DNA from: Antedon mediterranea
Taxonomy: Eukaryota; Echinodermata; Crinoidea; Comatulida; Antedonidae
Reading direction: 5' to 3'
DNA: 64,000 bases
NCBI RefSeq assembly: GCF_964355755.1
Contig: NC_092670.1
Coordinates: 8,183,201 to 8,247,200, forward strand
In this document: in pieces, positions 1 through 64,000 of the stretch
Numbering within the stretch: the stretch's first letter is position 1
Layout: every line of letters begins with the position of its first letter
Position numbers and translations under genes: made by a program
The notes under the pieces: generated by a model
Seen by the model: the letters and a program-made list of their open reading frames with translations, nothing else
The model's database searches: none
Told to the model about the DNA's origin: nothing

Positions 1-2
1 AT

Positions 3-399
3 GAATGTATATTTTGCGCGAAGAACTTTAGAACTAGTAGTTATTTAAATGAGATTACACACAGGATGCAAATCGTATGAATGTGAATATTGTGGACAGA
101 AATTTATCACTAATGGGACTTTAAAAAAACATTTGAGAATTCACACCGGAGAGACACCTTATGAATGTGAGCATTGTGGAAAGAAATTTAAACATAATGG
201 ATATTTAAAATTACATTTGAGAATACACACGGGAGAGAAACCATATAAATGTGAACAATGTGGAATACAATTTCAATGGGATAAAACCTTCAAAAGGCAT
301 CTAAAAACACACACACACAGACACTCTTTAAATGAAAACACTGTGCTATCATCTTTAAATTCAATTACATTATTACCAATCAATCAATTACAAAATTAG
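3..399 (+). pseudogene. C2H2 zinc-finger gene, 3' fragment with frameshift
   Basis: The window opens inside a C2H2 gene. Bases 3-50 read as the middle of a finger (ECIFCAKNF, then YLN) in one frame. From base 49 the reading continues in another frame as MRLHTG, then three good fingers (helices NGTLKKH, NGYLKLH, DKTFKRH), then a His/Ser/Asn-rich tail ending at 399. Compared with the usual finger spacing, about 8 bases are missing near 50, which removes a His-Leu pair and shifts frame. The ATG at 49 lies in the linker, so it is not a convincing natural start. The sequence is close to the genes at 11475 and 16781. Most likely this is the 3' end of a broken family member; the alternative is a sequencing or assembly indel in an intact gene that begins left of the window. 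Confidence 0.7.
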
Positions 400-850
400 A
401 ACTTACATATTTATTTTCACTCTGATTGTTAAAGCATTTGATTGAAAAGATGGAATATCTCAATATAAAATATAAGATATGAGGCACATATATTTTTTAT
501 TCTGTAGATGGATTCATGACAGAGAAATCAGTTAACTGAACATTTTGTTTAAGTTTTTCATATCTCCCTTTATTTTATGTTAATGTAAAGTGTATGGATT
601 TTATGTATCGTATTCCTCGTTTTCGTCAGTCACAAAATAGTTTAATTATTATTTGTACAGTGTTACCGCTAGAATAGGCCTAAATAGTAACAATCGGTAA
701 TATTACGTGTGTTTACTCGCTTTTGAAATCTTTTCAATGCATATTAAAGAGAAATAATATCAAATTGCACCATTCTAAAAATATTAACAGTAAATATTCG
801 TGCAACAACTTTTTTAAACAAAATTAACTAGGGCAACTACATTGTAAACT
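400..850. other. AT-rich noncoding sequence after the zinc-finger fragment
   Basis: No credible coding sequence is seen. It probably includes the 3' untranslated region of the fragment above. Confidence 0.5.
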
Positions 851-863
851 AGAAAGCCACTCC

Positions 864-1490
864 GAGAGGGCATACCTCCGCCTACTGTAAAATTCTCCTA
901 CATAAGATTTCTCCGGTAAAAAAAATATATATATATATATATATTTGTGTGTGTCTTAATGCTGTTTGTGATTTAGGTTAATTTCAGTACAAGCATGTGT
1001 ATGCGAGTTTGGTGTAATGGTTATGTAACAAGCCTTTCAGTTAACAATAGCTTCAGTTGACTAACAATAGCAACGCGAAAATCAAACGAGTGAATTTGAA
1101 AAGAAATAGGTTTTCTACTCGCATCAAAAAATGTGCACATTAAATCAAATTATGTTTCAAAATTACAAATCACAAATTATAACTCTTGCCTCTTGTTCAA
1201 AAATTAAGTTTTTTGGACAAGTAGTTCTCGAGAAAATTTAAGTTTACTTGTTACTTTAAGACTGCTCGCCGGCTTTTGAAAAATTCTGTCCTATCTTTTA
1301 ACACTAGCAGGTCTAAAAAAGTATACTAAAAAGGGGTCCAAATTTAATGGAATGGTCCTTGACCACATATCTATCTGTCTATTCATTTTGGTAAAGATCT
1401 TGTAATTACTTTTTGAGTAATCCTGCTAACAAACAAACAAACAAACACACGCTACCGATTACATATACCTCCTTGGCGGAGGTAAATTAT
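864..1490. repeat. Dispersed repeat with CCTCCGCC ends and a tRNA-like segment
   Basis: The left part (CCGAGAGGG, ACCTCCGCCTACTGTAAAAT, an (AT)n run at about 924-944, then TTTGGTGTAATGGTTATGTA) is the reverse complement of 59026-59225. The right part (about 1310-1490, with a CAAA microsatellite at 1429-1446 and ending GGCGGAGGTAA) matches the reverse complement of 55795-55960. ACCTCCGCC near the left end and GGCGGAGGT at the right end are inverted, so this may be one transposon with terminal inverted repeats. The TGGTGTAATGG stretch resembles a tRNA A box. No protein is encoded. Confidence 0.55.
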
Positions 1491-1499
1491 TGCATCTCT

Positions 1500-2090
1500 A
1501 AATTATTTATGGAGTGCTACAATGACATGACTGATCTATTATATTATTTAAGTTATTGAAATGTTATTCCAATGTGATTTCATTATAACAGTGTGTACAA
1601 TGTTATAGGCTTTGATTTATTTTTATATTTGCTTTCATTTTAATTACTTATATGTATGCAATCGTGTTTTCAATCAAATAGTTTATAGGCCAGTGTGTTT
1701 TGGAGTATATCGCAAAAATAAAAGCAGTTTGTACAGTAGGTCAGTGGTGTAGGAAAGAGTGGTATCGCACAAAATTCCAACAATGCAGAATTACCAATTT
1801 ATTTGGTTATGTAGTTTGCAATGTTTAATATCTCTGTTTCATTTGATTTAATATAAAAGTGGAAATTACAATAAAATGTTGAATTTAAATTTAATGTTTC
1901 TTCATTTATTTATTTGACCAAAAAACAATAATGTAAAACAAAACTGAGGAGGAGAATCGGTCAGGACGGTAAAGCAAAGATTTATAATATTCAAAATCAG
2001 CATATAAAACAAGGAAAAAAATAATTTAGTGATTTAGAGAAAGATTTATAATTGCCCAGAAGGACTCAGAGTCAATTGATGATAAAATAT
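1500..2090. other. Noncoding AT-rich sequence
   Basis: Nothing coding is visible. An AATAAA-type polyadenylation hexamer lies at about 1717-1722, too far from the zinc-finger fragment to assign with confidence. Confidence 0.4.
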
Positions 2091-2228
2091 AAAGCTCTGT
2101 CTACATAGCACTATCAACATTTTATGTGACAAAAAATGTGCGGACGTGATGATGTCATATACCATATTTGGGCATTTCACTACCATATTTGGGCAAATCA
2201 CACTTTTAGTTTGATAAGACAAAGCTAT
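2091..2228. mobile_element. Short nonautonomous DNA transposon (MITE-like)
   Basis: It begins AAAGCTCTGTCTACATAGCA and ends TTTGATAAGACAAAGCT, which are imperfect inverted ends. The inside repeats CCATATTTGGGCA twice. The reverse complement of the first end and the CCAAATATGG core recur at 52612-52738, so this is a dispersed family. There is no coding capacity. Confidence 0.55.
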
Positions 2229-2326
2229 AGGAAGAGATTCAGAAACAGCTAATTAATATTCAAATTAAAACTGTTTATTGCAACAAGGTAAGCATTGTTA
2301 TATTTACAAAATAACAACTACAATTC

Positions 2327-4565
2327 ATTTCGTCACTTTGACGAATTATTTGTGATCATTGTGAAAACATAATTTTACTGACGTTTCATTTTTTTTAAAT
2401 AAAATATGAGCGCAAAACATTGATATATTCCATCCATGACCACCTGATGCATAGGCCTACTATTATAGAGTGCTGCTATTAGTGTCGTATTTAATATATA
2501 CAGTACATTATATACGGTATCTATATACAGTGTAGCATAGGTGAAATTACGTGACCCACACTATGTTCTAATGTTTTGGTATGATGATGACAATTTCGGA
2601 AGATAATGATTTGAGCAAAAGATATAACTCTTTTAAAATGTTTATAACTTTGACGAAAGACATGATAAAACTACATTTTAATTCAATTGACCATTCATAT
2701 CTACATTTCAGCAGCTTTCTAATAAGTTATAAACATCATTAATTCTGAGGAGATGTAAGATATTCAAATATACGGTGTAAGTAAAAGTACGTAATAACAT
2801 TTTAATTTTGTAGGCGTGACGTGACGTCATAAAATTTGAAACTTATGAGTAATATTGGTTGAGCAAGCACACATTTTTTCAAACATATAAATATTAGGCC
2901 TATTGTTTTTAAAACTAATAATATTAACATAAAAATATTTTTTAATTGGATATAATAACTTTAAAAGACCTCTACAAAACAAAAATGCAATAAAAAAAAA
3001 CATGATTTGTTTTAATTTACACGTTTTATTAAGAAATTATATTATTAGGTGATCATTTAGAATAAAATGATCACCTATTGTTATTGTATGAAATCTTTAA
3101 AGTTATTATTGTTTCTGTACACTATTTTGTGTAACAATTATCTCAAAAAGTTTAATGTCAATGATTACCAACATTTTACAATATCTTTCAAATACCGTAA
3201 CTTAGTCCTAATAAGCTTTTCAGCGTGATCACTTATCCGTGACGTCATTTATACGCCATTTTCTGAAATCACATTATCAATCATATCTCCATAATTCATT
3301 ATCATATATTAATGAAATTTATTACACGTAAACTTCAGGTCAAGGGTAAAAATATTGGCAAGTAAAAACGCATGCGCACGTAGGGTCATGCGCGTAAAAT
3401 CGCGCGTTCAAAATTTAAAAAGCTCAAAATTAAGTTTTAATCAATTTAGAGCATGAATTAGGCCATTTGCGTGTTTCAAAAAATTACTGCGCAAAAATAC
3501 GTTTTTGAGCGCGCGATTTTTAAAAAGCGTAAAAATACGAATCCTTAGTACATTCACCGAATTTGAGTTTGTTCCGACTTAAAATAACGCTATACGAGCA
3601 TGTTAAAAATGACAAAATGCGCACATTAACTGCATAAAAGTGCTGAAAATGATGAAGAATAAGGCATTTTTAAAATGAAAATCATTCTTCAGAATGCACG
3701 ATGACCCCAATTTTTTTTAATTATTCTAGAAGCCATTGAGTTTTAGATATAAATTCATTTACACATTTGACGTACAAAATGTTGTGAGGTCACCAAAAAT
3801 GGCCACTCGAATTTAAAAATTTGGTTTTTTTCTCTTTTGTCATAGATTATCACATTCAACTGAGCGCATCTCGGTTATTTTGTGCCCGATTTTCGCTAAA
3901 TTTTTTGTATATGTTTGCTCAATTAATTATCTTTCTCATGAGTTGTCAAAATTTTCATTTTGATGACGTCATCACGCGTAAAAACTTGAATAACGTAGGT
4001 CGTGTAATTTCACCTACACCATACATTTGAATATCTTACAGCTCTTCTGAATTAAATGGGACCTTGATGATTATAATTTATCATGAAAGCTGATGAAATA
4101 TATATGAATTCATATAAAAATTAAGCCTATCGGATGTTTTGACGTTATGAAATGGCCAGTTGAAGTTAAAAAGTAGTTTTTTTTCTCTCTTTCGTCAAAT
4201 TTATACAAATTTCAAAGAGTGCGCAGTGCGCTTCTACGTGCCAAATTTTCTTCCAAATCTTATAATATTTTGCTCAATTCATTATCTTTCGAAATTGTGA
4301 TCTTCAAATTTATTTTGACAACGTCATCATTCCAAAAAGTTAGAACATGATGTGGGTCCCGTAATTTCACCTATGCTACACTGTATATGGATATACAGTA
4401 TACTATACATATTATATATGACATATAATAGGAACAACTTGGCACTATAAGCATTATATGCATCATGTCATAGGATGGCGTACATCAGCTTTTTACGATC
4501 GTATTTTAACGTATGCATGTTTAAAAATTTCAATAAAATGATAAAAATGATCACCTATAATTCCT
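2327..4565. repeat. Long repeat, inverted dimer of the element at 57460-58996
   Basis: It starts with the 17-bp palindrome TTCGTCACTTTGACGAA (about 2327-2343), the same start as the copy near 57463. The left arm (to about 3060) runs in the same direction as 57480 onward, sharing ACAGTGTAGCATAGGTGAAA. The right arm (about 3070-4565) is the reverse complement of 57480-58996 and ends ATGATCACCTATAATT. The arms meet at a palindrome around 3050-3080 containing GGTGATCATTT and AAATGATCACC. No transposase is seen. The open frame at 3821-4030 is not credible as a gene. Confidence 0.65.
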
Positions 4566-5560
4566 AGTTATTATTATATTATTAGACGTGAAATTACACA
4601 CATTTAAGGGACGGATGGAGGGACATGGTAGACATTTTTTTTGGCCGTTTTACGAATAATTTTTCGATAATAATTCATCTAAAAAAGCTACACCCATTCC
4701 ATTTGTATTGTGGTGACAATAAACAATAGACACAAAAAGGTAAAATAGACAATTCGCCTTATTTCTTTATTTCTGTTTTTACTGTATTTCATAACAATAA
4801 GCATACAAAGTCAACAGACAATATGGTTTCATTCTAATTCAATAGCACGAGACATAATGCGACACGTCAATGAATTATGATTTTTAAAAAATGTATTACA
4901 TAATCGTAATAATATCTTTCAGTGCAATATAGTGTATAAAAAAGCTCAGTAAAGTCTCTCACTGATGATTTTAACTGGCACCCAAACAAATATTCCCAAT
5001 TTACTCATTCATAATTATTAACATATTGAAGTCTTCTTCGTAAGCTACTTGTTGTGTCCTGAAAATATAGATAAAAATCGTTACAAATGCAAACAGGTTT
5101 ATAAATTCGAACTGCTACACGTACCGACTGCTGAAAGAGAGTTAAATCTGACAGTTAAGTCTCAATCCTACAATAGCATCCATTTTCGTATGCTTTATGC
5201 ATAATTGACGCGCCATACACCACGATCGATATTGTTAAAAATTGACCTTGTCAGTTCAATGGTATTGTAGTTACTGTAGTTGAATTGTTTTGACATGTTG
5301 ACCTACGTCGACTTTTTATTGTAATTGTTATTTTCTATATCATGTTTTTTGTTGTTGTATATTTCTCTTGGATGCACCTTCCATTTGGTCGAGTGCCACT
5401 GTTGTAAAAGTGTAATCTCCAAATAAATTATTATTATTATTATTGACACGCGACCGAAATGAAACGCGATCGAGATGATCGTATTCCCTTTAGGTATGGG
5501 TATAACTATGCCTTTTGTTTGTTAACATCTTTGATTGGCTGATTTGTTTTATTATGTAAT
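4566..5560. other. Noncoding sequence with a TTA microsatellite
   Basis: No gene is seen. A (TTA)n run lies at about 5430-5445, next to ACGCGACCGAAATGAAACGC, a motif resembling that at 39170-39210. Confidence 0.4.
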
Positions 5561-5603
5561 TTTGTGACTTATATATGTTATCCTTTGTTACAATTCTTTT
5601 CAG

Positions 5604-5632
5604 CTGATGATGGGCTATGCCCGAAACATGTC
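5604..5632 (+). ncRNA. Hammerhead-ribozyme-like core
   Basis: CTGATGA (5604-5610) is followed by a short hairpin, GGGC-TAT-GCCC (5612-5622), then GAAAC (5623-5627) and ATGTC (5628-5632). This is the order of the hammerhead core: CUGAUGA, stem II, GAAA, minimal stem III, then a GUC cleavage triplet. Hammerhead motifs with tiny stem III are known from Penelope-like retroelements and retrozymes. Stem I partners are not obvious around this single copy, so activity is uncertain. Confidence 0.45.
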
Positions 5633-5759
5633 GTTAAAATAAATCTATATTGAGGCAGTTTTAACTTATTTGATCTTGATTTTTTTCTATATCCTGCCTA
5701 TGCAGCTCTTTGATTCATAAATATATATATATATAATTATATAAATCCAAAGGCAAATT

Positions 5760-5935
5760 ACTGAAAAAAATGACAATGCTTTGGGTATCAGTGGCTGGAT
5801 CTCAATGGAGATACAAAAATAAAAAGCGAAAAGCTAAATCAAAACGATAAAGTAAACAGCCAGAAAAGTTAGCAGAGCTTTCGGGCAACACTAGCCCTTC
5901 ATCAGTGCAAGTGAAGGAATTTGGATAACGTCATA
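5760..5935 (-). repeat. Retroelement-like fragment with a second hammerhead-like core
   Basis: On the minus strand CTGATGA (5905-5899) is followed by a GGGC...GCCC hairpin and GAAA (5882-5879), then a pyrimidine-rich stretch. The CTGATGA-hairpin-GAAA order matches the element at 5604 but on the opposite strand, with a longer stem-II loop. The surrounding sequence has no coding potential. It could be the tail of a Penelope-like or similar retroelement. Confidence 0.4.
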
Positions 5936-6171
5936 GTATAAAGCTGGCAAGTGCAACCTGGGTGGACAGGAATAAAAGAAATATAACAAAGGGAGCCAGG
6001 GTGGAGTCTGAATAAGAGTAGAAAACAAAGAAGGTAGCTTGGTAGAGATATAGAAAAAATTTGGAATTGTATATATATATATATTTTTTTATAACAAAAT
6101 ATATGTCAACAGTAATTTGAAACTGATAGTGTATTAACAACAAGGGTCAAAATTATCTCGCATTTTGGTCT

Positions 6172-6800
6172 CTTGATGTAACATATCGACACGTGTATAG
6201 GGTCTACTGTAGGCCATACCGCAGTAGGCCTACAGCGAACTGGGCCATGAACGATTCGTACAAAGAGACAACTGCATACCTATAATTGTTTAGTAGCCTA
6301 GATTGTTGACGTACGTCACAAATGGAACGGTTGCGGTTATACCTACAGTATTTATGTGTGGCTAAGAAGTGTATCATTATTATACCTATAGGCCTAGAGA
6401 TATAGTGAATATTAATACTCTATCCATGCTCTATCTATGGTATCATGTAGGCTACTACTCCTACTACTCCTCCGATATTTTTTTCTAGGCCGCCCGCCGA
6501 TACGTAGGCTACTCAACTGTATCAATATTTTTACATTGATATATTTAATTTCCTCGACATTTCCTCTGTCTCAAGTATTTTATCAGTTATCAGTTCACCA
6601 AATATATATTCACGATATATTTACTTACAATACTATAATGATTGATGAATATTTAAGTTAAGGTAGCTAGTTACTATACAGTATTTTCAGGTAGACATCC
6701 TCGGCATGTTATTTCATGAAGTAATATTACTCAATGGTTCATTAATTTACTACCTAGCAGCTAGCGTTTCGCTACTGGCTAGTAATAACCAAACAGTGGT
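6172..6800. repeat. Fragments of a dispersed repeat shared with 21600-22746 and 62560-62820
   Basis: GAACGATTCGTACAAAG, ATTTATGTGTGGCTA and TAATTTCCTC recur in the same order at 21650-21960 (first block also near 20385). The part from about 6620 (GATTGATGAATATTTAAGTT through TTACTACCTAGCAGCTAG) recurs at 22585-22745 and 62675-62810. The open frame at 6437-6661 lies inside the repeat and is not considered a gene. The repeat ends where the zinc-finger fragment at 6816 begins. Confidence 0.6.
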
Positions 6801-6815
6801 AGGCCTACTGTACAA

Positions 6816-7289
6816 AGTGGAGAATTAAAAGTACACGTCAGATCTCACACGGGAGAGACGCCATTTGAATGTGAACAATGTGGTAAGAAATTCAAAGCTA
6901 ATGCAAATTTGAAAGATCATTTTAGAGTACATACAGAAGAGACACCATATGAATGTATATTTTGTACAAAGAAATTTAAATCTAATGGGTCTTTAAACTC
7001 ACATTTGAAATTACACACAGGAAACTTACCATATGAATGTGAACATTGTGGAAGGAAATGTGCCTCTAATGGACTATTAAAAAAACATTTGAGAATTTAC
7101 AGAGAAGAGAGACCATATGAATGTGAACATTGTGGGAAGATATTTAAAACAAATGAAGGATTAAAATCACATTTGAAAACACATGGAGAGCCACGGTATA
7201 AATGCGAATATTGTGGAGTGAAATACCAAGATAAAAGGTGCTTCCAAATGCATTTGGAAAGGCACACAATAGGAATGGGAACAGCTTAA
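6816..7289 (+). pseudogene. Truncated duplicate of the 10-finger gene (3' fingers only)
   Basis: The sequence from AAGTGGAGAATTAAAAGTAC onward is nearly identical to 17396 onward in the gene at 16781. It encodes the end of finger 5 and fingers 6-10 (helices [39 protein letters not shown]). It lacks the N-terminal domain, the first fingers and any upstream splice site. The frame is open from 6789 and ends at 7289 with a short altered tail (IGMGTA), where the parent continues for about 30 residues, so a small indel changed the end. Similarity continues past the stop to about 7440. This is a recent partial duplication that dropped next to the repeat ending near 6800. Confidence 0.8.
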
Positions 7290-7449
7290 TGAATAGGAAG
7301 ATTGTATTCTAAAATTTAATTGTAATGATATGTTTAACATACACACAGACATCATAAGGTGACATTGTCAACAGAAATTTAGAACTTGCAAACATTTAAA
7401 ATAACGTTTGAGGAACAGACAGAGGGCGAGACACCATGATGTGAATACG

Positions 7450-7811
7450 AACATTGTGTCTATTTTTTTCTATTTCTAATCTACAGAGAATACCATCAAT
7501 ATACCAGTGTATTTTAGAAGGCTATAAATTAAATTGTCCATTATACGTTTTAATTGCATCGGCCCTTTTTCAACATAGATTTTTCCCTCTTTTATGTGGT
7601 TAACTACTGTACTATACTTTTATTCATATCACAATCAAAACGATAAACACAATGATTGAATAATATTCAACGTTTTAATGATGTTCATGAACATAATGAG
7701 TTTAAAATAAATGTATTATAATTATATTTTAGGTGTTTTTTTATTCATTCCATAGAAATATAGAAACAATGTTGATTTCAATCCCTAAAAAATATACTTT
7801 GCTCCACTAAA
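7450..7811. other. Noncoding, no recognisable feature
   Basis: AT-rich; no coding or repeat signal that I can support. Confidence 0.4.
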
Positions 7812-7947
7812 TCTTGGTAACTGGTACGCAACGCAAAGTGGTTTGACCGATCTCAAGCGATAGACTATTCGAACAGTGGCGTGTGATTGGTCAACTCGCT
7901 TGCGTTGTGTCTCCGTCCTTGCGTTGCGTCCTAGTGCTTAAGCTTTT
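7812..7947. mobile_element. Degenerate copy of the fold-back MITE at 14508-14688
   Basis: It contains ACGCAACGCAAAG, TGTGATTGGTCAA and CCGTCCTTGCGTTGCGTCCT followed by AGTGCTTAAGC. The right half matches the inner and right arms of the intact element at 14508-14688, while the left arm is eroded. No coding capacity. Confidence 0.6.
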
Positions 7948-8985
7948 TTTTGTCTTGTGTGAGTTCATCTCACGTTTATTTAAATTCTCATTGGTGAATA
8001 TATTATATACGTATAAGTACATTTGTGACAATTAAAAGTAAGTGTTTAAAGTAGTTAAAATACAGGTATTATTTACACAATAAGATGCTTGAATTCAGTA
8101 TTAACCATATTTGTTTTCATTAAAATTTTAGATACGATGTTAATTAAATTGTAAAAATGAAAAATGTCGGTAAAATACATGATTAAAATTTTCTTGTTAA
8201 ACTATCTTATTTGTGATCTTATTTGTGTTCGAGTAGAGAGGCTATAAACTCAGGGGAGGAAAATGTAGTATCCTCCCTTTTCACCAAGATAAAAAGGATG
8301 AAATGAAAAAAGAGGAATGCAAAAGTTTGAAAGTTAGATATTTAGAATGATAGCATGCAATGATATATTTAATGAAAACCGTAAAGTTAGAGTCCATACA
8401 CTGTGCAAGTCCAAGATGCGATTTTGGCTCTGTGCGTATGTGAGACGCTTCATACCCGATGTCACCATGGTACAACTACTACTAACAATTTGTATTTACG
8501 ATATAAAATATTGCAAATATAGAAAAATATATACATTGCTTAAGCTTAACGCACTCTATCTAACTTGCTCTAACTATGGTAACAAAAATAGCAAAACAAA
8601 ATAACTAACGTCTATAATTTGCGATTTTTTTTTCTGTTTGTACGTACGTTTGTTGATATGAATGAAATTTTCGAAATAAATGAAATTAATTGAAATAGTC
8701 ATTTTTGACTGAGGGATGCCTGATTGAGCTGAGGTCGCTGCTTAACAAGCATGGTAACTTGAAGTTGGTAAAGATCTGTGTTGCCACATTCTAATATCGT
8801 AGTATAAAGTAGTATTGTTATTCACCTTGCTGAGAAAAAATGTAATTTAATTCATTAAATTTCAAAAGACACACAAGCAAGAAATGTAGGATAGAAGTAG
8901 TAGTGCCAATTAAGGTCATATAGAATAGACCTTTAAAACACCTCCTTCCCAATTAGGCCTACATTTACACAATAAAAAAATGCAT
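7948..8985. other. Noncoding sequence
   Basis: No gene is supported. The overlapping open frames near 8281-8604 on both strands have no recognisable motif. Confidence 0.4.
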
Positions 8986-9320
8986 TTTAGTCGCGTGCAA
9001 CTATGTCGATCGGTTGGTTGGTCGGTCGGTCGGTCGGTTGGTTGGTAAACACTACTTGGGCACGCGACTGCAGCCATGGGTTCGAGCCTGTCTGTACCAT
9101 ACAAACTGTATTCTTAGGCAAGATGCTTTACTCGTATTGCCTCGTCCTTCGGATGGAACGTAAAGCCGTTGGTCCCATGTTTATAGTGCACGTTAACGAA
9201 CTTGGTACACTATTCGCAAAGAGTAGTGGATCGTCTCCCGGTGTGCTGAACTGGTAGGCGCTGCACTACTGGGTCCGTGGAGGGCCTACTCCGAATTTCC
9301 TCAGTTTCCAGTTAAACTTG
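8986..9320 (+). repeat. (CGGT)n palindrome-bounded element followed by a SINE-like body
   Basis: AGTCGCGTGC (8989-8998) and GCACGCGACT (9060-9069) are exact inverted repeats flanking a (CGGT/TGGT)n tract. Directly after comes GGGTTCGAGCC, a good tRNA B box, and a body containing GGCAAGATGCTTTACTC and AAAGCCGTTGGTCCC, of the kind seen in tRNA-derived SINEs. An A box at the usual distance is not clear. The open frames across this stretch are by-products of the repeat. Confidence 0.5.
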
Positions 9321-10221
9321 AGGAAAACTACAGGTTCATTATTTATTGCTTTATTGAAGTAGATTGCTTAGTTATTACTCAGTAGGCCGCGGTTACGGAG
9401 TTACCGAGTAGTTTATTTGTTTTATTTATATATTTTATTTATTAAGCTTCAAAAGACAAATTAGAAAGGAGAATGTATGTATAGAATTATAGACATATGA
9501 CGCATATAACGATCGACGATATCAAGATAAACGTACATTTTTCTTACATAAAACAAAAGAAATTTTCATTCTAGAACCATAGATAACCATTTTTTTTAAA
9601 GCAATAAGAACAATAAAATCGTTGATCGCGTGAGAATATTATTTAGCTGTTTTTTGTTTTTTTTTTGCTATTTTGAAATTTCCTGTCACTTTAAGGACCC
9701 TAATAGAATGATGAATTGGGTCGTCCTAAATATATTTTGATTTTTTCTAAAGCCTACATATCATTACAATTTTGTTTTGGCCTATTAAATATTAGTGCGT
9801 TGTGTTCCTTATCAGTTTATCCGTGGTGCTTAATTAACCATGCAGGGCGTATATACCATTGGGATGTAAGTTTTAATAAAATGAGATACACAAAATGACT
9901 AAAGGAAATACTATTATTAATAGCAGTAATAGTAGTATTAATACTACTATTATTTCTTATATAACTTTATACATCTCTATGCAGTTACTAACATTGAATT
10001 AATGTTATGTGTATTTTCAGCATTTAAAATAATGATAAAGTTAAAACTATAAATTAGTTATAATGTTTCATTCTGTTTCTTAGTCACGGCTTGTAACAAT
10101 ATTTTCTGTGCCAGCGACTATTAATTGGTTTGATTGTACTTTGGTTTCCATTGATTTTGTTACCCTCATTTTTAAAATCTTTTGTTTAATTAAATTCTTG
10201 ACTACGTGACGTGGATTTTCA
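9321..10221. other. Noncoding sequence
   Basis: AT-rich with short imperfect inverted repeats (for example around 9910-9950). No gene is supported. Confidence 0.4.
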
Positions 10222-10400
10222 ATAGTCTCGGCCAATCAAAGTACAGTAGGCCAACTATTAAGCGACGAGATGTCTTTGTCCGTCATTATTTCCGCCTGGT
10301 CTGAGTGGATGAAGGCCACTGCTACTTTATTTGTTCATTGTTATTATTTTGTATGCAGGCAGCGAAAGAAGTGGACAAAAAGGCCGGGAACTGTATCATG
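10222..10400 (+). promoter_or_regulatory. Candidate promoter and leader exon of the 13-finger gene (copy 1)
   Basis: AGTCTCGGCCAATCAAAGTA (CCAAT at 10232) is followed about 120 bases later by a purine-rich segment, GGCAGCGAAAGAAGTGGAC, ending at a strong donor, ATG|GTAAGTAC (GT at 10401). The same CCAAT-leader-donor arrangement is found at 10760, 15820 and 55600, each upstream of a zinc-finger reading frame. I infer a promoter with a mostly untranslated first exon. CCAAT boxes are typical NF-Y sites. Confidence 0.5.
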
Positions 10401-10756
10401 GTAAGTACAACCACAACTTAATTGTTTTATGTATTTTTTCCCATTCACAATGTGTACAATTTAGTGCGGTTTGTTTTACACGTTTACACATGGAGTGTAC
10501 TCCATGGTTTACGATGGTTTTCGTAACTAACTCCAAATAGTGAGAGGGAAGTCATGATTCAACGTATAAATAATTATAACTCCAGGATTTAATAATTATC
10601 TAGCCAACCAGCTTGTCAACATTACACAAACAAAAATGGTATATTCAACAACAAACATTTTTGCTTTCATTAAAATTGTAATGTAATTATCAATAATGGC
10701 CTTGGGTTGTTATCAAACTGCACTTTTAAAGTTATTGGTTGGTCAATTATTTGCCT

Positions 10757-10906
10757 ATAGTCTCGACCAATCAAATTTAAGTACAGCATAATCTAATTAT
10801 AGGTGTTTTTTCTTTGTTAGAATATCCTTGGATAAAACTGTTGTTTGCTAAGTTTTAAGCAGGAAGTGAAACAATGGCAATCACTGAGAAGACGGCAGTG
10901 GTATAG
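10757..10906 (+). promoter_or_regulatory. Second candidate promoter and leader exon (copy 2)
   Basis: AGTCTCGACCAATCAAATTT (CCAAT at 10767) resembles the block at 10222. The leader AGCAGGAAGTGAAACAATGG ends in a donor, ATAG|GTAAGTACC (GT at 10907). It lies about 570 bases before the 13-finger gene and may be an alternative first exon made by local duplication. Confidence 0.5.
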
Positions 10907-11059
10907 GTAAGTACCAGGATTTTGTTGTGTATTTTTGTTTATGAAATTGCACTAAACAGTAACTTGTGTACATTTTAGTGTAGTAAGTTGTGGATTCCGT
11001 AAGTTGTTTAAAAATGTTTTTAAATATACATTTATTACTTTAATTCTTCCATACTTTAC

Positions 11060-11215
11060 GATCTTTTATATATATATATATCGGTATATCTTTATTCAAA
11101 TGACACAAACAGCCAATGGCTGAAACCGTAGTCGTACAATATTAAAAACAATCATGATAAAAACAGGTAAAAAAACATTTAAAAAAGCCGGTACTAGGCT
11201 CCTTCAAGCCTAAAG
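11060..11215 (-). repeat. Probable non-LTR retroelement 3' tail
   Basis: Read on the minus strand, a stretch with CAGCCATTGGCTGTTTGTGT ends in CATTTGAATAAAGATATACC and then an (AT)n tail. A polyadenylation-like hexamer followed by a simple repeat is typical of LINE or SINE 3' ends. The parent element is not identified. Confidence 0.4.
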
Positions 11216-11474
11216 TAATCGATCGATCCAAACCCACAAGTTTTTTGTTGAACAGTGCATGTTTATTCAATGTTATTGCCTACTTTACTACTCCCTTATT
11301 CAGTACAGTATATGCCACGCTGTACCTTAGGTACATTTTATTTATATTTATTGGATTTTTTAAATTTACAGTAGGCCTATAATTATGAAGAAATGTCATC
11401 GCAATTAGGACGAACTCAACAGCAACATTAACTTTTAAAAATCATTAAAAAAAGATTTTTTATTGAACATCAGC

Positions 11475-13556
11475 ATGGAGTTCAAATGTGAACACTGTGG
11501 AGATAAATTTGAGTTAAGTGATTTGAAGGAGCATTTAGGAATACATGTCCGTTTTAAAGAGTTAAAATGTGAAAACACAAACGATGTTGAACCACAAGAT
11601 GAGACACCCTATGAGAAAGAAGGTGAGAATTTTGAAATAAACACTGCCATAGAAACTTCATATAAATGTGAACATTGTGAGAAGCAATTTGAACAAAAAG
11701 AAGATTTGAAACAACATTTGCAAATACACAGAGAAGAGAAACCATATGAATGTGAACAATGTAATAAAAGATTTAAACAGAATGCTAATTTCAAAAAACA
11801 TTTGAGAATTCACACAGGAGAAACACCATATGAATGTGAACATTGTAGGAAGAAATTTAAAGAAAGGGGGAATTTGAATAAACATTTGAGAGTACACACA
11901 GGAGAGAAACCATATGAATGTGAACATTGTGGAAAGAAATTTAGCTGCAGTCAGAATTTGAAAAAACATTTGAGAGTACACACAGGAGAAACACCATATG
12001 AATGTGAACATTGTGGGAAGAAATTTGCACAAAGCGGGGAAATGAAAGTTCATGTCAGAATTCACACAGGAGAAAAACCATATGAATGTGAACAATGTGG
12101 GAAGAAATTCGGAGCTAGTGGTTCTTTAAAAAAACATCTGAGAGTACATAGTGGAGAAAAACCATTTGAATGTAAATATTGTTCAAAGAAATTTAGCTCA
12201 AAAAAATATTTAATAGTACACACACGGTTACACACAGGAGAGCAACTATATGAATGTGAATATTGTGGGAAGAAAATTAACAATAAAGACAACTGGAGAA
12301 AACATGTGATGCTACACACAGGAGAGAGACCATATGAATGTGAGCATTGTGGAAAGAAATTTAGAGGTAATAGAAATTTAAAATTACATTTAAGAATTCA
12401 CACTGGAGAGAAACCATTTGAATGTGAATATTGTGGGAAGAAATTTAACGATAAAGGACAATGGAAAAAACATGTGATGCTACACACAGGAGAGAGACCA
12501 TATGGATGTGAGCATTGTGGAAAGAAATTTAGAGGCAATAAAAATTTAAAATTGCATTTGAGAATTCACACTGGAGAGAAACCATTTGAATGTGAACATT
12601 GTGGTAAGAAATTCCAATATCGGGAGACCTTCAAAAAACATTTGAGAATACACACAGGAGAAACACCTTATGAATGTGAACATTGTGGGATGAAATTTAA
12701 AGGAGGAAATCAATTGGAAATACATTTGAGAATTCACAATACAATAGCGCCACCATCGCATAATTTGGAACAGAACAAAGGTAATGTAAATTTAAAATCA
12801 CCGTTGAAAATACTCAGAGCGACACCATCTGGATCTTATGGATGTGAACAAAAATGTATAAATAATTTTATAGCACACAAGAGAGAGACAGAATCTAAAT
12901 TTGAACATTGTGGAATAAAATTCAAAACTATTGAATATTTAAAATCGCATTTGAGAATACACATAAAAAAGGAAATACCGTCTTATGAATGTGAACAGAA
13001 ATGTATAACTAATTTTATAACATACAAGAAAGAGACACCATATGGAATGGATTGGAAAGAAGAGACACCATATGGAATGGAACATAAAAGAGAGACACCA
13101 TATGGAAAGAAACATAAAGAGAAGACACCATATGGAATGGAACATAAAGAAAATAGTACACCACATGAAATAGAACATAAAGGAGATATACCATATGAAA
13201 TGGAACATAAAGGAGAGACACCATATGAAATAGAACATAAAGGAGATATACCATATGAAATGGAACATAAAGGAGATATACCATATGAAATGGAACATAA
13301 AGGAGATATACCATATGAAATGGAATATAAAGGAGATATACCATATGAAATGGAACATAAAGGAGAGACACCATATGAAATGGAATATAAAGGAGAGATA
13401 CCATATGAATTTGAACATACAGGAGACACATCATATGGAATGGAACATTTAATACACAGAACACAGATACCATATGAAATGGAACAATCAATAGGCATAG
13501 GCCTACACACAGGAGAAACACCATATGAGATGGGAACATTGTGGGATCGAATTTAA
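11475..13556 (+). CDS. C2H2 zinc-finger protein, 13 fingers plus decapeptide-repeat tail
   Basis: A 693-residue protein if translation starts at the ATG at 11475, just after a 3' splice site (CAG at 11471-11473). Residues 2-30 form the family N-terminal finger ([11 protein letters not shown], then LKEHLGIH; C-x2-C-x11-H-x3-H). Thirteen regular C2H2 fingers follow at about residues 60-425 with TGE[KT]P linkers; finger 8 has Ile for the core Phe. One further finger lacks its first Cys (KFEHCGIKF). The last 170 residues are about 15 copies of a decapeptide related to the finger linker ([10 protein letters not shown]), ending out of the ancestral frame as MGTLWDRI. Tandem TGEKP-type fingers normally bind DNA in the nucleus; no KRAB, BTB or ZAD domain is visible. 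Fingers 2-4 are almost the same as in the gene at 16781. Confidence 0.9.
13030..13470 (+). repeat. 30-bp coding minisatellite (decapeptide repeat)
   Basis: Within the gene above, units such as GGAGATATACCATATGAAAT and ATGGAACATAA recur about every 30 bp. They encode [TI]PY[EG]MEHKG[DE]. The unit equals the linker plus the first strand of a finger, with the first Cys replaced by Met. Because 30 is a multiple of 3 and the unit has no antisense stops, all minus-strand frames stay open here; those are shadows. Confidence 0.85.
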
Positions 13557-14207
13557 CCAGAATGACAATTACATTATACTATTAATTTAACAATATCAAG
13601 TTTACCAGGGGCCATATAAAGTTTATCCTACTGCCGTACACTTAGGCCTACTTGTAGGAGGGATCGAGAAGAGGGTGTAGTGTTTATTGCAGTGACTATC
13701 TCAAATAACCTCATCCGTTCAGTAGTATAACCTTGGACCTGATCCTTAATTTTACTGTAAATATATTTAGAAGAATTCATTGGTTAGATAATGTTTAAAC
13801 TATAAGTTACTAATACTGTAAAGATTTATTGTCCGCCAAAGCGGTTAAAATCAATCAAAAACACATTGTCTTCTAGACAATTTGACAATTGTCTGCTTTA
13901 GCTTACAGTTTTTTTACGTTTATATTTTTTTTCCGATCCAATTCATGGTGAAAAGTGAAGTGAATAACTATTATGTAACATTAAAATGGCATATTCAACA
14001 AAACATTTAACGAAATTATTTTTTTCAGATTCAAAATATACCTTTAAACAATTAATTAGTTTGTGCAGACATATATCTTTTTTTTTCATTTATAAACAAT
14101 TAGCGTCATTATGACAGGGTACAGATGATGGTTGAAGTTAAACATGTTTGACATTAAATCTTTCGTTTTTTTATTATTTTTCTTTGTCTTTTTGTTTCAA
14201 TTTAAAA
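13557..14207. other. 3' flank of the 13-finger gene
   Basis: For about 15 bases after the stop the sequence still resembles a finger (AATTTAACCAGAATGACAAT). The rest is AT-rich noncoding DNA. Confidence 0.4.
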
Positions 14208-14325
14208 CAAGGCCATATAGATGGCTGCAGTCGCGTGCTCAAGTTGTGTTTATGACCAACCGACCGACCAACCGACGGACCGACATAGTGAGTTGTAGAG
14301 TCGCGCTGCACGCGACTAAAAACTT
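14208..14325 (-). repeat. (CCGA)n palindrome-bounded element
   Basis: AGTCGCGTGC (14229-14238) and GCACGCGACT (14308-14317) are inverted around a (CCGACCAA)n tract. GGCTGCAG precedes it, as at 59543 and, in reverse, at 9070. It is the same family as the copies at 8986, 55042 and 59543. Overlapping open frames on both strands are not genes. Confidence 0.6.
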
Positions 14326-14507
14326 CAGTTCCTGTTTTACTACGGAGGTTGGAGAAAACGTTTGAAAATGTATTCGTACGTTCATGAAAAGCGGAATAAT
14401 ATCTAATTTTTTCTACATATGCAAAACGTTCAGCGTACATTCGAACACTGTAGCCTACCTTTTAAAAATATTGTAACAATTGGTAACGTAACAAAAGTCA
14501 ACCACTA

Positions 14508-14688
14508 AAGCTTGGTTCCCACTAGAACGTAACGCAAGGACGTAAACGCAACGCAAGCGTTTTAACCAATGACAAGCGAAGTTATAGACAGTTAGCAATC
14601 ACAAGCGAATAAGCCATCGCTTGTGATTGGTCAATTCACTTGCGTTGCGTTACGTCCTTGCGTTGCGTCGCTAGTGGGAACCACGCTT
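14508..14688. mobile_element. Fold-back MITE with ~50-bp terminal inverted repeats
   Basis: It starts AAGCTTGGTTCCCACTAG and ends CTAGTGGGAACCACGCTT. Inside, ACGTAACGCAACGCAAG-type motifs on the left mirror CTTGCGTTGCG on the right, and TTAACCAATGACAAGCG mirrors TGTGATTGGTCAA. Almost the whole 181 bp can fold on itself. It is nonautonomous. A degenerate relative lies at 7812-7947. Confidence 0.8.
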
Positions 14689-14956
14689 AAAGTAAAAACA
14701 GTACTTGTGTGTGTGTCTATTTTCTATTATTTGTTTCTTCTGTTGGATATTAATGGTGCTAAATCTTTTACATGAACGGAAGATGGAATCGTATTAATAG
14801 TAATAAAAGAGTATGCAAATTATGATGAATACTTTCGTTTGTCCCTTTTATTCAGATAATATTAGAAGTAAATATATGATTTCCTTTAATTCAAATAACA
14901 CAAATTGAAATATATTTATCGTTTTAATTTAGACGTTCTAAAAGGAAAGCATAATG

Positions 14957-15530
14957 GTCAAATGAACAATGTGTAAGTTTATTTGTAGTTATTTGAATTA
15001 CTGAAACAAATTGTAATACAGTAATTCGTATTAAAAATATATAATTTGCTATATACCACTTTCAGCTGAATATGCCTCACTTTAGTCAAATGAACAATGT
15101 GTAAGTTTATTTGTAATTATTTGAATTACTGAAACAAATTGTAATACTTCTTCTTCTCTAGACTTCTGGTCAATGGCATTTATACAGCACATAGGCCAGA
15201 GGCCCGAAGTACATATTATTATATTATTTACAAAAATTAGATGCAGAAAGAAATATTTCTTTTTTTAATTCACAAAAAATGTATTTAGACATATTTTCCA
15301 GTGATATTTCTGGAAGCCATTAAAATAATGAACTTACTTTCAGAAGGGAAATTATAAAACTAAACTGGTAATAACTCATGACGTAACTTATTTAGAATGG
15401 ACAAATTAACAGAAAGTGATATTCATCATCTATGTTATTGCTATGACTTAATTTATATATTCTATAGTAATTCGTATTAAAAATACATAATTTGCTTTTT
15501 ACCACTTTCAGCTGAATATGCCTCACTTTT
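14957..15530. repeat. Tandem duplication interrupted by an insertion
   Basis: Block A (14957-15019) and block B (15020-15082) are repeated as A2 (15084-15147) and B2 (15466-15530). Between A2 and B2 lies about 318 bp (15148-15465), beginning TTCTTCTTCTCTAGACTTCT, that is absent between A1 and B1. The first copy therefore preserves the uninterrupted site. The inserted sequence has no coding capacity and is probably a short retroelement fragment. Confidence 0.7.
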
Positions 15531-15814
15531 TATTGTGGGTAAGTGTTCAATTAAAACAGATCAGATGATAATTTAAAAGTTATATTGTTCTGTTTCAAAA
15601 CAAATTGACTTAATATATAATAGTCAATTAACACAACCTTTACAATTATACACAAATATTTTTTTCAAAAGTATTATAAAGGCGTGTATCCTACTGTATT
15701 ATGCAATTTCTATTGTAGTGTTCAATCAAGTCCACCCAATTTCATCGCCACGCCACTCTAACAATTGTTTTATGTTATTGTCCCGGTGGGTGCATTACAA
15801 TCAATTAGTAAAAT

Positions 15815-15935
15815 AATCTAATTTGCATATACAGTCTCAGCCAATTACATGTCCTGCCGGTCTTGCTGAAGACTTCTTTTCCTCCCATTCCATTAATAGG
15901 CAGCAAGTGGATGACTGATGAGAGACGATAATTAG
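15815..15935 (+). promoter_or_regulatory. Candidate promoter and leader exon of the 10-finger gene
   Basis: TTTGCAT (15822-15828) is followed by AGTCTCAGCCAATTACAT (CCAAT at 15841). The leader GGCAGCAAGTGGATGACTGA, then GACGATAATTAG, ends at a donor, TTAG|GTAGGTAG (GT at 15936). The block at 55598 has the same order, including TTTGCAT and GACGATAATTA. The acceptor for the next exon is at 16697. Confidence 0.55.
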
Positions 15936-16780
15936 GTAGGTAGTTAGGGTTGCCACGTTTAAACTTTTATACATTAATTGTTGCCCTTCCAAGTTTTTAC
16001 GAATTGTTGTGTTTGCCTAAATTGTCTATACTCTACACTCATTTCTGTTGTTTTCTTTTTCTCCTTACTTTTTGAAAAGTTTACTTGTGTTCAACATTCT
16101 AAATACTATTAGCAGCATAAACATTGAGGTACTCAATTGAGGGACTGTGTATTAGCAAAGGAAAAGAGGAGTTTTTTATGATTCGTACACGTTTAAATAT
16201 TTTAGATGTATTCACTATTTCTTTCAATCGAGGGAATCACGGTGTATAATGTTACATGTATGTATTTGGACCATGTTTCTTACGACGATACGAGAACTAA
16301 ACAGTACTGTATAGATTAGAAACAGGTTTTCCGATTCCCTATACATTTTCAATTTAAATATAAATTATTCCAATTTTTAAATAATAGCGGAACCAGAAGG
16401 CAGGATATAAAAGTTGTAAAATGAAGTGAAGTGTCCAATATTTTACATTAAAATTGAGGGGTGTGGGGCTTCCCCTTCCTTCTGGATCCATGACGTGAAA
16501 AGTTACCCACTGCGTCCGTTCTTCGATTCTTTCTGCACAGCTTTACCTCAGGCGGCTGGTGGTTGTTGTTACATCTCCCTGGTTACTAACGGGAACTTTT
16601 CCACTTTGATCCACGTGTACCAGTACGTGTACTGAAAAATACAGGGTTTATTATTTCCATTCTTTTTATATTCTTTTTCTTTCAAATTTTTATTTAGATA
16701 TATGTGGAGAACGACGATTGAAATTTGACTTTATTGATAAACAAAAACTAATCGATCAAGTAAAAAAGAGGAAAACCAAC

Positions 16781-17962
16781 ATGTACAACAACAAGTACAA
16801 ATGTGAACACTGTGGAGATAAATTTGAGTTAAGTGATTTGAAGGAACATTTAGGAATACATGTGCATTTTAAAGAGTTAAAAGACTACGAGCATTTTCAA
16901 CTACATGATCAAAAACGAAAAGAAATTGAGAATTTGGAAATACACACCACCGAAGAAACTTCATTTGAAAATTTTGGGAATAAAGAAAATGAGAATTTAG
17001 GAATATGCACCGATGAAGAAACTTCGTATGAATGTGAACATTGTGGAATGCAATTTAACAAAATTGATGTTTTAAATAAACATTTGAAAATACACACAAG
17101 CGAGATACCATATGAATGTGAATATTGTGGAAAAAAATTTAAACAGAATGCTAATTTCAAAAAACATTTGAGAATTCACACAGGAGAAACACCATATGAA
17201 TGTGAACATTGTAGGAAGAAATTTAAGGAAAGGGGGAATTTGAATAAACATTTGAGAGTACACACAGGAGAGAAACCATATGAATGTGAACATTGTGGAA
17301 AGAAATTTAGCTGCAGTCAGAATTTGAAAAAACATTTGAGAGTACACACAGGAGAAACACCATATGAATGTGAACATTGTGGAAGAAAATTTAAACAAAG
17401 TGGAGAATTAAAAGTACACGTTAGATCTCACACGGGAGAGACGCCATTTGAATGTGAACAATGTGGTAAGAAATTTAAAGCTAATGCAAATTTGAAAGAT
17501 CATTTTAGAGTACATACAGAAGAGACGCCATATGAATGTATATTTTGTACAAAGAAATTTAAGTCTAATGGGTCTTTAAACTCACATTTGAAATTACACA
17601 CAGGAAACTTACCATATGAATGTGAACATTGTGGGAGGAAATGTGCCTCTAATGGAATATTAAAAATACATTTGAGAATTCACAGAGAAGAGAGACCATA
17701 TGAATGTGAACATTGTGGGAAGACATTTAAAACAAATGAAGGATTAAAATCACATTTGAAAACACATGGAGAGCCACGGTATAAATGCGAATATTGTGGA
17801 GTGAAATACCAAGATAAAAGGTGCTTCCAAATGCATTTGGAAAGACACACAATAGGGAATGAATGGGAAGATTATATTATCAAATCCAATTGCAATGATA
17901 TGTTTAACTTACGCACAGAAGAGACATCGCATGGTAACATTTATAACTTGCATACATTTTAA
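16781..17962 (+). CDS. C2H2 zinc-finger protein, 10 fingers
   Basis: The acceptor TTTTTATTTAG (AG ending at 16697) opens the exon, and the frame is open from there. The first ATG in frame is at 16781, giving 393 residues; an N-terminal extension spliced from an upstream exon is possible. The N-terminal family finger ([19 protein letters not shown]) is followed by an acidic spacer with one degenerate finger lacking both Cys. Ten regular fingers occupy about residues 81-360, then a 30-residue tail. Finger 8 has Cys in place of the core Phe (GRKCAS), and finger 10 has Tyr (VKYQDK). The protein is probably a nuclear DNA-binding factor of unknown target. Fingers 2-4 are shared almost unchanged with the gene at 11475, suggesting recent duplication or gene conversion. 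The 3' half was copied to 6816-7289. Confidence 0.9.
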
Positions 17963-19164
17963 ATAACATGTGAGAATACACACAGGAGAGCCGAACATTG
18001 TGTACACAATGTGTAATGTCTCTATTTTAATTTTACAGCAAATAATATTAAGATACCAGTGCATTTTAGAATAACAGAAGAAATTGAGCGTTATTTATTT
18101 TTTCCATTAAAAGTATTTTTCTTGTATTAAATAAGTTTTAATTTGATTGGCCTTGATTGATTTCTTGTAGGAAAGAACATCTATGAATTTTACATCATTT
18201 TTAGGAGGTTGATGTTATGACATAGGTTTTAAACGAATAATACTGCTTTTTAATAAATGTCAATTTTATCATACAATGTGAATACTGTACGTTGTATTAC
18301 TATTTCAAATCGTTTTCTTTAATATCTGCTTCTTTTTTGTTATGTTTGCCCATTTTTGAGCAACAGTAGTTTTGGCCAATCACAAAACAGTACAAGTTCT
18401 ACCGTACAGTGTGTACTGTATGAAATCGCACACAATTTCAATACTGGTATGTTATGTACCGTACTGTATTTAAGTTACAGTATGTTATTGTGAAGTGTTG
18501 GACTTAAACCACACAAAATGATTCATTTTCGTTCTATTGTATATAGCTTTGGTTTTTATTATTTATTGTTCTAATTTTGTGGCTGTAACGCTTAACCCTC
18601 TACTACAATAAATTGAAGATGTCCAATACCATTCTCTATTTGCCTTTACTAATCGCACCGATTTTTCTTTACAATAGCTAAATGTGTTAAAATATAATAT
18701 TACACAAAAGACAACACAGGCACACTTAAGTTATGTCGTTATTGCTATTTTAATTATATTTAATTTGGTATATGATGCAAAGGCAAAGTTATTCTTTATT
18801 TGCTACTTAAATTTAAAGTTACAATATTCATCACTGATCACTCAGTAGAAATTGTTATTTTCATTTGCAAGCTTGCATTAAACCTTAAGAAATAACATTT
18901 TCATAAATAGGCCTAAAGACATTTTTATAAAATTTCTTAATTTAAAACAATAAAAGGCGTAGGCCTATAATTGAAAAAAGAATGAGGCCTAAACTAGATT
19001 TTTTTTAAATAATAAGGCTATAACATAGAAGAAATGTTTTTCCGATGGCTGACGGCTAGTGACAATGAATTGAGACGGATCGCCAACTTGGTCGGTCTTC
19101 AGTAAGTTGATATATTATATGAGTAGGTTGTCCAATTTTTATTCTATCAAAGCATCTTGACTTT
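17963..19164. other. 3' flank of the 10-finger gene
   Basis: Finger-like remnants continue to about 18000 (GTGAGAATACACACAGGAGA). AATAAA occurs at about 18607. A TTTTGGCCAATCACAAAAC box lies near 18373 with no reading frame after it. No other gene is seen. Confidence 0.4.
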
Positions 19165-20958
19165 CAGGCCCGTATGCAGCATTTATAATGGGGGGGTGCG
19201 AGCGAAGTGAGCAACAATGGCTGGGGGCCAGGGGGCCGCCAAGGGCCCCCGGTCAGGGTCCAGGGGCCGAAGGCCCTGGAAAAATTTGCGTTATTTGACG
19301 TTCTAAAGACTGATGTAAGACTCTCTGTTGTGGCTTGGGCTAGTTGAACGATGGACACCAGAACTTAACGCTTTCATGATGAGGCCAACTCAGCAGGGGT
19401 GGCGCCAGGATCTTCCCGACGCGGGGGCTACATTCCCCGACGAGGGGGCTATGCGAGCGAAGCGAGCATCACTAGGCTGAGGGCCAGGGGCCGCCAAGGG
19501 CCCCTGGTGGGGGTCCAGGGGGCGAAGCCCCCGAAAGCAACGCATTCTAGCGTCATTTGAGGTCTTTTTAATCAGATTTAGGGTAGCCATTTTTTCCATT
19601 TTTTATAATGCATAAATAAAATACTGCGTGCAAAAAAACGATGCGCGATGACTGTTTCAATCCATATTTTTCAATTTAAAAAATAAAAGTTCAAAGAAAA
19701 TTTAGAAAAATAGAGTTGGAGGTCCCGGAAATTGGACTTATTATACTTCAAAACATGAAAAAAAATATATAAGTCCCTATCATGGGTTGTGACTGAGCTA
19801 AGAAATGTTTGAAAAATAGAGATGTTAGGTCCCGGAAAATGTACTTCTTGTTCTTCGAAATATGACCAGCTTTATTGTTGGGGCTGAGCTAAGAAAATGT
19901 TTAAAACTATAGAGCTGCAGGTCTTCAAAAAATTGCATTTTATACTTTGGAAACATCAGGCCTAGAGGCTTAAAAAACGCAATCGTAGACCTTTTTCAGT
20001 CGGGGAAAAAAGTTTATTCCTCCCAGGTGTATGCATGCGTACCATCTGGACTTCCGAGTGGTGAGAAATTCATGACATACAGGATATTGAAAATGTAATA
20101 ACTATAGCTATAATGTTGGCTAAGCGAAAATGGCATGTTTTTTTGTTTAGTAATGGATGAAAAATTTATTTTAGGTGGCCCACGGTACAGAAGGTTACTT
20201 GTAAATTAAAAAATTGGTGAACAAACGAACAATTAACATAATTCGTTTTTGCTGTAGTGTAGCGTACGTCGACGCAGTACACGACGTAACCGCCGGTAAA
20301 CTTCGCCTGGAAAATAACACATTACACATTTTGGTCCCTGGATGAAACTTGATATCACGCGTCTCGACCCAACGTTGAACGATTCGTACAAAGGGATACC
20401 GCCAGACAAGTGCGTACCTAGCTATTGTTTAGTAGTAAGTTAGATCGCTGGCAATAATGAATGCATATAAAGTGCATAATATCACTAGGCTCCCCGACGA
20501 GGGGGGGCTAGAGCCCCCGTAGCCCCCCCCCCCCCCCCCCCCCGCTGGCGCCACCACTGCAACTCAGACAGCGTCGTACGACGTTGGCCTTCCCTTGTTT
20601 AGGCGCCGTATTCGATAGTGTCTGTATTTCCAGACACGTCTTAACACTTTACCGCGTACCGCGTACATGAAGCGCTAAGCTATTGCTTGTCGTCACATGA
20701 TCGACTGCGCATGTTTTACATCGAGTTTGTAGTCAGTTCAGATTCCGTAATTTAATTACCGGTATTTTTTCATTTTATATTAGCATATTTTTGTTGGTAT
20801 ACCATTGATAATATAAATTTTGTATATATATAATGATATTGTCTTTAGTTAAACAAGACAAGAAAAAATACCAACCGAGGAAATAGTGGACCTTTTGGGA
20901 CTTGGGGGGGGGGGGGGGTGCGTCTGCACCCAACGCACCCTCCCTGGATACGGGCCTG
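19165..20958. mobile_element. Nonautonomous DNA transposon, 5-bp target duplication
   Basis: The ends are CAGGCCCGTATGCAGC (from 19165) and CTGGATACGGGCCTG (to 20958), inverted with one mismatch. ACTTT flanks both sides (19160-19164 and 20959-20963). Subterminal GGGGGGGTGCG on the left mirrors the poly-G/GTGCG tract near 20900. The element is itself interrupted by the hAT-like element at 19394-20559. Without it the host element is about 620 bp. Short open frames (19164-19358, 20775-21005) are not convincing genes. Confidence 0.75.
19394..20559. mobile_element. hAT-like nonautonomous transposon nested in the previous element
   Basis: The ends CAGGGGTGGCGCCAG (left) and CTGGCGCCACCACTG (right) are inverted, and CAACTCAG is present exactly on both sides (19386-19393 and 20560-20567). 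An 8-bp target duplication with CAG-type ends is the hallmark of the hAT superfamily. Subterminal CCCCGACG/GGGGGCT tracts recur at both ends, with a C-homopolymer at 20523-20543. No transposase is seen inside. A piece of the repeat found at 6240 and 21650 lies at about 20340-20470. Confidence 0.8.
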
Positions 20959-21300
20959 ACTTTGGTCGTCCTGGTCTCCGAGCACTTTTCGATTTTTCCT
21001 TGCAAAGGTGTCTTCTAGAGATATGCCATCTTCTAGTAAAATGAACGAAAGTGTTGAGTTTATTTTGTTTAGTAAATTACTTCTTGTAGTACGACAGGCA
21101 CAGTGGCTCTTTTTTCATTGTTTCAAGTGTGCCATTCCAGGTTGCGAACAATGCAAATGCATGGAATTGTAAAGAACTAAAGATAGGCTCCTACAAAACG
21201 AAAATTATTATGAACAGAATAAATTATTCAAATGAAGAAACTCTTTGAATCTTACTATAATTTCATTTAAATCTACTACTAGTAGTATTCGGTTGACGTT

Positions 21301-22371
21301 CAGGTCCGTAGCCAGGGGGGGTTTTTATGGTTCGGGCGAACCCCCCCCCCCCTTTACAGCGAATCCCCCTTAACCGACTGCGAACCCCATCCCCGACATG
21401 CCCAATGCCTCACCCTCATCTCTGAAAATCGTCCAAATACGTGCCGCACAGTACAAAAAGTTGTTCGTAAATTAAAAAAATCGTAAACTCGTCCGGAATA
21501 ACTCATACAGTACCTTCTTCCCTGTATGAGCGTACTTCGAGCGATATAGTCTGTAAAGAGTTGCAAATGAATTGCCGATTTTAACCTGAAAAATAAATGT
21601 TTAGTCCCTGCATGTAACATGATATTGACGCGTCTCACAGCGAGCTGGGGGACGAACGATTCGTACAAAGGACACCGCCAGACAACTGCGTATCAATTGT
21701 TTAGATCACTGGCAGTCAGGCAGCATGCATAAAGTATATAGCCTTCCGACATACATCAGTATTTATGTGTGGCTATGAAGTATAATGTATCATAGAGGAT
21801 TATAGTGAATATTAATATTTTACACTATAATATATATGGTATCATGTACTGTAGTTCACATTATGGCATCCGATTATTTTTTTCTAGACCACCAGCCGAT
21901 ACGTACTCAAATGTATCAATATCACCTATTTACATTGGCATATTTAATTTCCTCAACAAATTGCTGTAAATAAATATTATAGATAGAGCTATAATAAGAA
22001 TTGCATTTGCCTTCACCCAGTGTGCTTTTTTCGGGGCTTCTCCTAGACGTACGTTCACATTGAACTTGAACGCAAAACAAAATATCGAGTAAATGATCAA
22101 ACAATCGGCGGTTCCACACAGAGCACGCGCATCTAACATACGGCAACAAATGTTATCGTTTAAATAGTCCACGAGTCCAAGTACGATCGTTTTGCTCATT
22201 GGTAGCATGCTGCATGAGAGTGTCTTTTCCGGCCATCTAGGGGTGTCATTTAACAAAATTTGCTTCGCCTCAGGCCCCACCCCAGGGGGGGGGGGGTTAG
22301 GTATGGGGGTGGGGGTGACCCAAATACTTAGTGTGCGAACCCCCCCTTGACAGATCCTGGCTACGGCCCTG
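21301..22371. mobile_element. Nonautonomous DNA transposon, 5-bp target duplication
   Basis: It begins CAGGTCCGTAGCCAGGGGGG and ends CCTGGCTACGGCCCTG, inverted ends closely related to those of the element at 19165. ACGTT flanks both sides (21296-21300 and 22372-22376). The inside carries the repeat shared with 6172-6560. The minus-strand open frames at 21354-21668 and 21922-22280 show no recognisable domain. Confidence 0.75.
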
Positions 22372-22479
22372 ACGTTGATTAATTATTCCATTGACGCCTC
22401 ATGTTTGCAAGATATAATAGTAGGCCTATGCTCTTTCGGTCAAGTACACACACCACGCCACACGACACGACACGTGGTT

Positions 22480-22746
22480 GGAGGAGAATAGTAGAGACAC
22501 ATGTGACATACACATTTCAACGGGTTGATTTCACCAAAGATAGTGTTTGATTTCACTGTAAAGATAGGTACTGTACTTACAATACTAATGATTGATGAAT
22601 ATTTAAGTTAAGGAAGCTAGGCTAGTTACTATACAGTGCTTCTAGGTAGGCCTCCTAGGCATGTTATTTCATGAAGTGATATTACTCAATGGTTAAGTAA
22701 TTAATTTACTACCTAGCAGCTAGAATTTCGCTAGTATAGTAGTAAC
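22480..22746. repeat. Dispersed repeat shared with 6600-6790 and 62560-62810
   Basis: GATTGATGAATATTTAAGTT, CCTCCTAGGCATGTTA and TTACTACCTAGCAGCTAG are present in the same order at all three places. Here the copy stops at GTAGTAAC (22739-22746), where the GTCGCCCC array begins. In the copy at 62812 the sequence runs straight on as TAGTAACATGATATCCGATC. Confidence 0.65.
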
Positions 22747-23084
22747 GGGATCCAGTCAAGTCGCCCCATCGCAAAGTCGCCCCATACAAAGTCGCCCAAT
22801 ACAAAGTCGCCCCATCGCAAAGTCGCCCCAAAACAAAGTCGCCCCAAAACAAAGTCGCCCCGGCACAGTCGCCCCATCGCAAAGTCGCCCCATTACAAAG
22901 TCGCCCCATCGCAAATTCGCCCCATCGCAAAGTCGCCCCAACGCAAAGTCGCCCCATCGCAAAGTCGCCCACGGTTTTAAAAAAATCATTAAAAAAATAG
23001 TCCCTTGTTTGAAAGTTCTAAAAAGATTATCCCTGATTTATAGTTTCGAAAATGTTAATTTAATATGATTTTAAAATTAGTTGG
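22747..23084. repeat. GTCGCCCC minisatellite-bearing insertion
   Basis: Fourteen units of a 15-16-bp repeat (GTCGCCCCATCGCAAA) occupy about 22763-22970. An AT-rich segment follows. GTAGTAAC stands on both sides (22739-22746 and 23085-23092) like an 8-bp target duplication. A second array in the opposite direction lies at 39497-39650. Long open frames in both minus-strand phases are by-products of the repeat. Confidence 0.65.
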
Positions 23085-23094
23085 GTAGTAACAA

Positions 23095-23210
23095 AGTGCG
23101 AGGCAGCGAGGCACGCGAGGCAAGTCAAATATTTATGCGAGGCATCGTTTTACCGTCACCAAAAAATGCGAGGCACCATTTTATTATTTCCCAAAAGTGC
23201 GAGGCATGAA
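23095..23210 (-). repeat. GCGAGGCA cluster
   Basis: Seven or so GCGAGGCA motifs are spaced by AT-rich sequence. The reverse complement (TGCCTCGC) occurs in the same pattern at 36935-37050 and 37970-38100, including TTTTGGAAATGATAAAACGA-like spacers and CACTTTGTCAACACT ends. No coding capacity. Confidence 0.6.
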
Positions 23211-23698
23211 ATTCAACAAAAAATTCGGCCCTGGAGACGTTCGTCCCACTTAGGACCGAACGTCTTACTTTATAGTCCAAACCAAAAAGTTTTTAAAGGT
23301 GTTTAATAACATATTTCATTGATATTGCAAATGTTTTCGATATAATAATAAAATAAATTACAAAAAAATGTAATTATATCATAAATTATGCATTTTATTA
23401 TTTCGAAAACTGTGTTTAGTGTGCATTCGCAAAACGACCAACAGAGGGTGTCATTTGTTTATATCATTCGCTCGTGTGGCCGGCTGCGCGGCTAATTAAG
23501 ATCATTTACGGTAATGTTTTAGGCCCTATATTTTAACAATATTGTAGTTTATAGAGTATTAGTATTACTACTACCCCATAGTCTCTCTGAAAAGAAAGTT
23601 TGGGGAAAAAAGGTCTGTTTATGCTTATAAAATGCATATCAAAGCCTATACATTAAGTGGGCCGAATCGTCCAGACTCTGTCTAGACTGCCAGAATAT
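23211..23698. other. Noncoding sequence between repeats
   Basis: AT-rich, no gene supported. Confidence 0.35.
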
Positions 23699-23839
23699 AG
23701 TAGGCATGTTAAGGTGCATATTTTAGGCAAATCCTTCAAATTGTGATAATATTTTGAAACTTTGCACAGTTATTCATTAGGGTGTCAAAAACATGAAATG
23801 GAAGGGTTGCACAAAATTTGGTCAGGGGAAAGCCGCCAT

Positions 23840-24460
23840 TTTGGATTTCAAAATGGCGGACCCTAAATTTTCACTTTTCAGGTATATCTCCGCTAAAAAG
23901 GCACCTAGAGTTCTGATTTTAGGTGCAAATTATATGGTAGTGGGGTCACCAAACATATTGGTATAACTAACATTTTGATTGCATGGCGGCCATGTTTGAT
24001 TTCAAAATGGCGGACCCCAAATTTTCACTTTTCAGGTATATCTCTGCTAAAAAGGCACCTAGAGTTCTGATTTTAGGTGCAAATTATATGGTAGTGGGGT
24101 CACCAAACATATTGGTATAACTAACATTTTGATTGCATGGCGGCCATGTTTGATTTCAAAATGGCGGACCCCAAATTTTCACTTTTCAGGTATATCTCTG
24201 CTAAAAAGGCACCTAGAGTTCTGATTTTAGGTGCAAATAATATAGTAATGGGGTCACCAAACATATTGGTATAACTAACATTTTGATTGCATGGCGGCCA
24301 TGTTGGATTTCAAAATGGCGGACTTCAAATTTTCACTTTTCAGGTATATCTCTGCTAAAAAGCCACCTAGAGTTCTGATTTTAGGTGCAAATTATATGGT
24401 AATGGGTCACCAAACATATTGGTATAACGTCTTTGATTGCATTGCCGCCGCCGGCCATTT
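23840..24460 (+). repeat. 154-bp tandem repeats with ATGGCGG motifs, left arm
   Basis: Four units begin TTCAAAATGGCGGA at 23847, 24001, 24155 and 24309, exactly 154 bp apart. Each holds CAAAATGGCGG and most hold CATGGCGGCCATG, similar to the YY1 site (AANATGGCGGC). The open frame at 24291-24644 is not a gene. Confidence 0.85.
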
Positions 24461-24599
24461 TGAACGTAGCTCAAACTGTACTGGCTTTACACTATTTGTT
24501 TATGTTTATAGTTACATGCATTTAACATGGACACTTATTGTAGGTCACATTTTCCCTGGCAACCACACAGCTCTGTACATCGTAAATCACTCTTTCTGC

Positions 24600-25451
24600 A
24601 TTTACAGCGTCCAAGATCACAGTCGGTGTGTCCACAGCGATTAAAACCTTTGTGACATCTGAGAGTGTGGAGCACTGTGGCGCAGTGGTTAGAGCATTGG
24701 ACTTGCAATCAAGAGGTTGCTGGTTCAAGCCCGGTCGGTCACTGCAGTGTTGAGTCCTTAAGCAAGATTCTTTATCCACATTGTTTCTCCCCACCCAGAT
24801 GATAGAAATGGGTACCGGTATGTAAAAAGTACTGGGAAGGTAAACCAGACTCGTTTGTGCGGGAGGAGTGGCGTACCCCCACCACAAACATACACACTTA
24901 GTGGAGTCTGGCTCAAACGCTAAAGAAATGGAGATGGGCACCACAGCCATTATCATTAGCTTAGGTCTCGACACTTTACCTTACAGACAATGACATCCTA
25001 TCGAAAACTGAAGTCATTCATGGCATCTTTTTCCAAGTCTTGTTAAATGTAGCTTTACCTTTTCCTTGAACAGATGAAGTTGTATCACATTCACAACACC
25101 GCTAAAGGAATGAAAGAACAAGTAAGCGGCTGATGCTTGTGGTCCAAGAGAAGAAACAATCTCGTGTATTGGGATGTGCTTCCCCACTCCAAACTCGATC
25201 CAAAGCTCGTGGATCCTAGGTATTCTGTGGAAAGCTGACAATGCAATAACAATAACATCACTGTCTACAGTCTTGACAAGAATGCGCGGAAAAATTTCAG
25301 CGGCATGTTTAACATGAACAAACATACATTCATCTGCCTCTATGTTACATGGCATCAGCAGTTGTATATTTACAGTCTGGTTTGTTGCAGCTCTGTCTCC
25401 TAGAGACCCTACAAACATTCCGTGATTTGTGTCAACTTCGATCAGTGACAC
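24600..25451 (-). pseudogene. Inverted left-arm copy of a CXC-type gene fragment
   Basis: The minus-strand frame from 25451 to 25014 reads GMFVGSLGD, LLMPCNIEADECMFVHVK, VKTVDSDVIVIALSAFHR, ELWIEFGVGKH and AAYLFFHSFSG. Similar strings (PCNHEEADTRMFVHV, TVDTDVVVLA, FHAFTGCDT) belong to a widespread uncharacterised metazoan protein family often found with transposons. It is interrupted downstream by the SINE at 24665-24965, past which the Cys-rich end appears at about 24640-24560. The function is unknown. This copy is broken by indels. Confidence 0.6.
24665..24965 (+). mobile_element. tRNA-derived SINE
   Basis: TGGCGCAGTGGTTAGAGCAT (A box) and GCTGGTTCAAGCCCGG (B box) are spaced as in a tRNA, with an anticodon-like TGC in ACTTGCAATC, resembling tRNA-Ala. 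The body continues with AAGCAAGATTCTTTATCC and a CCACCCAG block, then ends near ACCACAGCCATTATCATTAG. It lies in the left arm of the fold-back element; the right arm lacks it at the corresponding point near 26320, so it inserted after the arms formed. Confidence 0.8.
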
Positions 25452-26450
25452 GACTAGATTTGTTTTTCGATAGATACTTTAATGACAGTTTAAAGTCTGG
25501 TATGCGTTCCAACCGCGTTTCTGGTGTAAGGAGGGTCGTTAAAGCCAGCGGGAGCATGCCCAACAATTGGACCACATTTTTTAGATTTGATGACAACAAA
25601 TCAGATTTGTTTTCATTTATTGTAACTGAAGTAGTAGAGAACATTGGCACAAATCACGGAATGTTTGTAGGGTCTTTGGGAGACCAGTAAATATACAATC
25701 GCTGATGCCATGTAACATAGAAGAGGCAGATGAACGTATGTTTGTTCACGTTAAACTTGCCGCTGAAATTTTCCACGCATTGTCAAGACTGTACACAGTG
25801 TTGTCAGCTTTCCACAGAATACCTGGCATCCACGAGCTTCTGATTGAGTTTGGAGTGGGGAAGCACTTGAAGTACATCCCAATACACGAGATTGCTTCTT
25901 CTCTTGGATCACAAGCATCAGCCGCTTACTTGTTCTTTCATACCATTAGCGGTTGTGATAGAACTTCATCTGTTTAAGGAAAAGGTAAAGCTACATTTAA
26001 CGAGAAAAAGATGCCATGTAGGACTCCAGTTTTGTTAGTGAAGAAACAGATTATCTAGAACAGTTTGTTGTAACTATGTCTACTGCAGAACATTTAATGA
26101 TGCAATACGATATCTTTTTACAACAAGAGAAAGACTATTGAAAATATCCCCCAACATCTGCGGCATTAAGAGAACATGTGAAATGGAAACCAGGAAGTGG
26201 TACGACTGTCTAGATGCATTCAGGGTTGAACAGGACCTAGCGAACTGGGGATAGAGGAAGGACGGCAACAAATTTAGTCCAGCTTGGAGTTCATATCTTG
26301 GAGAACTTTCAGACGTCACAAAGGTTTTAATTCGCTTTGGACACACCGACTGTGATCTTGGATGCTGTAAATGCAGAAAGAGTGATTTACGATGTACAGA
26401 GCTGTGTGGTTGCCAGGGAAAATGTGACCTACAATAAGTGTCCGTGTTAA
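25349..26450 (+). pseudogene. Right-arm copy of the CXC-type gene fragment
   Basis: Plus-strand pieces in more than one frame read FFDRYFNDSLKSGMRSNRV, PNNWTTFFRFDDNKSDLFSF and GMFVGSLGDQ (to 25690), then PCNIEEADERMFVHVK, FGVGKHLKYIPIHEIASSLG and FFHTISGCDRTSS (25705-25977). Further pieces to about 26450 include a Cys-rich segment, CCKCRKSD and CTELCGCQG. The order matches the uncharacterised family named for the left arm. Frameshifts and stops separate the pieces. The fragment is probably a captured or transposon-encoded gene. Confidence 0.6.
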
Positions 26451-26509
26451 ATGCATGTAATTATGAACATAAACAAATAGTGTAAAGCCAGTACGGGTTG
26501 AGCTACATT

Positions 26510-27125
26510 CAAAATGGTCGCCATGCAATCAATGACGTTATACTAATATGTTTGTTTACCTCAATACTATATTATACTTTGTACCTAAAATTATAACTGT
26601 AGGTATCGTACTGAAACATTTTGAGTTCGCCATTTTGAAATTCAAAATGACCGCCATGCAATAAAAATGTCAGTTAAATACCAATATGTTTGGTTACCTA
26701 TTACCATATAATTGGCACCTAAAATCAGAACTCTGTGTACCTTTTTAGCAGAGATACCTGAAAAGTGAAAATTTAAAGTCCGCCATTTTGAAATCCAAAA
26801 TGGCCGCCGTGCAATCAAAATGTTAGTTATACCAATATGTTTGGTGACCCATTAACATATAATTTGCACCTAAAATCAGAACTCTAGGTTCCTTTTTAGC
26901 AGAGATATACCTGAAAAATGGAAATTTGAAATCCGCCATTTTGAAATCCAACATGGCCGCCATGGAATCAAAATGTTAGTTATACCAGTATGTTTGGTGA
27001 CCCCATTACCATATAATTTGCACCTAAATTCAGAACTCTAGGTGCCTATTTAGCAGAGATATACCTGAAAAGTGAACAATTTGGGTCCGCCATTTTGAAA
27101 TCCAAAATGGCGGCTTTCCCCTGAC
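26510..27125 (-). repeat. 154-bp repeats with CCGCCAT motifs, right arm
   Basis: These are diverged inverted copies of the units at 23840-24460: GCCATTTTGAAATCCAAAAT and TTTGGTGACCC recur about every 154-160 bp. Confidence 0.75.
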
Positions 27126-27241
27126 CAAATTTTGTGCAACCCTTCCATTTCATATTTTTGACACCCTAATGAATAACTGTGCAAAGTTTCAGAATGTTAT
27201 CACAATTTGAAGGATTGGGTCACTTAACAGGCCTACTAATA

Positions 27242-28367
27242 GTAATTCAGAACCAAGCCCAAGAGGGCCCTAATAATCACCATACGAGACCAAAAATGAG
27301 GCCCAGAATGTTGCGAATACCCACCAAAGAAGGGTAGATAATTGTTCATTAATTAATAAAACCCAAGTTTTATCGCAAAAATCGTGCGATTTTATGTTAA
27401 AAACGATGAATTTCAGCAATAACAAACAAGATTATTTATGGCACGCCCATAGTGCCTTTAATAGGAGAACAGCAGATCGGTTATCATTGTGTATTCTTCT
27501 AACGTTTATCGCCGATCTAATTTGTTTGTGTGAACATATTGACCTGTTTCGGAAGTTATTGTGTAGGAGTAGTATAAATTTGACAATACGGATTAAACAA
27601 TTTAATATTACAATGTAAAGAAAAAAAAACACTGTTGATCAAGTTTCATTAATTATATATATTTATCCAAAGATATAATCATTCCTTTATAACTTAACCA
27701 AATTTTCCTATGTAGTCCTTCTCATTTTTCAACATAGACCTATAACATAACTGTAGGACCTATATTTGATGAACAAAATTTAAGTTTAAAAAATGACCGA
27801 TTTATAAAATAATAAAACCAAAGAACAACTAAAATACTGCATATTAGTACTGTTAAACAAATTATAAACAAGTGTTTAATACGGAAAAATCTTCCTTTTA
27901 ATTGAAAACAAACAACATATTGTAAAATTATAAAACAATCAAAATCATCTTAATGAATGTTACCAAAATGAAAAGAACAAATAAAACACCATTTTTCATA
28001 TAATTGTTGATTTAAATAAAAGTTTTTTTTCCTTTGTTTTACAAATATTTACATTAAATCAGTTCAATAAGTGAATATAATACTTTCTATGTCAAACATA
28101 ATACTACACTATGTAACACAGGGTTAAACATATTATTATAACCAACATGCCATGATAGATAGATAATCAATTTTTATATGTATATTGTTTCTAGTTCAAC
28201 TTTTAAGATTACACATTGTGAGAGATTGCCATAAAAGATAAGATACATTTAAATATTGTAGCATAAAAATAATAGTTTATTAATAACATTTAGCTTTAAA
28301 ATTGCATTAGAAAAAGAACAAAACAAAAACAGTGTTTTCTGTTGTAAATCAGTCTGGTTTTATGTTG
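27242..28367. other. 3' flank of the minus-strand OTU-transposase gene
   Basis: AT-rich. On the minus strand AATAAA occurs about 90 bases after the stop (near 28280), a plausible polyadenylation signal. Short open frames at 27394-27632 lie on both strands and are not supported. Confidence 0.4.
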
Positions 28368-30773
28368 TTAATTAATGCTTTGTTTTTGAGATTCTGTTAA
28401 ATTTTTGTCAAAGTACAGTGGCATTGTTGGTGAGTTATAAGTACTAATGTACGAGTTTCTAGGCAATTTAGACATGCAAGCAATACATGGACAAAAATAA
28501 AAGGTACGCGAAATCCACCTTCGTTGTATGGTTCTATAAGGACCTGTGGTACTAGCTTGCAAGTCCCCAGACTGAAGAATCCTTTTGCAAATCGCACACT
28601 TCGCTTCTTTTGATCCAGTTCGAACATTAATGTAATAATTTTGATTTACGGCTTTTGGAATTTGTGTTATTGGTAATTTTTCAGGGTATTTATTTGTTAT
28701 CTCTTTCCATTCTGCTTGTGTGAATTTTGTTTTGTAAATCAAGTGATCGTGTTTTCCAAAATTGAAAATGTTGTGAAATACCCAAACTAAATGGTGACAT
28801 CCACTCTTGCAACCAATGGATGTGCAGGTAGCAATATCTTTTGTCATCTTTATTTTTTCCAAGTAGCCCATTGTGTCTAAAATCATAAAATTAAATTCAT
28901 TAATATTACTGTTACTTGCCATTAAGTCCATCTGAACATTGTTCACCTTCTTCATGAAAAAACCAAGATTTTTCTTCTCAACTCGTCTCGCTTGTGGCTC
29001 TTTCCTATTTCTGTCTGACCTATGGCTATCTTTAACATTTACTCTGTAATCATTTTGTGCCATTTCAATCGAACCAACACCCTGTATCTCAGATTGACGT
29101 CTTTCAATGTCTTGAGCAGCTGACGCACACCTATCTATGTCAACAAACAGTTCTTGGTCACTCTTTTCCCTTCTTTCAGCTGATGTGGGTCCCTTACCAA
29201 TTGTTTTTCTACCAAGAGCCTGTCGCTTTATTTCTGCCGTCTCTAAAATGGCAGCTGAACACTCCATAATAACAACATCCAATAGCCTTTTTCTGTAACC
29301 TGATGCACTAACAGATTTTGCATTGGAAACTTCGGCTGAAGAGGCTAAGCTACTTGATTGTATTCTACACCACTTCTGCCAACGTGCTTTTCGTCTCCAC
29401 CACCAATTCTTAAAGTTCATCATTTTTGTACGGTTATTAGATTTTGTAGAAATTAGTTTCAACAGTGCTGTCTCTGCTTCTTCAGCATGAACATTTGTAA
29501 CAGCATTATAAGCATCAACCATAAATTTTTGAAATTTAGATTTGTCTTTTTCAGAGCTGAAGTAAACATTGTGCCGATTTATATCTTGCTTAAAATGAAA
29601 GTAATCTGAAACAGTTTTTGTCTTAATATCATTACCTTTGGCTTTGCAAAGACCTGACCACAGAGCTCCTCCCTCATCTCCAACATAGGCATGGGCATCT
29701 AGACCTTTACCCAGAAAGTCAATGGCTTTAAGGTTGTATTCAAGAGCTACAGAAGGTATAATTTTGTTTACAGCTTTATCAAAGTATCTCACTAGCCTCG
29801 CCACATTTTCTGAATTTTCACCAGGTTTTGGAACGAAACTACTAACAAGTTTAACATTCCGTCTCAAAACAGGATTATATGTTGCATCAGCTCAATTTCT
29901 GTGTAATCTTTTGTAAGACTTTCGCACCCATCAAGGCTAACTGGTTCATTTATTTTACCAAGAGTAATGAGAGCTGCCATACGAATTTTTTGTTCACTGG
30001 ACAGAAAAACAGAGTTTTCACCAACTTCCATGATTAAATTTTCATCTAAACCCCGCTTACAAAAATCTTCTTTAAGTAGGCGTATAGCTTCAATATCTGA
30101 ACCATCTGGTCTGGATTTTTCATTAACCTTACTTTTAAGATAATGGAGATGACGTGTGTCACTAAATTTCATAGCCGCATCTTCTAGAGAATTGCTATCA
30201 CGTTTACCATCTAATAAAACCTGTCGAATTTTTTCTAACTGAATTTGACCAGTTGTTATTGTTGGTCTTTGTTTTAGAATGTCTTTGACTTCCTCTTCAT
30301 TGGGCTTTTCTTCAGCAGCTTTTGGAAAGCAGGAATGAAAACCAATATAAATCACAGTCAATTTGTTATGACAACGATCATTTTCAACATACTTTCTGGC
30401 AGAGCATTTGACTTTTGTTGCTTCTTGATTACAATGTTTACAATGCTTACTTCTGTTAAAATCTGCTTTATTAGAATGTTGGTTTATGTTTCTGAATGCA
30501 CATTTAACATTTCTACATTCAAATGATCCTCCACACATCTGTAAGGTTCGTCGTCCTCCCTTACAAAATTCACGCCTGGGACAGTGTTGTGACCGACTCC
30601 AATTCCATGTGTCATAGATTCCAATAAGAGGTTTGTTTTCATTGTAGGAAACTTCATACCTTAAATTTCCATTAGGTGTATCAGGTACTTTGTTTACTCG
30701 TTCTGCCTTTAACTTGTCAACCTCATTTTGATTCAAGTACACTCTTGAGCCCCTCTTTATTAGTATCTCATCT
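28368..30773 (-). CDS. Exon 10: zinc-binding region and transposase-like body, frameshifted
   Basis: The first frame (30773-29864) holds CGGSFECRNVKCAF, CKHCNQ, VKCSARKY and TVIYIGFHSC, a C-C-C-C-H-C array like WRKY/GCM1 zinc fingers. It then has LEDAAMKFSDTRHLHYLK. The frame ends at TGA at 29864. The second frame (29867-28368) continues the protein: LVRYFDKAVNK, VGDEGGALWSGLCKAKG, SDYFHFKQDINRHN, NFKNWWWRRKARWQKW and a Ser-Ala-Glu-x-x-Asn motif, as in Mutator-like transposases where a His motif and an N-x-x-E-x-x-N-like motif follow the catalytic core. It ends with a Cys-rich segment (AKCAICKRIL, FCPCIACM). The two frames overlap by four bases in CCTGTTTTGAGACGG. This may be a mutation, an assembly error in the T run, or programmed frameshifting. 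Confidence 0.65.
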
Positions 30774-32385
30774 CTGTAAAAGTAAATAACATTCAGTTAC
30801 GTATTTATTTATTTGTAGGCAAATTCTTAATCCATGCAGTCTAACTTTTACTTTACTAACTTACTTTTTTTCTTCCAATACATCTGTGTGCCATTCTTCC
30901 TTTTTGCATTGTTTTGGTTTTTTTTTTATTGGTGTACACTCAGCCGAGCTTAAACCACTCATCGTACTTGTCAGAATGTCAATGGACTTTTTCTAGAAAG
31001 CAAATAAGAAACACACATTCGCTTTATTTTAACACATCACTGAATTTGTAATACATGCATTTAAAAACATATTCTAATTTGTAAAATAATTTTAAAATTC
31101 TAAACTCTAATTTTTTAATTTATTTTTTAAGATTCCTGATGATGATTGCCAATTACAGAAAGAAAAAATAATGTTTTGGAGGCAAATACAATACTAAGAA
31201 TTCTTGACTTAAACATTAAAGTTGGATATGTGAGGGAACTCTGAAATATATTATTAAAGCAGTTTAGGGTGACAAAAATATCACCAAGTATGAATGAAGT
31301 TTTTAATATATCATTATTTAAAACTGTATAATCAATAAACTTACCAAATTTTCTGTTTTTCTTCTTTTCCGTTTTTTTGATTTGCCTTTGTTATCACCGA
31401 GACTTAGAGATGGTAAATCGTCTGAGCTGCTTGAAATTACAGTAGAATTACGTATGGTGTCCTACACAAAAACACATTTTAAATATTGATAGTTACTGTT
31501 CATGACAATATATTATGAATAGAGCATAACATTACATGATGAGTTAAGTTAAGTTTATTTTAGCTTTGCTTGAATATAAATAATTAATATTTTTTGGTTA
31601 TTGTTACTGTTTATAAAAACATGCAAGTTAGGATAGGTGGCAATTGCCAACCTAACTATTTCAATTAAATTTATTGACAATAATGTATTCACGAATAAAT
31701 GTATGAATGAATAAATTAATTAATGCATCTTCAGACTTTTTGGTAGCCTAGTCTAAGATACACTAGGTAGGCTACAAAAGTGACTAAAAAGCACAGTAGT
31801 TTAGTAAAATTTAAATTAGAAAAACATTATCTTAACCTTCAATTGACCTAAAGTATCATCTTGACTATCATCTGTATTAAAATCTCTTGTGTTTTTTTTC
31901 TGCCAAAAGTATTTAGTGCGAACTAATAGTAATGGTAAAGAAAATCAAAGTATATGTTTTCAACTTGACCATGCTATGCATTGCGAATCTAAAGGCAACC
32001 CGTCTTCCCCTACTTAATCTCCTTAGTTCTGATCAGTTTTTAAACTTACCTCATCTTCTGATTCACTGGTAATTAAAACAATATCATTCCCAATCTGCAA
32101 CGATAAAACATTTAAATTCACAACATTATTGTATTTCAAATAATTATATTTGAACAACCAATAGGAATATAGTTTAGTGTAAAAAAGAATGTATAACATG
32201 TTTGGATAAGTATAGTAGGCATAGGTTTTTAGTATTTATTACTGTTGACCAAAATGGTTTGAATTGATGTAGGGGAATATTATACAGTTTTATCATTTTC
32301 TTAAAATGGGATAAATGCTAAATAATTAGGGATCATATCCAAATGACTATATTTCAGTTTCTGCAGTAATACCGAACAAACTATA

Positions 32386-32416
<31 letters not shown>

Positions 32417-35400
32417 TACTGAAATTATCATTGCAGTACTGCAATTGTTAGCTTTGTATTATTATAGCCCTGCAGTAGAATATTTTGAATATGATCCCTA
32501 AATGCAATAGAATTCTATATAGGGTATTTACAAATTTAAGTACAGATGTGGTATTAATGAATTGTAAAATTACAATAATTAGTTACTGCAACTTACTTGA
32601 TTTACACTATCACAAACACTTTCATCTCCACTTGATATTAATATTTCATCAAGCTGAAAATACAAAATAAGCCAAGTTTTAATTGATTTAAAAAAATGTA
32701 ATATAGTAAATTAATATATAAATTAGAGAGATAAAGACAGATTATGAATATTTCAATAGTGGGTATGTGTGAAATAAATACATACAGTATTTAGAAATAT
32801 GATAAAAGTATGCATACTGTATTATACAAAACTAATTTCTCTCCTTCCTGGTAAATTTACCAAAAAAATTCATACTGTACACTAATAAACAAAAAGACAC
32901 ATTTGTAAATGTTCTAAAAGCTACACTGTATCTTAAAGAAAACAACAAAAACGTTTTTGGAAACTCATAATCAATATCATCTTATATCAGTATTTTCAAC
33001 TTTATAGGCCTATCTGCATCTGGGCTTTCAAAAGCGATTATTCATAAACCAAATAAACACAAAATTACAAAATTTACCACTAATGCCCTGCCTTTAAAAA
33101 CACTGAGACCAGGATTGTATTCTTCTGGACCAAAATGCTCAAATACCTTGGCTTTTTTGTGCCTCTCTGTTTTTGTGTGTTTTTCCACAGATTCTGTAAA
33201 TACAAAAACATACAATATTATCCCATAACAATTTCTAAAGTTGGCCTAAAAAAGTAAAAATATAGGCAATTCATAAGACAATTATCTTTTAAATACTCGT
33301 AACTTTAAGAAGATTTGCTGACTTCATCAGTGCTAATTTTTAATCTCTGTCTTGAAATTGTAGATAATAGTTAAAAAAATAATTCAAAAAGTGTTTAATG
33401 TATATAAACTATATAATCATATTATTCAGCTCAATATCATTCATTCTGTTCTATTGGATGTTGTAAGACTTTAAGAAACTAGAGGGTGAGCTCGCTTCGC
33501 TCGCTCCCCCTCTAGGAAGTGTAGACGATGGTTCTCGGAATGATAATGTTCTCCTTACACATTTTCTGTCGGTTACCATTATTGAAAATGCTTGACATTC
33601 GTAAAACTGAACTACTTTGTTTCACAGTGTTTTAGATGATTAATAACATTTTAAAGTATAGTTTTTATTGTTTGGTAGGGCCCTTTGGGGAGGCGGAGGT
33701 CATTTGAGGGAGGTGCTTATTCGAGGGATATATGTTAAATTTTTTAGTTCTAATAATATGGTAACATTTATAATCAAATGAAATCTTCTCATAGATATGA
33801 AAAGTGGTAAAAAAGAATAACAAATGCTTGGTAAATTGCAGATAACAGTGCGGTGAATTCTACTACAAATAGTATAATTGTGTTATTATAAATATGTGGA
33901 TGGACGTTTATTAGATAGTTGGGTTGGGGGGGGGGGGTTATTATTCAAAGTGATGTTTTATTGGAGAGGCGTTTATTCAAATGAATACCATCCTAATAAT
34001 TATTAATACATTATTTAATTTAATCATCTTTTGAAACTAACTGCCGTGACAGAGTGGGCCCAAGAAAGAAGACATTACGGCTTGCAACATCGGCAGACAT
34101 CTCGGTCCTAACGGGACACAGGAAGATAGCCTACAGTTATTCCTGCAAGCTTACTCAATAAAACTCAGCTATCGGGATTTCACTCGAAAAATGTCTTATC
34201 AAATCTCCCTATGTAATTTTATAATACTATTCCCCACATTATATTCTGATTCTTTATGGCGTACATTTAATTTGATCTTTATTAATTTGCAGTGTAATTC
34301 CTATTATTTAACTACTGTACCTTCACACATGTGTGGTATGTTTTAAAATAAACAAAAAACTGAAATGGCTATGATTAATGGCCAATTTTTTTTTTGTCTT
34401 CCAAAGGGACACTGTATTGATTGATGGAAAGTGCCTGTTTCCAGTCACCTTTAGGGTCAAATCTATTATTTTAACTGCTCCCTTGTGTATAAAAGAGAGA
34501 AAATATTTGAAACTAAGGTGAACTTATCTTAAACCTGGAAATTACTTTGACCGGGAAGAATTGAAATTGAGAGGAAAATCCAATGTTGAAATCATAAATG
34601 TTGTTAAAAAACTCCTTATAATATCTTCCTAAGATATAAATATGGAACAATAGCGTCGGCGTGCACACTAATGTTATCAAATCTACGTTTCGCGGTACAT
34701 CTCGGATAGATAAGGTAGGTATCCAAGGCGGAGATTTGTACCGAAGTTTTTGCATTGTGCTCGCCTATGTCAGAATTAACCATAATTTATATATAGATGT
34801 CAGTACATTTTGTAATATTATTACACACAGTATAATCGTAGATAAAAATTCTAAAACTTAAGACTAACCTGCACGGTTCCCCTCGTCACATTTGGATACA
34901 ACTGGACACCCAACTTCTGTTAGCAACATGTAATGATTCCCAGTATATGCAAAGTAAACATCTGAGTTTCCACATCCAAGGTTACCAAATGGAACTGCAA
35001 CTGTCATTCTCTATTGAGAAGAAGAGAAAAAGTAATTAAAAATAAAATCTGATAACAAGAATAAAACAAACTAATTAAAAGAAACAACATTACTTTTCAG
35101 CAAGTAAACAGATTTAAGAATGCCTGATGAGTTTGTCTGGATATTAGCAAAAGTGTTTAAATGCAATAAACTAAATACAATTTTGTTCTGTACATTATAA
35201 TTTTTTTAATTTAATTTTTTTAACAATTTCTTATCATGTTAAATACATGCCCTATAAAGTATAATTTTATATTTATTATTTAGATTTGTTTGATACATTA
35301 ATTTTTAGAAAGCAAAAATGTATATACACATACCCCTTTCCAATCAACAATTTTACAATTAATGCAAAATATTGTTGCAGCAGCTCTAATGACAACATGG

Positions 35401-36213
35401 TTAGCCATTTGCTGACACAGGCCTATCACACAATCTTCCCATGTACATGGGCATTCTTCCAAGTTTGGAAAATCAGCATTTGAAAAAAATTGCAGAAGGT
35501 CTTGCTTAACTGCAGTGCCCTATGTTCAATTAAAAAGTCACTAATTATCTCATTTTATTTAATTATATATATTTATTTTGATTCAAGTTTTTTTCCTATG
35601 TTATGCATTGAACATTGAAATAAAATTGATGAAACCTTTAAAATACATTGAATTCTTCCCTGATTTTTACAAACAAAAAATCGGCTACTACTAATCTAGG
35701 CAATGAGTAAAAGAGGATGGTCAGTAAAGCTGGCATAAGCCTGGGTACTCCATAAGCCTGGGTACTCCTTAAGCCTCTTGTTCTCAATAAAGACCATGTT
35801 AAATACATTATGAACACACCCAGGCGTTCCATAAGCCGATAGCAATAATTTCATCCCCGCCGAATGAATACAGTATAATTTAAATAAATAATTATATTAT
35901 TAATAAAATAAAGATGAAACTGAAAGCACGATAAACTTACATTTTCAATTGAATTGACATACCGATTTTGTAAAAGGTAGTCCCGAATTAAATCAAAAAC
36001 TTCCTCTTCTTCTATCGAAAAAAGTGCAGCTAAGCATTGGTAAAAACACCGGTTTTCATTCCCCGGTGGGTCAGCTTTCAAAGTAAGTCCTCGCTTTTTT
36101 GCTTCGAGAAGGCACAACACCCGGTTAGACATCTTCGGATATTGACCTTGTATTATGAAATGACGGTCTTCAGAGCTCCGGAGTTCTTTCGCGCAGACAT
36201 TTATATTCGCCAT
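28368..36213 (-). CDS. OTU-like protease / WRKY-GCM1-like zinc finger / transposase-like fusion gene, 10 exons
   Basis: Exons (minus strand): 36213-35941, 35519-35334, 35010-34869, 33193-33078, 32653-32597, 32094-32050, 31899-31837, 31461-31345, 30992-30865 and 30773-28368. All introns are GT-AG (donors GTAAGT, GTATGT, GTTAGT, GTAAAT, GTTAAG) and the phases agree at every junction, including phase 1 after exon 3 and phase 2 after exon 9. Exons 1-3 encode an OTU-like region. Exons 4-9 are an acidic/serine-rich linker with a basic nuclear signal (KSKKRKRRK, exon 8). Exon 10 encodes a Cys/His cluster like WRKY/GCM1 zinc fingers of Mutator-like transposases and a transposase-like body. A frameshift at about 29864-29867 splits exon 10. 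The total is near 1,180 residues. It could be an active transposon gene or a domesticated one; no terminal inverted repeats were found. Confidence 0.75.
33479..33985. repeat. Intronic repeats: a hairpin and a GC-rich TE fragment
   Basis: CTAGAGGGTGAGCTCGC and GCTCGCTCCCCCTCTAG (about 33478-33515) are near-perfect inverted repeats. At about 33680-33980, GGGAGGCGGAGGTCATTTGA and GGAGAGGCGTTTATTC flank an AT-rich stretch with a G homopolymer, like the ends of a short DNA transposon. They lie in the intron between exons 3 and 4. Confidence 0.4.
34869..36213 (-). CDS. Exons 1-3: OTU-like cysteine-protease region
   Basis: The ATG at 36213 is the first in frame; it reads MANINVCAKELRSS. DPPGNENRCFYQCLAALF (residues 48-65) resembles the OTU nucleophile motif (GDGxCFF), with Cys56 as the likely nucleophile. 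The usual Asp of that motif is replaced by Asn/Glu. EEEEVFDLIRDYLLQN fits the helix after it. Exon 2 encodes EECPCTWEDC and a helical ANHVVIRAAAT stretch. Exon 3 gives VYFAYTGNHYMLL, with His179 in the position of the OTU catalytic His (NHY). OTU enzymes remove ubiquitin-like modifiers; whether this one is active cannot be told. Fold-level assignment rests on these motifs only. Confidence 0.6.
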
Positions 36214-36238
36214 CGCCAATCATTAGCCTCTTTCTAAT

Positions 36239-38110
36239 CTTTGCGGCATGTTCTTTGATCGGCATATCGGTTACCATTATTCGCCGCCAACAGGAAGTCA
36301 AGTTAAGTTTGTCTATCTTTGTTTTGCCATGGTTTTGCATTCCCATACATGCTGAAGTTAAAAGGGAGGTGGGTCGGGTTGCTTTCGGAGGTTATTACCC
36401 GGACCAACCAATATGAAACTAAAATCATTGTGAAGTAAGGAAAAAATAATCAATAAATATTCTCCCGCATATGACCGTACAGTGTTAATAACACGTGCTG
36501 TTTTCTTTAAAGACCAGCACCGTGTGTATACATAAAGAAATATCAAAACATTTCAACTTTTTTGGTAACTCTAGAGGAAATTTTAACAACAGGGAGCACG
36601 AAGCATGTCCGTATGATAACCGATACGACCTCATGCCAATAATAAGCACTGAGTCATTTAAGGTTGATTATTCTACTATAGTACTGTATATAGCAACTAC
36701 AGAAATCGTCGAAATACTGTCGGTGAATAAAAAAAAGGCACATACGGATGGCAGCTATCCACACACAACTTGAGAACAGTTTAGGGCACTGTTGTAAAAA
36801 TGAACACAAATAATTTGACAACATGATGAATATTTATTTATTTATTCATTTTTATTTCTAATGATATAGCATAGGCCTATGTTATAAAAATTTAAATAAT
36901 TGATTTATATAATAGCATAGTAGCACGTTAAGATATGCCTCGCGCGTTTTTGAAATTTTAAAATACATGCCTCGCACTTTTGGAAATGATAAAACGATGC
37001 CTCGCACAAATATTCTGCTTGCCTCGCATGCCTCGCCTCGCACTTTGTCAACACTCGCTCTAGCGCCAGGTTTATTAGTACGTACATGGACAACAATAGA
37101 TAAAAATCGTTCATAATATACCTAGCTTACTAAAACAGGAATAGTGTATCATTATTAAATATTACACCAATTATTATTATATCAAAATTGATTAAATTAT
37201 TTTCTACATAGGCCTCTTATCTAGGTTAGGGCTAAGCATATTAGCTAAAGTTTAATTTTAGGCCTAGTATTACAATTGTCGGACGCAAGTCTTTTTTCAC
37301 ACGCGCTCCAGAATTCTGTCGCAATTTTTTTCTTTGCGGCATGTTATTGGATCGGCATATCAGTTACCTTTTATTCACCGCCAGTTATTGAACTTGTCCT
37401 GGCAATCGCTGTTCACCTTATTTGCGAGAGAGGTACACGTGTTGTTCCTAGAGAATGGAATGTCAAAAATGTCTTTGGCACGCCGCTCAGAGAGAAGTCT
37501 GTGCGTTGCTGCTGAAACCACGTGCTATAGGAGGGGAATGCACCACAATCCTCTGAGCTGAGGGCTGAATAATTCCGCTACCTGCTAAATAGTAAAGAGG
37601 GATTTTCCATCTCTCGGGTCTACTGGATCTAGGCGCAGGGGTGTGACAAAATATTATTTTCACTCTGCTATGTTCGAGAGACATGTGAGTGAACACGCTC
37701 GAAATGCCAACAAACATTGCAGTCATTTGATGAGTGTGTCGCTATAACAATTATTGTTTATCGAAAGTTGAAGACTGTCGTTCAGATTTTTGAACCGTAG
37801 TTTGGGCACTTTTGTAAAAGTAAAATTTGACACGATATGACTTAAATGAAAAAACAATCGTTACATAAAAATAAACAACATGATGAGTGTATACACGAAT
37901 CTATTTAGATACGCTTGTATCGATTGATTATTAGACCTATAATATAGCATAATAGCACGTTAAGATATGCCTCGCACCTTTTTGAAATTGTAAACTATAT
38001 GCCTCGCATGCCTCGCACTTTTGGAAATGATAAAACGATGCCTCGCATAAATATTTGACTTGCCTCGCTTGCCTCGCGTGCCTCGCTGCCTCGCACTTTG
38101 TCAACACTCA
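36239..38110. repeat. Diverged tandem duplication (~1.03-1.1 kb unit)
   Basis: TTTGCGGCATGTT with GATCGGCATATC and GTTACC occurs at about 36239 and 37333. GGGCACT.TTGTAAAA with ACAACATGATGA occurs at 36785 and 37805. GCACGTTAAGATATGCCTCG occurs at 36923 and 37957. The order is the same in both copies and offsets are 1,020-1,095 bp. The first copy begins within 30 bases of the 5' end of the minus-strand OTU-transposase gene, so it overlaps its promoter region. Open frames inside are not conserved between copies. Confidence 0.65.
36930..38105 (+). repeat. Two TGCCTCGC clusters
   Basis: At 36935-37050 and 37968-38100 the motif TGCCTCGC recurs 6-9 times, with CACTTTTGGAAATGATAAAA between units and CACTTTGTCAACACTC at the end. 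The reverse complement pattern is at 23095-23210. Confidence 0.7.
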
Positions 38111-39430
38111 AATTAGTTACCAGAGCCACAATTACGAATCTTTCTTCAACCTACGCGTGGATACCAGCTAATTTTTTAGGATAAGCTAATTTTTTAGGAT
38201 AATATAATAAATGTATAAATGTGTAGTAGCCTAGGCCTTCGTATAGATTTACAGTAGTTAAAACAATAACAGTGTTGTAAGACAATGAGTGTTATAGGCT
38301 ACTTATTGATCATTTTACATTTATTGACAAGTTATGTGTCTTAATTTTATAATGACTTTTCAAAATAAAGAAATAAAAAAAAAAGGATTTCATCGCCGAT
38401 ATGATTGTTTTACATGCAGGTATTTTAGTAAAATTAAAACGCTACATTTTGACCATGGAAAAACCATCGTACAGTATCGTGTGCGTGTTTTTTAAAAAGG
38501 GGAATCCCCGACGGTCAGCAGAAAGACATAGCAGCTGTGAGGAAACAGATACCAGAAGGCGCAGCTCCGATTGGTTTCAGAGAATGTTTCAGATGGCGAG
38601 TCGCCTTTTATTCAACAGCACAATGATCATTTTACTGAAGAAATTCTTTTCAACCCCTTTGGTTAGGCCTAGAACATTCTAATTATCATGCCTAATAAAT
38701 ATCCTCATAATAATCGGGTATTTATTTAATTTTAAATTAAACAAGACAGTGAAGAGGCACGGAATAATACGTACACGGACGTACGACGAATACACACACG
38801 CACGTCATCATTTACGACATATAGTGGTGATATGATGCAATTTTATAATGGATATAATGATGGGATTGCCTTTCCAGGCTTACAATCAATGTTCATTACG
38901 TAATACTATGTATATAATAGTAAACTGAATGTTTATAAATAAATTGTTTTACGTAATTTGTTGCATATAAAATAAAAGACACAGACGTAGCCTACGTTTC
39001 CTATAAAATATTTCACATTTAAATAATTATGTACTGTTAAATGACATTATGCTGGATAATATTATAATCTTAAACTATGTTTACAAATTATTAATATAGG
39101 CCTAATAATAATAATACATATTCATCGACCAAAGTAAAAATAATCTAGATCGTATAACATTATTTTATCGCGACCAAATTTAAACGCGACCGATTTCGAA
39201 CGCGACTGATATCATCGTAAAACTCCGGCGGGGTTTCCCCATCTTCAGATGGTGCGTTGTAGTACGGGACGACAACGGCGGAGTAATTACGGGGGTTTCC
39301 CTCTGGTAAGCTAGCACGTTAGTGCGACCGCGGAGTGATTAGTCGGGGGCTTCCTCTCTGATGATGGGGGTGCGTGCCGATCGTGTGACCTGAGACTACA
39401 TGGCGGGGCTTCTCCTTTTTATGCCTACAC
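38111..39430. other. Noncoding sequence with GCGACC motifs
   Basis: No gene supported; the 93-codon frame at 38401-38682 has no recognisable motif. Near 39170-39210 GCGACC-type motifs repeat three times (AACGCGACCGATTT). A GC-rich stretch (39220-39415) with repeated GGGGGTTTCC/GGGGCTTCTCC-like blocks follows. Confidence 0.35.
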
Positions 39431-39495
39431 GTTCCGTGTTATTTTGTGTATCATTGCGACATTTTACGCACTTGTAAACTATTTTTTAACATTTT

Positions 39496-39657
39496 GGGGC
39501 GACTTTGCGATAGGGCGACTATGTGATGGGGCGACTTTGCGATGGGGCGACTTTGCGATGGGGCGACTGTGTCGGGGCGACTTTGTTTTGGGGCGACTTT
39601 GCGATGGGGCGACTTTGTATGGGGCGACTTTGCGATGGGGCGACTTGACTAGCATCC
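39496..39657. repeat. GGGGCGAC minisatellite, opposite copy of 22763-22970
   Basis: Ten units of GGGGCGACTTTGCGAT (15-16 bp) end CTTGACTAGCATCC just before GTAGTAAC (39658-39665). A short variant unit (CTGTGTC) next to a TTTGTTTT variant matches the variant order of the array at 22763-22970 in reverse, so the two arrays are copies of one array. Confidence 0.75.
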
Positions 39658-39900
39658 GTAGTAACATGATAACCGATCAGTGCTACTGTACAGTTAGGTC
39701 GCGATTCAAATCGGTCGTGGTGTTACGTATTCGGTCGCTGCACCGCTGGACTTTCAGTTTCAGGAAAATATAATATGATTATCTATGGCTATTATTAGTA
39801 ATATGGAACGCCGCTGACGAAATTTCTATTACTGGACGTCTCAGGCAGAAAAATCATAAATCATTCATGAGATTAAAACATCCAAATTAGGACATACCAG
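39658..39900. repeat. Dispersed repeat shared with 62812-63007
   Basis: AACCGATCAGTGCTACTGTA, GGTCGCGATTCAAATCGG, GGACGTCTCAGGCAGAAA and ATTAGGACAT-like ends recur at 62820-63007. Confidence 0.7.
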
Positions 39901-39921
39901 GTTTGATGGCGGGGTGGATTG

Positions 39922-40557
39922 TTTAAAGCCCCATTCCCTACGTTTTTTAGATCTAATTTAAGATCACAAACTATATTTAATGTAAAAATAATACTATATG
40001 GTCCTATTGCGATAACTTTTTTCGTCTTTAAACGGTTAAAAATGTGAAAAATAAATCGATTCTAATAATTATAGCGGCCCGCTATAAATCCCAAAATGCA
40101 TTGCGCGCGGATTGATATTTTTGTTTTTCACCTGTAATTCGCTCACTTTTCGATCGATCGTGAAGCCAAAACAAATGGAAGACTCCTAACTTTTCAGCGA
40201 AAATACCGGGTTTTCCCCAATTTGTATCAACGGAGTCTGGCAAAAATAGAAAGACAATTAATGCAGCAACTATACAACGTCAGGCTAGGTATATAGCTAG
40301 CGTATGATGTTCGTACGTTATCGATGTTTACCAGCTAGGCCTACAAAACTAAGCCTAGCTAGGCTAGGCCTAAGACCGTCCACGAGAGGTCGATCGCCGC
40401 GAGCTACTTAGGTAGTGCATTGTTTCTCACTTTTTATCATAATTTACTATAAAACGTACATTTAAGACAAGGAATGACATGGTTTAATGTTTTTAAAGTG
40501 ATATATATGTATTATTTTCCAAAAAACGTCCAAAATTGCAGGGAAGGGGTCTTTAAA
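39922..40557. mobile_element. Candidate TIR-bounded nonautonomous transposon
   Basis: TTTAAAGCCCCATTCCCT at the left and AGGGAAGGGGTCTTTAAA at the right are inverted with two mismatches. The content has no coding frame. A target duplication is not clear, so the boundary call is tentative. Confidence 0.45.
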
Positions 40558-40983
40558 TTGTTTAGTGGAACAGATTTTTTTTCTCTAGATGGCCATAAAT
40601 CGTGTTTCTGGACTATATAATTTGGTGTAATTTCTTCACTAGTCTATATAGAGCGCCATATGCCATTTTTGAAGAATGTGACACTGCCAGACATACGGAC
40701 GAAAGTATTGAAATAAAAACAAAAGTTCATTGCGGCCTACCACGACACACTCGCACACACCCACCACAGATAATACGGCAACTCCCTGCTGTTATCGTTA
40801 AAAAGAGCCTGTCATAAACTCGTGCATCCACTTTAGACTAACTGACTGCGCGAAGTAGGCCTACACGACGTACACGCACGCGCTAGGTGATACATCCTTC
40901 CTTCCTGCGTGTTCCATAAGTTCTTTTTAAAAGATCCAAACGTCTTGGTGTTTGGTAGTTCAAATTTGTAGTTTTAAGCTTAA
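40558..40983. other. Noncoding sequence
   Basis: No gene supported; the 71-codon frame at 40602-40817 has no recognisable motif. Confidence 0.35.
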
Positions 40984-41257
40984 AATTGAAAATTAAACGA
41001 GACTTACCTGTAAGTTGAAGTTTAATTGTAATTCTATGAGTCATCAGCCGGGAGTGGAGGAGTTGTACGAGAGAGTACCGTGCATGCGTATGCCAGTCTT
41101 TAGAGCAGAATACAGGCTCAGTGAGGAGAGTGGAGGAGTCTGGGTCAGGGCCAAACCTACGTAAGGGATGGCGTACAACTCCTCCACTCCCGGCTGATGA
41201 CTCATAGAATTACAATTAAACTTCAACTTACAGGTAAGTCTCGTTTAATTTTCAATT
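40984..41257. repeat. Perfect 86-bp-arm palindrome
   Basis: Bases 40984-41069 and 41172-41257 are exact reverse complements, with a 102-bp loop. The arms include ACGAGACTTACCTGTAAGTT, CATCAGCCGGGAGTGGAGGA and GTTGTACG. No mismatch was found when checked base by base. It sits at the 3' (recombinase) end of the DIRS element and shares TCATCAGCC and the GAGGAGTTGTACGAGAGAGT region with its terminal repeat. Confidence 0.9.
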
Positions 41258-41639
41258 CTATTTCGTCATCATCCTATGTCGCTACGGAGTAGTACGAGAC
41301 TTTAGAGCACAGTGAGCCAGTATTCGCAAAACGGTGGAAAAACAGAATAAACAAATTAACAGTCATTCAAGTCGTTTACATTCTTTCAATAGAAAACACT
41401 TTATTACCACAAAACTATGTAGTACGGTACTTTAGTCTGTAAATAATTAACTGAAATCACTGTATTTCCTGTATTATACACTGCTTACAGGAAAAATAAC
41501 ATTCAGGTATTATAACACTGTAAAACATACCCTTGGATAGTAACTATAAGAAACATTAACTTTAAACAATGCAAACATGGTTTCAATAACACTTCATTTC
41601 TCGCTTGAGCATGACTCAAGAACTGCAGTACCATAATTA

Positions 41640-42792
41640 AAAGTAGGAGGTGCTATACGATTATAATATTTCTGAAAAGTTTCCTCCTTAGCCCAACCAG
41701 CTGACTTCATGATGTTTTTTAGATCAACATTTTTATTTAGAAGATGAGAAGCTGAGGCTGATCTGGTTACTATGGGGCTTATATTGGACTGTATCTATAC
41801 CTGCATTACACATGAATTTCTTTACCCAGTGGGACACTGTATCCTTTGAAATCGGCTTATGTGGGGAAATGTAACTTAACAGTAGCTGTGCCTTAGCCTG
41901 GCGAAAAACACTTGTACGTGAAAGATATTCTGTCAACAAAGACACAATGCATAATTTTTTGTCAGATGGAAACGCATTGAATTCCAATGGCTTTTGATGT
42001 GAGCCAACCCGTGTATGCTTTAATTTTTCAGTTACATAGAAAACAATTTTATGATCACTCTTTTCCATATTTGCAATCGAGAGATTTAATATCGTCCTGG
42101 CACCTTTGACCACTTAAAAGACACAATAAGAACGCCAATCTTTGTGATATTTCTTTCAGCGATGATTCTTGGATTGATGGTTGCCCTCTGATGTAATCTA
42201 GGGCAACATTGACATTCCATGTATAACTGTACCTTGGTAAAGATGGTCTTAATTCAAAAATACCCTTCATAAAGCGTTTCACAATAGGTAATTGACCAAA
42301 AGATGCATACTCTTGACCTACAGCAAAAAGAGAAGACAGCATACTTCTAGCAGTATTAATAGATCTGTACGATAAACCTGAATTAAACATATCTGATAAA
42401 AACTCAAGTGGTAATATCACATGTGGTGAAATAATGTCACAATTTTTTCTCTCACAAAATTCAAACCATCTGTTAGCCATAGTTTGATATTGAACCTTTT
42501 TTCCTGCTCGCCACGATGCTAGTATGATCTCTATTGTGCCTGAGGTAAATCCCTTAGATAATAAGCTTCTCCTGATACATGACATATGAGCAGTCGTAGT
42601 TTCTTGTGTAGAGGATGAGTCAAGCCCGGTTGTGCTGGTATCACCAGAGGGTCTGGTGCCGGTTGAATTTGTGTTGCTTCCTTGAGTATCCCCAGCAGCA
42701 TGGGGTACCACGATTGGGATGGCCAATCTGGTACTACTAGAATTCCCTGCGCCTTGTCTTGTATTATTTTCTGTATAACCCTGAGAACACAA
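41640..42792 (-). pseudogene. DIRS tyrosine recombinase (two frames)
   Basis: Frame one (42792-42055) has a Ser/Thr-rich start, then SCIRRSLLSKGFTSGTIEII, RWFEFCERKNCD and LAFLLCLLSGQRCQDDIKSL; the Arg of SGQRCQD is the first catalytic Arg. Frame two (42113-41733) has ARTILNLSIANMEKSD and ends in HSNQISLS, where an H-S-x-R motif is expected; a one-base insertion near 41765 explains the loss. A third frame (to 41640) holds GWAKEETFQKYYNRIAPP with the catalytic Tyr. The enzyme would integrate the circular DNA copy of the element; this copy is inactive. Confidence 0.8.
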
Positions 42793-43754
42793 TTAAAAGG
42801 GGGAAAGCAATAGAATAATATATTTTGCCATGATATTGTAAATGCATCAATATCTGTTGCATATGGATCTTGCCTATAAGAGATGTATTTATCAAATTGT
42901 TTATTTAGTCTTGATGCAAATAAATCAATTGTGGGTAGAACATTAAGTTTCGTTAGAACCTCACATAAAGTTTTAGAATTTAGCATCCATTCTGTATCTA
43001 TATTCTGTCTTCGAGATTCAAAATCAGCAGTAACATTAAGCACTCCTGGTATGTGGGCTGCAGTAATCCAAATATTATTACTTTCACAAAATGCCCAAAT
43101 TGTCCGTGTAATATCATTACAAGGATCACTGTGACATGTTCCCATATTATTTATAATGGAAACAGCAGTAGTATTGTCAATCATGAGCTTTACCTGTTTA
43201 CCTAGAACTTGTTTGGAAAAGGATGTCAGGCCAAAATATGCAGCTAATAGCTCTAAATAATTTATATGGTATTTTCTCTCATTTACTGTCCAATGACCAC
43301 CTGTAGCGGCTTCACCCATTGCTGCCCCCCAACCAGAAAGAGAGGCGTCTGTGTAAATAGTTAAATCAATTGCTAAATGTCCAATTACATTAAAACATTG
43401 TGGTAGGTTTATCAGCCACCATTGTAGATCCTCAATAGCCGAGGATGACAAACACATTTTAGAGTCGAAATTTCCTCTGGCTGTCTTTAAAGCATTAATC
43501 TTATCCCTCTCCACTGCCCGATAATGGCATTTACCATATTGTACAGCAGGGAAGCTTGACACAATATACCCAATAATCTGTGCTATCTCTCGAATTGTTG
43601 GAGTAGGTGTTGCCAATATCCTGGTAATACAGTTAGTAAGTCGATCAATTTTTGGACTTGTCAAAGTAATTTTCATATTACCTGAATTAATATTAAAACC
43701 TAAGACAGGGAATAATTTCGCCAGTGTAGCATAGCAAAAAGCTATACAAAACAA
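42531..43754 (-). pseudogene. DIRS RT 3' part, RNase H and following domain
   Basis: After an entry from inserted sequence, the frame reads LGFNINSGNMKITLT (end of RT thumb), TIREIAQIIGYIVSSFPAV, then RNase H motifs: LTIYTDASLSGWGA (first Asp), NYLELLAAYFGL (Glu), LMIDNTTAVSIINNMG (Asp) and HIPGVLNVTADFESR (last Asp). Then PTIDLFASRLNKQFDKYISY and ILVVPDWPSQSWYPML follow, typical of DIRS elements. RNase H removes the RNA template during reverse transcription. The frame overlaps the recombinase frame by about 260 bp, as usual in DIRS. Confidence 0.85.
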
Positions 43755-43880
43755 CCTTTTTGCTACACATTTCTACAATTGTGTAGCAAAAAATACAATA
43801 CAAAACTATCTTTCTTGACTAAAAAATCAGTTTGATTAGCAATTTTGCTAAACAAAATTTTCAAATGAAATTTTTCCCTG
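43706..43880. mobile_element. 175-bp nonautonomous transposon inserted in the DIRS RT
   Basis: It begins CAGGGAATAATTTCGCCAG (43706) and ends GAAATTTTTCCCTG (43880), inverted ends, with TAAGA on both sides (43701-43705 and 43881-43885). It splits the RT frame between the TFL and GFN residues of the thumb. The inside contains TTGCTACACA and TGTGTAGCAA as a further inverted repeat. The 5-bp duplication and CAGG ends agree with the elements at 19165 and 21301. Confidence 0.8.
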
Positions 43881-44602
43881 TAAGAATGTGATACTTTGTG
43901 TAGGTATAAAAACTGATTTTTCAGGATGTATGACAAAACCTAAACTATCAAACATCTTTATTGTTTCCATAATAGTATCAACGCATCTCTTGTATGTGGA
44001 TCCTATTAATAGTAAATCATCAATATAGGCACATAAAATATGTCCTCTCTTTCTCAGAAAACTAAGTGGTGGTTTTAATAGTTTGGTGAATGTTCGGGGC
44101 AAAAGGAAAGACCATTTGGATATGCTGTAAATTTATAAAGTTCTCCCTGATAGTGAAATTTTAGATACTTCTGAGAATCCTTGTGTATTCCCACACTATA
44201 ATATGCATCCTTTTTAAAGTCAATAGAGGCCATCCAACAATTCTTCGTTATCATACTTAATGCGGTATTGATTGTGTCCATTTTAAAGTGTTTATATTCA
44301 ATATATTTGTTTAGTGATTTTAAATTTAAGATTATGCGTACCCTATTATCTTTCTTAGGAACTGAAAAAATTGGAGATACATATTCCCCTGGTTCATATG
44401 CACATTTAACCAGTACACGTTTAGTTAACAGTGTCTGTATTTCATGTTCTACTAAGTAGATGTGATTCTTTGCAATAAAATTTGATGGACATGTAATGGT
44501 TGGTGGTGGAGGACTTAAAAATTGTATTATTTCACCCTTCACTGAATTTAGGGTTGTATGGTCAGAAGTTAGTTCTTGCCATTTTTCTATAAATTTTTTC
44601 AA
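43848..44602 (-). pseudogene. DIRS reverse transcriptase (two frames)
   Basis: Frame one (44602-44075) shows EHEIQTLLTKRVLVKC, PIFSVPKKDNRVRIILNLKS and LNKYIEYKHFKMDT, then ASIDFKKDAYYSVGIH (motif A, where Asp is expected near FKKDAYY) and YKFTAYPNGLSFCPE. Frame two (44102-43848) has PRTFTKLLKP and ILCAYIDDLLLIGST, the YIDD catalytic motif. The frames overlap by 28 bases, so a small indel separates them. RT copies the element RNA into DNA. Confidence 0.85.
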
Positions 44603-44685
44603 TTGGCCACCAACAAAATGTTCTACTCGATAGTCTAAGTATCGTTTAAGATCATTTAACTCAGAGTGTGCCTTTACCTGTGAAT

Positions 44686-45898
44686 CTATCGTCGGTAATT
44701 CTTGAACATCCTGCCTCTTTTTCGCTGGTACTGTCCGGACTGTCCCCTTTGTCCGCTGGCGTGGGGATTTACCTGGTTTTGTTGATAGTTTTGTCGATAT
44801 GTCTGAGGGTTGTACCCTCTCTGAGGTAAAAAAGGTCTTCTCTGTGTAGTGTATGGGGCATATCTGCCTACTTGTCCCTGGTTTTTCATAATCCTCCCTT
44901 CCAGTTTTGAATCAGTCATAACCTGTTTTAAGTCATTGCCAAATAGCATTCTTTCAGGTTTGTTTGTTCTTAAACATGCATTTTTGAGGTCTGTGCTATG
45001 CTTAGTAGCGGTCTTAATGTGTCCCTCCTTTTATACGATAACTCTTTGTTGACAAAACCCAAGAGGGCTACAGAGTCAAACAGGCGGGTAGCTGTTAGCT
45101 TATAATCAGGAGCCTTTTTGGATTCTTTCGCCTTAAGCATATCTTCGATACAAATAGCAATGGCACTTGTGGCCTTTACAACTGAGTCCTGTAGGGCTGC
45201 TACACGCAGATCCCTTTGTTTATTAAAAGACTTCAGTTCATTCCAAATTTGGTCATTTACTTTTGGTACATATACTTCTTTTAGATTACCCGGTATCTTA
45301 TATCTCTCAATGATAGCCTTGTGCTTATCTAGACTCAGTGCAGATTCAAATTTAGCATTTATTATCTTTGCGATTTTTTCCGATATGGAGGCCCAACAGT
45401 GTTGTCAATACATAGGGACGAATCTATTAGATTAAGGATGGAGTCTACATTTTCCTCCTCCACCTCTTCAGCCTCTTCAAAATCATCCCCTCCGAATATG
45501 CTCAAGGCCTCGTCCTCCGATATGGGGTGATTATTTGAGTTATCATTAGAGGTATGTGCTGCATGTGCAGTATTTGATGCTTCCTGTGAAGCTGGAGTGT
45601 ATGCTTCCTGTGAAGCTAGTGTGTATGCTTCCTGTGAAGCTGGTGTGTTAATTGCTTCATTTGAAGACAATTGAATAGGCTTGGCTCTACTAAGCTCGCC
45701 CAACAGTGTATTAGTCTCTGTCATACTACGCTGCATTGCAGCCAACACATTTACAAGCGATGAGCCTTTCGCTGTTGGCGATAGCGGCGGGGTCTCTTCG
45801 GGATCCGTCTCTTCATCGCCTACTACGGCAGGAAGCGCGCCGGCGGGAAAACCCTCGCTTGACCTAGGCCTAGTAGAAATGTAATCACTGTTCTCCAT
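44686..45898 (-). pseudogene. DIRS Gag-like region (three frames)
   Basis: It starts at ATG 45898 (MENSDYISTRPRSSEGFPAG), Ser/Thr/Pro-rich with three copies of a TPASQEAY-type repeat and an acidic stretch (EEAEEVEEENVD). The frame shifts near 45390 and continues open to about 45010 (containing KESKKAPDYKLTATRLFDSV). It shifts again into 44949-44686, with LFGNDLKQVMTDSKLEGR and an Arg/Gln/Tyr-rich end (QRKRGRMFKNYRR) as in DIRS Gag nucleic-acid-binding tails. Function by family: packaging of element RNA. Confidence 0.65.
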
Positions 45899-46140
45899 AG
45901 AGAAAACAAGAAATAACCTGTTCTAAAAAACGGTCTGTAGTGTCTATATACTTATCTGAATTGACCAGTCTAGATGGAAATTCTACAAAAACTTTGAAAA
46001 CTGTAGTTTGGAAATTTATTCTTCTATCTGATAAGTGAAAATGACTAGCAGCATGTACATGAAAGGGTACAACTGGCATACGCATGCGCGGTACTCTCTC
46101 GTACTACTCCGTAGCGACATAGGCTGATGACGAAATAGAA

Positions 46141-48118
46141 CTAATAATTAATAGTAATAAATGGTTTTGGTTATAATTATTGACTTGTAAAATATATTCG
46201 TAAGTCTTTTGCTAAATGAATGTCGATTTAAATTGAATAGTCTCTTTCTATTAAGGCTTGACTAGGCCTGTAGTAAAAAATCATAGTGTTAGTATGCCCA
46301 GCAAAAAAAAAAGTGGGAGGGCAGCAAAACCCTGATCCCCCTGAGCCTATACCGGACTATATAATAAGTATTTATATCAGCCTTATTATATATATATATA
46401 GTAAATTAAAGAACTGCAACATCGTTTTAGTCATATGGTACACTACCACCCATCTTTGAGTGAATATTCCTGGAGTTGAATCCTTTGTTATAAAAAAAAA
46501 TGCATACCGTTTACAAATTTAATATTAAAACAATCCATTTGTTTAAATGTTTTTGTTAAAATAAGTGGTACAGTAATTGGAAATATAACAAACATAATAA
46601 AGTAAAGAAAAAGAGTAATCAAAATTATAAATAGAGAAAATATACTCGTTTTTTGAATTGAACTCGTCACGGTGACGAGTTAGGCTATCCCGCAATGCAT
46701 CGTAACATACAGATGCTATATATTAGGCTTAACCTACAGTAAGCTGCACCACAACTATTGTTGAAACAGCATAGCATCGATCAAAATCGTTCAACAAGCG
46801 TCAACAGTTGACTGTTTTGGCATTGTAGACGGTTTAGTTGACGGTTAGTTTTTATTTTACACCGCTCACATTTATTTAATTGTTTGAATATGATGAAATT
46901 AAAAATAAAGTTAATGTGTCTGAAGGAGAATGTTTTAAGTAATAACGTTATTGAAAATTGGAAGGAAATTGATAACGTGTATGCGATATGCGCTCTATTG
47001 AATGTGACGAACTGTGTCGAAAGAGAAAAAATTCCTATATTTTACATTTGTGTGGCCATATGCCCGTGTGTCATTATTTTTTCATTCATAATTCATCAAA
47101 TATGAAAGAAATATATCATAAAACTATAAAAAAGCAATATTCAAGCACAAAAACGGGCTTTCTATGCTGCGTACGGGCTAAGTGCGCCAAAGCGTGCGCG
47201 GAACGCACATCTGAAATGCTTGAAATGTCCTGAAACGTGTAGAAAGTTGATTAGAAATTGATTTTGAGCATTTTTAACTTTCAAAGCGTGCTTACGCACG
47301 AAAATACCAATGTTGAAAATTTTGCTGATGATACAGGAAGATGACCCTTGACATGAAGCATACATGTGTCAAGTGGTATTTAAAAATATTTATTGGTTTT
47401 CAATTTATAGTCAATCTACGCGAAAATATTTTCATTAAACCAAAGTTTCTTGCACAACTACATATATACGCGCATCTGCTGGCCAACTTACAACATAACT
47501 GCTACCGCCGTATTTTAGATCTGCATGCAACAAAAAATGAGCAAAAAAATTGAAATTTTTGACAATAACAATAGGCTATCGCTCTACAGATAGCGATAGC
47601 CTAATAAAAATAATAGAAATCAATTTTAGAAAAGAAAACTTTAAGTTTAAATTTTGCATATTAATTGTATTTTGGAATGAAGTTATTGACATATTTTTAA
47701 AGTTTAAAGTAATATAAGTGCATTCTAGCTTTTAGATGAACGATAAGTAAAAAGGGGTGTTGCCTTGAAAACAATTCCAGGTGGGGAAAACTAAATCGTA
47801 TCCTAATACTGTAGTATTAAAAGTCAATTTTTACTTCACAAGCTGCATCTATTTCAGCTTCGGTTACAGTACCTGCTTTTGCCGTCTGGAATAATAATAC
47901 AGTACTGTATTTAATAATGTATTATTATAAATAATTTGTAAACTATGGAAGTTTTCTTCCATAGTTATTTATAATTTTTTTAGCCTACAAAAGTTTCATT
48001 CTTTTTGCCTTTTTAGTTGTTTTTTATGGATTTATCTTTAAACAAATCAGTGAAAACAATTCTCAAACCATGAATAGTCTATTATTATTAGTTAATTTAA
48101 CAGCATATTTTCTTTCAG
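46141..48118. other. Upstream region and intron of the large zinc-finger gene
   Basis: ACTATATAATAAGTATTTAT (46353) and, about 1.5 kb later, TTACAGTACCTGCTTTTGCC (47862) are only about 30 bp apart upstream of the paralog at 63554 (63017 and 63046). About 1.5 kb (46378-47858) is therefore an insertion here or a deletion there. A perfect hairpin, TAGGCTATCGCT ... AGCGATAGCCTA, lies at 47573-47602. The acceptor TTTTCTTTCAG ends at 48118. No other gene is supported. Confidence 0.5.
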
Positions 48119-48133
48119 ATTACAGAATACAGC

Positions 48134-51100
48134 ATGAAATATAAATGTGAACACTGTGGAGTTAAGTTGGAATTCAGTGACTTGAAAGAACATTTAGGAT
48201 TACACACTCATTCTAAAGAAATAAAATGTGAGCTCTGTGAACATACAATTGACAAGTGTAAGCTACATAACCAGACACCATATGAATGTGATCATGAGGA
48301 GGAAGGAAATCGGAATTTGAAAAAACATTTGAGGACAAACACAGGAGAGACACCATATGAATGTGAGCATGAGAAGGAAGGAAATCGGAATTTGAAAAAA
48401 CATTTGAGCACAAACACAGGAGAAACACCATATGAATGTGAGCATGAGAAGGAAGGAAATCGGAATTTGAAAAAACATTTGAGCACAAACACAGGAGAGA
48501 CACCATATGAATGTGAGCATGAGAAGGAAGGAAATAGGAATTTGAAAAAACATTTGAGCACAAACACAGGAGAGACACCATATGAATGTGAGCATGAGAA
48601 AGTAGGAAATCAGAATTTGAAAAAACATTTGAGCACAAACACAGGAGAGACACCATATGAATGTGAGCATGAGAAAGAAGGAAATCGGAATTTGAAAAAA
48701 CATTTGAGAACAAACACAGGAGAGACACCATATGAATGTGAGCATGAGAAGGAAGGAAATCGAAATTTGAACAAACATTTGAGCACAAACACAGAAGAGA
48801 CACCATATGAATGTGAGCATGAGAAGGAAGGAAATAGGAATTTGAAAAAACATTTGAGCACAAACACAGGAGAGACACCATATGAATGTGAGCATGAGAA
48901 AGTAGGAAATCAGAATTTGAAAAAACATTTGAGCACAAACACAGGAGAGACACCATATGAATGTGAGCATGAGAAAAAAGGAAATTGGAATTTGAAAAAA
49001 CATTTGAGAACAAACACAGGAGAGACACCATATGAATGTGAGCATGAGAAGGAAGGAAATCGAAATTTGAACAAACATTTGAGGACAAACACAGGTGAGA
49101 CACCATATGAATGTGAGCATGGGAAAGAAGGAAATCGGAATTTGAAAAAACATTTGAGAACAAACACAGGAGAGACACCATATGAATGTGAGCATGAGAA
49201 GGAAGGAAATCGAAATTTGAACAAACATTTGAGGACAAACACAGGTGAGACACCATATGAATGTGAGCATAAGAAGGAAGGAAATTGGAATTTGAACAAG
49301 CATTTGAGGACAAACAAAGGAAAGACACCATATGAATGTGAGCATGAGAAGGAAGGAAATCAGAATTTGAAAAAACATTTGAGGACAAACACAGGAGAGA
49401 CACCATATGAATGTGGGCATGAGAAGGAAGGAAATCGGAATTTGAAAAAACATTTGAGCACAAACGCAGGAGAGACACCATATGAATGTGAACATTGCGG
49501 GAAGAAATTCAAATGGAAGTCAACTTTTAAAACACATTTGAGAACACACAAAAGAGAGACACCATATGAATGTCAAAATTGTGGAAAGAAATTTAAACAA
49601 AGCTGGAATAGGAAAATGCATTTGAGAAAACACACAAGAGAGACACAATATGAATGTGAACATTGTGGTAAGAAATTTAAACAAAATGGAAATTTAAAGA
49701 TTCGTTTGAGAAAACACACAGGAGAGACACCATATGATTGTGAAAAAGAGAAGGAAGGAAATCTGAATTTAAAAAAACATTTGAGCACAAACATGGGAGA
49801 GACACCATATGAATGTAAGCATGAGAAGGAAGGAAATCGGAATTTGAAAAAACATTTGAGCACAAACACAGGAGAGACACCATATGAATGTGAACATTGC
49901 GGGAAGAAATTCAAATGGAAGTCAACTTTGAAAGCACATTTGAGAACACACAAAACAGAGACACCATATGAATGTCAAAATTGTGCGAAAAAATTTAAGC
50001 AAAGCTGGAATTTGAAAATGCATTTGAGAAAACACACAAGAGAGACACAATATCAACGTGAACATTGTGGTAAGAAATTTAAACAAAATGGAAATTTAGA
50101 GATTCGTTTGAGAAAATACACAGGAGAGACACCATATGATTGTGAACATGGTGGTAAGAAATTGAAACAAAATGGAAATTTAGAGATTCGTTTGAGAAAA
50201 TACAAAAGAGAGGCACCATATGAATGTGAACATTGTGGAAAGAAATTTAAACTAAATGGAAATTTGAAGATACATTTGAGAATACACACAGGAAAGACAC
50301 CATATGAATGTGAACATTGTGGTAAGAAATTTAAACTCAATGGAAGTTTGAAGATACATTTGAGAATACACACAGGAGAGACACCATATGAATGTGAACA
50401 TTGTGGTAAGAAATTTAAACAAAATGGAAATTTGAAGATACATTTGAGAAAACACACAGGAGAGACACCATATGAATGTGAACATTGTGGTAAGAAATTT
50501 AAACTAAATGGAAATTTGAAGATGCATTTGAAAACACACACAGGAGAGACACCATATGAATGTGAACATTGTGGTAAGAAATTTAAACACAGTGGGGACT
50601 TGAAAAGACATTTGAGAATACACACAGGAGATACACCTTATGAATGTGAACATTGTGGGAAGAAATTTAAACGAAGCTGGAATTTGAAAATGCATTTGAG
50701 AACACACACAGGAGAGACACCATATGAATGTGAACATTGTGGTAAGAAATTTAAACACAATGGGGACTTGAAAAGACATTTGAGAATACACACAGGAGAG
50801 ACACCATATGAATGTGAACATTGTGGTAAGAAATTTAAACACAATGGGGACTTGAAAAGACATTTGAGAATACACACAGGAGAGGCACCATATGAATGTG
50901 AACATTGTGGTAAGAAATTTAAACTAAGGTGGAATTTGAAAGTTCATTTGGGAACACACACAAGAGAGACACCATATGAATGTGAACATTGTGGTAAGAA
51001 ATTTAAACAAAATGGAAATTTGAAAATACATTTGAGAACACACACAGCAGGGACTCCATATGAATGTCAACATTGTGGACAGAAATTTAAACAAAATGGA

Positions 51101-51988
51101 AATTTGAAAATGCATTTGAGAACACACACAGGAGAGACACCATATGAATGTGAACATTGTTGTAAGAAATGTAAACACAATGGGGACTTGAAAAGACATT
51201 TGAGAATACACACAGGAGAGGCACGATATGAATGTGCACATTGTGGTAAGAAATTTAAACTAAATGGAAATTTCAAGATTCATTTGAGAATACACACAGG
51301 AGAGACACCATATGAATGTGAACATTGTGGACAGAAATTTAAACAAAATGGAAATTTGAAGATACATTTGAGAACACACACTAGAGACGAACCATATGAA
51401 TGTGAACATTGTGGTAAGAAATTTAAACAAAATGGAAATTTGAAAATGCATTTGAGAACACACACAGGAGAGACACCATATGAATGTGCACATTGTGGTA
51501 AGAAATTTAAACACAATGGGGACTTGAAAAGACATTTGAGAATACACACAGGAGAGGCACCATATGAATATGCACATTGTGGACAAAAATTTAAACAAAA
51601 TGGAAATTTAAAGATGCATTTGAGAACACACACAGGAGAGGCACCATATGAATGTGCACATTGTGGTAAGAAATTTAAACACAATGAGGACTTGAAAAGA
51701 CATTTGAGAATACACACAAGAGAGGCACCATATGAATGTGAACATTGTGGTAAGAAATTTAAACAAAATGGGGTTTTGAAAAGACATTTGAGAACACACA
51801 CAAAAAAGGCATCATATGAATGTGAACATCGTGGTAAGAAATTTAAACAAAATGGGGTTTTGAAAAGACATTTGAGAACACACACAAGAAAGGCATCATA
51901 TGAATGTGAACATTGTGGAACGAAATTTACACGGAATGCTACTTTGAATGCACATTTAAAAACACATAACACACCTTATGAAATTTAA
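48134..51988 (+). CDS. Giant C2H2 zinc-finger protein with ghost-finger array
   Basis: A 1,284-residue single open frame, starting at the ATG 16 bases after the acceptor at 48116-48118. The family N-terminal finger (KCEHCGVKLEF, LKEHLGLH; x11 spacing) is followed by SKEIKCELC. Residues 48-447 are 16 copies of a 25-residue unit (TPYECEHEKEGN...LKKHLSTNTGE) that keeps one Cys and one His but lacks the second Cys and second His, so it cannot bind zinc normally. Three regular-length fingers, two more ghost units, four mixed fingers and then 21 tandem fingers follow. Of 28 regular-length units, about 23 keep all four ligands; the others have C>Y, C>R, C>G or H>R changes. Helices are few in kind (QNGNLK, HNGDLK, LNGNLK, QNGVLK). 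It is probably a nuclear DNA-binding protein. Confidence 0.85.
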   Translation: MKYKCEHCGVKLEFSDLKEHLGLHTHSKEIKCELCEHTIDKCKLHNQTPYECDHEEEGNRNLKKHLRTNTGETPYECEHEKEGNRNLKKHLSTNTGETPYECEHEKEGNRNLKKHLSTNTGETPYECEHEKEGNRNLKKHLSTNTGETPYECEHEKVGNQNLKKHLSTNTGETPYECEHEKEGNRNLKKHLRTNTGETPYECEHEKEGNRNLNKHLSTNTEETPYECEHEKEGNRNLKKHLSTNTGETPYECEHEKVGNQNLKKHLSTNTGETPYECEHEKKGNWNLKKHLRTNTGETPYECEHEKEGNRNLNKHLRTNTGETPYECEHGKEGNRNLKKHLRTNTGETPYECEHEKEGNRNLNKHLRTNTGETPYECEHKKEGNWNLNKHLRTNKGKTPYECEHEKEGNQNLKKHLRTNTGETPYECGHEKEGNRNLKKHLSTNAGETPYECEHCGKKFKWKSTFKTHLRTHKRETPYECQNCGKKFKQSWNRKMHLRKHTRETQYECEHCGKKFKQNGNLKIRLRKHTGETPYDCEKEKEGNLNLKKHLSTNMGETPYECKHEKEGNRNLKKHLSTNTGETPYECEHCGKKFKWKSTLKAHLRTHKTETPYECQNCAKKFKQSWNLKMHLRKHTRETQYQREHCGKKFKQNGNLEIRLRKYTGETPYDCEHGGKKLKQNGNLEIRLRKYKREAPYECEHCGKKFKLNGNLKIHLRIHTGKTPYECEHCGKKFKLNGSLKIHLRIHTGETPYECEHCGKKFKQNGNLKIHLRKHTGETPYECEHCGKKFKLNGNLKMHLKTHTGETPYECEHCGKKFKHSGDLKRHLRIHTGDTPYECEHCGKKFKRSWNLKMHLRTHTGETPYECEHCGKKFKHNGDLKRHLRIHTGETPYECEHCGKKFKHNGDLKRHLRIHTGEAPYECEHCGKKFKLRWNLKVHLGTHTRETPYECEHCGKKFKQNGNLKIHLRTHTAGTPYECQHCGQKFKQNGNLKMHLRTHTGETPYECEHCCKKCKHNGDLKRHLRIHTGEARYECAHCGKKFKLNGNFKIHLRIHTGETPYECEHCGQKFKQNGNLKIHLRTHTRDEPYECEHCGKKFKQNGNLKMHLRTHTGETPYECAHCGKKFKHNGDLKRHLRIHTGEAPYEYAHCGQKFKQNGNLKMHLRTHTGEAPYECAHCGKKFKHNEDLKRHLRIHTREAPYECEHCGKKFKQNGVLKRHLRTHTKKASYECEHRGKKFKQNGVLKRHLRTHTRKASYECEHCGTKFTRNATLNAHLKTHNTPYEI
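48275..49474 (+). repeat. 75-bp coding repeat array, 16 units (ghost fingers)
   Basis: Sixteen head-to-tail 75-bp units run from 48275 to 49474 without indels, and two more lie at 49727-49876. Compared with an 84-bp finger each has lost three codons around the second Cys. Units differ at only a few sites (E/V, R/Q/W, K/N, S/R), showing recent homogenisation. The paralog at 63554 has only one unit. Confidence 0.9.
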
Positions 51989-52920
<932 letters not shown>

Positions 52921-53167
52921 ATAGGTTAAGTTTGAATATTTTTTGGGGAAAATCAACAGAAATATTTATTTCAGATAAATGAGTTACTATAATGCAGTAC
53001 TCATTAATTTGAGCCATAATAATTGAAGAATATAATTATGTAGATTACTGTATTCCCTGATACAAAAAACTAATACATAGAAGTTTTTAAAGAGTTTTAA
53101 GATTTAATATTATAAAACAATGTCAATCAAGCAAATCAAACAAAATAGATAATAATAAACCATTCCA

Positions 53168-53780
53168 AAGTGAGAATTTAAAAAAAAAACATTTTAGAAC
53201 TCGCACAATGAATCTGAATATTGTGAGAATAAAAAAAACATTTTAGAACTCGCACAATGAATCTGAATATTGTGAGAATAAAAAAAAACATTTTAGAACT
53301 CGTACAATGAATCTGAATATTGTGAGAATAAAAAAAAACATTTTAGAACTCGCACAATGAATCTGAATATTGTGAGAATAAAAAAACCATTTTAGAACTC
53401 GCACAATGAATCTGAATATTGTGAGATAAAAAAAAACATTTTAGAACTCGCACAATGAATCTGAATATTGTGAGAATAAAAAAAACATTTTAGAACTCGC
53501 ACAATGAATCTGAATATTGTGAGAATAAAAAAACATTTTAGAACTCGCACAATGAATCTGAATATTGTGAGAATAAAAAAATCATTTTAGAACTCGCACA
53601 ATGAATCTGAATATTGTGAGAATAAAAAAAAACATTTTAGAACTCGCACAATGAATCTGAATATTGTGAGAATAAAAAAAACATTTTAGAACTCGCACAA
53701 TGAATCTGAATATTGTGAGAATAAAAAAAACATTTTAGAACTCGCACAATGAATCTGAATATTGTGAGAATAAAAAAAAC
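53168..53780 (+). repeat. ~50-bp satellite derived from a zinc-finger unit
   Basis: Twelve units of about 50 bp, each with AACATTTTAGAACTCGCACA and ATGAATCTGAATATTGTGAG and an A run of 7-10. The unit reads like a collapsed finger: AAAAAACATTTTAGAAC resembles the HLRT part and TGAATCTGAATATTGTG the YECEYC part of family fingers, with the middle missing. Units vary mainly in A-run length. It lies directly after the decayed tail of the large gene. It is not coding. Confidence 0.85.
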
Positions 53781-54160
53781 ATTTAAAAATATACACTGCA
53801 GAGACACAACACAATATAAATGAAATTTGTGGAAAAAAATTTAAAACTAATATTCAACAACATTTAAGATTACATTTGAGGATACACACAAGAGAGAAAA
53901 CATACTGTACTGTATAAATGTTAATGTTCTGTGTGTTGCTGTTTTTTGTTTTGTTTAAAGTACACACACACTTTCAATTCTAAATGTACACTCTTTTACT
54001 TATTAGTTAGTAAATTGTTGTTATAACATTTATTATAGTACTATGATACCTACAGTAGGACTTAATTATTGTATTATTTTAATTCACTTTATTATAACAT
54101 TATACATTTTTGGTTTTGTTTACACTTTGTTTCGTTTGTGAAATTTTTTTCAAAAATTAT

Positions 54161-54870
54161 AATAAAGCCTTTCTATGATTTATAATGTACAGTAGCCTTC
54201 CTATGTAATAAAGCCTTTCTATGATTTATAATGTACAGTAGCCTTCCTATGTGATAAAGCCTTTCTATGATTTATAATGTACAGTAGCCTTCCTATGTGA
54301 TAAAGCCTTTCTATGATTTATAATGTACAGTAGCCTTCCTATGTAATAAAGCCTTTCTATGATTTATAATGTACAGTAGCTATCCTATGTAATAAAGCCT
54401 TACTAAGATTTATAATGTACAGTAGCCTTCCTATGTAATAAAGCCTTTCTATGATTTATAATGTACAGTAGCCTTCCTATGTAATAAAGCCTTTCTATGA
54501 TATATAATGTACAGTAGCCTTCCTATGTAATAAACCCTTTCTATGATTTATAATGTACAGTAGCCTTCCTATGTAATAAACCCTTTCTATGATTTATAAT
54601 GTACAGTAGCCTTCCTATGTAATAAACCCTTTCTATGATTTATAATGTACAGTAGCCATCCTATGTACTAAAGCCTTACTAAGATTTATAATGTACAGTA
54701 GCCTTCCTATGTAATAAAGCCTTTCTATGATTTATAATGTACAGTAGCCTTCCTATGTAATAAAGCCTTTCTATGATTTATAATGTACAGTAGCCTTCCT
54801 ATGTAATAAAGCCTTTCTATGATTTATAATGTACAGTAGCCTTCCTATGTAATAAAGCCTTTCTATGATT
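54161..54870 (+). repeat. 46-bp minisatellite carrying AATAAA in most units
   Basis: AATAAAGCCTTTCTATGATT, then TATAATGTACAGTAGCCTTC, recurs every 46 bp from 54161 to 54851: 15 full units plus a partial one. Most units contain AATAAA, the polyadenylation hexamer; two have GATAAA and several AATAAACCC. The array follows the zinc-finger-derived satellite and may have grown from the 3' end of the large gene. Confidence 0.9.
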
Positions 54871-55041
54871 TTTATTTCAAAGTAAGAGTTTTCTTTTATA
54901 GTCGGTTTTTGTAACAATAAAATCAAGTTTTATTCATATATATTCAAGATACTGTATTATATACTATTTTCTTTGTGTATATTTGTAAACACATGGCGAC
55001 ACAACAAGGGATAGATAGATAGTATTTTGTATTTTATATTT

Positions 55042-55137
55042 TTAGTCGCGTGGACGCGACTCTATAGTTCACTATGTCGGTCGGTCGGTCTGTCGGTCCG
55101 GTATCACTATGCGTTTTAGCACCCGACTTATGGCTGT
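55042..55137 (+). repeat. (CGGT)n palindrome-related element
   Basis: TTTTTAGTCGCGTGGACGCG with ACTCTATAGTTCACTATG is followed by (CGGT)n and then GCACCCGACTTATGGCTG. It is a diverged copy of the elements at 8986, 14208 and 59543. Confidence 0.6.
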
Positions 55138-55597
55138 TGGCCTTGTTATGTTGAAGTTGAGGTATTCATGAGCAGAGGTACACTATAGGTTATGTTTTGG
55201 AAAAAAAAGTGTATACTGTAGTCATTAGAATTTTAAAGTACTGTAGTTATATTATAGATAACTGATTTTGCTGCAGTTTTGCAATCGATCAGAATATTCA
55301 AAACTTAATGTTGTTACGTGTTGTCAAAAGAATTGACACAACAATGTAACACTCTGAATCCAGAGGGTAACAACTCTCTTCTAAATCCAATTATTTAATT
55401 AAAGTGGACTTTCAATACAATTCTGCATAATTGGCGTTATACAAACTACTGTAAAGGCAGTAACGATCCACTATTGCGCTCTAGATAAAGCCTTTCCCCA
55501 CCCACTATACACAATGGTAGAGTGGGTCGGTTATAATGTCTCGGGTCGTTACTCAACAAGTACTCACTTGCTTACGGCATCTAAATATATAATTCAA

Positions 55598-55745
55598 TTT
55601 GCATAATCATACTCTCAACCAATCAAATACCGTAAATAAGTACTTTTCTGCCAGTCTATGATCCTATTTATTGCTGAGGAATTCCATTCAGTTGTATACA
55701 GTGGCAGCGAGAGAACGACTAAGGAAGACGATAATTATCATTGAG
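55598..55745 (+). promoter_or_regulatory. Candidate promoter and leader exon of the pseudogene at 56444
   Basis: TTTGCATAATC (55598) and CTCTCAACCAATCAAATACC (CCAAT at 55619) precede a leader, GTGGCAGCGAGAGAACGACT, then GACGATAATTATCATTGAG|GTATAG (GT at 55746). The order and spacing match the block at 15815. The next acceptor is at 56443. Confidence 0.5.
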
Positions 55746-55794
55746 GTATAGGTACACGTTCCTAAACTGAAATATTGATTTGAATTTTTGAATT

Positions 55795-56060
55795 ACCTCC
55801 GCCAAACAAAATGGCGAGAGCTGGTGAGACAATCGGCGTGTGTGTTTCTTATAATTGTTAGCAGGATTACTAAAAAATGTATTGCCGATTTTCATAAGAT
55901 TTTAAAGGATAGGCTCATAGCTGTATGGGAACGCGTTATTCAATTTCATATGACCAGTAGGTCAAATATCAAGCTAACCATAGCAATGGAAAGTTTCACC
56001 ATAGGGATTTTCATTCCTTATTACGTATTTGTTGATATGTGGCATTGGCCCCCGCAATTA
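55795..56060. repeat. Dispersed repeat (ACCTCCGCC family) in the intron
   Basis: TTACCTCCGCCAAACAAAAT, GGCGAGAGCTGG and GTTAGCAGGATTACTAAAAA match the reverse complement of 1310-1490 and the short copy at 59295-59360. The 93-codon frame here is not a gene. Confidence 0.6.
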
Positions 56061-56443
56061 ACACTCTAAATATAACCTATATTTTGTTGGTAATGTATTG
56101 TATAGGGCTTGGTTCTATTTGATACGGCTTGGTAATTAGGAGGACCCCGATTTCTGTTTCTTTCCCAAAAAAATAGTAGGCCTAAATGCCTTAAAATAAC
56201 GCAAGCTAATATCACAAAATAATCCGTTAGCATTAGGCCTCAGTACTCTAATGAAATAAAAACTTTATACACGACATTAAAGTCGAATACGTCAATTTTA
56301 AATTCTTTGACATTATTCTGTTACAAAACTACTGTATGTACATAAGTTTGTTTTGCAATATAGTGTAGCTAACATGAATAGTACTACTAAGTATAGCCTG
56401 GAGGAAGTAGAATTAAAGTTTTGACAATTGTATTTTTTTATAG

Positions 56444-57365
56444 ATTTATTGATGAATGAATACGACTTCAACAAAGAAGAATTTAACAGTGTAAATACCA
56501 ACATGAAATGCAAATGTGAAAACTGTGAATATGAATTTGAGTTCAGAGATTTGAAGGAACATTTAGAAATACACGTACATAGTAAAGAGTTTAAATGTGA
56601 AAACTTTGAGGATTTTCTGCTAAATGACCAAACACCATATTATGACTTTGAACATTGTAGGCCTAGAATTGAAGAAAGTAAACATTTTGGACTACCCATT
56701 GTCAATGAATTTGAACATTGTCGAAATGACGAAAGTGAGAATTCGGGAAGCACTGCCGTAGAAGCTTCGTATGAATTTGAACATTGTCGAAATGAAGAAA
56801 ATGAGAATTTGCGAAACACTTCTGAGGAAACTTCGTAGAATGAATCTAATGAAAATTGTGGAACTGAAGAAAGTGGTGATTTGAGAATTCACACCTCCGA
56901 GGAAACTTTGTTTGGTTGTGAAAATTGTGGGAAACAATTTAATAAAAGTGATGATTTAAAAAAACATTTTAAAATTCACACAAGAAAGACACAACATGAA
57001 TGTGAACCTTGTGGGAAGACATTTAAACCGAATACGAATTTGAAGGAGAAGCACCATTTGAATGTGAACACTGTGGGAAGAATTTTAAAGAAAGGGGGAA
57101 TTTAAGCAAATATTTCCGGATGCATACAGGAGAGAAACCATATGAATGTGAACATTGCGGTAAGAAATTTAAACAAAATGGAAGTTTGAAGATACACTTG
57201 AGAAAACACACAGGAGTGACACCATATGAATGTGAACATTGTGGTAAGAAATTTAAACACAATGGAAATTTGAAGATACATTTGAGAACACACACAGGAG
57301 AGACACCATATGAATGTGAACATTGTGGTAAGAAATTTAAACTAAGGTAGAATTTGAAAATGCAT
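56444..57365 (+). pseudogene. C2H2 zinc-finger pseudogene with stops and a frameshift
   Basis: It begins after the acceptor TATTTTTTTATAG (to 56443). ATG at 56452 or 56503 opens the N-terminal finger KCENCEYEFEF, LKEHLEIH (x11 spacing), then SKEFKCENFEDF and three degenerate finger remnants. TAG at 56836-56838 stops the frame where family members read Tyr. It resumes with a good finger (CENCGKQFNKSDDLKKHFKIH) and a partial one, shifts frame near 57045, then gives further fingers to 57347. TAG at 57348-57350 replaces a Trp codon present at 50931-50938 of the large gene. The fingers then end abruptly. Confidence 0.85.
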
Positions 57366-57459
57366 GGTTACATTCTGAAGGGTCAGGGTCAAAGATCAAG
57401 GTCCACAAAAAACCAGAACAAAAAAAGAAATAAAAAAATAATAATAACTAGAATTTAAT

Positions 57460-58996
57460 TCGTCACTTTGACGAATTATAGGTGATCATTTTTATCATTT
57501 TATTGACATTAATATTTTTAAACATGCACTTAATATGTTAACATACTGTACAATCGGAAAACGTTGATGTATGCCATCCTATCTTATAGTGCTGAGTTGT
57601 GCCTGTTATATGCCATATACAATATGTACAGTATATACTGTATATCTATATACAGTGTAGCATAGGTGAAATTACGGGACACACATCATGTTCTAATTTT
57701 TTGGTATGATGGAATTATTAAAATAAACTCAAAGTTAACAATTTCGAAAGATAATGAATTGAGCAAATAAATATAAGAATTGGAAGAGAATTTGGCACGT
57801 AGAAGCGCAATGCGCGCTTTTTGAAATTTGTATAACTTTGACTAAAGAAATTTAAAAACTACTTTTTAACTTCAACTGGCCATATGATAACATCGCAACA
57901 CCCGATTATTATTTATTTTATATGAATTCATATCTACATTTCATCAGCTTTCATAAAAAGTTATAATATTCAAGGTCACCTTTAGGCTAATTCTAAAGAG
58001 CTGTAACATATTCAAATGTATGGTGTAGGTGAAATTACACGTCCTAAGTTATTCAACTTTTTACGCGTAATGACGTCATCAAAATGAAAACGCTAACCAC
58101 TATTGGAAAGATAAATAATTAAGCAAGCATATACTGAAATTTGTGCAAAATTCGAGCACAAATAACCGAGATACGCTCTGTTGAATGTGATAATCTACAC
58201 AAAAAGATAAAAAATCCAAATGTTTTAATTCAAGTGGCCTTTTGATGTCAAAACATTTTGTACGTCAAATGTGTACATGAATTCTTATCTACAACTCAAT
58301 GGCTTCCTGAATAAGTTTTAAAAAAAAATTGGGTCATCTTGCATTCTGAAGAGTTATTTTCATTTTAAAAAAGACCTATTTTTCACCATTTTCAGAACTT
58401 TTGTGAAATTAATGTGCGCATTTTGTCATTTTTAACGTGCTCGTATAACGTTATTTTAAGATGGAATGTACTAAGAGTTATGAGTAGAATGTAATTTATA
58501 CATTAAATTTTATATTTTTTATGCCTTTTAAGAATTGCGCGCATAAAACGTATTTTTTGCGCAGTAATTTTTTGAAACACGCAAATGGCCTAATTCATGC
58601 TCTAAATTGATCAAAACTTAATGTTGAGCTTTTTAAATTTTTAACGCGAGATTTCACACGCTTGACGACCTTGAAAGGCGCGCGTTTTTATTTGCTAATA
58701 TCTTTACTCTTGACCTGAAGTTTACGTGTAGTGAATTTCATTGATATGTGATAATGAATTATGGAGATATGATTGATAGTGTGATTTCACAAAATCGCGT
58801 ATTATTAACGTCACGGTTGAGTGATCACACTGAAAAGCTTATTATGGTTACGTTAAAGTATTTAAAAGACATTGTAAAATGTTTGTGATCATTGCTATTT
58901 TACTTTTTTAGATAATTGACACAAAAAGTTTACAAAAAGAAGAATAATAACAACATTGACAACAATAACAATAAATATTTCGTACAATAACAATAG
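57460..58996. repeat. Long dispersed repeat (monomer of the element at 2327-4565)
   Basis: It starts TTCGTCACTTTGACGAATTA followed by TAGGTGATCATTTTTATC and ends CAATAGGTGATCATTTATTC. It matches the right arm of 2327-4565 in reverse over its whole length (for example GTGTAGCATAGGTGAAATTA and TGGCCTAATTCATGCTCTAA). No transposase is seen. Confidence 0.65.
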
Positions 58997-59025
58997 GTGA
59001 TCATTTATTCTATAAAAAAAAATAA

Positions 59026-59225
59026 GCTCAGTGGGACTTCAACCAGCGATCTCAACTGTGAGAGGCTAGATACATAACCATTACACCAAACTGTAGTGTG
59101 CAGTTAGCCTATTTACACTTAGAACTAATAAAAAAATTTAAAAAATATATATATTCCGGGAAAATTTTATGTAGGGGAATTTTACAGTAGGCGGAGGTTT
59201 GTACTCTCGGAGTACCCTCTAGTTA
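59026..59225 (-). repeat. tRNA-like SINE fragment
   Basis: On the minus strand TTTGGTGTAATGGTTATGTA (A box) and GCTGGTTGAAGTCCCACTG (B box) have tRNA spacing. The other side has ATATATATATT and ACAGTAGGCGGAGGT, ending GAGTACCCTCTAG. The reverse orientation copy is at 864-1045. Confidence 0.6.
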
Positions 59226-59294
59226 TCATTATTACGTAGGTACATGTTCCAAAACTGAAATATTGATTCTATACTTTGTTTGTATATATACAAT

Positions 59295-59365
59295 GTTTTA
59301 ATTACCTCCACCAACCAAAATGGCGAGAGCTGGTTATGAGACAATCGATTTTTGGTAATTTACTA
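59295..59365. repeat. Short copy of the ACCTCCGCC repeat
   Basis: TTACCTCCACCAACCAAAAT and GGCGAGAGCTGGTTATGAGA match 55795. GATACGGCTTGGTAATTAGG follows both copies. Confidence 0.55.
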
Positions 59366-59542
59366 TTTATGGTATATGGCTTGGTTATAATTGATACGGC
59401 TTGGTAATTAGGACCCCGCTTTTTCATAAACATAACAGATACGTTAACAACGCAAGCTAAGGGTTGACCCCTGATTAGGGTTTTATAGGGCCCGAAGGTG
59501 TTCCCTTAAGTTAGGGGTTACTTTAACAAGACCATAAACATG

Positions 59543-59630
59543 GCTGCAGTCGCGTGCTCAAATTTTGAGTTAGTGTTTACCGACCATCCGACCGACATAG
59601 TGAGCTGTAGAGTCGCACGCGACTAAAAAC
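59543..59630 (-). repeat. (CCGA)n palindrome-bounded element
   Basis: AGTCGCGTGC (59548-59557) and GCACGCGACT (59615-59624) flank CCGACCATCCGACCGAC. It is the shortest copy of the family at 8986, 14208 and 55042. Confidence 0.65.
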
Positions 59631-59672
59631 TCAGTTGCAGTAAATTTTCTCTAAAACTTTATTTTTTTTTAG

Positions 59673-60030
59673 ATTTATGTGAAGAAACGACATCTTAATT
59701 GATGAATGAATACGAAAATAGATTGTAACAGCATGAAATGTGAACACTGTGGATATAAATTTGAGTTAACGGAATTGAAGGTAGATTGAGGAACACGTAC
59801 ATTTTAAAGAGTTAAAGAAAGAAATCTTGAGGATTTTCTGCTGAATGGCCAGAAACCATATGATTTTGAAATTGAAGAAAGTTATTATTTCGGACTACTA
59901 CTACAACTACTACTACTACGACAAATCTGAACATCAACAATTATGAAAGTGAGAATTTGGGAAACACTGCCGAAGAAACACACTTCGTATGAATCTGAAC
60001 ATTGTGGGAAAATATTTAACAAAATGTCAA
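59673..60030 (+). pseudogene. 5' relic of a C2H2 zinc-finger gene
   Basis: An acceptor (T run then AG at 59671-59672) is followed by ATG at 59733 with KCEHCGYKFEL and TELK, the family N-terminal finger. It stops at TGA 59787-59789, where relatives read Glu-His-Leu. Recognisable pieces continue (CACGTACATTTTAAAGAGTT, ENLGNTAEE, CATTGTGGGAAAATATTTAA) to about 60030. No finger array follows; the sequence passes into a decayed Maverick-type polymerase. Confidence 0.75.
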
Positions 60031-60159
60031 GATGGTCTAAGAATGTTTTTTTTCTCAAAAGGAAACATTTAATCTCAGACAAGAAAAAATTATCGTATCT
60101 GTGATGTTGATATTTTACGTAAATGTTGTTTAACCTTTAGGCATATATTTAAACAAGTT

Positions 60160-61330
60160 ACGGTGCTCTCAGCGATGATGTATAAAAAGAGGGGTGACCC
60201 ATTTCCCAATGGTTTGATTTGCCTCCGCACTTTTTCGCTAGAAATTTCCTAAAACCAGAAACGATAGCGACGTTTAAACAACATTTTTCTCAATTTGAAG
60301 ATGTTGTCATTTTGGAACCTGAATGGAAGTAAATTATGAGTTCGTTATCTCCTCTTTATCGACAGGAAATCCTTTATGTACCGTTCGTTCATTCTATCCT
60401 TAATCCGCGAGACGCTGTCTTTGGTGGAAGAACAAAATGCGGCGCGATTATTCTACGAGGCTAGCATAGCAAAGATCATTACGTAGATTTCACAAGCCTC
60501 TATCCGTACTGCAATAATACGGAACATATCCCGTTGTTGGTCACCCCGAGATTTTGGCATAAAAACCATATCGACCGATATTATTGCCTAATTAAATGCA
60601 TAAAACCGCACGAACATTTGTTACATCCTGCATTACCATACAGGACCAATGGTAAACTTGTGTTTTCGTTATACCGCACCTGCGTAGAAAACTAATGTGT
60701 CAAGAAAGACGTAGAGATGGGATATAACCTAACCAAAGGTCATGCAATCCTCTAACCAGTATATTACCACTTTTTAAAAAAGAACCTTCAGGGTGGCCTG
60801 AGGTGTATCTCTGACGATGACAAGCAGAAATATATCAGTATGAAGAAAATGAGGGAAAGAAATTAAATAAATTAATTTATTTATTAAATTAAAATCGATG
60901 AAACTGTATATAACGCTGGATTAAAAGCTTTGGCTAAACTTATGTTAAATTGTTGAGGATAGTTTGGTCAGAAAGAAAATCAAGCTAAAACCACAATCAC
61001 TAGTGATGCAAAATGAAGTGTACGACCTTCTATCCACACCTGAAGTTATTGATTATAAATGATGTTACCCTAATTAATGCCAACTTGGTAGAAGTTAAGT
61101 ATGAAAGTCAATAAAAAAGCGTCACAGAAATAAGAAAGTAAACATAGCTATTGCCGCTCGTTTCTAACATTACTAACCTTGGTGAATGGCAACCACCAAT
61201 TGGAGATTATCTCGGTGAACTAAAAAATGAAATTAATCAGAAAGATGGCCAGTTTTATTTCATGTTGTGTCCGGAGATACAAAAAATTACGTATACAAAT
61301 CGGGTAAAAAAAAGTTAAATGACAAACATT
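60160..61330 (+). pseudogene. Decayed Maverick/Polinton-type protein-primed DNA polymerase B
   Basis: Plus-strand pieces separated by stops and shifts match family B, protein-primed polymerases of Maverick/Polinton elements: FGGRT (60420-60434), DFTSLYP (60486-60506, the motif A region), a GKLVF piece near 60651, a DDDKQKYI piece near 60810 and GDYLGEL near 61210. The order is that of the C-terminal half of the polymerase. No integrase, capsid or terminal repeat is seen nearby. This is an old, inactive fragment. Confidence 0.7.
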
Positions 61331-62129
61331 CTCAATAATTCAGTGTATTTTTATTAGTTCCATTGTTAGGAGTGTTGGACCAAATAAAATATCTACATCT
61401 GATTTAAACTGTATAACCCGAAAACCAAAGTCAAGAAAAATAGTTAATGAATCATCCACTAAAGATTATTTATAGATTTGTGTATGATAAACTCAAATAG
61501 GCCTAATTGATATTACTGTACCGTACCATACGGCTATGTTTGATAAACTGCATGTTTTTGCTTCACATTCTTATGTTATCTCCGGAATATAATTTGTATA
61601 GGCCTACATATGTTTTTTTTCACATTTTTTCTTTACGATTATTTAACGATCGTTTTACGATTATTTAACGTACGGTAGTTAAAGACTGTATATTTTCATC
61701 GGTAAGAATTCCAATTTGTTCTGTAGTTTTAGTAGGCCTAATTCGTTTTTAAATACTATTTTGTGTAATATTCTTGTAAATAAGAGAATTTATTTTTTGT
61801 AACATTTAGGCCTATTTATCTTTTTGTAACTAAATATACTGAAATAAAATAAATTGTTACGTATATTTCATCTTTATTTAGTGTGTCGATTAACTTCAAA
61901 AACAAAAACTTACTCTCTTAAATTCATCAATTGGGATTTTCAATCGTCTTACCTTTGATGATTAAACCCAAACTTTTTAGACTGAATATTGTATCCATGA
62001 CCGTGAAATACGCTCCAGTTGAAAATAAAGTTTCAACTGATAGAAAGTTTGATTACAACATCCAAATATTGTGATGTGTGACCGCGTGGACATGCAAACA
62101 AGTTTGTCCAATACCTCAAATGCATAATC
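61331..62129. other. Noncoding AT-rich sequence
   Basis: Nothing coding is supported. The duplicated phrase CGATTATTTAACG occurs near 61636 and 61657. Confidence 0.35.
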
Positions 62130-62275
62130 TCTCTTTGCAGCTTGAGTCTTGATCTCTTTTTGCAGCTTGAGTCTTGATCTCTTTTTGCAGCTTGAGTCTT
62201 GATCTCTGTTTGCAGCTTGAGTCTTGATCTCTTTTTGCAGCTTGAGTCTTGATCTCTGTTTGCAGTTTGAGTCCA
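62130..62275. repeat. 25-bp minisatellite, six units
   Basis: TGCAGCTTGAGTCTTGATCT recurs at 62136, 62161, 62186, 62211, 62236 and 62261, an exact 25-bp period with T/G variants. The period is not a multiple of 3 and the minus strand has no stop in it, so minus-strand frames are open in several phases and encode the same cyclic peptide; these are not genes. Confidence 0.9.
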
Positions 62276-62479
62276 ATCCAGGTTTCACATGCATAACATC
62301 TAATGGAAATATTCCGGGCTACTACAAACGAAAACATAATCAGATGAACAGAATTAATATTATTATTATTATTCAAACAAAGAAATAGGCATAGGGCTAA
62401 ACTCTTTCAATATTACTGTAACTGTAAAAAAAAATATATAAATTACTAGTATTCAGTTGAATTGACGGGGAGGATTAAA

Positions 62480-63007
62480 TCCATATTGGCGACTCAGTAT
62501 GATGGCAAAGATATAACAAGTATGATGATCCGTTGGTTGGGGACACACCACGCGACGCGCCAGGTACACAGCACGTGGTTGCAGGAGATGGAGGAGAGAG
62601 AGTAGAGACGTGTCATGCATCTTTCAACAGATTGATTTCACTGTAAAGATGTACTTATAATACTTAGGCCTACTAATGATTGGTGAACTTAAGTTAATGG
62701 TAGCTAGTTAGTAGTCTATACAGTACTTCTAGGTAGACCTCCTAGGCATGTTAATTTATGGTTAATTAATTTACTACCTAGCAGCAGCAGAAGCTAGATT
62801 TTCGCTAGTAACATGATATCCGATCAGTGCTACTGTACAGTTCGGTCGCGATTCAAATCGGCCGTGGTGGTACGTATTCGGTCGCTTCTTCACCGCTTGA
62901 CTTATCTCTATGGCTATAATGTGAAGCGCCGCTGGCGAAATTTCTATTTCAAAGCTTGGACGTCTCAGGCAGAAATCATTTATGAAATACAGCATCAATT
63001 GGGACAT
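62480..63007. repeat. Dispersed repeat, most continuous copy
   Basis: The left half matches 22490-22745 and 6620-6790; the right half (from TAGTAACATGATATCCGATC at 62805) matches 39658-39900. This copy joins the two halves without the GTCGCCCC array and so shows the uninterrupted arrangement. Confidence 0.7.
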
Positions 63008-63537
63008 TAGGGGGTACTATATAATAAGTATTTATATCAGAGAGTTACAGTACCTACTTTTGCTGTCTGGAATAATAATAATACAGTTTTCTTCCATAGT
63101 TCAACATATTTATAATTTTTTAGGCCAGCCTAGGCCTACTAAAAAGTATCAGTCTTTTTGCCTTTTTAGTTATTTTTATTTCTATTACTTTAAATAAAGT
63201 TATTCACTTTTTTAGAAAAAATAAGCTAATTAATACACATTATAAAAAAAAATATATGATTAAATTTAACTAAAAAAACTGTCGCAATCGACTTCCAATT
63301 GAACATTCTTACTTTAAATTATAGTTTTTAAATTAATTTTTTGGTTCAAATTTTAGTCAAACTGAATAACTATTAGATGGCATATTCAACACACAAATTT
63401 AAAAAAAAAATTTTATTGGGGGAATTGAGTGGGTGGAAATATAAATAAATAAATCAGTGACAAAAAAAATTCTCAAAACCATGAATAGTCTATTATTATT
63501 ATTACCGTAGTTAATTTAACGACATATTTTCTTTCAG
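63008..63537 (+). other. Upstream region and intron of the right-edge zinc-finger gene
   Basis: GTTACAGTACCTACTTTTGC, TCTGGAATAATAATA, CTTTTTGCCTTTTTAGTTAT and ACCATGAATAGTCTATTATT match 47860-48110 upstream of the large gene. The acceptor TTTTCTTTCAG ends at 63537. No other gene. Confidence 0.6.
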
Positions 63538-63553
63538 AATTACAGAATACAAC

Positions 63554-64000
63554 ATGAAATATAAATGTGAACACTGTGGAGTTAAGTTGGAATTCAGTGA
63601 CTTGAAAGAACATTTAGGATTACACAATCATTCTAAAGAAATAAAATGTGAGCTCTGTGACGATACAATTGACAAGTGTAACCTACATAACCAGACACCA
63701 TATGAATGTGAGCATGAGGAGAAAGGAAATCAGAATTTGAAAAAACATTTGAGGACAAACACAGCTGGAGAGACACCATATGAATGTCAACATTGTGGTA
63801 AGAAATTTAAACAAAATGGAAATTTGAAGATACATTTGAGAATACACACAGGAGAGACACCATATGAATGTGAACATTGTGGTAAGAAATTCAAACAAAA
63901 TGGGGATTTGAAAAGACATTTTAGAATACACACAAGAGAGACACCATATGAATGTGAACATTGTGGTAAGAAATTTAAACAAAATGGAAGTTTGAAGATA
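63554..64000 (+). CDS. C2H2 zinc-finger gene, 5' part (runs off the window)
   Basis: ATG at 63554, 16 bases after the acceptor, as in the large gene. The frame is open to the window end (149 codons). It encodes the family N-terminal finger (KCEHCGVKLEF, LKEHLGLH), SKEIKCELC, then one ghost unit (TPYECEHEEKGN ... LKKHLRTNTAGE, one residue longer than usual) and then regular fingers with helices QNGNLKIH, QNGDLKRH and QNGSLKI. It is a close paralog of the gene at 48134, including the upstream intron. Minus-strand open frames here are shadows. Confidence 0.85.
   Translation, partial: MKYKCEHCGVKLEFSDLKEHLGLHNHSKEIKCELCDDTIDKCNLHNQTPYECEHEEKGNQNLKKHLRTNTAGETPYECQHCGKKFKQNGNLKIHLRIHTGETPYECEHCGKKFKQNGDLKRHFRIHTRETPYECEHCGKKFKQNGSLKI

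Follow-up and report, generated by a model that had tools for sequence, protein, structure and literature searches.

The closest described systems are the animal Mutator-like elements (MULEs), MULEs bearing a Ulp1 protease (presumably those named Kaonashi), the Ginger1 elements and the Helentrons. Proteases of the ubiquitin and SUMO pathways recur in eukaryotic transposons, and their role there is only proposed (PMC2836005, PMC4067079). Animal Mutator-like elements, for example Muta1 of Aedes and the clades of a 2019 Mutator survey, are described as having terminal inverted repeats (TIRs), target site duplications (TSDs) of 8-9 bp, a zinc finger N-terminal to the DDE core and many non-autonomous derivatives (PMC5225508, PMC6446971), a set of features comparable to that found here. 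The Ulp1-bearing MULEs likewise combine a MULE with a cysteine protease belonging to the ubiquitin/SUMO pathway, in Ginger1 a DDE transposase carries a fused OTU or Ulp1, and an OTU-like protease is also borne by Helentrons (PMC2836005, PMC4067079, PMC6431247). The locus described below lies in a 64,000-nucleotide stretch of the genome of the crinoid Antedon mediterranea (the window); it is likely, on the evidence of its sequence, to be a spliced gene for the transposase of a cut-and-paste element of Mutator-like (MULE) type, with an OTU-like protease fused at its N-terminus.

The transposon insertion occupies positions 23083..38109 of the window (15,027 bp with nested insertions counted in; coding strand minus), as delimited by breakpoints against a second copy, C5, and by an exact 9-bp TSD, AAATTAGTT, at each side. 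The left TIR (23083..23212) begins GGGTAGTAACAAAGTGCGAGGC and was recognised by inverted matches to the right side, one to 37967-38101 (135 bp, 77%) and a second to 36935-37048 (118 bp, 80.5%). The right terminal region (37060..38109; last letters GCCTCGCACTTTGTCAACACTC) was defined by comparison with shorter derivatives, and an internal copy of the right terminus (36912..37061) is a direct repeat of 37949-38112. A genome search with the terminal 180 bp gave 545 first-look candidates, of which 40 were scored, and at least 41 matches at 96% or above, the window copy among them. Four derivatives of approximately 2 kb were sampled from the upper part of this list; all four had window-type termini at both sides and matched the left TIR at 80.5-81%, their longest frames were 90-110 amino acids, and the right terminal region was 98% common to three, the fourth matching as two pieces (96 and 98%). 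The C5 copy (12.6 kb, including an insertion of about 0.84 kb) is flanked by an exact 9-bp TSD differing in sequence from that of the window, and is 98.9% identical to the window across the longest aligned piece of 5.3 kb. Exact 9-bp TSDs were found in all six insertions with two ends read (window, C5 and the four derivatives), a count which leaves out the decayed copies C6 and C7; TSDs of MULEs are approximately 8-11 bp, mostly 9. The multicopy relatives with terminal inverted repeats for which the first-pass annotation had suggested a search were found, as the C5 copy and the shared-end derivatives.

Two further insertions are nested in the window copy. A 1.3-kb insertion in intron 3 (33479..34796, minus strand), missing from the C5 and C7 copies, has TC...CTAG ends and a 3' hairpin and sits between A and T; it looks Helitron-like and is no part of the element. 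The other, in the 3' non-coding part (23652..27237), has large inverted repeats and is foreign to the element; the C5 copy has 17 unmatched bases in its place.

The gene is made up of ten exons on the minus strand, from 36213 down to 28368. Exon 1 (35941..36213) holds the start codon and the OTU-like Cys motif NRCFYQ (Cys codon 36048-36046), exon 2 (35334..35519) the middle of the OTU-like domain and exon 3 (34869..35010) the OTU-like His motif GNHYML (His codon 34935-34933). Exon 4 (33078..33193) is followed by an acidic linker in exons 5 (32597..32653), 6 (32050..32094) and 7 (31837..31899), by the linker of exon 8 (31345..31461), where KSKKRKRRK from 31383 resembles an NLS on motif basis only, and by the basic linker of exon 9 (30865..30992). 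Exons 5-8 are whole-codon modules. Exon 10 (28368..30773), which is entered in phase 2 because exon 9 ends at 30865, contains the Cys/His cluster, the DDE core and a Cys-rich C-terminus. All nine predicted introns are GT-AG, phases agree at every junction and every splice dinucleotide is kept in the C5 copy, and to this extent the ten-exon gene of the first-pass annotation holds; exon 10, however, is not one continuous reading frame in this copy. Two overlapping frames (29864-30796 and 28368-29891) take its place because the window has 2 extra bp relative to C5 at this point, and the frameshift, within 29864-29891, comes after the first DDE residue and before the second. A full protein is therefore impossible by ordinary splicing of the window copy. 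The first-pass annotation overlooked both this frameshift and the TSD-bounded unit in which the whole gene is contained.

The N-terminal motifs NRCFYQ and GNHYML are taken here to be the OTU catalytic Cys and His motifs; their Cys-F-Y and G-N-H-Y cores follow each other as expected, at a spacing of 123 residues. Three positions ahead of the Cys there is a Glu, whereas OTU proteases usually have Asp at this place. When the OTU-like part was compared with 16 OTU domains of the same genome (hhalign), a match of 56.5% (score 32.9) was obtained in the Cys-helix region only (residues 38-84), with 0/60 shuffles as good (maximum score 20.8). Matches to two OTU subsets were 7.5 and 11.7%, and to two OTU domains spanning only the far part 1.2%. 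In Pfam searches up to E<=10, neither exons 1-3 nor exons 1-9, each set spliced, matched OTU (PF02338), and exons 1-3 had no significant PDB or PHROGs match. The OTU-like region first proposed is supported by its Cys and His motifs and in part by profile comparison, but by no Pfam family or PDB match, and the N-terminus is probably a cysteine protease of OTU-like, ubiquitin-cleaving type; its OTU affinity is supported but indirect. It is unlikely that the domain is instead a non-catalytic cysteine-protease-like fold, or not OTU, through which the transposase would make contact with other proteins or with DNA. The empty database searches, the confinement of the profile match to the Cys helix and its weakness against subsets, the altered residue ahead of the Cys and the lack of a fold model for the domain are all consistent with such a module, whereas the order and spacing of the two motifs and a score above the shuffle maximum argue for a protease. 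The different cysteine-protease-like ORF of a related family, described below, would suggest selection on protease activity and not on one fold.

The Cys/His cluster of exon 10 (30329..30535, minus strand; C.GS..C....C ... C..C........C ... H.C) has all eight of its ligand candidates retained in this relative family, which is present in the same genome (24% identical, or 26% in the match with E 1.9e-14). The earlier description of the cluster as WRKY/GCM1-like stands at motif level, as a conserved Cys/His cluster, but the score against one WRKY domain (14.6) was within the range of 60 column shuffles (up to 14.7), and no Pfam or PDB match was found. Nor did a comparison with two FLYWCH domains of the genome (13.8) exceed shuffles, which reached 19.9. 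Downstream on the same strand lie the putative catalytic residues D1 (SLDG; 29930..29932), D2 (VGDE, then FHFKQ; 29676..29678) and E (SSAEV; 29331..29333), all common to the element and the relative family, as are the Cys/His positions. D1 and D2 align with D1 and D2 of a MULE set (18 MULE-profile hits from this genome), while E, lying beyond the MULE-aligned stretch, is assigned by position only. The relative also has a target duplication (9/9 in its C2 copy, 8/9 in C4), and the right ends of both copies read GAGTGTT inward, like that of the window element.

The relative's transposase matched the MULE set at 94.8% (hhalign; score 61, where 40 shuffles reached 22.7 at most), and a pair profile of element and relative at 73.2% (score 43.9, without a null run). 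The link to MULEs runs via the relative because the element's own transposase (C5 sequence) misses the MULE set when used alone (1.1%; 2/40 shuffles as good). Against MULE subsets the relative alone gave 0.1, 3.2, 12.3, 12.9 and 78.8%, and the pair profile 0.1-4.3%. Pfam searches with every exon gave no significant match, exon 10 had no significant PDB match, and single-sequence AlphaFold models of the two contiguous exon-10 frames had pLDDT values of 34.2 and 31.8. The profile and structure checks thus support the first reading by profile-profile comparison only, with low-pLDDT exon-10 models and no direct Pfam match. The suspected Mutator-like identity of the transposase holds indirectly, by way of the relative's match and not from the element taken by itself, so that its MULE membership is supported but indirect. 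The broader proposal of a transposon joining a protease-like region to a transposase is supported by the TIRs, 9-bp TSDs and multicopy derivatives, together with the DDE core recognised via the relative.

Upstream of its transposase ORF, the relative has a candidate protease of herpes-tegument type (PF04843, E=0.0019, below cut-off), the two ORFs being 374 bp apart with no join identified. Both types of protease occur in tandem in Helentron-like ORFs of this genome. No related sequence was found in viral contigs, whether the query was the transposase pair, the relative or the OTU-like part. The arrangement in the relative, the short linker exons 4-9 and the fact that splicing is predicted only would also suit two neighbouring genes or captured fragments, with a protease gene taken up between the ends in Pack-MULE style and separate from the transposase protein. 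This is improbable, given nine junctions in phase, the whole-codon modules of exons 5-8 and the retention of all sites in both copies.

In the C5 copy exon 10 is open and frame-shifting differences are present in exons 2 and 8, and neither of the two full copies (window, C5) is intact. The copy in the window is dead, although its ends could still be mobilised in trans. Estimates of dN/dS for window exons 1-9 against two decayed copies, 0.68 (186 codons) and 0.76 (187 codons), were set aside because those copies contain stop codons as well as indels, and some of the matched pieces overlap one another in different reading frames.

Membership of the Ginger1 or Helentron type, which we consider highly improbable, was rejected on TSD length and the lack of an rve or Rep match: other transposon-like elements of this genome do carry OTU within long ORFs (one, L013, with a weak integrase match, rve_3, E 9.4e-4, below cut-off) and exon 10 has a chance-level match to Relaxase_M (E 0.3), but Ginger TSDs are shorter than the 9 bp seen here, and at E<=10 Pfam returned no integrase (rve), Rep or helicase family for any exon apart from Relaxase_M. 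In addition, the OTU-like part is N-terminal here and C-terminal in Ginger1 (PMC2836005). That the gene is a host gene domesticated from a MULE-type transposon, an option raised in the first-pass annotation to which the complex ten-exon structure and conserved splice sites would be suited, has next to no probability, as a complete TIR/TSD unit encloses it, a second insertion is nearly identical and both copies have broken frames, in different exons.

Under the preferred reading, a MULE-type transposase with a fused OTU-like protease, the predicted product would be one chain of OTU-like protease, acidic/basic NLS-like linker, Cys/His cluster, DDE core and Cys-rich tail. The cluster may bind the transposon ends and the DDE core may cut and join with a 9-bp stagger, while the protease, acting in cis, could deubiquitinate the transposase or host factors present where transposition takes place, which might lengthen the life of the transposase or steer repair. 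It is conceivable, and put forward tentatively, that within one genome one MULE lineage acquired two different deubiquitinase-type proteases, each placed upstream of the same transposase, an OTU-like one in this element and a herpesvirus-tegument-like one in its sister. If true, selection would keep ubiquitin removal near the transposase and not any particular protein, and the Helentron-like ORFs with both proteases would be a possible donor or a parallel case. The OTU-like MULE and its sister would form a compact natural comparison for the need of transposases for local deubiquitination, and the element offers defined ends, a target duplication and derivatives.

The words OTU, protease and ubiquitin are absent from the main texts of PMC6446971 and PMC13359780. 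In the open-licence PMC literature (Repbase and subscription journals being outside this scope), no title among the matches listed concerned OTU in a MULE, and the herpes tegument domain with transposons gave no match. Compared with animal Mutator-like elements, the present one differs in its ten exons, its length (12.6 kb in the C5 copy) and its N-terminal OTU-like domain, and compared with the Ulp1-bearing MULEs in the protease, which is OTU-like here. Ginger1 differs in having an integrase-type DDE as well as its OTU at the C-terminus (PMC2836005), and Helentrons are rolling-circle Rep/helicase elements with another mechanism. Fusions of this sort are already known from other types of transposon; in the literature covered, the pairing of an OTU-like protease with a MULE-type transposase appears to be new.

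The ten-exon gene (minus strand, ATG at 36213 and stop at 28368 of the window; predicted exons) is situated on contig C1 of a genome of 354 Mb in 18 contigs. All nine introns were found by sequence analysis to be GT...AG, with phases consistent across all exon joins. A query made of the first half of exon 10 retrieved a match at 99% identity on contig C5; when the window was aligned with 20 kb of C5, a 5.3-kb piece was 98.9% identical and the remaining long pieces 95-99%. Every splice dinucleotide is kept in the C5 copy, which bears out the exon structure with agreeing splice sites and phases proposed in the first-pass annotation. The C5 copy also has an insertion of approximately 840 bp with inverted ends (C5:14706687-14707530) between its exons 5 and 6, which the window copy lacks.

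In the window exon 10 is split into two overlapping frames because the window is 2 bases longer than C5 within 29864-29891, and the break falls after the first putative catalytic residue and before the second. Exon 10 of the C5 copy is open as a frame of 808 amino acids, while exons 2 and 8 differ in length from the window by one base, which breaks that copy's frame. As both copies are frame-broken, the ten-exon structure is that of a recently moved ancestor and not of a working gene; in the former sense the annotation's gene stands, in the latter it does not.

The ten-exon gene sits in a transposon. Homology between the window and C5, judged from the alignment of both places, ends at window positions 23083 and 38109, and each insertion is flanked on both sides by an identical 9 bp (AAATTAGTT in the window, ACTCTGCTT in C5). 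The element terminates in imperfect inverted repeats with 77-80.5% identity across 118-135 bp. A genome search with the terminal 180 bp (545 first-look candidates, 40 scored) gave at least 41 matches, each at ≥96% and the window's own counted; the C5 copy was absent among the matches listed, so the list is incomplete and 41 is a lower bound. Four of these, fetched from the upper entries listed, were all 1.9-2.1-kb elements with both ends present and exact 9-bp duplications (CACCCGTAC, AGTGCGGGT, TTGTTGATA and CGTGGCGCT), in which no DNA match to any exon and no frame longer than 110 amino acids was found. Three of the four share the final 1.05 kb of the coding element at approximately 98%, and the fourth has it as two pieces (96 and 98%). 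An exact 9-bp target site duplication was therefore seen in all six insertions with both ends read (window, C5 and the four derivatives); decayed copies of the OTU-like region on C6 and C7 fall outside this count, neither having both ends readable. At four of 12 places (L032-L035), drawn from matches at residues 12/15/17-49 (E 0.02-0.4), a stretch upstream of exon 1 together with part of exon 1 was found at 55-64% protein identity, possibly representing another derivative family.

Two insertions are nested within the element. One (33479-34796, 1.3 kb, intron 3), missing from the C5 and C7 copies, has TC...CTAG ends, with a hairpin on the 3' side and insertion between A and T, features which we take to be those of Helitron ends, and it appears Helitron-like. 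The other (23652-27237, 3.6 kb) carries large imperfect inverted repeats (23730-24666 and 26305-27216, 88%). Elsewhere in the window, a possibly DIRS-like retroelement (42055-45922, minus strand) matched RNase H (PF17917, E 8.1e-6, above cut-off) and weakly reverse transcriptase (PF00078, E 5.9e-4, below cut-off), with no Pfam match for the frame at 42058-42792. C2H2 zinc-finger arrays form a local cluster at 11439-13556, 16610-17962 and 48101-51988, with one open frame of 1295 amino acids; the Pfam scan covered the first and third.

A Pfam search with exon 10 gave nothing significant. A related transposase family on C2 and C4 was found at 26% identity (E 1.9e-14; 24% over the alignment), which keeps putative catalytic residues D1 (SLDG/YVDG) and D2 (GDE/ADE), then an F-x-x-KQ stretch, and E (AEV). 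This relative is itself a transposon, with AACATAAAC at both sides of C2:11461322-11476097 and target bases matching at 8 of 9 positions for C4:9845318-9871640, and both right ends read GAGTGTT inward, as does that of the element. Inside the C4 element (near 9855560-9865000), a transposase stretch of approximately 2.1 kb is repeated at approximately 99.8%.

Profile-profile comparison (hhalign) was made against 18 MULE-profile matches of this genome, fetched from 36 listed. The relative alone gave 94.8% (score 61; 40 shuffles ≤22.7), a profile combining both transposases 73.2% (score 43.9, no null run) and the element's own transposase (C5 sequence) 1.1%, a result matched by 2 of 40 shuffles; OTU sets against the transposase, as negative control, gave ≤0.5%. 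MULE membership is thus well supported for the relative and, as the element alone does not match, transitive for the element. Against five MULE subsets, the relative gave 0.1, 3.2, 12.3, 12.9 and 78.8% and the combined profile 0.1-4.3%; profile support is therefore somewhat weaker, and our confidence in both the favoured explanation and the two-protease reading was lowered a little.

Eight Cys/His positions ahead of the catalytic core are invariant between the two families, and the HxC end of this cluster resembles Mutator and WRKY-GCM1 fingers. The cluster scored 14.6 against one WRKY domain (shuffles up to 14.7) and did not match two FLYWCH domains of this genome (13.8; shuffles up to 19.9). 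Of the annotated WRKY/GCM1-like finger the conserved cluster survives, as a zinc-binding candidate of unproven type; the WRKY assignment stays at the level of a motif, its score lying within the shuffle range.

Exons 1-3 encode NRCFYQ and, 123 residues on, GNHYML, an order which we take to be that of the OTU Cys and His motifs. Searches of Pfam, PHROGs and PDB gave no significant match for this part, and a Pfam scan extended to the linker exons likewise had no significant match. Against 16 OTU domains (19 fetched of 94 matches listed, minus one with an internal stop and two covering the far part only), hhalign gave 56.5% (score 32.9; 60 shuffles ≤20.8), the match spanning residues 38-84 only; the probability was 7.5 and 11.7% with two OTU subsets and 1.2% with the two far-part domains. 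The domain is probably OTU-like, and the chances that it is an active deubiquitinase are about even. That it is instead a cysteine-protease-like fold no longer catalytic, or not OTU at all, serving as a protein-protein or DNA-contact module, is unlikely given the motif order and the score above all shuffles, although the subset comparisons weaken the profile support a little and our estimate for it was raised accordingly.

The sister family has a protease candidate of its own, a 256-amino-acid ORF that shares the strand of the transposase ORF and lies 374 bp upstream of it. It matched Herpes_teg_N at 18.3 bits (E=0.0019), short of the curated cut-off of 25, and is collinear with two Herpes_teg_N domains of this genome from the QC region to FDSH/FDPH (a third, L083, was excluded, its domain start not being located); the alignment scored 25.9, against ≤19.8 in 40 shuffles, with an hhalign probability of only 8.1%. 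It is conceivable, though we hold it only tentatively, that one MULE lineage took up two deubiquitinase-type proteases upstream, OTU-like in one family and herpesvirus-tegument-like in its sister. Elsewhere, a long ORF (L082, C1:12334043-12334495) carries PF04843 then PF02338 in one frame, both above cut-off; further frames of approximately 3,000 amino acids have neighbouring matches to both (among the 51 and 94 matches listed), and from length and OTU these two-protease ORFs would be Helentrons. A 574-amino-acid ORF (L013, C7:21687271-21687564) has a weak integrase match with OTU behind it, in both of which it is like Ginger1. Protease recruitment by transposons therefore looks frequent in this genome. 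L016 is similar in appearance to L013.

The reading we favour, with good confidence, is a spliced transposase of a MULE-type transposon joining an N-terminal OTU-like protease, the Cys/His cluster and a DDE core in one chain. A transcript starting near the right end would be spliced into an mRNA for a single protein; the cluster would bind the element ends and the core cut and insert with a 9-bp stagger, as the duplications observed are 9 bp. The cis-fused protease would most likely deubiquitinate the transposase or proteins present at the site. A passage of the Ginger paper suggests a role in repair signalling (PMC2836005), and one on the Helentron OTU argues a role from residue conservation (PMC4067079). 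A term search did not find the word OTU in the main text of two MULE surveys (PMC6446971 and PMC13359780), nor was an OTU-bearing MULE found with OTU/deubiquitinase terms among the titles listed in open-licence PMC literature, Repbase being beyond reach. OTU fused to DDE transposases, in Ginger1, and Ulp1 in MULEs are already described in passages of the Ginger paper (PMC2836005). Protease-transposase fusion as such being known, what would be new here is an OTU-like domain in a MULE, and the element is therefore counted as a variant of a known theme.
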